Shown one piece after another: positions 1 to 31,164 of a stretch of 31,164 nt of DNA. How positions within the stretch are numbered: the stretch's first letter is position 1; each line of letters begins with the position of its first letter. The notes beneath the pieces were generated by a model. The model did no database searches and was not told the DNA's origin. It saw only the letters and a list, made by a program, of their open reading frames with translations. A program made the translations under genes and the position numbers. The stretch spans positions 1-31,164 of IMG/VR virus record IMGVR_UViG_3300042924_002583; one strand, given 5' to 3'. Source of the DNA: a virus.

Positions 1-56
1 AACCTGTACTAAAAAATGCACCTAAACCGTTTGACCCTTCAAAAGTAATTTGGTAA
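1..56 (+). CDS. 3' end of DUF6291-like replication gene (duplicate of 31004-31059)
   Basis: The first 56 bases carry the last codons, ending in Ile-Trp and a TAA at 54-56, of the gene that is complete at 30451-31059. They are present here only because the window overlaps itself at the circle junction. The stop lies two bases before the helicase ATG at 59, so the two genes are adjacent and probably co-transcribed. Confidence 0.9.
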   Translation, partial: PVLKNAPKPFDPSKVIW

Positions 57-161
57 CTATGGGAAAGATTATACAAGCTAACGACATACAAGAGCAACTC
101 ATGCACTTGCACAAATACGGCCAAAATGCAGGGTTAAAAATAGGTTTTAGTAACTTAGATA
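1..161. repeat. Left copy of terminal direct repeat (circular closure)
   Basis: This stretch recurs at 31004-31164 in the same orientation with 160 of 161 bases identical. The only difference I find is C at 121 versus A at 31124, a synonymous change in a glycine codon of the helicase gene (GGC/GGA). Reading frames run smoothly through both copies, so the simplest view is overlap between the ends of a circular or circularly permuted genome with a unit length of about 31,003 bp. It could also be a true terminal redundancy, although two physical copies on one molecule would be expected to be identical. Confidence 0.93.
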
Positions 162-976
162 AACTCTACTCAATCAAACAAGGTCGCTCAACAATCATAT
201 ACGGACACCCTACGAGTGGGAAAAGTCAGTTCCTAATACAAATACTTTGCGCCTTAGCTACTCGCCATAACAAAAAGTGCTTGATTTACACACCTGAGAC
301 TGGATCAGCCCACGAAATATACGCAGAGATAATCCACTGTTTGACTGGAAAGACCTTTGACAAGCGTTCTATTAACTATCAAATCAGCGAAAAGGAGCTT
401 TATACAGTTTATCCGTTCGTTCAGGACTATTTTAAGGTTATTGATGTTGATGAAAAAGGTTTAGACTTTGACGAGTGGCTAAATTTAACTGATGAAGCAA
501 TAAGGAACTATGGTATTTTTTCAAGTTCAGTAGACAACTGGAACGATATTGAACACAAATATACTGGTACCATCAGTGAATACCTTAAACAACAGTTACC
601 AAGAGTAAACAGACACGCAAGAAAGAATAATACTCACAACTTTATAGTAGCCCATGCAAGGAATCCTGATATGCGAGGAGGGGATAAGTACCCACCTGCA
701 CCAAGACCAGATGAAATTGAAGGCGGTTCGGTTTGGTATGCTAAGGCTTTGAATCTTATCTGTGTTCATAGAGATTACGAAGAACATGGCGAAGGATGGA
801 GGCAGTCAAGTGAGGCTCAGATAATAATTCGCAAAATTAAAAAAAGAGCAGAAGGGGAAAAGGGAACGGCTAAGCTTACCTTTGATTTGTTTAGAAACGC
901 TTACTACGAAAACTTAGGCGAACGTCACTACTTAGAAACACCATTTAATGGACTTGAAATAAAAACACCATTTTAA
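59..976 (+). CDS. DnaB/RecA-like replicative helicase (ATPase domain only)
   Basis: This is probably the phage replicative helicase, a RecA-fold ATPase that unwinds DNA at the fork. The 305-residue protein has a clear Walker A motif, GHPTSGKS, at residues 49-56. A strand ending in DNWNDIEH (about 159-166) sits where the Walker B and the IDPWN-type motif of phage DnaB-like ATPases are expected, and FIVAHARNP (195-203) fits the sensor strand. At 305 residues it is much shorter than cellular DnaB (about 450), so the N-terminal primase-interaction domain is missing. I chose the ATG at 59; a TTG at 50 lies in frame but inside the upstream gene. The neighbours are a DUF6291-like replication protein upstream and a methyltransferase-like gene 2 bases downstream. 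The ATPase fold is firm and the exact helicase class is inferred. Confidence 0.85.
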   Translation: MGKIIQANDIQEQLMHLHKYGQNAGLKIGFSNLDKLYSIKQGRSTIIYGHPTSGKSQFLIQILCALATRHNKKCLIYTPETGSAHEIYAEIIHCLTGKTFDKRSINYQISEKELYTVYPFVQDYFKVIDVDEKGLDFDEWLNLTDEAIRNYGIFSSSVDNWNDIEHKYTGTISEYLKQQLPRVNRHARKNNTHNFIVAHARNPDMRGGDKYPPAPRPDEIEGGSVWYAKALNLICVHRDYEEHGEGWRQSSEAQIIIRKIKKRAEGEKGTAKLTFDLFRNAYYENLGERHYLETPFNGLEIKTPF

Positions 977-978
977 CT

Positions 979-1647
979 ATGAAAATACTAATTGCCTGCG
1001 AAGAATCTGATGAAGTTAGGGGTAGATTTGAAAAACTTGGTTTTGATGCTTGGAGCTGTGACTTACAAGATAATAGAAATTCAAATGCTAAACACTATAA
1101 AGGAAGTGTTTTTGATATCATTAACGAAGGTTGGGATGCAATGATAGCTTTTCCACCTTGTACACATTTAGCTGTAAGTGGAGCTGCTCATTTTGAACAA
1201 AAAAGAAAAGATGGAAGGCAACAAGAAGGTATTGATTTTTTTATGTCAATGATTAACGCTCGAGTTAAACACATAGCAGTTGAAAATCCAATTGGCATAA
1301 TGAGCAAAATATATAAAAAACCAACCCAAATAATACAACCTTATTATTTTGGAGATAAAGCTCAAAAATCAACTTGTCTTTGGCTTAAAAATTTGCCTGC
1401 TTTGATTCATAATGACAAGCCTAATTTATTTAATGAGCCAATAACTCATACTGATAAAGGAGAATTTTTTGAATGGACAGATAAAAACGGGGTTAAAAAA
1501 AGACAACCTAAATGGTATGCGGATGCTTTTAGATGTCATGGAATAGATGCAGCAATGAGAAGTAAAATAAGAAGTAAAACATTTCCGGGTATAGCAGAAG
1601 CAATGGCAAATCAATGGGGTAAATATTTAAAATCAATTTATGAATAA
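979..1647 (+). CDS. DNA cytosine methyltransferase-like protein
   Basis: The 222-residue protein begins with a Rossmann-like strand (KILIACEESDEV) and carries FPPCTHLAVSG at residues 58-68, matching motif IV (PPC) of C5-cytosine methyltransferases. ENPIG at 102-106 occupies the place of motif VI (ENV). FGDKAQKSTCLWLKNLP (124-140) is typical of a short family of phage proteins annotated as DNA methyltransferases. A full target-recognition domain is absent: the family is about 220 residues, against 300-400 for classical enzymes, so specificity cannot be predicted. It could modify phage DNA against host restriction; no cognate nuclease is present. Third codon positions look unusually A/T-rich compared with the helicase gene, a possible sign of separate acquisition. 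It overlaps the next gene by 8 bases. Confidence 0.7.
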   Translation: MKILIACEESDEVRGRFEKLGFDAWSCDLQDNRNSNAKHYKGSVFDIINEGWDAMIAFPPCTHLAVSGAAHFEQKRKDGRQQEGIDFFMSMINARVKHIAVENPIGIMSKIYKKPTQIIQPYYFGDKAQKSTCLWLKNLPALIHNDKPNLFNEPITHTDKGEFFEWTDKNGVKKRQPKWYADAFRCHGIDAAMRSKIRSKTFPGIAEAMANQWGKYLKSIYE

Positions 1648-2014
1648 CTTAGAACGCTACGAATACTACAAGCAACAACAAGACAGACAATTTAACTTTA
1701 CTTTAACCAATTACGCAATGGCAGACATTGAACGAAGAATAGGAAGGAGACCTCAAAGAATTCAGGCAGTAATAGACTTGGAAAACTTTCTTAATGATTC
1801 CGAAAACAAGATTTCCAAAATACCTGATGAGGCTTTAAGGAACGCTAAACTTGACCAGTTGAAACTACTCTATAAAGTCCATGACACTATAACTCAAATG
1901 CTAACTGCTGAAATGTACGCACTAACTAAATTAGACGAAGCTAAAGCTAAGATAGTTGAACTTGAGCAACAGAACTACGATTTAGCAAATAAAATAAATA
2001 TGCTTGAATTGTAA
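1640..2014 (+). CDS. Hypothetical protein with C-terminal coiled coil
   Basis: This 124-residue protein is not recognised as a known family. It is charged and predicted almost wholly helical. The last 40 residues (about 85-124, ending in a LeuxxAsnLysIleAsnMetLeuGluLeu pattern) have the heptad-like spacing of a coiled coil, so it may oligomerise. Its ATG lies inside the last codons of the methyltransferase-like gene, which points to translational coupling. A 61-base gap with a possible promoter follows. Position suggests an early accessory role in DNA metabolism, but that is inference from the neighbourhood only. Confidence 0.7.
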   Translation: MNNLERYEYYKQQQDRQFNFTLTNYAMADIERRIGRRPQRIQAVIDLENFLNDSENKISKIPDEALRNAKLDQLKLLYKVHDTITQMLTAEMYALTKLDEAKAKIVELEQQNYDLANKINMLEL

Positions 2015-2019
2015 AAAAC

Positions 2020-2055
2020 TTGTTAAAAACTCCGACACAAATAAATTTAAATTTG
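2020..2055 (+). promoter_or_regulatory. Possible Bacteroidetes-type promoter before the SSB-like gene
   Basis: In the 61-base gap before 2076 there is TAAATTTG at 2048-2055, a match to the Bacteroidetes -7 element TAnnTTTG. The nearest upstream TTG (2020-2022) is 25 bases away, longer than the usual spacing of about 17-23, so the -33 part is weak. If real, it would start a transcript covering the SSB-like, NinG and sigma-like genes. Confidence 0.35.
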
Positions 2056-2075
2056 AATAACAATTAAAACCACTT

Positions 2076-2327
2076 ATGCTAATTAATATAAACCTTTGTC
2101 TTAGCGACATCCCTCAAGACAAAATCTTTACTTCTAAAAATGGCAAGAAGTACTTATCTATCTGCGTAACTGACCGCAAAGAACCTGACCAGTTCGGAAA
2201 TGACTTAACTGCCTACATTAATCAAAGCCAAGCTGAACGAGAAGCAAAACAGCCTCGTAAATTTGTAGGTACTGCAAAGAACTTAAAGAAGACTGCATTA
2301 ACTGAGAAAAACGATTTACCTTTCTAA
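2076..2327 (+). CDS. Small SSB-like protein with acidic LPF tip
   Basis: The 83-residue protein starts with alternating hydrophobic residues (LININLCLSDIP), continues through a lysine-rich loop (FTSKNGKKYLSICV), and ends in NDLPF. That end closely resembles the DDIPF tip through which bacterial single-stranded DNA-binding proteins recruit repair and replication partners. The length is about half of a normal SSB, so it may be a reduced OB-fold protein or a mimic of the SSB tail. It abuts ninG (1-base overlap) and lies in the replication/recombination cluster, which fits. The tip motif is seen directly; the fold and function are inference. Short proteins of this layout occur in Bacteroidetes phages, usually unnamed. 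Confidence 0.55.
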   Translation: MLININLCLSDIPQDKIFTSKNGKKYLSICVTDRKEPDQFGNDLTAYINQSQAEREAKQPRKFVGTAKNLKKTALTEKNDLPF

Positions 2328-2956
2328 TGAAACAAAAGACTTGTAAAATCTGCAAGGTTAAGTTTGAACTTAAAAAACCACTTCAGCAAGTTTGTTCGCC
2401 TGCTTGTGCGATTGAACTACACAATCAACTTAAAGCTAAAGCCGAGAAGAAAGAGAAGGTTAAAATACGAAAAGAGCTTAGAGAATCTTCAAAAACAATT
2501 TCTAACTATCGTAAGGACCTTCAGATTATAATTAACAAGATAATCCGCACAATTGACGAAGGCCACAACTGTATAAGTTCAGGAAGGCCTTACAAATCAA
2601 ACGACCAAGCTGGGCATTATTACTCAGTAGGTGCTTATCCTCATCTTAGATTCAACTTACACAACATATACTCGCAGTCAGTAGCTGATAACTTATACAA
2701 GTCAGGCAATCCAATTGGGTTTACTACTGGATTAATAAGGGACTTTGGCGAGGACTGGATTAAGTTAGTAACTAAATTACCTGAAGAATACAGAGAATTA
2801 AAGTTAGATAAAGAGGACATAAAAGAAGCGATAGTTAAGGCTAAAGATTTCTTAGTTAAAGTTCAAGAATACAAAGGAGAGAACTACTTACTACCGAGTC
2901 AACGAATATTTTTGAGGCATTCAGGTAACAAAGAGATAGGTATCTACAATGAATAA
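2327..2956 (+). CDS. ninG: NinG/Rap-like recombination protein
   Basis: The 209-residue protein has the NinG layout. An N-terminal zinc knuckle has Cys6 and Cys9 with Cys23 and Cys27, a lysine-rich helical linker covers about 35-75, and a C-terminal core contains GHYYSVGAYPHLRFNLHN (96-113) followed by a SerGlyAsn motif. Lambda NinG (Rap) binds and processes branched recombination intermediates. In lambda-type NinG the core carries additional cysteines (Cys-x-x-Cys and Gln-Cys-x-x-Cys-Asn). Here these read CISS (82-85) and QSVADN (117-122), so some expected metal ligands are missing. The start is the ATG that overlaps the stop of the SSB-like gene by one base. Family membership is fairly secure; activity with the altered ligands is uncertain. 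Confidence 0.78.
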   Translation: MKQKTCKICKVKFELKKPLQQVCSPACAIELHNQLKAKAEKKEKVKIRKELRESSKTISNYRKDLQIIINKIIRTIDEGHNCISSGRPYKSNDQAGHYYSVGAYPHLRFNLHNIYSQSVADNLYKSGNPIGFTTGLIRDFGEDWIKLVTKLPEEYRELKLDKEDIKEAIVKAKDFLVKVQEYKGENYLLPSQRIFLRHSGNKEIGIYNE

Positions 2957-3542
2957 GGAAGAGATAATACTTCAGTTCTATAATAGCCCTAATCCGATGC
3001 AGATATGTAAGAAGATTTCTGATAGCTATTACACTACTGACTTATTACACGAGTGCATTCTTACCTTATACGACTTGGACGAACAAAAAATATTAGATGC
3101 TTACAAGAATAATTACTTATCCTACTTATTCTATAAGATAGTTAGTAACTCTTATGTTAGTTATACTTCGCCATTTGCAAAAAAATACAGACACTTTAAT
3201 CAAACAACAGATGACTTTAAGAAAATTCAAGCTGACATTGAAATTGAAAATGACAATTATGAAGAACTATTTGAGAGATTTATTCAGCATATAGAAAACG
3301 ATATAGAAAGCTTTGAAGAATACGAACGAGAACTATTCAAGTTATATGTGCAATTTCGTGATTTTCGTAAAATTAGTAATCTTGTCGGCATTAAATACGG
3401 AGCAGTTCGTCATTCAATACTTCAAACAATAAAAAAACTAAAAGAAAAATATAATGGAGAATTTAATAATCTGCTTACTAATCGCATCAGCTGGTTATGT
3501 AGTGAGTCAAGTGATGATAGATTTTTGGAGGAAGAAATTTAA
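2949..3542 (+). CDS. Sigma-70-like transcription factor
   Basis: This 197-residue protein looks like a divergent phage sigma factor. Residues about 31-80 (DLLHECILTLYDLDEQ, then a Tyr-rich helix and a SerProPhe-x-x-LysTyrArg stretch) resemble region 2 of small phage sigma-like proteins from Bacteroidetes. Residues about 138-166 (FRKISNLVGIKYGAVRHSIL) form a helix-turn-helix like region 4. An acidic linker (95-127) separates them. It sits at the end of the replication cluster and before the glycosyltransferase, packaging and structural genes, where a regulator of late transcription would be expected. It overlaps ninG by 8 bases and its last 89 bases overlap the next gene. The helix-turn-helix is convincing; the late-gene role is inferred from position. 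Confidence 0.6.
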   Translation: MNKEEIILQFYNSPNPMQICKKISDSYYTTDLLHECILTLYDLDEQKILDAYKNNYLSYLFYKIVSNSYVSYTSPFAKKYRHFNQTTDDFKKIQADIEIENDNYEELFERFIQHIENDIESFEEYERELFKLYVQFRDFRKISNLVGIKYGAVRHSILQTIKKLKEKYNGEFNNLLTNRISWLCSESSDDRFLEEEI

Positions 3543-3699
3543 TACATTTCCAAAAAAACCACTTAGCTGTGGTTACTGCTTATCTTTTTGGATTGGGTTA
3601 ATTACTTTTTTACTTATAGAACCTAATTTATATGCGTTTGGATACGCTTGTTTATGCGCTGTGACATCTTCTATCATATTTAAAAAAATAACTCAATGA
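3454..3699 (+). CDS. Small membrane protein with CGYC motif
   Basis: The 81-residue protein has two or three hydrophobic segments: about 3-20 (IICLLIASAGYVVSQVMI), 40-56 and 60-76. A LSCGYCLSFWIGLI stretch at about 37-50 carries a Cys-x-x-Cys motif. This pattern is reminiscent of phage membrane proteins of the DUF1360 type, but I cannot confirm that. It begins inside the sigma-like gene in another frame, an unusually long overlap of 89 bases, and its stop overlaps the next ATG. The inner membrane is the expected location. The role is unknown; superinfection exclusion or host interference are possibilities without direct support. Confidence 0.65.
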   Translation: MENLIICLLIASAGYVVSQVMIDFWRKKFNTFPKKPLSCGYCLSFWIGLITFLLIEPNLYAFGYACLCAVTSSIIFKKITQ

Positions 3700-3944
3700 A
3701 TCAAATAATCTATGAACTACTACTTCCATTAAAACCAAAGTGGGAAACCTTTAAATCTGAGCATCACTCTATTTTTACTAACCAAGACTTTCATATTGTT
3801 CAAGAAGCTTGGTCAATGATGTTTGGTTCACCACCAAGAAATTTAGGATGTCAATCTTGCGTTCAAGAATTAATAACACGAGTATTTAGGCAATTTGATA
3901 ACTACACACCTGAAAAGAAAAGGAAACGCAATGCTAAAATTTAA
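3696..3944 (+). CDS. Hypothetical 82-residue protein with CQSC motif
   Basis: Not recognised as a named family. The protein is helical, with a Cys-x-x-Cys pair (CQSCVQELITRVF, about 53-65) and a basic C-terminus (EKKRKRNAKI). Similar small proteins with an LGCQSCVxE-type motif occur in Bacteroidetes phages just before glycosyltransferase genes, as here. Its start overlaps the preceding stop by four bases, and its last 14 bases overlap the glycosyltransferase ATG at 3931. The basic tail and cysteine pair could bind nucleic acid or metal, but the function is unknown. Confidence 0.62.
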   Translation: MNQIIYELLLPLKPKWETFKSEHHSIFTNQDFHIVQEAWSMMFGSPPRNLGCQSCVQELITRVFRQFDNYTPEKKRKRNAKI

Positions 3945-4686
3945 ACATAGTGGTAATGCAGGTGATGTAATCTACTCACTCAACGCAATTAAACAAGTAT
4001 GTGAGGCAAACGATACACAAGCAGTACTATACCTTGATTTGAATGTTCCACTTATTGGGATACTGCCTGGCCATCCAGTCGGGAATGTGATGCTTAACGA
4101 GTATATGTACAAGAATTTAAAACCTTTATTACTTTCTTGTTCATTTATTTCAGATGTAATGGTTTATGATAAACAAAAAATAGATTACGATTTAGATAGA
4201 TTTAGACATATAGGCTTAAATTTGTGCGCTTCTGACATCAAGAAATGGTACTATTATGCCTATCCTGAAATGACCTTTGACATAGAAGGACCTATTTTTG
4301 AATTTAACAATAAAAAAGAGGATTATATTCTAATCAATAGGACCAATAGGTATCAGAATGGGCAAATAGATTACTCAATTATTAACAATTACAATAATCA
4401 AAAGTTATTTGTTGGAGTTATGCAAGAATTTGAAGTAATGAAAAAGACTATTCCAAGCCTTGAGTATTTAGAAGTAAAAGACTTTTTAGAACTTGCTAAC
4501 TATATAGACAAGAGTAAAGTATTTATCGGGAATCAATCAATGTGTTTTGCAATTGCTGAACAACTACAAACGGAGAGAATACTTGAAATTTGTGCATATT
4601 CGCCAAATGTTATTCCAGTAGGAGGTGAGTTTTACGATGTATTTAATCAAAATGGATTTATAAATGCACTTAATCAAATTTTATGA
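3931..4686 (+). CDS. Glycosyltransferase, GT9-like (GT-B fold)
   Basis: The 251-residue protein begins KFKHSGNAGDVIYSLNAI; the Gly-x-Gly-Asp-x-x-Tyr/Leu-Ser turn near residues 8-17 is the acceptor-side loop of heptosyltransferase-like GT9 enzymes. The C-terminal half has KVFIGNQSMCFAIAEQL (196-212), matching the FIGNxS-type nucleotide-sugar-binding region. I chose the ATG at 3931 over an in-frame TTG at 3895, because the ATG starts directly before the conserved strand and fits the overlap with the upstream gene. It is the first of three consecutive glycosyltransferases, coupled by an ATGA overlap to the next. Acceptor and sugar are unknown; virion protein, cell envelope or modified base are all possible. 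Confidence 0.72.
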   Translation: MLKFKHSGNAGDVIYSLNAIKQVCEANDTQAVLYLDLNVPLIGILPGHPVGNVMLNEYMYKNLKPLLLSCSFISDVMVYDKQKIDYDLDRFRHIGLNLCASDIKKWYYYAYPEMTFDIEGPIFEFNNKKEDYILINRTNRYQNGQIDYSIINNYNNQKLFVGVMQEFEVMKKTIPSLEYLEVKDFLELANYIDKSKVFIGNQSMCFAIAEQLQTERILEICAYSPNVIPVGGEFYDVFNQNGFINALNQIL

Positions 4687-5420
4687 AAATAGTTTACTGG
4701 GATAAACACCCTGACGAATACGAACGAGTTAAACACTTTTTAAATTTAGAAGGGTTAGACTGTGAAAGATTTATAGGGGATAGACCTCCGACTGATTTTG
4801 ATTTGCTATTTGTACACGATGGACCATTTGCAGGTGAGATTCCACACGATAGGAGAAAAGACTGCATTATTATTTTTTGCGTTCACCCTATGCACATTAA
4901 CTCATATTTTTATGCAGGATATACAAGGGCAATCCTTAAAAACTCTGAACATAAAAAGCATTGGTTAGGCGATGGTGTTATTTTACCGCCACTTGTAAAA
5001 CTTTACGAACCTGCACCGATAAATGATAAACTTGTTTCAATTATTCACTTCTACAAACAAAGAGACGAACAAGGATATTATCAGGCTTTAAGCTTAGGAG
5101 CTTTAGTTTATGGGCAAGAAAACGACTTAGGAGAGGCAAACGACTCTGAGCTATTTGAGGAGGGAATGAAAGCTCTTGTACACATTAAAAGATGCGGCTA
5201 CTTATGCAATGCGGTAGTAAAAGCTATAAGTTACGGAGTACCTATTATAATGGATAGAGGCACTTACGATTACGGATATCAAGATATTTTAATTCCAAGC
5301 TATAATATGGCAGTAGCAGGAGAAGAGTACAACTTAGATGAAATAAGAGAGAACCAACTCAAACACAGAATAGAACTATACGAACAAACTAAACAATCCG
5401 AAATACTTTCAATACTATGA
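4683..5420 (+). CDS. Putative glycosyltransferase (divergent)
   Basis: The 245-residue protein has the alternating alpha/beta look of a GT-B enzyme: a first strand KIVYWDKHPDEYERV, then FDLLFVHDGPF (59-69), a hydrophobic IIIFCVHPM strand, and a C-terminal half with GYLCNAVVKAISYGVPIIMDRG (about 171-192). The NAVVKAISYGVPII stretch resembles the nucleotide-sugar-binding helix (EAMAxGxPVI type) of GT4-like enzymes. The usual N-terminal Gly-rich acceptor loop is not obvious, so the assignment rests on the C-terminal motif and on the flanking glycosyltransferases, to which it is joined by ATGA overlaps at both ends. It might be a catalytically altered partner rather than an independent enzyme. 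Confidence 0.55.
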   Translation: MKIVYWDKHPDEYERVKHFLNLEGLDCERFIGDRPPTDFDLLFVHDGPFAGEIPHDRRKDCIIIFCVHPMHINSYFYAGYTRAILKNSEHKKHWLGDGVILPPLVKLYEPAPINDKLVSIIHFYKQRDEQGYYQALSLGALVYGQENDLGEANDSELFEEGMKALVHIKRCGYLCNAVVKAISYGVPIIMDRGTYDYGYQDILIPSYNMAVAGEEYNLDEIRENQLKHRIELYEQTKQSEILSIL

Positions 5421-6475
5421 AGATACTTATAATCATACCCGACCCCATTACGGGAGTAGAATACCACCGTTTAATAATCCCTTTTGAGAATATGGGGGGA
5501 GACCACCAAATTACAGCCGTAAAGTCAATAGACCAGCAGCCCGATTCATTCTTTCAGGAGTTTGATTTAATCTACACCAGTTCAGTAGTTAGCAAATTAG
5601 GATTTCAAGAGGTAGTTTGGACACAGCTTAAACGCTTAGGTATTCCCGTAATAATTGACAGAGACGATGACTGGATGCTACCTCACGACCATATAATGAA
5701 GAACGATTGGGTTAAGAATAAAACAGCAGCTCAAATAGTCTACAATTTAAAAATGGCTACTGCTGTAACGGTACCTACTGAGTACTTAGCCCAAAAAGTT
5801 AGACAGTTTAACAAGAATGTGTTTGTAATTCCCAACGCAATAGACTTTAACCAAAAACAATTCCAACCCGATGTAAAAGTTCAGAACCTTAAAAACGAGA
5901 AAGTGCATATAGGCTGGAGCGGTTCCGTTACTCACTTCAAAGACATTGTAATGCTAACCGACACTTTTATGCAAATGAACTCAAACCCTGACTTGAAAGG
6001 AAAGTATAGATTAGTACTGAGCGGATTTGCTGAAGGGGATATGATTTGGAAGGAATACGAGAAAATGTTTACAAGTGGCTACAAAATAGCAGAGGACCAA
6101 TATTGCAGAATAAACGGAATGGACGTATATACTTACGCTTCTGCTTACGATATGATGGATGTCGGGTTAATACCTTTGAAGGATACTGAATTCAATCGCT
6201 GCAAGTCAGAACTTAAAATGATGGAGATGGGTGCAAAGAAACTTCCAGTAATAGTCTCTAACCAGTACCCATACACCAACATAGCTAAACACGGAGAGAA
6301 CTGCTTAATGGCATCAAAAAAGGATTGGTTTAAAAATATCAAGAGGATGATTGACAGCAAAGAGTTAAGAGAAGACTTAGGCGCAGCCTTATATGAAGAA
6401 ATATTTGCAAATTATAATATATTAAATATAAACGAACTAAGAAAGGAGATGTTTAAATATGTCACAAAGAGGTAG
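5417..6475 (+). CDS. Glycosyltransferase, GT4-like
   Basis: The 352-residue protein is a clear GT-B glycosyltransferase. It has an N-terminal strand and loop KILIIIPDPITGVEYHRL (2-19), an acidic IIDRDDDW stretch (79-86), a linker strand VFVIPNAID (135-143), the start of the second Rossmann domain HIGWSGSVTHFKD (164-176), and the donor-binding segment CKSELKMMEMGAKKLPVI (262-279), where acidic residues contact the nucleotide sugar. The length is normal for GT4. The gene overlaps its upstream partner by ATGA and the terminase small subunit gene by 17 bases. It is therefore likely expressed with packaging genes, hinting at a late target such as virion proteins or the envelope. The target is not determinable from sequence. 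Confidence 0.78.
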   Translation: MKILIIIPDPITGVEYHRLIIPFENMGGDHQITAVKSIDQQPDSFFQEFDLIYTSSVVSKLGFQEVVWTQLKRLGIPVIIDRDDDWMLPHDHIMKNDWVKNKTAAQIVYNLKMATAVTVPTEYLAQKVRQFNKNVFVIPNAIDFNQKQFQPDVKVQNLKNEKVHIGWSGSVTHFKDIVMLTDTFMQMNSNPDLKGKYRLVLSGFAEGDMIWKEYEKMFTSGYKIAEDQYCRINGMDVYTYASAYDMMDVGLIPLKDTEFNRCKSELKMMEMGAKKLPVIVSNQYPYTNIAKHGENCLMASKKDWFKNIKRMIDSKELREDLGAALYEEIFANYNILNINELRKEMFKYVTKR

Positions 6476-6893
6476 ACCAAGAGCAATAGAAAGTCCTGAA
6501 ATGTTATTAGAGCTTTTTGAAAAGTACAGAGAAGAGACGAAGTCCAATCCGATTCTTAAACATACATTTGTAGGAAAGGATGGAAAGTCGGTTTATGAAA
6601 AAAGAGAAAGAGCATTGACGATAGATGGCTTTGAAGTCTATTGTTTTAATCAAGGAGTTATAAACGATTTAGGCGATTATTTTCAAAACAAAGGCGAGAG
6701 ATACGGAGATTTTGCAACTATCTGTACACGCATCAGGCAAATCGTTCGTGATGACCAAATACAAGGAGGCTTGGCTGGAGTCTATAATCCGAGCATAACT
6801 CAAAGATTGAATGGGTTAACGGAGAAAGTTCAAACAGAACAAAACATAAATGTCAATAAGCTACCTGAATGGTTGACAAAGCCTATTGAGTAA
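6459..6893 (+). CDS. terS: Terminase small subunit (DNA-packaging protein)
   Basis: The 144-residue protein begins SQRGRPRAIESPEMLLELF, a basic arm and helix typical of small terminases. It continues with TIDGFEVYCF (about 54-63) and ends in a characteristic GGLAGVYNPSITQRLNGLTEK (about 108-128), seen in DNA-packaging proteins of Bacteroidetes phages. It should recognise phage DNA and regulate the large subunit. The large subunit follows directly, with only the stop between. An AAAGGAGAT run at 6442-6450 lies upstream of the ATG at 6459 and may act as a ribosome-binding site, although it is also coding sequence of the glycosyltransferase. Confidence 0.78.
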   Translation: MSQRGRPRAIESPEMLLELFEKYREETKSNPILKHTFVGKDGKSVYEKRERALTIDGFEVYCFNQGVINDLGDYFQNKGERYGDFATICTRIRQIVRDDQIQGGLAGVYNPSITQRLNGLTEKVQTEQNINVNKLPEWLTKPIE

Positions 6894-8045
6894 ATGTTCA
6901 ATCCTAACTTTATCTTTTTAGAGAAGTCAGTAAAGACTAAACGCATTATTGCCTTACAAGGGGGTACTCGTTCAGGTAAGACTTACTCAGCTTTACAATG
7001 GCTTATTAGGTTATGCCTCAAACACGAGGGAATGACTATATCAATAGTTAGGAAAACCTTACCTGCTTTGAAGTCCTCAGCGATGAGGGATTTTATAGAG
7101 ATACTTACATCAATCAATTTATATAACGAGACTGACCATAACAAGTCGGAGAATACTTATATACTCAACAAAAACTTGATTGAGTTCTTTTCAGTAGATG
7201 ATGCTCAGAAGATACGAGGTAGGAAGAGAGACATCCTATTTGTAAACGAAGCAAACGAGATAGACCTTGAGGATTGGAGGCAGTTACTTTTGCGAACGAC
7301 TGGCAAGGTTATTATTGACTATAACCCATCTGACTTTGAGCATTGGATATATGACCAAGTATTAACTCGTGACGATTGCGGATTAATTATAACTACCTAC
7401 AAGGACAATCCTCATCTACCTGATGCGTTAAAAAGGGAAATAGAAAGTCTTGAACAAGCTGACCCTGAGTATTGGAAAATCTTTGGTTTAGGTGAACGAG
7501 GACAATTAATGGGTTTAGTCTTCAACAATTGGACCAATCAATTCGTAGTACCAAATGAAGCTAACTTTATCGGGTACGGATTAGACTGGGGATTCTCAGC
7601 CGACCCTACTGCACTTGTTAGTGTTTGGAAGTACGAGCAAGAGCTATACATAAGAGAAGAGTTATACGAACGAGGATTAACCAATCAAGACATAGCCGAA
7701 AGATTAAAAAGTTTAGAAGTAGGCCGTAAAGAGATATTTGCTGATTCTGCCGAACCCAAAAGTATTGAGGAGGTGTACAGACTTGGTTACAACATAAAAC
7801 CAACACAGAAAGGGAAAGATAGCATCATAAACTCAATTGACATACTGCGAAGGTATAAGCTACATCTAATAGGCAATAATCTACAAAAGGAGTTTAGGAC
7901 CTACAAGTGGAAAACGGACAAAGCAGGAAAGATAGTGAACGAACCAGTGGACTTCAATAATCACTTAATAGATGCTACACGCTATCTTGCATTGATGCGA
8001 TTGCAAGAACATAAGAGAGGACAATATGTTACAATTCGTGCCTAA
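6894..8045 (+). CDS. terL: Terminase large subunit
   Basis: The 383-residue motor-nuclease has Walker A GGTRSGKT at 23-30, Walker B ILFVNEA at 114-120 with the catalytic Glu119, and the coupling motif DYNPSDF at about 142-148. The RNase H-like nuclease has acidic residues at LDWGF (Asp231), FADSAEP (Asp284) and HLIDATRY (Asp360). It powers DNA translocation into the prohead and cuts concatemers. It is slightly short for the family (usually 400-550) but every key motif is present. The ATG at 6894 follows the small-subunit stop immediately. Such TerL proteins are compatible with either cos or headful packaging; the apparently permuted genome favours headful, but this is not proven. Confidence 0.93.
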   Translation: MFNPNFIFLEKSVKTKRIIALQGGTRSGKTYSALQWLIRLCLKHEGMTISIVRKTLPALKSSAMRDFIEILTSINLYNETDHNKSENTYILNKNLIEFFSVDDAQKIRGRKRDILFVNEANEIDLEDWRQLLLRTTGKVIIDYNPSDFEHWIYDQVLTRDDCGLIITTYKDNPHLPDALKREIESLEQADPEYWKIFGLGERGQLMGLVFNNWTNQFVVPNEANFIGYGLDWGFSADPTALVSVWKYEQELYIREELYERGLTNQDIAERLKSLEVGRKEIFADSAEPKSIEEVYRLGYNIKPTQKGKDSIINSIDILRRYKLHLIGNNLQKEFRTYKWKTDKAGKIVNEPVDFNNHLIDATRYLALMRLQEHKRGQYVTIRA

Positions 8046-8063
8046 TTAAATATATAATATAGA

Positions 8064-8654
8064 ATGAAACGCAATTACTATAATTTAACTCTTAAGGACT
8101 TCATAGAGCTACAACAAGTGAAGGACTTGGGGATTGAAGCAAAAAAAAAGAAGCTATCTATTATTTATAAGATAGAGGCTGAGTTCTTTGATGGGTTTAC
8201 CTCTGAGCAGATAATATCGCTCTACTCCGAATTTGAGCAGTTAGAAAGTCAGCCGATTAAGACAACTTACAAGAAAAGAGTTAAGGTAGGCGGTAGATGG
8301 TTTTTTGTTGATTACAGATTAAGTCAAATTAGCGCAAGTCAATTCATAGACATTTCGCACTTTTCAAAAACTAATCCGATTGAGAATATTCACAAGATAG
8401 TAGCTTCGTGTATAAGACCAATTAGCTGGAGATTTGGAAAGCCAAGTAAGTACAACGGAGACGAACACGAAGAAATAAGTGAACTACTACTTAATCAAAT
8501 GAAAGTAAAGGATGCTTATCCGATTATGCTTTTTTTTTGCACTCTCTCAAGCAAATTATCGGACAATATCCTAACTTATTTCCTAAGCACGAAGGAGGAG
8601 ACTTTGAGCAGGCTCAGAACTTTTATACAAAATGGGGATGGGTCGCAACAATAG
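8064..8654 (+). CDS. Tail assembly chaperone-like protein (frame 0, G-like)
   Basis: The 196-residue protein reads YNLTLKDFIELQQVKDLG at the start, has IDISHFSKTNPIENIHKIVASCIRP in the middle (about 95-119), and has LLLNQMKVKDAYPIMLFF near 141-158. This layout of phage tail assembly chaperones or similar Bacteroidetes phage proteins fits its place between terminase and tape measure genes. The last 39 codons (8538-8654) overlap a second open frame shifted by -1. Codon 158 ends on a run of nine T at 8530-8538, so ribosomes may slip there to make a longer G-T-type protein of about 243 residues. The start has an AT-rich leader (AAATATATAAT) and no Shine-Dalgarno sequence. Chaperone identity is inferred from position and frame architecture rather than from a signature motif. 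Confidence 0.6.
   Translation: MKRNYYNLTLKDFIELQQVKDLGIEAKKKKLSIIYKIEAEFFDGFTSEQIISLYSEFEQLESQPIKTTYKKRVKVGGRWFFVDYRLSQISASQFIDISHFSKTNPIENIHKIVASCIRPISWRFGKPSKYNGDEHEEISELLLNQMKVKDAYPIMLFFCTLSSKLSDNILTYFLSTKEETLSRLRTFIQNGDGSQQ
8530..8538 (+). promoter_or_regulatory. Candidate programmed -1 frameshift site (nine-T run)
   Basis: In the frame of the 8064 gene the run reads CTT TTT TTT TGC, which contains T TTT TTT (8531-8537), a canonical X XXY YYZ slippery heptamer. A -1 slip after codon 8535-8537 puts the ribosome at TTG 8537-8539, directly in the frame that stays open to 8794. That second frame opens at 8495 but has no ATG before the run. A natural or sequencing indel in the homopolymer splitting one gene is the alternative. 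Confidence 0.6.
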
Positions 8655-8794
8655 ATAATTTAGCTAACCACGATAAAACAAAGTGGGACTACTTTTTTAA
8701 TTTAGGACTGAAGGAGTTTTTTAATATAGTAAGCTACCACATTGAACACACGGAACAGATAAAGAAAGAGAATGGCAGAAACAGACTACACTAA
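8537..8794 (+). CDS. Tail assembly chaperone extension (T-like, -1 frame)
   Basis: This frame encodes about 85 residues, including FYTKWGWVATIDNLANHDKT (about 29-48), a Trp-Gly-Trp pattern common in a Bacteroidetes phage family that follows such genes. It has no ATG. The only initiator-like codon, TTG at 8537, lies within the slippery nine-T run, and no ribosome-binding site precedes it. The best reading is therefore the C-terminal extension of the 8064 gene product, made by -1 frameshifting as in the lambda G/GT pair. The 118 bases shared with the first frame look fuller in G/C than their surroundings, consistent with dual coding. It overlaps the next gene by 23 bases. Confidence 0.62.
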   Translation: MHSLKQIIGQYPNLFPKHEGGDFEQAQNFYTKWGWVATIDNLANHDKTKWDYFFNLGLKEFFNIVSYHIEHTEQIKKENGRNRLH

Positions 8795-9398
8795 GTTATT
8801 AGGCGATTTAGGAACAGACGCAGAAGCTGGTCCTATTCAGTTTGATTCTATTATTGAGGAGGCCTTAGTTAGGTTTGTCAATGGCTTAACCGATACTATG
8901 AAATCTAACCTAACCGAGTTAGATGCTTACTATGCGGATTCGGAATTAGTGCAGTCAATAATCACTTTACCTTTGAGTGCCAATGGGAATAGTTTTGAAA
9001 TGTCTATTGAGATGAACTATTACGGTGACTTTTTAAACGAGGGTGTAAGTGGTACTCGTAACAAATTCAATTCACCTTATTCATTCAAAAAAGAGTCAGT
9101 CAGTCCAGCCTTTAATAAGTCATTGAGAAAATGGATTACAAAGAGAGGCTTTCCGATTGAGAGTAGGTATTCACAAACAAGAGATTTGACGAAGGACCAA
9201 AGAAAGAAAAAACAAATTGATGAGAAGACGCAGATGGCTTACGCGATGGGAATAGGTATTAAGCGAGAAGGTATAAAACCAACTAATTTTATCAACGATG
9301 CACTAAGCGAACGCAATGTAGCAGCATTCGCACAAGGATTAGCTGATGCGTTAGGTAGGTCAATTGAAATTACGATAACAAAAAATATTTTAAAATGA
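8772..9398 (+). CDS. Tail completion / HK97 gp10-like protein (probable)
   Basis: The 208-residue protein has SFEMSIEMNYYGDFLNEGVSGT (about 74-95), the strand-turn pattern with Tyr-Gly-x-Phe-Leu-(Asn)-x-Gly seen in HK97 gp10-like tail or neck proteins. A basic region follows (RKWITKRGF and KDQRKKKQ), then a C-terminal helix-strand (ADALGRSIEITITKN). Proteins of this type sit at the head-tail interface or in the tail. It lies between the chaperone pair and two large tail proteins and overlaps both neighbours by short stretches, so it belongs to the tail operon. Family assignment is tentative; structural membership is likely. Confidence 0.55.
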   Translation: MAETDYTKLLGDLGTDAEAGPIQFDSIIEEALVRFVNGLTDTMKSNLTELDAYYADSELVQSIITLPLSANGNSFEMSIEMNYYGDFLNEGVSGTRNKFNSPYSFKKESVSPAFNKSLRKWITKRGFPIESRYSQTRDLTKDQRKKKQIDEKTQMAYAMGIGIKREGIKPTNFINDALSERNVAAFAQGLADALGRSIEITITKNILK

Positions 9399-10618
9399 TT
9401 ATAAATTCACAGCCAAACAATTGGCAGAATGTATACAATGAGATGGTATTCGGATTGGAGAGTACTAACGCAACTGCTGCGGGTTTTCAATTCTTGGTGG
9501 ACATTAATGTAAGCGGACAGACTAACCCAGTCGCAAGATTGACTTACCCAAAACAGCCAGGCATTAACACGATAGATGTAGATGTGAGTGAAGTACTACG
9601 CAACTATGTTAGCTATGACTTCGCAAGTTATAACGCATCTGGTATCTATCATTGCATAAACTCTAAGGTTGACTACTGGGTTGAGTTCGGAGAGGTACGC
9701 AACAATGCTTCAGGTATACCAGTAATTTACCCTAACTTAACTGGGTTCTATGCAAGTGGTAATAACGCACATTCAACAAATGCTATTTTTGATTTCTTAG
9801 ACTGGAGCAAAACAGCATTCATTGATTACAATGTAAACTCACCAATTGAATCAGGTTTAACTTTGAATCAAACTACCTTTCAAGAAAAGCTCAGATATGG
9901 TGAGGAAAGGTTTTTAACTTATTTTGATTACGATGAAATCTATGGTACTGGTATAGTAGGTAATATCAATGTTCAGGTATTAGATAAAAATCTAAATTTA
10001 TTAATTGAGTCAAATGCTGGATTCACTCCGATTGGGTCAATTAATTCAATCAATGTCGCTAACTCAGGTAATGCAAGTGGATATTACAAATCTGTTTATG
10101 ATGCAGCCTTTGACTATCCCAATGCTGTGTACTATAGAGTCAATGGTCAGAACACGGCTGGTAGTGGCGCAACAACTTATTTTAGCAGAACTTTCTTAAT
10201 TGATACGAGCTGTCAAAAGTATTCGCCAATTAGATTACATTGGTTAAACAACTTGGGTGGATTTGATGCTTACACATTCACGAAAGTAAGCAGAAACTTT
10301 ACGGACATTGAAAGAAAGATGTTTAAGAAGTTCCAACCTTTGAACTATCCTAAAACCTTCAGAGCGAAAACAAACTACTTTACTAAACTAACAGACACAA
10401 TTCAAATAAATTCCGATGGGTTGACCGATGCCGAATGGATAGGATTAAAAGAGTTAGTACTAAGTCCAGTAGTAATGATGGAGTATGGAGCGACTTATAT
10501 ACCGGTGAACATTAAAGAAAGCAATTACGAAGAAAAGATATACATCAACGATAGACAAATCAGCTCACTTCAATTGACTTTAGAATATACCTTTGACAAT
10601 TATCGCCAATCACTATGA
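9395..10618 (+). CDS. Tail / baseplate structural protein (hypothetical)
   Basis: The 407-residue protein is beta-rich, with many Asn, Gly, Ser and Thr residues (for example YNASGIYHCINSK and SGNASGYYKSVYD) and few charged helices, as expected of phage tail-tip or baseplate proteins. The N-terminus (MIINSQPNNWQNVYNEMVF) is a typical opening in tail proteins of Bacteroidetes phages located just ahead of a very large tail protein, as here. The C-terminal region (RKMFKKFQPLNYPKTFRAKT and EWIGLKELVLSP, about 305-350) has a compact domain feel. It is joined by short overlaps to genes on both sides. The exact role (distal tail, hub or fibre adaptor) cannot be told. Confidence 0.6.
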   Translation: MIINSQPNNWQNVYNEMVFGLESTNATAAGFQFLVDINVSGQTNPVARLTYPKQPGINTIDVDVSEVLRNYVSYDFASYNASGIYHCINSKVDYWVEFGEVRNNASGIPVIYPNLTGFYASGNNAHSTNAIFDFLDWSKTAFIDYNVNSPIESGLTLNQTTFQEKLRYGEERFLTYFDYDEIYGTGIVGNINVQVLDKNLNLLIESNAGFTPIGSINSINVANSGNASGYYKSVYDAAFDYPNAVYYRVNGQNTAGSGATTYFSRTFLIDTSCQKYSPIRLHWLNNLGGFDAYTFTKVSRNFTDIERKMFKKFQPLNYPKTFRAKTNYFTKLTDTIQINSDGLTDAEWIGLKELVLSPVVMMEYGATYIPVNIKESNYEEKIYINDRQISSLQLTLEYTFDNYRQSL

Positions 10619-13242
10619 ACCAAACAGAATTAAAAATAATAGCTTATAACGCTTCAGGAATTGTAAGTAATACTTGGGATGTGGATTTGTACGATTCAGT
10701 TCCAATGCCTATTAATAAATCAATCGTTGACATCCGTGAACCTGACAAGAGACAGAGTGATTATTCTAAATCATTAACTATTCCAGGCACAGCAAATAAC
10801 CATTCAATTTTCTCTGCGATATTCAACATAGATAGAGCTACGATTAACACATCAAGTTTAAATTTCAATCCTGATTTCAATCCGAATTTAAAAGCTGAGG
10901 CTATCCTTTATCGCAAAGGAATCCAACAACTCAGAGGATACTTGCAATTGGTAAGTATTAAGAATGTAGATGGAGCGATTGAATACGAATGTGTAATAAT
11001 CGGAAAGTTTGCTAACCTATTCCAAGACTTAGGGGAGTTGAGTCTACAAGAGTTAGATTTATCAGCATTTAATCACGAATGGACCAAAGATAATGTAGAG
11101 AAGAGCTGGAACATTTCAATTGTCAGAAACGGAACTGAGTACTTCAATTTCAATGCAAGTGCGCAGCCTGATGGTATAGGTTATGTCTATCCACTTATTG
11201 ACAGAGGTAATTCTCTTAATAACGGAGAGATGACTTATAACTTGAATACTATGTATCCAGCAGTTTATGCTAAACAAGTAGTAGATTCTATTTTTGCTGG
11301 AGTAGGTTATAGATATCAATCTAACTTTTTCAATAGTCAACGATTTAAAAATCTGTTAATCCCTTTTTGTGGTGGAGAGTTTAGGATGGGTGCTACTCAA
11401 GTTGAGGACCGAACTTTTTTAATGACTAACTCTACTGCTTTAACTTATACAAGTTCATTGCAATTCAGTTCAGGAATTTTTAAAATAGGTTTAAATACAA
11501 ACGATAATGATACTAACCCATCAGGAGTAAGTACTGCGAATAATTGGTGGTTAGCTCCAAGTGGATTGCAAGGTGATTATAGATTTGCGATTGAGGGAAC
11601 TATAAGTTCAGTCCCAAATGCTGGTACTGGTAGCAGAAGAGTAAGAGTGATATGTGGAGTGCGAGTAGATAGAGGTGGAGTAATAACTACAATAGGTTCA
11701 ACATTATTTGAGATAGTAACAAACACATCAAAGGTTATTTCTTATAACACAAATGTTTTCACGATTCAGCCTGGCGATAAAGTTTTCTGCTATATGGAGT
11801 ATTTCTCCATCGCATCAAGTGTAGATATCCGACAAATAGGTTTAAGGTTTGAAGAAGACTTCGCATTATTCTCTAATCCAGTATCAGTATATCAAGAAGG
11901 ACAAATTATAGACATTGGTTCAGCACTACCTGAGAAAACTAAGCAAACCGAATTCTTGCAGTACTTGATTAAGATGTTCAACTTGTATGTTGAGGTAGAT
12001 AAGATAGATGAGAAAAAATTAATCATTGAACCAAGAGACGAATTCTACACAGAGAATTTAGTTGACTTAACTCAGTACTTAGATGTCTCACAAGAGCTTG
12101 AGATTAAACCAATGGGTTTACTTGACTTCCGTGTATTTGAGATGAGTTACAAATCCGATACTGATGAGTTCAATAAAAAATATGAGGATGTATATCGTGA
12201 GTCATTTAGTGCTGTCAAGTTTAACATAAATAACGATTTTGTTAGAGAAAGTAAAGTAGTTGAGTTAGGATTTAGTGCTACTCCATCAGCAGATGCTCCT
12301 GATGTAAATGATAGAATAATTCCTAAGATAAGACCTGAAGACCCAAGTACTGGTTCAGCAAATTTGCCAGTCTATAACATTCGTATTTTGCAATACGGAG
12401 GATTAATTGAAACAGCTACAACTTGGAATTTGAACTACAATGCTACAGCAAATCAGAACTATGATGTCTATCCATATGCTGGAATGTTAGATAGCGTAAC
12501 AGCTCCGACTTTCTCACTTGAGGTAAGTACTCCGAAGGCATATTTTTATGGCAGTAGACCAGCAATAACTACAGCTAACTTGTACAATTCTTACTGGTTA
12601 AAAACTATGTCTGAGATAACCGACAAAGATTCCAAGTTAGTTAGTGCTTACTTTCATCTTTCGCCTAATCAGTTAGCTAATTTATCGTTCAGAGACTACT
12701 ACCGAATTGACCAACAATATTACCGACTTCATCAAGTTGAATATGACTTAAATTCCAATGAACCAGTTAAGATTGAATTCCTAAAGTTAAAGTTAGCTCC
12801 AGCATTTATTAGCGAATCAACTACTACCAACGGAGGTTATGCAACCTTCCAACCTGAGCAGCCTAATCTACCTGATATATTATTGCCTAATTTAGATAAG
12901 TCAAGTAATACAGAATTCCTAAACGATAGAGATAAAATCTACACAGATATCCAATATACTAACGACTCGTATGTATTTTTAGATTTTACACAAACTATTT
13001 GGCTTTTAGATAGTAGCAGTAGAGTTTATCTACCTGATGCTAACTTGCAGAAATTAAAGACTGGTTATCCTTTAATTATAACGCATAATCAAGGTTCAAG
13101 CGACATAACTATTTATCCAAGTGCTGGTCAATTCATCCACAATACAGATACAAGTTTTACCCTTAAAAATAAACATACAGCTTGGTTTGTTCCTTACGAT
13201 GGTAAATGGACAGTAATTTTAAACAATAACACAAATGTATAA
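10615..13242 (+). CDS. Large tail protein (putative baseplate hub / tail tip)
   Basis: At 875 residues this is the longest protein in the genome. It starts with KIIAYNASGIVSNTWDVDLY and then DKRQSDYSKSLTIPGTANN (about 44-62), a stretch characteristic of large tail proteins in Bacteroidetes phages and prophages. The middle is beta-rich with FLQYLIKMFNLYVEVDK (about 443-459). This matches the tail-hub (gpD/gp27-like) tendency to pair a tail-associated domain with beta barrels. The C-terminal 110 residues (SNTEFLNDRDKIYT onward) form a separate beta-rich module ending in TAWFVPYDGKWTVILNN, perhaps a carbohydrate-contacting tip. It precedes the tape measure gene. The hub role is inferred from size, order and composition. 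Confidence 0.6.
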   Translation: MNQTELKIIAYNASGIVSNTWDVDLYDSVPMPINKSIVDIREPDKRQSDYSKSLTIPGTANNHSIFSAIFNIDRATINTSSLNFNPDFNPNLKAEAILYRKGIQQLRGYLQLVSIKNVDGAIEYECVIIGKFANLFQDLGELSLQELDLSAFNHEWTKDNVEKSWNISIVRNGTEYFNFNASAQPDGIGYVYPLIDRGNSLNNGEMTYNLNTMYPAVYAKQVVDSIFAGVGYRYQSNFFNSQRFKNLLIPFCGGEFRMGATQVEDRTFLMTNSTALTYTSSLQFSSGIFKIGLNTNDNDTNPSGVSTANNWWLAPSGLQGDYRFAIEGTISSVPNAGTGSRRVRVICGVRVDRGGVITTIGSTLFEIVTNTSKVISYNTNVFTIQPGDKVFCYMEYFSIASSVDIRQIGLRFEEDFALFSNPVSVYQEGQIIDIGSALPEKTKQTEFLQYLIKMFNLYVEVDKIDEKKLIIEPRDEFYTENLVDLTQYLDVSQELEIKPMGLLDFRVFEMSYKSDTDEFNKKYEDVYRESFSAVKFNINNDFVRESKVVELGFSATPSADAPDVNDRIIPKIRPEDPSTGSANLPVYNIRILQYGGLIETATTWNLNYNATANQNYDVYPYAGMLDSVTAPTFSLEVSTPKAYFYGSRPAITTANLYNSYWLKTMSEITDKDSKLVSAYFHLSPNQLANLSFRDYYRIDQQYYRLHQVEYDLNSNEPVKIEFLKLKLAPAFISESTTTNGGYATFQPEQPNLPDILLPNLDKSSNTEFLNDRDKIYTDIQYTNDSYVFLDFTQTIWLLDSSSRVYLPDANLQKLKTGYPLIITHNQGSSDITIYPSAGQFIHNTDTSFTLKNKHTAWFVPYDGKWTVILNNNTNV

Positions 13243-13369
13243 TAGATTCAAAGAATTAATTGAACAAACGGAATTTGAAGAGCTAATTAAATTAATTGAT
13301 TTAGCTGATTCAAGTATATTAAATATAATCATTAACACAGAAAACGAGGTATTGAATGGCGCAAAATAA
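13235..13369 (+). CDS. Small hypothetical protein (44 aa) before tape measure gene
   Basis: A short open frame, ATG at 13235 to TAA at 13369, encodes 44 residues (start MYNRFKELIEQTEFEELIKL). It overlaps the end of the large tail gene by 8 bases and the start of the tape measure gene by 14, filling the otherwise empty gap exactly. The protein is acidic, leucine/isoleucine-rich and predicted helical, without a membrane segment. Its tight fit supports a real gene, perhaps a small tape-measure chaperone, but length and lack of family make this uncertain. Confidence 0.5.
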   Translation: MYNRFKELIEQTEFEELIKLIDLADSSILNIIINTENEVLNGAK

Positions 13370-15092
13370 TGTAGTAATAAAAACAGCAGTAGATACTGGC
13401 GATTCGGTGGAGCAAATAGATGAGTTAAGTAAGTCAACGGAAGGCTTAAATAAGAATCTAAAAGAAACACAGAAGGAAGCTAAAGAGGCTGAGAAGAAAT
13501 TAGAAAAGGCTACCGATGCTGTTGGAAGGATGCCAGGCCCTATCGGAGGTGCAGTGGATGGGTTTAAAAATATGCTTAGTTCATTTAAAGCTATTATTGC
13601 CTCACCTATCGGAATGGTATTAGCAGCAGTAGCAGTAGTTTTAGGAACTTTAACAGCTTTATTCTCAAATTTCAGCCCTATTGTAGATTTTCTTTCTGAT
13701 AAGATTGCTTTATTAAATGGCGCATTTAGAGGACTTCAAACTCAATTTGCAAGTTTAATTCAGGGTACTGGATTCTCTACTGAAAAAATTAAGGAACAAG
13801 CCTTAGCAATGCAAGAGGCTGAACGAATGGGTAGAGATTACGAGGACAATTTATCAGCAGTAAATTTAAGTCAGGCTAAACTTGAAAGGCAAATTGATGT
13901 CAATTTAAAAAGGCTAAAAAATAAAAACATAACCGAGAAGGAGTCAAACGCAATTATTGAAGAAACGATAAGACTTCAAAAAGAACAAATAGCAGGACTT
14001 CAAGAACAACAAAAGCAAGAAACTGAAATTTTAAAAACAAAAGTTATAGCTGCTGGAGGTAGTTATAAACAAATTTTAGCAATAGCAAGAGGGGCAAGAG
14101 TAGCTGAATTAAATACTGGCAATGAAGCCTTAGACAAAGAGTTAATAGCACTTCAAGAAAACTATAAAAAAAGAACTCAAGAGGTAAGTACCTACGAGCA
14201 AAAGTATGAAAGAATCCAAAACGTAAGAGATTCTCAGGACCAAAAATTTGCAGGTAAAAGAGAAGCACGAAGGAAAGCAGAAGAGGAACAGAGAAAGAAA
14301 GAAATTGAACAATCGGCTAAACTTTTGGAGCAATACGACAAGCAACAGAAGGATAGAGAAGAGGCTGTTAAGACTGGATTTGATAAGACCTCTAAACTAA
14401 CTGAAGATTATTACAAAAAACAAGCAACTGATTTAGTAAATCAAAATCTTAGCGATAAGGATTTAAAGAAAGCTCAAGATGAATTAGAACTCCAACGACT
14501 TAACCAACAGCTTGAAAATGCTAAGATGTATGGACAGTCTACTACTGACATTGAAAAGGCAATAGCAGATAAGAGATACTCAATTAATAAAGAGAATGCA
14601 GATGCTCAAAAGAAACTTGACGATGAAGTAGCAGCAAACAGAGTTAAGAGTTTAGAGTCTTATTCTAATTCACTAAAAACTTTTGCAAGTGTATTGGGAG
14701 AAAGCACAGCAGAAGGAAAAGCCTTAGCAGTAGCAGCCGCAACAATTGATACTTATTTAGGAGCGGTTAAGGCCTACAATACACAGTTAACTCCTGGCGA
14801 CCCTACCTCACCATTTAGAGGAGCTTTGGCAGCAGCAGCAGTAGTGGCAGCAGGTATAGCAAACGTCAATAAGATTTTAGCTGTTCAGGTACCAGGTGGA
14901 GGCGGTAGAGGTAGTGCGAGTATGTCAGCTCCGCCAATGACAAGACCAGCAAGTTCATTTACACGAATAGACAATACAAATCCGATTGATGTAAACAATA
15001 CTGGTGCGACTAAAGTATATGTGACTGAAACCGATATTACGAATACACAAAAGAAAGTTGACTCTATTAAAGCTAAGGCTGTAATAGGTTAA
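13356..15092 (+). CDS. Tape measure protein
   Basis: The 578-residue protein shows tape-measure traits. There is an N-terminal coiled coil (about 17-55), a Gly-rich turn GPIGGAVDGF (61-70), and a hydrophobic membrane-like segment at about 80-103 (IASPIGMVLAAVAVVLGTLT). Long charged coiled coils rich in Lys, Glu and Gln follow (about 140-430), then an Ala-rich hydrophobic end (ALAAAAVVAAGIANVNKILAVQ). It would set tail length and pass through the host envelope on DNA ejection. By the usual rule of about 0.15 nm per residue, the tail would be roughly 85-90 nm. This is short for a siphovirus but reasonable. Downstream are the head genes, an unusual order. Confidence 0.85.
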   Translation: MAQNNVVIKTAVDTGDSVEQIDELSKSTEGLNKNLKETQKEAKEAEKKLEKATDAVGRMPGPIGGAVDGFKNMLSSFKAIIASPIGMVLAAVAVVLGTLTALFSNFSPIVDFLSDKIALLNGAFRGLQTQFASLIQGTGFSTEKIKEQALAMQEAERMGRDYEDNLSAVNLSQAKLERQIDVNLKRLKNKNITEKESNAIIEETIRLQKEQIAGLQEQQKQETEILKTKVIAAGGSYKQILAIARGARVAELNTGNEALDKELIALQENYKKRTQEVSTYEQKYERIQNVRDSQDQKFAGKREARRKAEEEQRKKEIEQSAKLLEQYDKQQKDREEAVKTGFDKTSKLTEDYYKKQATDLVNQNLSDKDLKKAQDELELQRLNQQLENAKMYGQSTTDIEKAIADKRYSINKENADAQKKLDDEVAANRVKSLESYSNSLKTFASVLGESTAEGKALAVAAATIDTYLGAVKAYNTQLTPGDPTSPFRGALAAAAVVAAGIANVNKILAVQVPGGGGRGSASMSAPPMTRPASSFTRIDNTNPIDVNNTGATKVYVTETDITNTQKKVDSIKAKAVIG

Positions 15093-15121
15093 AACTTATC
15101 TAAAAAAAACTATCTAAATAT

Positions 15122-16753
15122 ATGGCTAAACTTCCTTTATACGAGCTACTAATTAACGAGGACGAAGAGACTGGAGTAGACTTTATTGCTTTGGTTGATT
15201 CTCCAGCAATTGAGTATGACTGGGTAGCTTTCTCTCAGCAATTTGAGACTTACAGCGACTATCCAAAAGCTGCAAGTGAAAACGCAAAAAGAGCGATTGA
15301 GTTAAAAGAAAAATACAATTTAGAATGCGGAACTCAGGTCGGATGGGTAAGAGCTTCTCAATTAGCAAACGGAGAGAACCTTAGTAGAGAAACGATTGCG
15401 AGAATGTCAGGTTTTGAAAGGCATAGAGAGAATTCTAAAGGTGACCCAAAAGAGGACTGCGGAGCTTTAATGTGGTTAGCTTGGGGCGGTGATGAAGGGG
15501 TAGAATGGGCAAGTAGAAAGTTAAAACAGATTGACGAGTTTGTAGTAGAACCAAAAGCTGGAGAAGACAAGAACGAGTTTATTAGCAGATGTATTTCTGT
15601 TGAAGTCGGAAACGGAATTGAACAAGAACAAGCTGCTGCTATTTGTTACACTAAGTGGGATAAAAAAAGTTTTAGTTTTAAGACTACCGACAAGCAGATA
15701 ATAAGTGGACCAGCAATGATTCCTAACCAATCTATTTACAGAAGGAGTAAAGATGGTGAAGAATACAATGTTATTTTCTCTAAAGAAACGATTCAAAAAA
15801 TAGTTGAGAGATATTTCAAGAATCAGTATGTAACTAACTTCAATCTTCAGCATAAGAAAAATATGTTAGCGGATGGAGTTTATCTTATTGAGTCTTTCAT
15901 CATTGATTCAAGCAGAGGAATAAAAACACCTGAAGGATTTGAAGACCTACCCGATGGCACTTGGTTTATTTCGTGCAAAGTAGATAACGAAGAGATTTGG
16001 AACGATTATATCAAGAGTGGTAAGTTTAAAGGATTCTCAGTAGAGGGATTATTCACAGATAGAAAAGTAGAGATGGTTTCAAATGTTCAAGAGGCTATCG
16101 CATTGATTGATAAATTACAATTAAATAAAACAAATATATATAACAATATGAGCGATGTAAAAGTGCTATTAAGCAAACTCAAAGAAATCTTTTCAGAAGA
16201 GGCAGTTATGTCATTTGAAGAGGCAAAATTAGCTGATGGAATTACCATTATAAAGTGGGAAGGACCATTAGCAGAAGGAACAAGTGTTATGGTTATTAGT
16301 GAGTCAGGTGAAGTACCAGCTCCAGATGGTGAACACGAGCTTCAAGATGGTAGAAAAATCACAATTGAAAATGGTAAAGTAACTGCTATCGTTTTACCTG
16401 AAGTTCCAGCTGAATCTCCTGAAGAAGAACCATCAGTAGAGGTAGAAATTGAAGCTAAACAAAAAATGGCTGAAGATTACCTTCCAATGATTGAGGCAAT
16501 GGGTGCTAAGATTATGAAAATGGAAGAAATGATGGCAGCTTTAGAGGCTAAAATTTCTGAGAAGATGGGCGCAACAGAGGAGAAAATGAATACTCAAAAA
16601 GATGCTTTCTCTAAGTTAGTTGAAATAGTTGAAAAGTTAGCAGATGCTCCTTCTGAAGTTGTAGAAGCTAAACCTTTCAATGTAAACTTTCAAGCTGAAA
16701 AAGAAAATCAGTACAATAAATTAAACGATATTTTAAACATATTAAATAAATAA
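15122..16753 (+). CDS. Prohead protease-scaffold fusion (XkdF-like)
   Basis: The 543-residue protein is modular. The start is the leader LYELLINEDEETGVDFIALVDSPAIEYDW. Residues about 43-140 form an inserted domain (SDYPKAASENAKRAIELK; VGWVRASQLANGENLS; ALMWLAWGGDEGVEWA), and FISRCISVE plus AAAICYTKW (153-179) form a motif common in phage head proteases. The XkdF-like protease core spans about 195-315, with His244 (NLQHKK) and Ser306 (FKGFSVEG) as likely catalytic residues. The rest is a low-complexity DG-repeat region and a C-terminal coiled coil (about 446-543) that fits a scaffold. It should process the prohead. It directly precedes the major capsid gene. An internal ATG at codon 343 may yield the scaffold separately. 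Confidence 0.75.
   Translation: MAKLPLYELLINEDEETGVDFIALVDSPAIEYDWVAFSQQFETYSDYPKAASENAKRAIELKEKYNLECGTQVGWVRASQLANGENLSRETIARMSGFERHRENSKGDPKEDCGALMWLAWGGDEGVEWASRKLKQIDEFVVEPKAGEDKNEFISRCISVEVGNGIEQEQAAAICYTKWDKKSFSFKTTDKQIISGPAMIPNQSIYRRSKDGEEYNVIFSKETIQKIVERYFKNQYVTNFNLQHKKNMLADGVYLIESFIIDSSRGIKTPEGFEDLPDGTWFISCKVDNEEIWNDYIKSGKFKGFSVEGLFTDRKVEMVSNVQEAIALIDKLQLNKTNIYNNMSDVKVLLSKLKEIFSEEAVMSFEEAKLADGITIIKWEGPLAEGTSVMVISESGEVPAPDGEHELQDGRKITIENGKVTAIVLPEVPAESPEEEPSVEVEIEAKQKMAEDYLPMIEAMGAKIMKMEEMMAALEAKISEKMGATEEKMNTQKDAFSKLVEIVEKLADAPSEVVEAKPFNVNFQAEKENQYNKLNDILNILNK
16148..16753 (+). CDS. Nested in-frame scaffold protein start (candidate)
   Basis: Within the protease-scaffold gene, in the same frame, Met343 lies exactly at the junction between the protease core and the scaffold part. 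The DNA before it (AAATATATATAACAAT, 16132-16147) looks like an intergenic leader: it matches the AT-rich AAATATATA tracts before several independently started genes here (8064, 15122, 18399, 21869). Translation from this ATG would give 201 residues: a helix, a beta DG-repeat domain and a long coiled coil. Nested scaffold starts are known, for example lambda Nu3 within C. This is inference from leader and domain boundary. Confidence 0.5.
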   Translation: MSDVKVLLSKLKEIFSEEAVMSFEEAKLADGITIIKWEGPLAEGTSVMVISESGEVPAPDGEHELQDGRKITIENGKVTAIVLPEVPAESPEEEPSVEVEIEAKQKMAEDYLPMIEAMGAKIMKMEEMMAALEAKISEKMGATEEKMNTQKDAFSKLVEIVEKLADAPSEVVEAKPFNVNFQAEKENQYNKLNDILNILNK

Positions 16754-16757
16754 AAAA

Positions 16758-17714
16758 ATGGCATTCTCGGTAGGAACATTAACTGGCTATGTTAAAGCCA
16801 ATGAAAGAGAATTATTGACTAAGTCTTTATTCTCAGCAAAATCAATCAGTTTGGCATCTAAAATGCCGAATGTAAAATCTTCTTCTCAATTAAACTTGAT
16901 GGATACTGACGCAGTATTTCAATCAGGTGTTTCTTGTGGATTCGTAGCATCAGGTACTACAACTTTCACTCGCAGAAATATGACTGTTTCTCCGATTAAA
17001 GTTCACGAATCTTTATGTCCAAAGACTTTGGAAAACACTTGGTTAGGTTTAGTTTTACCTTCAGGTTCAAATCCAAAATCAATTCCATTTGAACAACAAT
17101 TCACAGACTTAAAAGCTGGTTTAATTGCACAAAATTTGGAGAGAGCTTTTTGGCAAGGTGACACTGGAAGTGGTGATAACGCTTTAGCTCAATTTGATGG
17201 TATGATTAAATTGGTTACAAGTGTATCAGGTAGTGCAATTGCTGCTAACTCTTCTGCATTTATGAGTGGTGCGCCTTACTCAGCAACTGGTGGTATCACA
17301 ACTTCAAATGTAATCGCAATTTTGCAAGGAGTTTTCAGAGCAATTCCAGCAGCATTAGTAGACAAAACTGATACAACAATTTTCGTTGGTATTGATACCT
17401 TCAGAACTTATCAGTTAGCTTTAACTAACGCTAACCTTTTCCATTACAATACAGATGCTTCAAGCAGTAACTTTGAAATCGTTATGCCTGGTACTAACAT
17501 TAAAGTAGTAGGAGTAAACGGATTGAATGGTACTAACAGAATCTATGCATTACGCACATCAAATATGTTCTTCGGATGTGATGTACTTGGTGAAGAGTCT
17601 AAGTTTGAATTGTTCTGGGCGCAAGAGGCTATGGAAGTTCGTTATGTATGCGAGTTCAAAGCTGGTGTACAAATCGCATTCCCAGCTGAAATCGTTTATT
17701 ATGTAGGAGCTTAA
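16758..17714 (+). CDS. Major capsid protein (HK97 fold, probable)
   Basis: The 318-residue protein follows the protease-scaffold gene by 4 bases and has the composition of a capsid protein: small residues, few cysteines, and a C-terminal beta sheet (NIKVVGVNGLNGTNRIYALR; MEVRYVCEFKAGVQIAFPAEIVYYVG). A central helix bears IPFEQQFTDLKAGLIAQNLERAFW (about 112-135), like the spine helix. The domain after TTIFVGIDTFRTYQLALT resembles the A-domain of HK97-like capsid proteins. A strong hairpin terminator follows its stop, as expected for the most abundant protein. I see no clear maturation cleavage site. The assignment rests on order, size and C-terminal pattern. Confidence 0.8.
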   Translation: MAFSVGTLTGYVKANERELLTKSLFSAKSISLASKMPNVKSSSQLNLMDTDAVFQSGVSCGFVASGTTTFTRRNMTVSPIKVHESLCPKTLENTWLGLVLPSGSNPKSIPFEQQFTDLKAGLIAQNLERAFWQGDTGSGDNALAQFDGMIKLVTSVSGSAIAANSSAFMSGAPYSATGGITTSNVIAILQGVFRAIPAALVDKTDTTIFVGIDTFRTYQLALTNANLFHYNTDASSSNFEIVMPGTNIKVVGVNGLNGTNRIYALRTSNMFFGCDVLGEESKFELFWAQEAMEVRYVCEFKAGVQIAFPAEIVYYVGA

Positions 17715-17727
17715 ACAATAATGTAAG

Positions 17728-17769
17728 AAGGGGATTCGGTTTAATAAGTTAAGCCTTATCCCCTTTTTT
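17728..17769 (+). terminator. Rho-independent terminator after the capsid gene
   Basis: AAGGGGAT (17728-17735) pairs perfectly with ATCCCCTT (17758-17765), giving 8 pairs. Inside a 2x2 internal loop, GGTTTAA (17738-17744) pairs with TTAAGCC (17749-17755), including one G-U, around a 4-base loop. The stem runs straight into TTTTTT (17764-17769). This two-part stem with a U-tract is the best terminator in the window and lies in the 80-base gap after the capsid gene. Confidence 0.85.
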
Positions 17770-17794
17770 ATAAAAATAAAAGGAGAATAAAAAA

Positions 17795-18304
17795 ATGGCG
17801 TGTGCAGTAACATCAGGTTATACATTAGATTGCAAGGACGCAGTCGGTGGTTTAAAGAATATCTATTTTGCTAATGGTTTACCTTCAGCAGCTACTATAA
17901 CAAGTACAACTGCAAGTGGAATCTCAAATGTAAGTGGAGTAAGTTTTTACAAGTACGAGTTAATGCCTCAAGCAGCAGATTCGTTTACAGAAGAAATCAC
18001 TTCAGCCCCAGCAAATGGAACAGTTTTCTACACTCAAACAGTAGTAACAAATTTCGCTAAAATGAGTCAAACTTCACGCAATAAGTGGTTGACTTTAGCG
18101 CAAGCTCGTTTGTTAACTATCATTGAGAAAAAGGATGGTACATTTTGGTTACTTGGTGAAGTTAACGGATTAGAAGTAAGTGCTGGTTCACATACAAGTG
18201 GAGCTGCAATGGGTGACTTCAACGGAGTTCAGTTAACTTTAACTGGAATGGAGGCTGCTCCAGCTCAAGTCTTGACGAGCGCATCTGCGTTTAGTAAAAT
18301 TTAG
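17795..18304 (+). CDS. Virion structural protein, possibly tail tube or capsid-associated
   Basis: The 169-residue protein opens ACAVTSGYTLDCKDAVGG and has FYKYELMPQAADSFTEEIT (51-69), VFYTQTVVTNFAKMSQTSRNKW (about 77-98) and a C-terminal GDFNGVQLTLTGMEAAPA. This pattern is common to a family of Bacteroidetes phage and prophage structural proteins. The beta-rich middle and terminal LTLTGxE strand are like tail tube proteins, though a capsid decoration role is equally consistent with its place right after the capsid gene. Terminators lie on both sides, so it forms its own short transcription unit or the tail of read-through. The ATG at 17795 is preceded by AAAGGAGA (about 17779-17786), a possible ribosome-binding site in a genome that mostly lacks them. 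Confidence 0.6.
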   Translation: MACAVTSGYTLDCKDAVGGLKNIYFANGLPSAATITSTTASGISNVSGVSFYKYELMPQAADSFTEEITSAPANGTVFYTQTVVTNFAKMSQTSRNKWLTLAQARLLTIIEKKDGTFWLLGEVNGLEVSAGSHTSGAAMGDFNGVQLTLTGMEAAPAQVLTSASAFSKI

Positions 18305-18336
18305 GCTTCAAGATAGGGTTGTTTCATAGTTAGATT

Positions 18337-18360
18337 AGGTAGCTCACAAGGCTACCTTTT
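18337..18360 (+). terminator. Rho-independent terminator
   Basis: AGGTAGC (18337-18343) pairs perfectly with GCTACCT (18351-18357) across a 7-base loop and continues into TTTT (18357-18360), followed by further T/A-rich sequence. It lies in the 94-base gap between the structural gene ending at 18304 and the gene starting at 18399, and ends the short unit that starts after the capsid terminator. Confidence 0.78.
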
Positions 18361-18398
18361 CTATTTTATAACTTTTTGTATTTTTTCTATATACATAT

Positions 18399-18806
18399 AT
18401 GGTCAATTTAACCTATGGCGAGAACGAATTGTTGTTAACTGGTACAGAAAACATAACTGATCCAAACATAACTACATTGAATCAGGCTTGGTTTGGTATT
18501 TACTCACAAGTTACTAAGCAAACTAAATGGGTTAAGGTAGTGAATCAATCTAACTATTTGCCAAGATGCGACAATTTTGAAATGACAATTGTTAACAGCC
18601 AAGAAGCAGAAGACTTGTTAGAAGGAATAGTTTATTTAAAAGAGAAAGGATTCTACGAGTATTCGCTATACACAAATACAGGTGGAGAAAGTCCAAACGA
18701 AAATGATACACTACTTGAAAGAGGAAAGTGTTTATTAGAATTTAGCGATGCAACAATAACAACATATGACCCAAATATTGAAGTAATAGTTTATGACAGA
18801 CAATAA
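18399..18806 (+). CDS. Hypothetical virion-associated beta-rich protein
   Basis: The 135-residue protein is rich in predicted strands (NLTYGENELLLTGTENIT; WVKVVNQSNYLPRCDNFEMTIV; FYEYSLYTNTGGE) and ends with CLLEFSDATITTYDPNIEVIVYD. A short N-terminal beta sandwich with a YEYxLYxxT motif and a [LV]LExGK-type stretch is a recurring pattern in Bacteroidetes phage proteins located beside capsid or portal genes. No enzyme motif is visible. Its start has an AT-rich leader ending in ATATACATAT. It overlaps the portal gene by 14 bases, so it probably belongs to the head module as a minor structural or fibre-base protein. Confidence 0.55.
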   Translation: MVNLTYGENELLLTGTENITDPNITTLNQAWFGIYSQVTKQTKWVKVVNQSNYLPRCDNFEMTIVNSQEAEDLLEGIVYLKEKGFYEYSLYTNTGGESPNENDTLLERGKCLLEFSDATITTYDPNIEVIVYDRQ

Positions 18807-20754
18807 AAGTAAATTCGTTTTTTATAACGAGCCAGTTTCAACTTATACGGTACCAGTTTTTGAGAAGGACAAGAATAAAAACTGGGTAAATTATGGCGAG
18901 AATAATTGCTATCCTCAGTACTTAGTAGACTTGTTTAATCGTAGTGCTAAACACAATGCAATTTTAACAGCTAAACAGAAATATACATACGGAAGAGGAT
19001 TAAAAATCAAAGAAGGATTAGTTACTGAACAAGCTATCAAAGCTCAATCTTTTTTAGTGCGTCCTAATAATTTTGAAACACTAAGTGATATATTTAACAA
19101 GGCTGTTTTAGACAAGCGAATATACGGAGGCTATGCACTACAAATAGTTTGGAGTAAGTTAACTGGTAAGGTAGCTCAAGTCTATCATATGGACTTCGCT
19201 AAAATCCGTTCAAATGTAGATAACACTTCTTTTTACTACTCGGATAATTGGGAAGATTACAGACCAAAGGTTACTGAGTACGATGCTTTCAATACAGAAA
19301 AAAGAGAAGGAGTTCAAATCCTTTATTACAGAGAGTATAGACCTAATCTTTCTACCTATCCTTTGCCTGATTATATCGGTGCGATTCCATACATAGAAAG
19401 CGATGTAGAAGTGGCAAATTTTCACCGAGCAAACTTGCAAAATAATTTCTTCTTTGGTGGTATTCTAAACTTTAATAATGGAATTCCAACAGATGAAGAG
19501 CAAAGAGCTTTAGTTAGAAGGATTAACAACAAACACGGCAGCACAGATAATGCTGGTAGATGGATTATTAACTTCTCAGATGGTTCAGACAAAGCTCCAA
19601 ATGTAATTAGTCTTCAACCATCGGAATTAGACAAACAATTTGATATACTAAACGATACTATTCAGCAAGAGATTTTCGTAGCTCACAGAGTAACTTCGCC
19701 TATTTTTATGGGAATCCGTGTAGAGGGTCAATTGGGTGGAAGAAATGAAATGGTAGATGCGTTTAAATTGTTTGAACAAAACGAAATTAAACCTGACCAG
19801 CATCATTTTGAAGAGTTATTTAACTACATAATTGGTTTGAATGGTATAAATCAGCCTTATGAAGTTCAGCCTTTAGAACCATTCTCACCTGAGTTCTCTG
19901 AAGCTACTATGTTAGAGATTGCAACTAAAGACGAATTGCGTGAGATGGCTGGTTTACCAAGCATTCAACCAGTAAAAGACCAAAATTCAAGAGTAGTAGA
20001 CTTGTTAGGCTCATTTAGTCCGTTACTATCTACTAAGGTATTAGAAAAGTTGACAGATGATGAGATAAGAAAGTTAGCTGGTTTAGGACCATTGACTCAA
20101 CCACTACCGACTACTCCACAATCATTTAGTGAAGAAAACGAAATTGAAGTTTTCGCAGAGTTCGGAGTAGATGCTGATGACTATTTTGAAATTGAGAGTA
20201 GAAAATTAGAAATATTTGAGGACCATTATTCGTTTGAGTCGCACTTAGAATTCAACGAACAAGAATTATACGATTATGCTTTTGATATTGACTCACTAAC
20301 TGAAGAGGAGAGAAGCTTAATAAGCCAAGTAAAAAGAGACCCTTTAATAAGTAAGAAAGATTTGGCAGTTAACTTAGAAATCAGCGAAGGTAAATTAGAT
20401 GAGCTAATCAAATCTTTGAAGGATAAAAAAGTCTTGGCATTAACTGAAGGAGCTTGGAACATCATAAGTGTTTTACCGACTCAATCAGCAATTAGTAAGA
20501 TAGCAGACGAGTTGAAAAAGTACGAAGTTAGGTACAAATATCAAGGACCAAGAGACAGCAAGAACAGAGCTTTTTGTAAGGCTTTATTGAACTTGAATAA
20601 GCTTTATACAAGAGACGAAATCAGTAAGATTTCACAGCGAGTAGGTAGAAATGTTTGGACCAAACGAGGCGGCTGGTATACAAAGCCAGGTACAGACATA
20701 CACTTACCATATTGCAGACATCAATGGGCATCAATATTAGTTAAGAAAAAATAA
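18793..20754 (+). CDS. Portal protein fused to a head-morphogenesis-like C-terminus
   Basis: The 653-residue protein has a portal-like N-terminal part: YGENNCYPQYLVDLFNRS (about 34-51), AKHNAILTAKQKYTYGRGLK (52-71), the VRRINNKHGS stretch, and an IFVAHRVTSPIFMGIRVEGQLGG region (about 290-315) that fits the portal clip/crown core. After about residue 430 come an acidic linker, a winged-helix-like segment (about 502-558) and a terminal module (576-653). In that module a YQGPRDSKNRAFC stretch (to Cys595), TKRGGW and LPYC-x-H (Cys641, His643) resemble the Cys/His-containing ends of MuF/gp7-type head morphogenesis proteins. This suggests a portal joined to a minor head protein, two functions usually encoded separately. 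Its position in the head module fits. The portal call is fairly firm; the fusion interpretation is tentative. Confidence 0.72.
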   Translation: MTDNKSKFVFYNEPVSTYTVPVFEKDKNKNWVNYGENNCYPQYLVDLFNRSAKHNAILTAKQKYTYGRGLKIKEGLVTEQAIKAQSFLVRPNNFETLSDIFNKAVLDKRIYGGYALQIVWSKLTGKVAQVYHMDFAKIRSNVDNTSFYYSDNWEDYRPKVTEYDAFNTEKREGVQILYYREYRPNLSTYPLPDYIGAIPYIESDVEVANFHRANLQNNFFFGGILNFNNGIPTDEEQRALVRRINNKHGSTDNAGRWIINFSDGSDKAPNVISLQPSELDKQFDILNDTIQQEIFVAHRVTSPIFMGIRVEGQLGGRNEMVDAFKLFEQNEIKPDQHHFEELFNYIIGLNGINQPYEVQPLEPFSPEFSEATMLEIATKDELREMAGLPSIQPVKDQNSRVVDLLGSFSPLLSTKVLEKLTDDEIRKLAGLGPLTQPLPTTPQSFSEENEIEVFAEFGVDADDYFEIESRKLEIFEDHYSFESHLEFNEQELYDYAFDIDSLTEEERSLISQVKRDPLISKKDLAVNLEISEGKLDELIKSLKDKKVLALTEGAWNIISVLPTQSAISKIADELKKYEVRYKYQGPRDSKNRAFCKALLNLNKLYTRDEISKISQRVGRNVWTKRGGWYTKPGTDIHLPYCRHQWASILVKKK

Positions 20755-21332
20755 TGGCAACAATACTATTCATATCAGAAGAGACCCTTAAACAAGAGTC
20801 AATCATAAGCGAGAATGTAGACCCAAAATTATTAGTGCCAACAATTAAAGAAGCACAAAATATTTATCTACTTCCGATTCTTGGAACTGCGTTATACAAT
20901 CAATTAGTAACTCAAGTCTCAAGCAATTCAGTTAGTGCTGCGAATGTAACTTTACTGGATACTTATATAACTCCTACTTTAGTTAAGTACTGCGTGTATG
21001 AGTCTATTTTACCTTTGAGTTTTAAATTCCAAAATAAGAATATAGCTACAAAGAATTCTGAATTCTCTAATCAAGCGAATATGGAAGACTTAAGGTACTT
21101 ACTTGATTACACAAAGAATAGAGCTGAGTGGTACGCTGAAAGATTGACTAACTTTTTACTCGCAAATACAAGTACTTATCCGTTATATTTGACTCAACCA
21201 AATGCTAACATAGATACTATTTATCCGAATGATAATAACTATCAAAATGGAATGTACTTAGGACCTGACATTGACTGGGATTTAGTTCCACCAAGTATTA
21301 AATATCAAGGGAATTTTAGAAGAAGAACATAA
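20754..21332 (+). CDS. Head-tail connector (DUF6712-like)
   Basis: The 192-residue protein begins ATILFISEETLKQESIISENVDPKLLVP, followed by TIKEAQNIYLLPILGTALYNQLV (about 30-52), a helical segment with aromatic Tyr/Leu spacing common to head-tail connectors in Bacteroidetes phages (DUF6712-like). The C-terminal half includes NMEDLRYLLDYTKNRAEWYAERLTNFL (about 109-135). Connectors bridge the portal and the neck. The start abuts the portal stop with a 1-base overlap. The family name is from recall of the sequence pattern and not from a search; the connector function is inferred by analogy and order. Confidence 0.65.
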   Translation: MATILFISEETLKQESIISENVDPKLLVPTIKEAQNIYLLPILGTALYNQLVTQVSSNSVSAANVTLLDTYITPTLVKYCVYESILPLSFKFQNKNIATKNSEFSNQANMEDLRYLLDYTKNRAEWYAERLTNFLLANTSTYPLYLTQPNANIDTIYPNDNNYQNGMYLGPDIDWDLVPPSIKYQGNFRRRT

Positions 21333-21334
21333 CT

Positions 21335-21448
21335 ATGAGAAAAAAAGGAAGCAAAAACAAATCAAATTTAGAAAAACTAAGAATCTATTTAAATGCAAAC
21401 CAGCCTAAACAAAGTAGTCAACCTATTACAAGAGATAGCAACAAGTAA
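21335..21448 (+). CDS. Possible small basic protein (37 aa)
   Basis: Between the connector stop and the next gene's start lies an open frame, ATG 21335 to TAA 21448, coding for 37 residues beginning MRKKGSKNKSNLEKLRIYL. It is strongly basic and overlaps the 21393 gene by 56 bases in another frame. The gap is otherwise only 60 bases, so the frame may simply be an accident of AT-rich leader sequence. If real it could be a nucleic-acid-binding or head-completion peptide. Support is weak. Confidence 0.3.
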   Translation: MRKKGSKNKSNLEKLRIYLNANQPKQSSQPITRDSNK

Positions 21449-21839
21449 TCAATTCTTAAATGGAAATTTTACTTTTTGTGATGTCGCAGATTTGGGTGCG
21501 AGTGCGCCTTTGTCTTACCCTCTTTTGTGGGGCGATGTAAGACCATCAAACTTTAGTAGTAAGGTATTTAGCCTTAACTTACAATTGACTGCAATAGACA
21601 TTGTTTTAAAGGACTTATCTAACGAAAGAGATGTGTTGAGTGATACACTACAAATAATCTCAGATGTGATAGCCAAAATAAAGCAGTCTACTTATTACGG
21701 AAGCTATTTTGAGATGCAAGAGAATATCACTTGTACACCGATAAAGGATAGCTACGGAGACGAAGTGGCTGGATGGGTATGTAATTTCACACTAAACATT
21801 GCTAACCCTTACGATTCGTGTGTAGTTCCAACAAATTAA
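21393..21839 (+). CDS. Head-tail joining / tail terminator-like protein
   Basis: The 148-residue protein has a pattern recurring in Bacteroidetes phages: SYPLLWGDVRPSN (about 41-53), IVLKDLSNERDVLSDTLQIISDV (about 70-92), and a C-terminus GWVCNFTLNIANPYDSCVVPTN. The AsnProxAspxCxxP ending and the LSDTLQII helix are typical of a family placed just after the connector gene, in the position of tail terminator or neck proteins. There is no enzymatic motif. It lies between the connector and the small structural gene at 21869. Membership in the structural module is likely; the exact role is inferred from position. Confidence 0.58.
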   Translation: MQTSLNKVVNLLQEIATSNQFLNGNFTFCDVADLGASAPLSYPLLWGDVRPSNFSSKVFSLNLQLTAIDIVLKDLSNERDVLSDTLQIISDVIAKIKQSTYYGSYFEMQENITCTPIKDSYGDEVAGWVCNFTLNIANPYDSCVVPTN

Positions 21840-21868
21840 AATTTTAAAATAAATAAATATATAAAGAT

Positions 21869-22144
21869 ATGGTATTAGAGCAAAGAATGTTAGGTGGTAA
21901 TGGATGCAAATTTATTGATTCTGCATCTACTGGAAATAGATTTTATGTAATCGTAGTGAATGCTGATTGTGTTTTAACAAATTTAAAAACAGCAAATGGT
22001 CAAGACTTACTAACTCAGTACGGATTAAGTGGTAAAACCTTAAAACAAGGTATGTTAATACCAGCATTTAACGGAGACCCAATTGCAGACATAACTCCAA
22101 GTTCAGGTTCAGTTATTGGTTACGGCTATAACTTATTGGGATAA
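21869..22144 (+). CDS. Small structural protein (91 aa, hypothetical)
   Basis: The 91-residue protein is Gly- and Ser-rich and mostly beta by prediction (GNRFYVIVVNADCVLTNL; IADITPSSGSVIGYGYNLLG), with no charged helices or membrane segment. It begins after an AT-rich leader (AAATATATAAAGAT) and its stop overlaps the start of the fibre-like gene by one base. A small beta-rich protein at this position could be a fibre base, decoration or adaptor protein. Function is unknown. Confidence 0.55.
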   Translation: MVLEQRMLGGNGCKFIDSASTGNRFYVIVVNADCVLTNLKTANGQDLLTQYGLSGKTLKQGMLIPAFNGDPIADITPSSGSVIGYGYNLLG

Positions 22145-22956
22145 TGATTAGTATTGGATTAGGTACAATTGTTGGAGGTAATGGTAGCACTCTTGGCGGT
22201 TTTTCTGCCGAGTATCAGGCTATTTTATCAAGAGCTACAAGTTCAGGGATTACCTTGCCAAGTTTAGCCAATCAAGCTAACCAAAATAAGTTAATTGAAG
22301 ATTTGAAAACTGCTGGAGTTTGGGACAAATTAGATGTATTCTATATGTTCGCAAATACTGGTTCAAGTGGTTTCGGTTTATTGAATTGGAAAAATCCAAA
22401 CGGAACAACTAACGCAAGTGCAGTAGGTAGCTTAACCTTTAATGGTTCAGCATTTCAAGGAGCTGCATTAAGTTATTTGAATACTAACTATAATCCAACA
22501 ACTAAGGCTACAAATTTCTCTCAAAATAATGCTGGGATTGGAGTTTGGAAAAGAACACACGATGGTGCAGCTAACAAATATTTATGGGGTAATTCAGGAG
22601 CAAGAAGTTATGTTCAAGGAGTTAGTACATCAAATGCAAGATTACACACCATAACTAGTTTAGCTGCTAATTTTAATACTACAAATACTGGTATGTTGGT
22701 TATGAATAGAACTGCTGCGAGTGGTACTAATTGCATAACTTTAGCGGTTAATACTACAATAACAACTACTAATCAACTATCAGGAACTACTGCTCCTCCT
22801 GACAATGCTAACTATTCAGTTTTTACATATGCGACTTCAACTGCTGATACTTATTTAGGTCAAATTTCTGCTTGGTGGATTGGAGCAAATTTCGCAACTG
22901 AAGTAAATAACTCAAGTCTTTATAATGCCTTAAACACTTATATGTCTACCATCTGA
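22144..22956 (+). CDS. Putative tail fibre / receptor-binding protein
   Basis: The 270-residue protein begins with a Gly-rich leader (ISIGLGTIVGGNGSTLGGF), then SRATSSGITLPSLANQANQNKLIEDLKTAGVWDKLDVFYMF (about 29-69), then an Asn/Ser/Thr-rich beta region that reads like a concanavalin A/LamG-type jelly roll (SYLNTNYNPTTKATNFSQNN; ISAWWIGANFATEVNNSSLY). Proteins with this opening and fold serve as tail fibres or receptor-binding proteins in Bacteroidetes phages. It is the last structural gene and is followed directly by lysis-region membrane proteins. Host-recognition function is inference; surface exposure is likely. Confidence 0.6.
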   Translation: MISIGLGTIVGGNGSTLGGFSAEYQAILSRATSSGITLPSLANQANQNKLIEDLKTAGVWDKLDVFYMFANTGSSGFGLLNWKNPNGTTNASAVGSLTFNGSAFQGAALSYLNTNYNPTTKATNFSQNNAGIGVWKRTHDGAANKYLWGNSGARSYVQGVSTSNARLHTITSLAANFNTTNTGMLVMNRTAASGTNCITLAVNTTITTTNQLSGTTAPPDNANYSVFTYATSTADTYLGQISAWWIGANFATEVNNSSLYNALNTYMSTI

Positions 22957-23120
22957 TGAACACTAAAATAATAGAATTAAATATAGTTAGCTGGACTTTT
23001 GCAATAGTCGGAACTTTGGCGCATTGGCTACCAGTAGTGCAATTTTTATCGTTTACTTTATCCGTTATCATTTCACTTTGGCAACTTACCCAAATGCTTA
23101 AAAAGTGGTTAAAAAAATAA
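22956..23120 (+). CDS. Small membrane protein (54 aa, holin candidate)
   Basis: The open frame ATG 22956 to TAA 23120 overlaps the fibre gene stop by one base (TGATG) and codes for 54 residues. Two hydrophobic segments (about 9-22 with NIVSWTFAIVGTLAHW, and 27-44 with VVQFLSFTLSVIISLW) are followed by a basic tail (LKKWLKK). Size, two segments and position at the head of the lysis region make it a holin candidate, sharing that role with the next gene. The gene would be missed by a 60-residue cutoff. It overlaps the next gene by 16 bases. Confidence 0.58.
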   Translation: MNTKIIELNIVSWTFAIVGTLAHWLPVVQFLSFTLSVIISLWQLTQMLKKWLKK

Positions 23121-23344
23121 AGCAAAATATTAACTTATTAGATAACCCAGTTACAACTATATGCGGATTGATTTGTTTTTTTTATTCGCTTGTTTTAATT
23201 GGATTGCCTTTGGTTTATGAAACCTTTGCCGAGATTGATATTTACTACTCTGCTGGTCTTGGAATCATTGGTTTGTGTTTACTTATTATTCCTGACGATG
23301 TCAAAGGAGCTTTAAGAAAATTCATTAATAAAAAAAGTGAATGA
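23105..23344 (+). CDS. Small membrane protein (79 aa, holin-like)
   Basis: The 79-residue protein starts at GTG 23105, the only plausible initiator in this frame, and overlaps the 54-residue gene by 16 bases. It has a basic N-terminus (VKKIKQNINLLDNP), a hydrophobic segment at about 17-35 (TTICGLICFFYSLVLIGLP), a polar turn (ETFAEIDIYYSAG), a second hydrophobic segment at about 50-62 (GLGIIGLCLLIIP), and a charged tail (DDVKGALRKFINKKSE). This two-segment layout with Asn-Pro near the first segment is common in small holin-like proteins of Bacteroidetes phages. Holin activity is inferred; it could also be an antiholin to its neighbour. Confidence 0.58.
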   Translation: MVKKIKQNINLLDNPVTTICGLICFFYSLVLIGLPLVYETFAEIDIYYSAGLGIIGLCLLIIPDDVKGALRKFINKKSE

Positions 23345-23613
23345 TTTTACTTTTACTATATGTTTGGCTTGATGCGATTCGTGACTCAATAGCTCACCAC
23401 GATGCCTATTACAAGTTAGGAAAATTCTTTTCACGGCATCAGTCTGAAATGAATAAACCTATTTTTTTTAAATACTTTCCAATGTTTTGGGATGCGTGGC
23501 ACTTGGCAAAATTCCTTCAATATAATATAGTAGCTTTCTTATTAGTTAAGACCTTAGCCTTTCCAGTAGTTACTACAATTATGAGCCTACTATTCATAAC
23601 CCTATATATATGA
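23341..23613 (+). CDS. Membrane protein with DAWHLAK motif (hypothetical)
   Basis: The 90-residue protein has a hydrophobic start (ILLLLYVWLDAIRDSIAHHDAYYK), a middle FWDAWHLAKFLQYN (about 49-62), and a long hydrophobic C-terminal segment (about 64-89, IVAFLLVKTLAFPVVTTIMSLLFI). The His-rich, amphipathic middle is shared by a family of unnamed Bacteroidetes phage proteins found near lysis genes. It is joined by 4-base overlaps to both neighbours. It likely sits in the inner membrane. The function is unknown. Confidence 0.6.
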   Translation: MILLLLYVWLDAIRDSIAHHDAYYKLGKFFSRHQSEMNKPIFFKYFPMFWDAWHLAKFLQYNIVAFLLVKTLAFPVVTTIMSLLFITLYI

Positions 23614-24572
23614 AAAACAAAACCCTACTACTTGAGTATCTTAAGCAATTTCCTAACACAGCAACGCTAACCTTATCTAAAAAGATATACTCAGAACATC
23701 CCGAAAAGTTCAAGGATATTGAGCAAGTTAGAATTAATATTAGATATTACAGAGGAGCTGTTGGTAATAAAGATAGAAAATCTGCAAAACCTTATATTGA
23801 TTACTTAGAAAAGTTAAAAAACGAACTACCAAAAGGAGAAAGCGAAAAGTTAGAACCTTACTACTTACCGAAAGATAGAAAGAAGGTATTAATTATTTCA
23901 GATATTCACCTTCCGTACCACGATGACAAGGCTTTATTTGCAGCCTTAGAATACGGATTAAAAGAAGAGGTAGATACTATCTACATAAACGGGGATTTAT
24001 TGGATTTTGCTTTAATTTCTAAGCACGAAAATAATACAACTAAGCATTCCGTTAAGTACGAATTAGACTGCGCAAAAGTGTTTCTAAAAGGACTGCGTGA
24101 GATGTTTCCAAAAGCTCTCATTATTTACAAATACGGAAACCACGATTTAAGGTTTGATAAATGGATTAGACTTAAAGCTCCTGAGCTGTTGGATATAGAG
24201 AACATTATGCTATCAGAACTGCTATCATTGAGGGATTTAGGCATCATTCAGCTTGATAGTTTGCAATGGTGTTATATGTGGGACATTGCAGTACTACACG
24301 GACACGAACTACCAATGAAGTCAGGAGGTATTAACCCAGCAAGAGCTGCTCGTTTATCGGTCAATCGCCCTTTAATTATCGGTCACTTTCACAGACAATC
24401 AAAGGATGCTGGAATGATACTTGGAAAGCCACATTATTATACCTATTCAAACGGATGCCTTTGTGACTTAACTCCTGCTTACCTTCCGATTAATAACTGG
24501 GTTCACGGATTTTGCATAGTTGAGAATGGAATAGTTACACAAAAGGAGGTAATAAATGGAACAATCTACTAA
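23610..24572 (+). CDS. Calcineurin-like metallophosphoesterase
   Basis: The 320-residue protein has all five metallophosphoesterase motifs: SDIH (Asp98, His100), INGDLLD (Asp129), GNHD (Asn177, His178), HGHE (His230, His232), and GHFH (His259, His261), which coordinate a two-metal centre. Residues 1-60 form a helix-turn-helix-like N-terminal domain (LLEYLKQFPNTATLTLSKKIYSE) before the catalytic core. Such enzymes hydrolyse phosphodiesters; the substrate in phage could be nucleic acid, cyclic nucleotides or envelope components. It lies among lysis-region membrane proteins, an odd place for a nuclease, and overlaps its neighbours by 4 and 17 bases. The catalytic class is firm; the substrate is unknown. 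Confidence 0.88.
   Translation: MKNKTLLLEYLKQFPNTATLTLSKKIYSEHPEKFKDIEQVRINIRYYRGAVGNKDRKSAKPYIDYLEKLKNELPKGESEKLEPYYLPKDRKKVLIISDIHLPYHDDKALFAALEYGLKEEVDTIYINGDLLDFALISKHENNTTKHSVKYELDCAKVFLKGLREMFPKALIIYKYGNHDLRFDKWIRLKAPELLDIENIMLSELLSLRDLGIIQLDSLQWCYMWDIAVLHGHELPMKSGGINPARAARLSVNRPLIIGHFHRQSKDAGMILGKPHYYTYSNGCLCDLTPAYLPINNWVHGFCIVENGIVTQKEVINGTIY
24544..24550 (+). promoter_or_regulatory. Strong Shine-Dalgarno sequence AGGAGGT
   Basis: AGGAGGT ends 5 bases before the ATG at 24556, near-ideal Shine-Dalgarno spacing. It lies within the last codons of the metallophosphoesterase gene. A close match, AAGGAGGT, precedes the 28854 gene. Most starts here have no such element, as is usual in Bacteroidetes. 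Confidence 0.6.
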
Positions 24573-24786
24573 CGAGCAGAACTTAGAAGAGTATTTAATA
24601 GAGGCTGGAGAAACGAGGGGAGAGATTATTTCGATTTGTAATTACGCACTTGCGACTTGCGACTATTACGACTACTCTATGCAATCAAGAGAAGATAAGG
24701 ACCGAATAGACAACATAAGGCGAATGGCTTTGATATTGGTGGAAGGTTTTTTAAGTGAGATTTATTATGAAAATTATGAAGATTAG
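24556..24786 (+). CDS. Small acidic hypothetical protein (76 aa)
   Basis: The 76-residue protein is acidic and helical (EQSTNEQNLEEYLIEAGETRG; SREDKDRIDNIRRMALILVEGFL), without membrane segments or recognised motifs. Translation is favoured by an AGGAGGT sequence just upstream. Its last codons (from LSEIYYENYED to the TAG at 24784-24786) are encoded within the first copy of a 41-bp tandem repeat whose second copy begins the endolysin gene, so the protein's present C-terminus may derive from that duplication. The function is unknown; position suggests a link to the lysis region. Confidence 0.62.
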   Translation: MEQSTNEQNLEEYLIEAGETRGEIISICNYALATCDYYDYSMQSREDKDRIDNIRRMALILVEGFLSEIYYENYED

Positions 24787-24834
24787 CCAACATAAGTGAG
24801 ATTTACTATGAAAATTATAAAGATTAGCGAACAT
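24753..24834 (+). repeat. 41-bp tandem duplication at the start of the endolysin gene
   Basis: Bases 24753-24793 and 24794-24834 are adjacent direct copies, identical at 38 of 41 positions (AAGTGAGATTTA then a variable base, TATGAAAATTAT, AAGATTAGC and AACAT). The second copy carries the true peptidase start (ATG 24808, MKIIKISEH). The first copy reads MKIMKISQHK and stop in that same relation, so it is a relic of the gene start. The 41-base period changes the frame between copies, so the first copy is read by the upstream gene in another frame. Confidence 0.9.
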
Positions 24835-25218
24835 ATTAGCTACGATGAGGCGGTACTATCCCCGACAGCTATCAGAAACGGGATAGACAATACACCAAAC
24901 GAGCAGCAGCTACACAATATGAAAGAGTTAGCTGATAATATCTTTGAACCTTTACGCAAGATGTACGGAAAACCTATTAAAATTAACTCATTCTTTCGCT
25001 CTGCTAAATTAAATAAGTTAGTAGGTGGAAGTCCAACAAGTCAACACGCAAAAGGTCAAGCAATAGATATAACTGGAGGTAATAAAGTTGAGAATAAAAA
25101 GCTATTTGAGTTAGCTAAGAGTTTAGATTTTGACCAACTAATTAACGAGTACGATTTTAGCTGGGTTCATATTAGTTATTCAACTAAAAACCGCAAACAA
25201 ATTTTAGTAATCAAATGA
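24808..25218 (+). CDS. Peptidase M15A endolysin (D,D-/L,D-peptidase)
   Basis: The 136-residue protein is a zinc peptidase of the M15A type that would cut peptidoglycan cross-bridges. Seen motifs are SFFRSAKLNKLVGGSPTSQH (61-80), with the conserved SxxRSxxLNxxVGG pattern and His80, then AKGQAIDI (Asp87), and SWVHISY (His121), the usual His-Asp-His zinc set. The length is normal for phage M15A lysins. No signal peptide is seen, so it needs a holin. I prefer the ATG at 24808; a GTG at 24796 in frame lies in the repeat copy and adds nothing conserved. It is followed by small membrane and spanin-like genes. Confidence 0.86.
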   Translation: MKIIKISEHISYDEAVLSPTAIRNGIDNTPNEQQLHNMKELADNIFEPLRKMYGKPIKINSFFRSAKLNKLVGGSPTSQHAKGQAIDITGGNKVENKKLFELAKSLDFDQLINEYDFSWVHISYSTKNRKQILVIK

Positions 25219-25298
25219 ACGAGCAAAAAAAAGAAGATATAATTATATTAATTTTGGCAATTATTTGGATTAGTTATTTATTGTCAATTTTAATATGA
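25215..25298 (+). CDS. Tiny single-span membrane peptide (27 aa)
   Basis: ATG 25215 overlaps the endolysin stop (ATGA) and codes for a 27-residue peptide with a charged start (MNEQKKED) and one hydrophobic span (IIILILAIIWISYLLSILI), ending at TGA 25298. Its stop overlaps the next ATG (ATGA). The tight packing and clear N-charged single-span topology support a real gene in the lysis cassette, perhaps a pinholin or antiholin, but no homolog is recognised. Confidence 0.45.
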   Translation: MNEQKKEDIIILILAIIWISYLLSILI

Positions 25299-25450
25299 GA
25301 AGCCTACTAAAATACAAAGCAACACCAGAACAAATCAAAGCAATAGCTGAACACGAATTAAATAGAAAAAGATTAGTCGCAGAAGTTGAAAAGGAATGGA
25401 ACGATAAGCAGAAAACTGGTAACTATACTAAGAATGGAAAAAAGAAGTAG
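25295..25450 (+). CDS. Small basic hypothetical protein (51 aa)
   Basis: ATG 25295 to TAG 25450 encodes 51 residues, start MRSLLKYKATPEQIKAIAEHEL, end NYTKNGKKK. It is highly charged and helical with no hydrophobic span. It overlaps the 27-residue gene by 4 bases and the spanin-like gene by 17. The fill of an otherwise empty gap supports a real frame. Cytoplasmic, function unknown; similar short basic proteins are frequent beside phage lysis genes. Confidence 0.48.
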   Translation: MRSLLKYKATPEQIKAIAEHELNRKRLVAEVEKEWNDKQKTGNYTKNGKKK

Positions 25451-25745
25451 CTTATTATTTATTGTCTTATTTGCGCTCGTTTTATTCATAGGGATAAGAT
25501 GTCCCCACGAAGAGAAAGAAAGCAGCACAGCTATTCTAAATGCCCAAAAAGAAATACTTAAAATTGATACTATCGTTAAGCGTTATGATTCTATTATATA
25601 TAAAACCAAAATCAAAACAAATGAAAAGATTAGGATTATTTATTTGTGGCCTGACAGCGTGTTGGTTGACAGCATTCGGGCAAGACTGCAAGACTTTGAC
25701 TCACTCGGAACTCCGAAAAATCTTAGTAGTTATGGAGCAGAGTAA
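25434..25745 (+). CDS. i-spanin-like protein (Rz-like)
   Basis: The 103-residue protein has an N-terminal membrane segment (residues about 6-22, SLLFIVLFALVLFIGIR) followed by a charged external region with helical AILNAQKEILKIDTIVKRYDSI, typical of an inner-membrane spanin anchored by its N-terminus. It is overlapped for 125 bases in another frame by the gene at 25621, the same kind of overlap as lambda Rz/Rz1. I chose the ATG at 25434; an upstream in-frame start at 25386 would add 16 residues lacking conservation and lying inside the previous gene. It likely acts in the last step of lysis by linking inner and outer membranes. Assignment is by topology and overlap, not by sequence family. 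Confidence 0.5.
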   Translation: MEKRSSLLFIVLFALVLFIGIRCPHEEKESSTAILNAQKEILKIDTIVKRYDSIIYKTKIKTNEKIRIIYLWPDSVLVDSIRARLQDFDSLGTPKNLSSYGAE

Positions 25746-25962
25746 CTCAACGCACTTAATCAGCGAAACCCAACAGCGAATCATTGAAAGCCTTGAAAAG
25801 AAGGTTCAGCATATTAACTTTATCGCAGAAACCTACCATCTTGACAATAAAAACCTAACAAGAATTAACCAAGAACTACGAATAAAAGTGGACCGCCACA
25901 AAAAACTATCTATAATTGCCACCACTACGGCTATTATTTTAGGATTAATCTTAATTTTTTAA
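25621..25962 (+). CDS. Spanin-like lipoprotein with C-terminal membrane anchor
   Basis: The 113-residue protein starts MKRLGLFICGLTACW: LTAC (11-14) matches a lipobox with Cys14. An alternative signal peptidase I site falls at AFG|QDC (18-20). The middle (about 45-93) is a helical, coiled-coil-like region (TQQRIIESLEKKVQHINFIAE; NQELRIKVDRHKK), and the end (96-113) is a hydrophobic span (LSIIATTTAIILGLILIF). An outer-membrane lipid anchor plus a C-terminal span is the layout of unimolecular spanins (T1 gp11). The gene begins within the 25434 gene. The start ATG at 25621 places the signal peptide properly; a longer frame from 25540 would bury it. Function by topology only. Confidence 0.55.
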   Translation: MKRLGLFICGLTACWLTAFGQDCKTLTHSELRKILVVMEQSNSTHLISETQQRIIESLEKKVQHINFIAETYHLDNKNLTRINQELRIKVDRHKKLSIIATTTAIILGLILIF

Positions 25963-26035
25963 AAAATAATTGTATTGATTTTCAGCAACTTAGCAATAAG
26001 GAGGGAATTATTTTGCCTAAATTGCAAGCAAGTGA

Positions 26036-26066
26036 TTGCATATGTAAACAATGGTTGTATATTTGC
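26036..26066 (+). promoter_or_regulatory. Bacteroidetes-type promoter for the early region
   Basis: TTG at 26036-26038 is followed after 19 bases by TATATTTG (26058-26065) and C, an exact match to the Bacteroidetes consensus TTG-N17-23-TAnnTTTG. It lies in the 133-base gap between the lysis genes and the gene at 26096, at the expected start of the early operon. A pair of ATTGCA repeats (26021-26026 and 26035-26040) overlaps the -33 element and could be an operator. This is the best promoter in the window. Confidence 0.75.
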
Positions 26067-26095
26067 TCTCGTTAACCACTTAAAAAAAACTAATT

Positions 26096-26356
26096 ATGAA
26101 AACATTTAATGACTTAAACGCAAACGAAATTTCAGTATTAAAAGCAATTTCATTATCATCAAAAGATTCAGGAGGAGATTTTACTGATTTTCAAGATACA
26201 ATGAAATTAATTAAAGATATGACTAAACAACAAGTTAAAGGCTACTTATCACAACTTACTCAGAAAGGTTATGTTTCTGTTGAAGAGGGAACAAATAATC
26301 CAATGATTTGCGCTGGTAAATATGTTAACTACTTAACTCATTACATTTTCAACTAA
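26096..26356 (+). CDS. Winged-helix regulatory protein (early)
   Basis: The 86-residue protein reads TFNDLNANEISVLKAISLSS, then FTDFQDTMKLIKDMTKQQVKGYLSQLTQKGYVSVEEG (about 30-66). This is the helix-turn-helix plus beta-wing arrangement of MarR/winged-helix DNA-binding proteins: recognition helix MTKQQVKGYLSQLTQKG, followed by a YVSVEEG wing. It is the first gene after the strong Bacteroidetes-type promoter, so it is probably expressed immediately after infection and may control that promoter, whose -33 region carries a direct repeat. A DNA-binding fold is well supported by pattern; the regulatory target is inferred. Confidence 0.6.
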   Translation: MKTFNDLNANEISVLKAISLSSKDSGGDFTDFQDTMKLIKDMTKQQVKGYLSQLTQKGYVSVEEGTNNPMICAGKYVNYLTHYIFN

Positions 26357-26404
26357 CCAACTGAGGGGTGCGACTCATCAACGCACAATTAAACTTTAAA
26401 TATT

Positions 26405-26569
26405 ATGAAAAAACTACTTCCAATTGTCTTAGCTATTTTAGCTGTTTACTTAACGGCTTACATTCCTTACAAGTATTTCACAACTATTTTGTTCGGAGCT
26501 TTATTAACTATTTCACTAACTATTTATAACATCTATGATACAAGAAAAAAAGAAGCTTCAAAGCTTTAG
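26405..26569 (+). CDS. Small two-span membrane protein (54 aa)
   Basis: The open frame ATG 26405 to TAG 26569 encodes 54 residues: a basic start (MKKLLP), two hydrophobic spans (about 6-20, IVLAILAVYLTAYI; about 25-43, FTTILFGALLTISLTIYNI) and a charged tail (DTRKKEASKL). It lies 48 bases after the winged-helix gene. The leader before it contains a 5-bp hairpin (GTGCG/CGCAC, 26368-26386) of doubtful meaning. It overlaps the ribbon-helix-helix gene by 35 bases. As an early membrane protein it might modify the host envelope or exclude superinfecting phage, but nothing in the sequence proves this. Confidence 0.58.
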   Translation: MKKLLPIVLAILAVYLTAYIPYKYFTTILFGALLTISLTIYNIYDTRKKEASKL

Positions 26570-26705
26570 ATTATCGGAGGAATTAATCCGCAAGATTTCA
26601 ATCCACCAAGACAAAATTAACCAATCTCGCACAGCCTACGAAGGTCTATACACAAAAGACCAGTTAGTAAGCGATGCACTTAACAACTTTTTAAAAACTA
26701 AATAA
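26535..26705 (+). CDS. Ribbon-helix-helix-like DNA-binding protein (56 aa)
   Basis: ATG 26535 to TAA 26705 encodes 56 residues. KLQSFRLSEELIRKISIHQDKINQ (about 7-30) followed by YTKDQLVSDALNNFLK (39-54) fits the ribbon-helix-helix pattern of a short beta strand, helix, loop and second helix, with LVSDALNNFL as a typical second helix. Such proteins dimerise on operators and act as small repressors or partition-like factors. It overlaps the membrane protein gene by 35 bases and ends one base before the next start. It is too short for a default gene-length cutoff. The fold is inferred from the pattern. Confidence 0.55.
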   Translation: MIQEKKKLQSFRLSEELIRKISIHQDKINQSRTAYEGLYTKDQLVSDALNNFLKTK

Positions 26706-26706
26706 A

Positions 26707-26892
26707 ATGGAAAAAATGAAAATAACATTTGAAGTTTATGGTATTAAACATTCAGTTGAATTAAGCGATGGAATTTCAACCCAAGAACTTATACCAGTTA
26801 TAACAAGGCTAATTGAATCAATGACATATTCAACATTTTCAATTTGTTCAGCCTACGAAAATGAAGTAGAACGCTTAAAAAATGAAATATGA
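26707..26892 (+). CDS. Hypothetical protein (61 aa)
   Basis: The 61-residue protein begins with a beta-like segment (KITFEVYGIKHSVELSDGIS) and continues into an amphipathic helix (TQELIPVITRLIESM) and a C-terminal helix (AYENEVERLKNEI). No family is recognised. The alternating strand-helix pattern with an exposed acidic end suggests a small soluble protein. It is part of the early operon and its stop overlaps the next start by four bases (ATGA). Confidence 0.55.
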   Translation: MEKMKITFEVYGIKHSVELSDGISTQELIPVITRLIESMTYSTFSICSAYENEVERLKNEI

Positions 26893-27122
26893 CACTTGAA
26901 CAATTCGCAGAAGATACCATAATGGAATGGTACTCAATGAGCGAGAAAGACTTTCCTAAATGTTTAGAAATAGCAGAAGATTTAGGACTTTGGAATTTCG
27001 CAGCTCAACTCAAACTACTTGAAGTACAAAACCAGCAAGAACAAAAAGGCAGAGATAACGAACTAAGATTCCTTATTTATAACGCAGCTAATCCCTTTAA
27101 AAATGAATCAAATACTAATTAA
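26889..27122 (+). CDS. Hypothetical protein (77 aa)
   Basis: The 77-residue protein is acidic and helical (TLEQFAEDTIMEWYSMSEKDFPKCLEIAEDLGLWNFAAQL), with a Trp-rich first half and a polar C-terminal half (EVQNQQEQKGRDNELRF). No recognised domain. It is coupled by ATGA overlaps on its 5' side and overlaps the next small gene by 20 bases. Early-region position suggests a host takeover or regulatory role, without direct evidence. Confidence 0.55.
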   Translation: MTLEQFAEDTIMEWYSMSEKDFPKCLEIAEDLGLWNFAAQLKLLEVQNQQEQKGRDNELRFLIYNAANPFKNESNTN

Positions 27123-27273
27123 CCGTTATTTAAGGTTGCAGAGGCTTAGAACATTTGCAATTCAAGACAAGAACATTTGCAAAAAAATTCAAGCAGATGC
27201 TTTAATTCAACAAGTTACGCAAGAACTTAACTTAAAAACATTTAACAAATTCCAAATTTATGAACGAGCTTAA
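27103..27273 (+). CDS. Small basic hypothetical protein (56 aa)
   Basis: ATG 27103 to TAA 27273 encodes 56 residues: MNQILINRYLRLQRLRTFAI, then QDKNICKKIQADALIQQVTQELNLKTFN. It is basic and helical. It overlaps its neighbours by 20 and 14 bases and fills a gap that would otherwise be about 140 bases, which supports a real gene. No family is recognised. Confidence 0.5.
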   Translation: MNQILINRYLRLQRLRTFAIQDKNICKKIQADALIQQVTQELNLKTFNKFQIYERA

Positions 27274-27547
27274 ATCTAAGTACCCTGAAAAGCTTGAAAT
27301 GAGGTACAGACTTCAGGCCGCAAAAGATGATTTAGTACTGGCTTGGAAAACTTATAATTCAATCCGTAAAAAGCTAAACTCAAAGAAAGCCACAGATGAT
27401 GACTACACAGCACTTGGTCAAGCTCATCAAGACTGGCAGCAAAAGAACGACTTATTAGATTCAATTCAATCAGAAATTAACAAATTTACAAACCTAAAAT
27501 TTTATGGCAACAGAAACACCACTAACGCATTGGAAAAAGCTAACTAA
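27260..27547 (+). CDS. Hypothetical helical protein (95 aa)
   Basis: The 95-residue protein is charged and almost wholly helical (RYRLQAAKDDLVLAWKTYNSIRKKLNSKK; QKNDLLDSIQSEINKFTN), probably two antiparallel helices. No known family or motif is seen. It overlaps the next gene (at 27504) by 44 bases, a longer overlap than most here, so its C-terminal end (RNTTNALEKAN) is constrained by the other frame. Early-operon position suggests a link to the recombination genes that follow. Confidence 0.58.
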   Translation: MNELKSKYPEKLEMRYRLQAAKDDLVLAWKTYNSIRKKLNSKKATDDDYTALGQAHQDWQQKNDLLDSIQSEINKFTNLKFYGNRNTTNALEKAN

Positions 27548-27848
27548 TCCTAACTACATTGGGTCAGAAATACTCCAGCCTAACCAAGAATTAAAGCTAA
27601 CCATTGAGAAGGTACAAAAAGAACAAGTAAAGACAGCAGAAGGCACTCAAGAATGTATCGTTTGTTACTTCAAAGGAGGGCAAAAGGGAATGATTATTAA
27701 CAAGACCAATGCAAAAATAATCACTAAGATACTTGACACTCCTTTTATTGAACATTGGGTAGGCAAATCAATCATTATTTACTCTGCGAAAGTAAGAGCA
27801 TTCGGTGAGATGGTAGATGCTTTACGAGTTAAAAACCAAAAGGCTTAA
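27504..27848 (+). CDS. Conserved protein linked to the phage exonuclease
   Basis: The 114-residue protein contains THWKKLTNPNYIGSEIL (about 8-24), LKLTIEKVQKEQVK and CIVCYFKGGQKGMIINKTNAKII (about 50-72), and ends FGEMVDALRVKN. This pattern is typical of a small phage family often encoded just upstream of YqaJ/lambda-type exonucleases, as here (2 bases before the exonuclease gene). The alternating strands in the middle suggest a beta-barrel such as an OB fold, so it might be a single-strand-binding or annealing partner. The association is recalled rather than searched; the role is inferred from the pairing. Confidence 0.6.
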   Translation: MATETPLTHWKKLTNPNYIGSEILQPNQELKLTIEKVQKEQVKTAEGTQECIVCYFKGGQKGMIINKTNAKIITKILDTPFIEHWVGKSIIIYSAKVRAFGEMVDALRVKNQKA

Positions 27849-27850
27849 CT

Positions 27851-28465
27851 ATGTTTGACAATAATAGATTCGGACTTATTACTGGTAGTAGATGCTCAGT
27901 ACTATTCCCCAAAAGAAGCGCAGAAAAGGGTCAAAGAACCTACGCTAAACAATTAGCAAATCAGATGTACTTTAAGTTCTACGATGAGAAAGGAACTTGG
28001 CAAACTGAACACGGACATTTAGCAGAAAGCACAGCGTTTGAGTATTATCAACAGCACTTTTGCAAGGATGCAGAGTATCAGCCTAACTTTGAGATGTATA
28101 TGGAATTTGGAGGGTCAGCTGATTGCATAGCTGCTGATTGGGGAGTAGACTTTAAATGCCCTACAAGCCTTGAATCTTGGTTAGATTATCTACACGAAGG
28201 AATAGACGAACAGCAGTACCATCAAGCACAGATGTATATGTTCCTTTATGACCGACCTGAATGGCACATTTGCGCTTACCTATTAGAGACAAATAGAATG
28301 TCTGACAATGGACTAACTTACCCAGTAGATTATGACAAGCGAATGATAATAACTAAGGTTCAAAGAAAGGAAGGCTGGTCAGATGAACTACTTGAGAAAG
28401 GCGAACCAGTAATTCAAATGAGAAACGAATTTTATAACCAATTAAAAAACCAATTTACAAAATGA
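27851..28465 (+). CDS. YqaJ-like exonuclease (lambda exonuclease family)
   Basis: The 204-residue protein is a PD-(D/E)XK nuclease. It begins with GLITGSRCSVLFPK, has HGHLAESTAFEYY with Glu59, and carries the core GSADCIAADWGVDFKCP with Asp91 and the Asp100-x-Lys102 motif, followed by DEQQYHQAQMYMFLY (119-133) with the conserved Gln/His pattern of YqaJ viral recombinases. It would resect double-stranded ends to leave 3' single strands for recombination. Length and motif spacing fit the family (about 200-220 residues). No obvious Redbeta/RecT gene is adjacent; the small protein upstream may serve that function, or host RecA may. The catalytic call is strong. Confidence 0.86.
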   Translation: MFDNNRFGLITGSRCSVLFPKRSAEKGQRTYAKQLANQMYFKFYDEKGTWQTEHGHLAESTAFEYYQQHFCKDAEYQPNFEMYMEFGGSADCIAADWGVDFKCPTSLESWLDYLHEGIDEQQYHQAQMYMFLYDRPEWHICAYLLETNRMSDNGLTYPVDYDKRMIITKVQRKEGWSDELLEKGEPVIQMRNEFYNQLKNQFTK

Positions 28466-28638
28466 CATCAATCCAATTTTTAATGGAGGCTTTAACCATT
28501 AGCCAACAAGCAACTCCTGAGATAGTAGCTGGAGCTGAACGACTCAGACAATTAGAATTAGAGTTAGCTAAACAGCAAGGCATTCAGGAAGGAATTAAAA
28601 TTATGAAATCTTTAATAAACCCTAACAATGAGCAATAA
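28462..28638 (+). CDS. Small hypothetical helical protein (58 aa)
   Basis: ATG 28462 overlaps the exonuclease stop (ATGA) and the frame runs to TAA 28638, 58 residues: TSIQFLMEALTISQQATPEIV, then GAERLRQLELELAKQQGIQEGIKIMKSL. It is helical and resembles a short coiled coil. Its last bases overlap the next start by 11. The gap between its neighbours would otherwise be 162 bases, so a real gene is likely. No family is recognised. Confidence 0.52.
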   Translation: MTSIQFLMEALTISQQATPEIVAGAERLRQLELELAKQQGIQEGIKIMKSLINPNNEQ

Positions 28639-28864
28639 ACTATATACAGAAGAGCAAGTGAGGAAAGCATTATGGCAAACAGAACATCCATTTTCAGATG
28701 GGAAACATGTTGATGAAATTATTAATTCACTCACACCAATTGAACTACCAACGGATGAAGAGATAGAAGAAATGGTACATTATAATCCAAATTTTTCTCA
28801 TATAGCATTTGGTGTAAAATGGCTTCGTGATTTAATATTACAAGGAGGTAACAATGAACTATAA
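28628..28864 (+). CDS. Hypothetical protein (78 aa)
   Basis: The 78-residue protein is acidic (EEQVRKALWQTEHPF; LPTDEEIEEMVHYNPNFSHIAFGVKWLRDLIL). Small proteins with this FGVKWLRD-type ending are common in Bacteroidetes phages and are unnamed. The mostly helical, acidic composition suggests a soluble regulator or DNA mimic, but no motif proves this. A strong AAGGAGGT for the next gene lies within its end (28842-28849). Confidence 0.58.
   Translation: MSNKLYTEEQVRKALWQTEHPFSDGKHVDEIINSLTPIELPTDEEIEEMVHYNPNFSHIAFGVKWLRDLILQGGNNEL
28842..28849 (+). promoter_or_regulatory. Shine-Dalgarno sequence AAGGAGGT
   Basis: AAGGAGGT ends four bases before the ATG of the MazG-like gene at 28854. It is one of only a few such elements in a genome that otherwise follows the leaderless-of-Shine-Dalgarno Bacteroidetes style, and it overlaps coding sequence of the gene before it. 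Confidence 0.58.
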
Positions 28865-29288
28865 CGAACTAAAATCGCTCATCATTGACTGGGCTAATCA
28901 ACGAGAGTTAATCAAACGAGAGAACTCTACTAATCAATACCTTAAATTTTTAGAAGAAATAGGCGAAACGGCTAAGGCTTTGTTAAAAGATGATTCTGCT
29001 GGAGTAATTGACGGATTTGGGGATATTGCAGTTACTATGATAATACTTGGAGAGCAGATAGGAAACAGCCAAGAGTTAAGCGATACCTATAAACCAATCG
29101 GATTTATTAACCTGCACGATGTAGTAAGGAGAGTAGGTCCTGAATTCGTAAATCCTTCAGCTATGAACTTTCTCAATGATGCTTGTTTTTTCTACGGCTT
29201 GGATTTAGTGCAATGCCTGGAAGTAGCTTGGGAAGAAATTAAGGACAGAAAAGGAAAAACTATTAACGGAACTTTTATAAAAAACTAA
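28854..29288 (+). CDS. MazG-like nucleotide pyrophosphohydrolase
   Basis: The 144-residue protein has the all-alpha NTP pyrophosphohydrolase signature: YLKFLEEIGETAKALL (29-44) with the E-E-x-x-E cluster (Glu34, Glu35, Glu38), then VIDGFGDIAVTMIILGEQ (51-68) with Asp53 and Asp57, which together bind metal. The C-terminus EIKDRKGKTINGTFIK is typical of phage MazG proteins. Such enzymes hydrolyse (deoxy)nucleoside triphosphates or ppGpp-like alarmones and may keep host growth going or clean modified nucleotides. A strong AAGGAGGT ribosome-binding site precedes the start. It lies in the replication cluster, consistent with a nucleotide-pool role. Substrate is unproven. Confidence 0.82.
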   Translation: MNYNELKSLIIDWANQRELIKRENSTNQYLKFLEEIGETAKALLKDDSAGVIDGFGDIAVTMIILGEQIGNSQELSDTYKPIGFINLHDVVRRVGPEFVNPSAMNFLNDACFFYGLDLVQCLEVAWEEIKDRKGKTINGTFIKN

Positions 29289-29290
29289 TT

Positions 29291-29683
29291 ATGAAATTTG
29301 ACAACCCTTTTTTAAAACACTTAGCTAAAAAATACGAGTTTAATACTCTTTCCGAATGGGCAGCATATATCCAAGATTCAAAGGATAAGGATAATATGAA
29401 TGCCATTGAGAATCTAATCTACGAGCTTTGTACAATTAGTGGTTATAGTTATAATGACATAACTGGTAAGAGTCGCAAACGAGAGCTTATTGAGATAAAG
29501 CATATAGGTAGATACATAGCCTACACTAATCAATCAGGTAGCTTAAAGGAAATCGGATTTGTATTTGGTGGTAAGGACCATTCAACGATTATTCATTCAA
29601 GAGAATATGTTCAAGGGCAATTAGAAGTTAAGAATAAGTATTTTATGAATTTATTTAACCAATATCAACACCTTATCAAATGA
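29291..29683 (+). CDS. DnaA domain IV-like origin-binding protein
   Basis: The 130-residue protein carries a C-terminal DnaA-type DNA-binding domain: YELCTISGYSYNDITGKSRKR (44-64), then HIGRYIAYTNQSGSLKEIGFVFGG, and KDHSTIIHS (95-103), the DnaA signature (usual form G[GK]RDHSTVxHA). There is no AAA+ ATPase domain; the first 40 residues are a short helical extension. It might bind DnaA boxes near an origin, either initiating phage replication or blocking host DnaA. I found no perfect TTATCCACA box nearby. It is coupled by an ATGA overlap to the following gene. Domain identity is strong, role inferred. Confidence 0.8.
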   Translation: MKFDNPFLKHLAKKYEFNTLSEWAAYIQDSKDKDNMNAIENLIYELCTISGYSYNDITGKSRKRELIEIKHIGRYIAYTNQSGSLKEIGFVFGGKDHSTIIHSREYVQGQLEVKNKYFMNLFNQYQHLIK

Positions 29684-29940
29684 GAAAAATCAAATCACAA
29701 AAGGCTGCTATATTCAGCCTATTATTAAGCGGTCAGGAGATTGACTTAATCAAAGCTTTTAAAGCTACTGGCAGTATGAAATTAGCCACACGAGTACACG
29801 AATTCAGAGAGAATGGATGCAACATTTCAGGAGAAGTCAAACACTTCAAAACCAAGTTTGGAACGGCTGGAAAATTTATGTCTTACAAGCTTAAACCAAA
29901 CAAAGCAAGTAGAGAATTAGCTAAGTTCTATCAGTTATAA
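29680..29940 (+). CDS. Helix-turn-helix protein (86 aa)
   Basis: The 86-residue protein contains LLLSGQEIDLIKAFKATGSMKLATRVHEFRENGCNIS (about 14-50), with the helix-turn-helix spacing (IDLIKAFKATGSMKLATRVHEL pattern) seen in phage proteins that resemble winged-helix domains, followed by a strand-rich wing-like part (SGEVKHFKTKFGTAGKFMSYKLKP). The basic C-terminus fits DNA binding. It is coupled by ATGA to the DnaA-domain gene and precedes the hairpin-containing gap. A regulatory or replication-accessory role is inferred from the pairing. Confidence 0.6.
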   Translation: MRKIKSQKAAIFSLLLSGQEIDLIKAFKATGSMKLATRVHEFRENGCNISGEVKHFKTKFGTAGKFMSYKLKPNKASRELAKFYQL

Positions 29941-30045
29941 CTTGTCGTATAATGTGCAAAACTTCTGTTTTAGTTCGTTATATTACCACTTATAATTGTA
30001 TCGGTTTCGCAGCCACAAAGCAAATGTTTCAAATACTAAAATATT

Positions 30046-30113
30046 GCCGATTGATTAAAGACTGGGTATCATTTGCACCCATGCGAAGTCTTTAGTTGGT
30101 CGGCTTTTATATT
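30046..30113 (+). ncRNA. Long RNA hairpin with U-tract (terminator or regulatory RNA)
   Basis: Bases 30046-30063 pair over 18 consecutive positions with 30087-30104: GCCGA/TCGGC at the base, a middle of TTGATT with AGTTGG that pairs only by allowing U-G pairs (four U-G/G-U in six), and AAAGACT/AGTCTTT. The top may hold a small stem, GGGT (30064-30067) with ACCC (30077-30080). TTTTATATTTT follows (30105-30115). The U-G pairs exist only in + strand RNA, so selection on transcript structure is likely. It lies immediately before the HNH gene. The rest of the 175-base gap (29941-30045) has no clear gene. Confidence 0.65.
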
Positions 30114-30115
30114 TT

Positions 30116-30460
30116 ATGTCTAAATGTATTTCAGCTACTAAAAGAGAAAGAGTTTTTCTCAAGTATGATGGTAAATGTGCGTATTGTGGTTGTAGATTAA
30201 ACCAAGATACATTTCATATTGACCACATAGTTCCAAGACATCGTTATGGTAGAAATAACATTGATAATTTAAATCCATCATGTCCAACTTGTAATTTATC
30301 TAAAGGCTCATTTTTAATTGAAGATTGGAGAAAATCTATTCAAAATAGGATTGATTCTGCATTAGATAAAAGTACCGATTTAAAAATACTTTTTAAGTTC
30401 AATCAAATTGAACCAACATTTAACCCAGTAATATTTTATTTTGAAAAAAAATGGCAGTAG
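30116..30460 (+). CDS. HNH endonuclease
   Basis: The 114-residue protein is a compact HNH nuclease with four zinc cysteines (CAYC, Cys21/24; CPTC, Cys56/59) flanking FHIDHIVPRHRYGRNNIDNLNP (33-54), with the Asp-His (36-37) and Asn residues of the HNH motif, then NLSKGS. It could be a free-standing homing endonuclease or a packaging-associated HNH, which in many phages works with the terminase; here it is far from terminase and inside the replication region, favouring the mobile-gene view. Its start lies one base after the U-tract of the long hairpin, and A/T-rich codon third positions contrast with its neighbours. It overlaps the next gene by 10 bases. Confidence 0.85.
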   Translation: MSKCISATKRERVFLKYDGKCAYCGCRLNQDTFHIDHIVPRHRYGRNNIDNLNPSCPTCNLSKGSFLIEDWRKSIQNRIDSALDKSTDLKILFKFNQIEPTFNPVIFYFEKKWQ

Positions 30461-31059
30461 GTAAAAAAAGTTTTGTATTGTATTCAGATTTGATACATAC
30501 AATTGAAAAGATGCCAAGTGAAAAGGCAGGGGATTTATTTAAACATATTTTACGCTATGTTAATGACCAGAATCCGATAACAAATGATTTAATTATTGAG
30601 CTTACATTTGAACCAATCAAACAACAATTAAAGAGAGATTTGGAAAAATGGGAAACCGAAATAAAGCCAAAGCGTTCAGAATCAGGTAAATTAGGAGGCA
30701 TTAAAAGTGGCGAAGCAAGACGAAGCAAAATGAAGCAAAACGAAGCAAATGCTTCAATAACGAAGCAAACCGAAGCAAACGAAGCTGTTAATGTAAATGT
30801 TAATGTAAATGTAATAAATAATAGTATAGAGAATATCCAATCTATTTTTATTTCTAAGACTGATACAGAATGGACTAAAGACTTTGCTTTAAAAGAGGCT
30901 GAGAAATTCTTTAACTACTATTCATCAAATAATTGGATGGTAGGCAAAAACAAAATGAAATCAGTAACTCATGCCATAGCTAACTGGATTCTTAGAGTTG
31001 AAAAACCTGTACTAAAAAATGCACCTAAACCGTTTGACCCTTCAAAAGTAATTTGGTAA
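30451..31059 (+). CDS. DUF6291-like phage replication protein
   Basis: The 202-residue protein opens AVGKKSFVLYSDLIHTIEKM (2-21) and has KAGDLFKHILRYVNDQNP, then FEPIKQQLKRDLEKWETE, a pattern common to DUF6291-type proteins next to phage helicases. After a basic, low-complexity stretch (about 78-125, with iterated Glu-Ala-x and Val-Asn codons) comes a C-terminal domain (TKDFALKEAEKFFNYYSSNNW; KSVTHAIANWILRV) resembling the DnaD/primosome-type replication fold. It probably serves as initiator or helicase loader. The linker DNA contains phased iterons and an AT-rich run, lambda-O-like. It ends 2 bases before the helicase ATG across the circle junction. Replication function is inferred from family, context and iterons. 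Confidence 0.65.
   Translation: MAVGKKSFVLYSDLIHTIEKMPSEKAGDLFKHILRYVNDQNPITNDLIIELTFEPIKQQLKRDLEKWETEIKPKRSESGKLGGIKSGEARRSKMKQNEANASITKQTEANEAVNVNVNVNVINNSIENIQSIFISKTDTEWTKDFALKEAEKFFNYYSSNNWMVGKNKMKSVTHAIANWILRVEKPVLKNAPKPFDPSKVIW
30712..30785 (+). repeat. Iteron array GAAGCAA (candidate replication origin)
   Basis: GAAGCAA occurs at 30712, 30722, 30732, 30742, 30762 and 30772, with a truncated GAAGC at 30781, spaced 10 bases apart, close to one helical turn. The empty slot near 30752 holds the inverted word TGCTTC (30750-30755). The word falls in all three codon frames of the host gene, so the repeat is not imposed by a repeated peptide. This layout, inside a replication gene next to an AT-rich tract and a helicase gene, resembles the lambda origin inside gene O. 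Confidence 0.72.
30786..30850 (+). other. AT-rich tract next to iterons (candidate unwinding element)
   Basis: Directly downstream of the iterons, a perfect 12-base tandem (GTTAATGTAAAT at 30787-30798 and 30799-30810) opens a run of almost only A and T, continuing with GTAATAAATAATAG. Such tracts beside iterons often serve as duplex-unwinding elements in origins. It is read as a Val-Asn repeat and an Asn-rich stretch of the replication protein, so protein low complexity is an alternative explanation. Confidence 0.5.
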
Positions 31060-31164
31060 CTATGGGAAAGATTATACAAGCTAACGACATACAAGAGCAA
31101 CTCATGCACTTGCACAAATACGGACAAAATGCAGGGTTAAAAATAGGTTTTAGTAACTTAGATA
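31004..31164. repeat. Right copy of terminal direct repeat
   Basis: Identical to 1-161 except for A at 31124 (C at 121). It includes the end of the DUF6291-like gene and the first codons of the helicase gene. The reading frames continue correctly into the left end, confirming circular closure. Confidence 0.93.
31062..31164 (+). CDS. 5' end of the helicase gene (duplicate of 59-161)
   Basis: The first 34 codons of the helicase gene that is complete at 59-976, cut by the window end. The protein matches residues 1-34 of the complete copy, because the one base difference is silent. It is not a second gene. Confidence 0.92.
   Translation, partial: MGKIIQANDIQEQLMHLHKYGQNAGLKIGFSNLD

What the first reader, a model, noticed from the sequence alone, without database searches (positions are those of the whole stretch)
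8530..8794. Nine-T run joining two overlapping tail chaperone frames
The frame of the 8064 gene reads CTT TTT TTT TGC, a perfect T TTT TTT slippery heptamer. A -1 slip enters a frame open to 8794 that has no ATG. Both frames look coding over the shared 118 bases, and the second contains the FYTKWGW pattern of a separate phage family. Position between terminase and tape measure matches the G/GT chaperone pair. The predicted fusion is 158 + 85 = 243 residues.
Basis: partly seen in the sequence, partly recalled or inferred. Interest (0 to 1): 0.7.

Follow-up and report, generated by a model that had tools for sequence, protein, structure and literature searches.

The report
Phage tail gene with slippery T-run
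A phage gene that probably helps build the virus tail makes a short and a long protein from one reading frame by slipping on a run of nine T's, and because hundreds of related phages keep that run at nine or more, the slip is probably made by the RNA-copying enzyme rather than by the ribosome as in textbook phages.

Summary
Window 8064-8654 (196 aa) reads CTT TTT TTT TGC over nine T's (8530-8538). A -1 shift there gives a 158+85 = 243-residue fusion. It is not an artefact: 15/15 closest IMG/VR relatives keep the layout base for base, and cultured Nonlabens phages P12024L/S carry the same split gene, annotated as two genes. A distant relative (22% identity) encodes both halves in one frame. Over the 118-base overlap both frames are under purifying selection.

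The new result is run length. A scan that allowed T7 found 119 loci, all needing -1, with T9, T10 or T11 and never T7 or T8. In searches using only the upstream domain, 78 of 79 readable viral loci and 8 of 8 independent bacterial loci had T9 with the second frame at -1. Where the T upstream of the heptamer is missing, an extra T appears downstream (6/6 versus 2/56 clusters, p = 5e-7). No downstream RNA structure was found.

Tail-chaperone function is likely but rests on layout, weak profile hits and weak fold matches. I rate it a new variant of the G/GT strategy.

The parts
8064..8654 (+). 0-frame gene (G-like, 196 aa); the short product
   Evidence: 196-aa length kept in all 16 close relatives; AF2 model pLDDT 88
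8530..8538 (+). T9 run, the slip site
   Evidence: invariant in close relatives; T9-T11 in all 161 collected sites; T9 in 78 of 79 readable run-independent viral loci
8537..8794 (+). -1 frame (T-like, 85 aa + stop), reached only through the slip; contains FYTKWGW
   Evidence: homologues; AF2 model pLDDT 85
8537..8654 (+). 118-base stretch under constraint in both frames
8630..8641 (+). KWGW codons in the -1 frame, invariant in the aligned T domains (A6); members were collected with this motif, but later G-only searches recovered the same T domain
8772..9398 (+). next gene (208 aa), whose ATG lies inside the end of the -1 frame; used to find more relatives
6894..8045 (+). large terminase gene directly upstream (conserved synteny)
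   Evidence: found in 48 of 59 other cluster representatives, all those with enough upstream sequence or nearly so
13356..15092 (+). tape-measure gene, three genes downstream

Best explanation
This is one gene of a Bacteroidota (Flavobacteriia-type) tailed phage that makes two proteins sharing 158 N-terminal residues: a 196-aa short form from the plain reading frame, and a 243-aa long form in which a second domain (KWGW domain) is joined on in the -1 frame. Inferred mechanism: when RNA polymerase copies the A9 template, the U9:A9 hybrid slips and a fraction of transcripts gain one U (or lose two). Ribosomes reading those mRNAs without any shift of their own make the long form; unaltered mRNAs give the short form. 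Shown: the two frames, their conservation, double constraint in the overlap, the fused homologue, and selection on a run of at least nine T's whatever its phase. Inferred: slippage at transcription rather than at translation (about 3 to 1), and the role as a tail-assembly chaperone pair analogous to lambda gpG/gpGT (about 0.75), in which the short form would coat the tape-measure protein and the long form would recruit the tail tube protein.
For: T9 layout identical in 15/15 relatives and L027. Cultured phage P12024L has CTT TTT TTT TAT at the same junction, and P12024S matches in the same way. The fusion is homologous end to end to one unbroken 256-aa frame, and seven single-chain viral proteins of 226-267 aa match both the G model and the T model. 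Viral scan allowing T7: 119/119 loci need -1 and have T9, T10 or T11; all 161 sites have T9 141, T10 18, T11 2. The same kind of pattern in bacterial genomes gives the chance decline T6 87, T7 29, T8 13, T9 1, and the one T9 is a true member. Searches with the G domain alone: 78 T9 loci with T at -1 of 79 readable viral loci; 9 of 9 bacterial loci that have both domains show T9, 8 of them independent of the run-based search. Phase compensation: 6/6 versus 2/56 clusters, p = 4.6e-7. Downstream RNA structure no stronger than shuffles (mean z -0.3). Literature: bacterial slippage on runs of 9 A or T and an RNA-DNA hybrid of 9-10 bp (PMC5009743); anti-Shine-Dalgarno occluded in Flavobacterium ribosomes, which weakens the usual bacterial frameshift stimulator (PMC10783764).
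Against: Every T9 also contains an in-phase T TTT TTT, so ribosomal slippage is not excluded. SD-like tetramers 5-17 nt upstream are somewhat enriched (19/62 clusters versus 3-12 at control positions), though they overlap conserved Gly-Ala/Gly-Ser codons and the window has none. No transcript or protein data exist. Chaperone function has no direct test; the position directly after terminase is unusual.
Confidence: 0.68

Rival explanations
1. Programmed -1 ribosomal frameshifting on T TTT TTT, as in lambda G/GT: tandem Phe-tRNAs re-pair one base back and the ribosome continues in the T frame.
For: In-phase heptamer in every member; known mechanism for tail chaperones (PMC5009743); weak enrichment of SD-like tetramers upstream.
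Against: The heptamer needs seven T's, yet no T7 or T8 occurs in 119 scanned loci or in the run-independent sets; no T TTT TTC site was found, although 25% of Phe codons elsewhere in these genes are TTC (204 of 809); a T lost on one side of the heptamer is regained on the other; no downstream structure; anti-SD is occluded in Bacteroidota (PMC10783764).
Confidence: 0.25
2. Internal or coupled initiation makes the T domain as a free protein, starting for example at TTG 8537 or after the 0-frame stop.
For: TTG at 8537 is a possible start codon; P12024L gp41 is annotated from an internal ATG.
Against: 33 of 60 cluster representatives have no ATG, GTG or TTG between the slip and KWGW, and 58 of 60 have no ATG; the 0-frame stop lies at a variable 23-82 codons downstream; fused single-frame homologues exist; free initiation would not require a T9.
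Confidence: 0.02
3. Sequencing or assembly error, or a decayed gene: really T8 or T10 in one frame.
For: Homopolymers are error-prone; one of 79 readable run-independent loci (L311) is T10 and in frame.
Against: Same T9 in hundreds of independent metagenome assemblies and in cultured phage records; overlap constrained in both frames; 0-frame end conserved.
Confidence: 0.01
4. A phase-variable switch: replication slippage in the phage DNA gives mixed T9 and T10 genomes, so only some virions carry the in-frame gene.
For: T9 runs mutate fast; L311 could be such an in-frame variant.
Against: Practically every assembled genome is in the out-of-frame state; a switch would show both states often, and a structural chaperone needed in each infection is a poor candidate for on/off switching.
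Confidence: 0.04

Closest known systems
Phage lambda gpG/gpGT and its relatives (tail assembly chaperones expressed by programmed -1 ribosomal frameshift)
   Same: Two products sharing an N-terminal domain; the second domain in the -1 frame without its own start; the gene lies upstream of the tape-measure gene in the late region.
   Different: No detectable sequence similarity; slip site is a T run of at least nine in any phase, not a fixed heptamer; no stimulatory structure seen; gene follows the terminase and is not adjacent to the tape-measure gene; both domains are longer.
Programmed transcriptional slippage at runs of nine A or T in bacteria (Thermus dnaX; Shigella mxiE, spa13, spa33; IS elements), reviewed in PMC5009743
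   Same: Homopolymer of nine or more at the frame junction, run length conserved, two length variants from one gene.
   Different: Those are host or IS genes; here it is a phage gene family, probably tail assembly. Slippage itself is not measured here.
Nonlabens phage P12024L/P12024S gp40 and gp41 (phrog_32199 and phrog_38404)
   Same: True homologue: same place after the terminase, same CTT TTT TTT N junction, same -1 relation, same KWGW domain.
   Different: Annotated as two separate hypothetical proteins, the second from an internal ATG; about 21% identical over the fusion.
Single-frame relatives (L018 ORF of 256 aa; BFVD entries such as A0A516L611 and A0A516L5A8)
   Same: Both domains in the same order.
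   Different: No frameshift needed, so presumably only the long form is made.

Membership tests
Frameshift-expressed tail assembly chaperone pair (G/GT type) | Second frame overlaps the first at -1 and lacks its own start | tested here: met
Frameshift-expressed tail assembly chaperone pair (G/GT type) | Slip site and both frames conserved across relatives | tested here: met
Frameshift-expressed tail assembly chaperone pair (G/GT type) | Gene pair directly upstream of the tape-measure gene | tested here: not met
   three genes (208, 407, 875 aa) lie between; so it is described as working like G/GT, not filed as a member by position
Frameshift-expressed tail assembly chaperone pair (G/GT type) | Sequence or profile match to a tail assembly chaperone family | tested here: inconclusive
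   window itself no match; 2 of 63 relatives hit Phage_TAC_7 (best E 0.003) and 3 hit phrog_166 'tail protein' (best E 4e-6)
Frameshift-expressed tail assembly chaperone pair (G/GT type) | Fold of a tail assembly chaperone | tested here: inconclusive
   BFVD: many uncharacterised phage proteins first; the named matches below them include three tail assembly chaperones at E 0.1-0.6, probability 0.41-0.80; no PDB match
Frameshift-expressed tail assembly chaperone pair (G/GT type) | Short form binds tape measure, long form binds tube protein, both absent from virions | not testable with these tools
   needs biochemistry
Programmed transcriptional slippage | Homopolymer of nine or more A/T at the frame junction | tested here: met
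   T9-T11 in 161/161 collected sites; T9 in run-independent sets
Programmed transcriptional slippage | Selection on run length independent of codon phase | tested here: met
   phase compensation 6/6 versus 2/56, p = 4.6e-7
Programmed transcriptional slippage | mRNAs of more than one length at the run | not testable with these tools
   needs RNA sequencing
Programmed -1 ribosomal frameshifting | In-phase X XXY YYZ heptamer | tested here: met
   T TTT TTT in phase
Programmed -1 ribosomal frameshifting | Stimulatory downstream structure or upstream Shine-Dalgarno-like element | tested here: inconclusive
   no structure above shuffles (mean z -0.3); SD-like tetramers 19/62 versus 3-12 in controls

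The most novel reading that the evidence does not exclude
A large group of Bacteroidota phages sets the ratio of its two tail-assembly chaperone forms by programmed slippage of RNA polymerase on a T9 run, replacing the ribosomal frameshift used by other tailed phages; possibly because Bacteroidota ribosomes hide the anti-Shine-Dalgarno sequence that helps bacterial frameshifting.
Probability: 0.55. Interest if true: 0.72.

Novelty: new variant of a known kind. Interest (0 to 1): 0.62.

Why it matters
The ratio of short to long chaperone is a classic example of a biologically necessary ribosomal frameshift. If a whole phage group reaches the same outcome by transcriptional slippage, then the two-product architecture is what is conserved and the decoding step is exchangeable, as already known for dnaX. 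It would be, as far as the papers searched here show, the first tail-assembly case of this kind, and it gives a simple test of whether the missing Shine-Dalgarno interaction in Bacteroidota shapes recoding. In practice, annotation pipelines split these genes: GenBank and PHROGs list the P12024 halves as two hypothetical proteins, so a KWGW frame after a T9 run is a usable marker.

Tried and rejected
No DNA or protein match to the window's gene in 50,697 phage records. Pfam, PHROGs and NCBIfam gave nothing for the window's own protein. Foldseek and VIA-align against PDB gave no meaningful match for the G model, and a sequence search of PDB none. The first genome-contig scan found no relative. 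P2 region fetched for gpE did not cover the gene and was dropped. Flavobacterium phage 6H has a fold neighbour (R9VW65), but the ORF I take to be it (191 aa, 10352-10927, matched by length) shows no T9 and no recognisable T part. The idea that T9 arises from a heptamer plus hydrophobic codons on each side was considered and rejected because run length is kept when the upstream residue is Gly, Ala or Ser. Papers searched for a prior report: none found in the open-access library held; subscription papers and preprints were not searchable.

Full report
1. The T-run at 8530-8538 has nine T's; the gene from 8064 reads CTT TTT TTT TGC across it and ends at 8654 after 196 codons, and the -1 frame is open from 8495 to 8794 without an ATG. 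The predicted fusion is 158 + 85 = 243 residues. The window is an IMG/VR virus record of 35% G+C with a Terminase_3 large subunit directly upstream, a tape-measure protein, an XkdF-type protease and a portal protein.

2. It is not an error. Fifteen IMG/VR contigs encode relatives of 76-99% identity; all have the same 728-nt layout, the same T9 and a 196-aa 0 frame. In the DNA alignment the stretch ATGCTTTTTTTTTGCA is invariant while an A9 run in the same gene is not. A sixteenth relative found through the neighbouring gene agrees (L027). In cultured Nonlabens phage P12024L the two genes after the terminase, gp40 and gp41, are the two halves of the same thing: ATACTTTTTTTTTATC, again CTT TTT TTT TAT, with the second frame at -1; P12024S matches in the same way. 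A 22%-identical relative, L018, encodes the whole length as one frame of 256 aa. Seven predicted viral proteins of 226-267 aa match both the model of the 196-aa product and the model of the second domain. So the fusion is a real protein architecture, and the short form is its truncated partner.

3. Both frames matter in the overlap. In ten relatives the third codon position varies at 86% of sites upstream and 76% in the T-only part, but only 42-47% in the overlap for either frame. The ratio of non-synonymous to synonymous codon differences is 1.84 for the 0 frame and 1.81 for the -1 frame there, while the same 0 frame read on into the T-only part gives 7.38. The short form's own tail is therefore under some constraint in this clade. 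Across the wider family its length varies widely, 23-82 codons in the cluster representatives.

4. Run length is the key. I scanned viral contigs for T7 or longer followed 80-110 bases on by AARTGGGGNTGG. Every one has a long upstream frame (105 codons or more even where the contig is cut) that reaches the KWGW frame only by -1, and every run is T9, T10 or T11. Thirteen P12024-like loci are all T9. Over 161 sites: T9 141, T10 18, T11 2, in 62 clusters at 60% identity. For comparison the similar pattern with T6 in bacterial genomes gives the declining series expected by chance (T6 87, T7 29, T8 13, T9 1), and the single T9 is a true member in a Winogradskyella genome.

5. The result does not depend on having searched for T's. 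A profile of the upstream domain alone was run against about 1,190 genomes centred on that Winogradskyella genome (family, class, phylum). Of 11 matches, nine have the second domain next to them, and all nine have exactly T9 at the junction, down to E = 6e-5; one of the nine (L281) is the locus that led to the genome, so eight are independent. The other two are weak and lack the second domain. Likewise one upstream domain used as a query in viral contigs gave 80 loci: 78 with T9 and T at -1, one cut off before the junction, and one (L311) with T10 and in frame. L311 may be a homopolymer error or a real in-frame variant; I cannot tell.

6. Transcription or translation? A ribosomal site needs T TTT TTT or T TTT TTC. 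T9 always contains the former, so the heptamer is present whichever mechanism acts. Three facts favour the polymerase. First, no T7 or T8 and no T TTT TTC was seen, although 204 of 809 Phe codons elsewhere in these genes are TTC. Second, in most clusters the run extends one T to each side of the heptamer, which hydrophobic codons could explain; but in the six clusters where the upstream T is absent (codon GGT, GCT or AGT) two T's follow instead, 6/6 against 2/56 of the rest (Fisher p = 4.6e-7). Total length is conserved, not position. Third, downstream RNA is no more structured than shuffled sequence (mean z -0.3). Nine is also the length cited for bacterial slippage, and the RNA-DNA hybrid is 9-10 bp (PMC5009743). 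Shine-Dalgarno stimulation is unlikely in Flavobacterium-type ribosomes (PMC10783764), although SD-like tetramers are mildly enriched upstream (19/62 against 3-12), probably because of conserved Gly-Ala/Gly-Ser codons; this is the main loose end. I put transcriptional slippage at about three to one.

7. Internal initiation is excluded for most members: 33 of 60 representatives have no ATG, GTG or TTG between slip and KWGW.

8. Function. The N-terminal domain is predicted with confidence (pLDDT 88) and ends in a long helix, residues 148-190, that crosses the slip site; the second domain is helical and begins with a helix (pLDDT 85). PDB offers no match. In viral models, after uncharacterised proteins, the named matches include three tail assembly chaperones, at low significance. 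Two relatives hit Phage_TAC_7 weakly and three hit phrog_166, 'tail protein'. With the layout of a shared N-terminal domain plus a -1 domain, a tail chaperone pair is the most likely role, at about 0.75. The gene does not sit next to the tape measure, so I describe it as working like G/GT rather than filing it as a positional member.

9. Novelty. The architecture is known; a phage tail gene family that keeps a T run of nine or more as its slip site was not found in the papers searched, whose coverage is limited to open-access texts. New variant of a known kind.

Noticed in passing
window 8141-8149: An A9 run inside the same gene, present only in the window's closest relatives; slippage there would produce out-of-frame mRNAs, so it may be costly or recent.
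   Followed up: partly
L029 5279-5446 (P12024L gp41): gp41 is annotated as a free 55-aa protein from an internal ATG; the evidence says it is the C-terminal part of a -1 fusion with gp40, so the GenBank annotation and two PHROGs (32199, 38404) should be joined.
   Followed up: yes
L311 near position 1989: Single T10, in-frame exception among 79 readable run-independent loci; homopolymer error or a real in-frame variant.
   Followed up: partly
L030-L148, just after the T-run: In most relatives the third reading frame meets a stop about two codons after the run, so an mRNA that lost one U would stop at once. May follow from the conserved L-x-F-R codons.
   Followed up: no
window 6459-20751: Unusual late-gene order: terminase, chaperone pair, tail genes, tape measure, protease, capsid, portal.
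   Followed up: no
L293 10352-10927 (Flavobacterium phage 6H): The ORF whose length fits fold neighbour R9VW65; it ends in TGT TTT TTC TAT with no T9 and no recognisable second domain. It may belong to a branch with another way of making the long form.
   Followed up: partly
L018 4436-5008: A second ORF directly upstream of the single-frame relative looks similar in kind (a possible paralogue of the chaperone).
   Followed up: no
window 5417-6475: A glycosyltransferase gene (phrog_7162, E 2e-62) directly upstream of the terminase genes.
   Followed up: no
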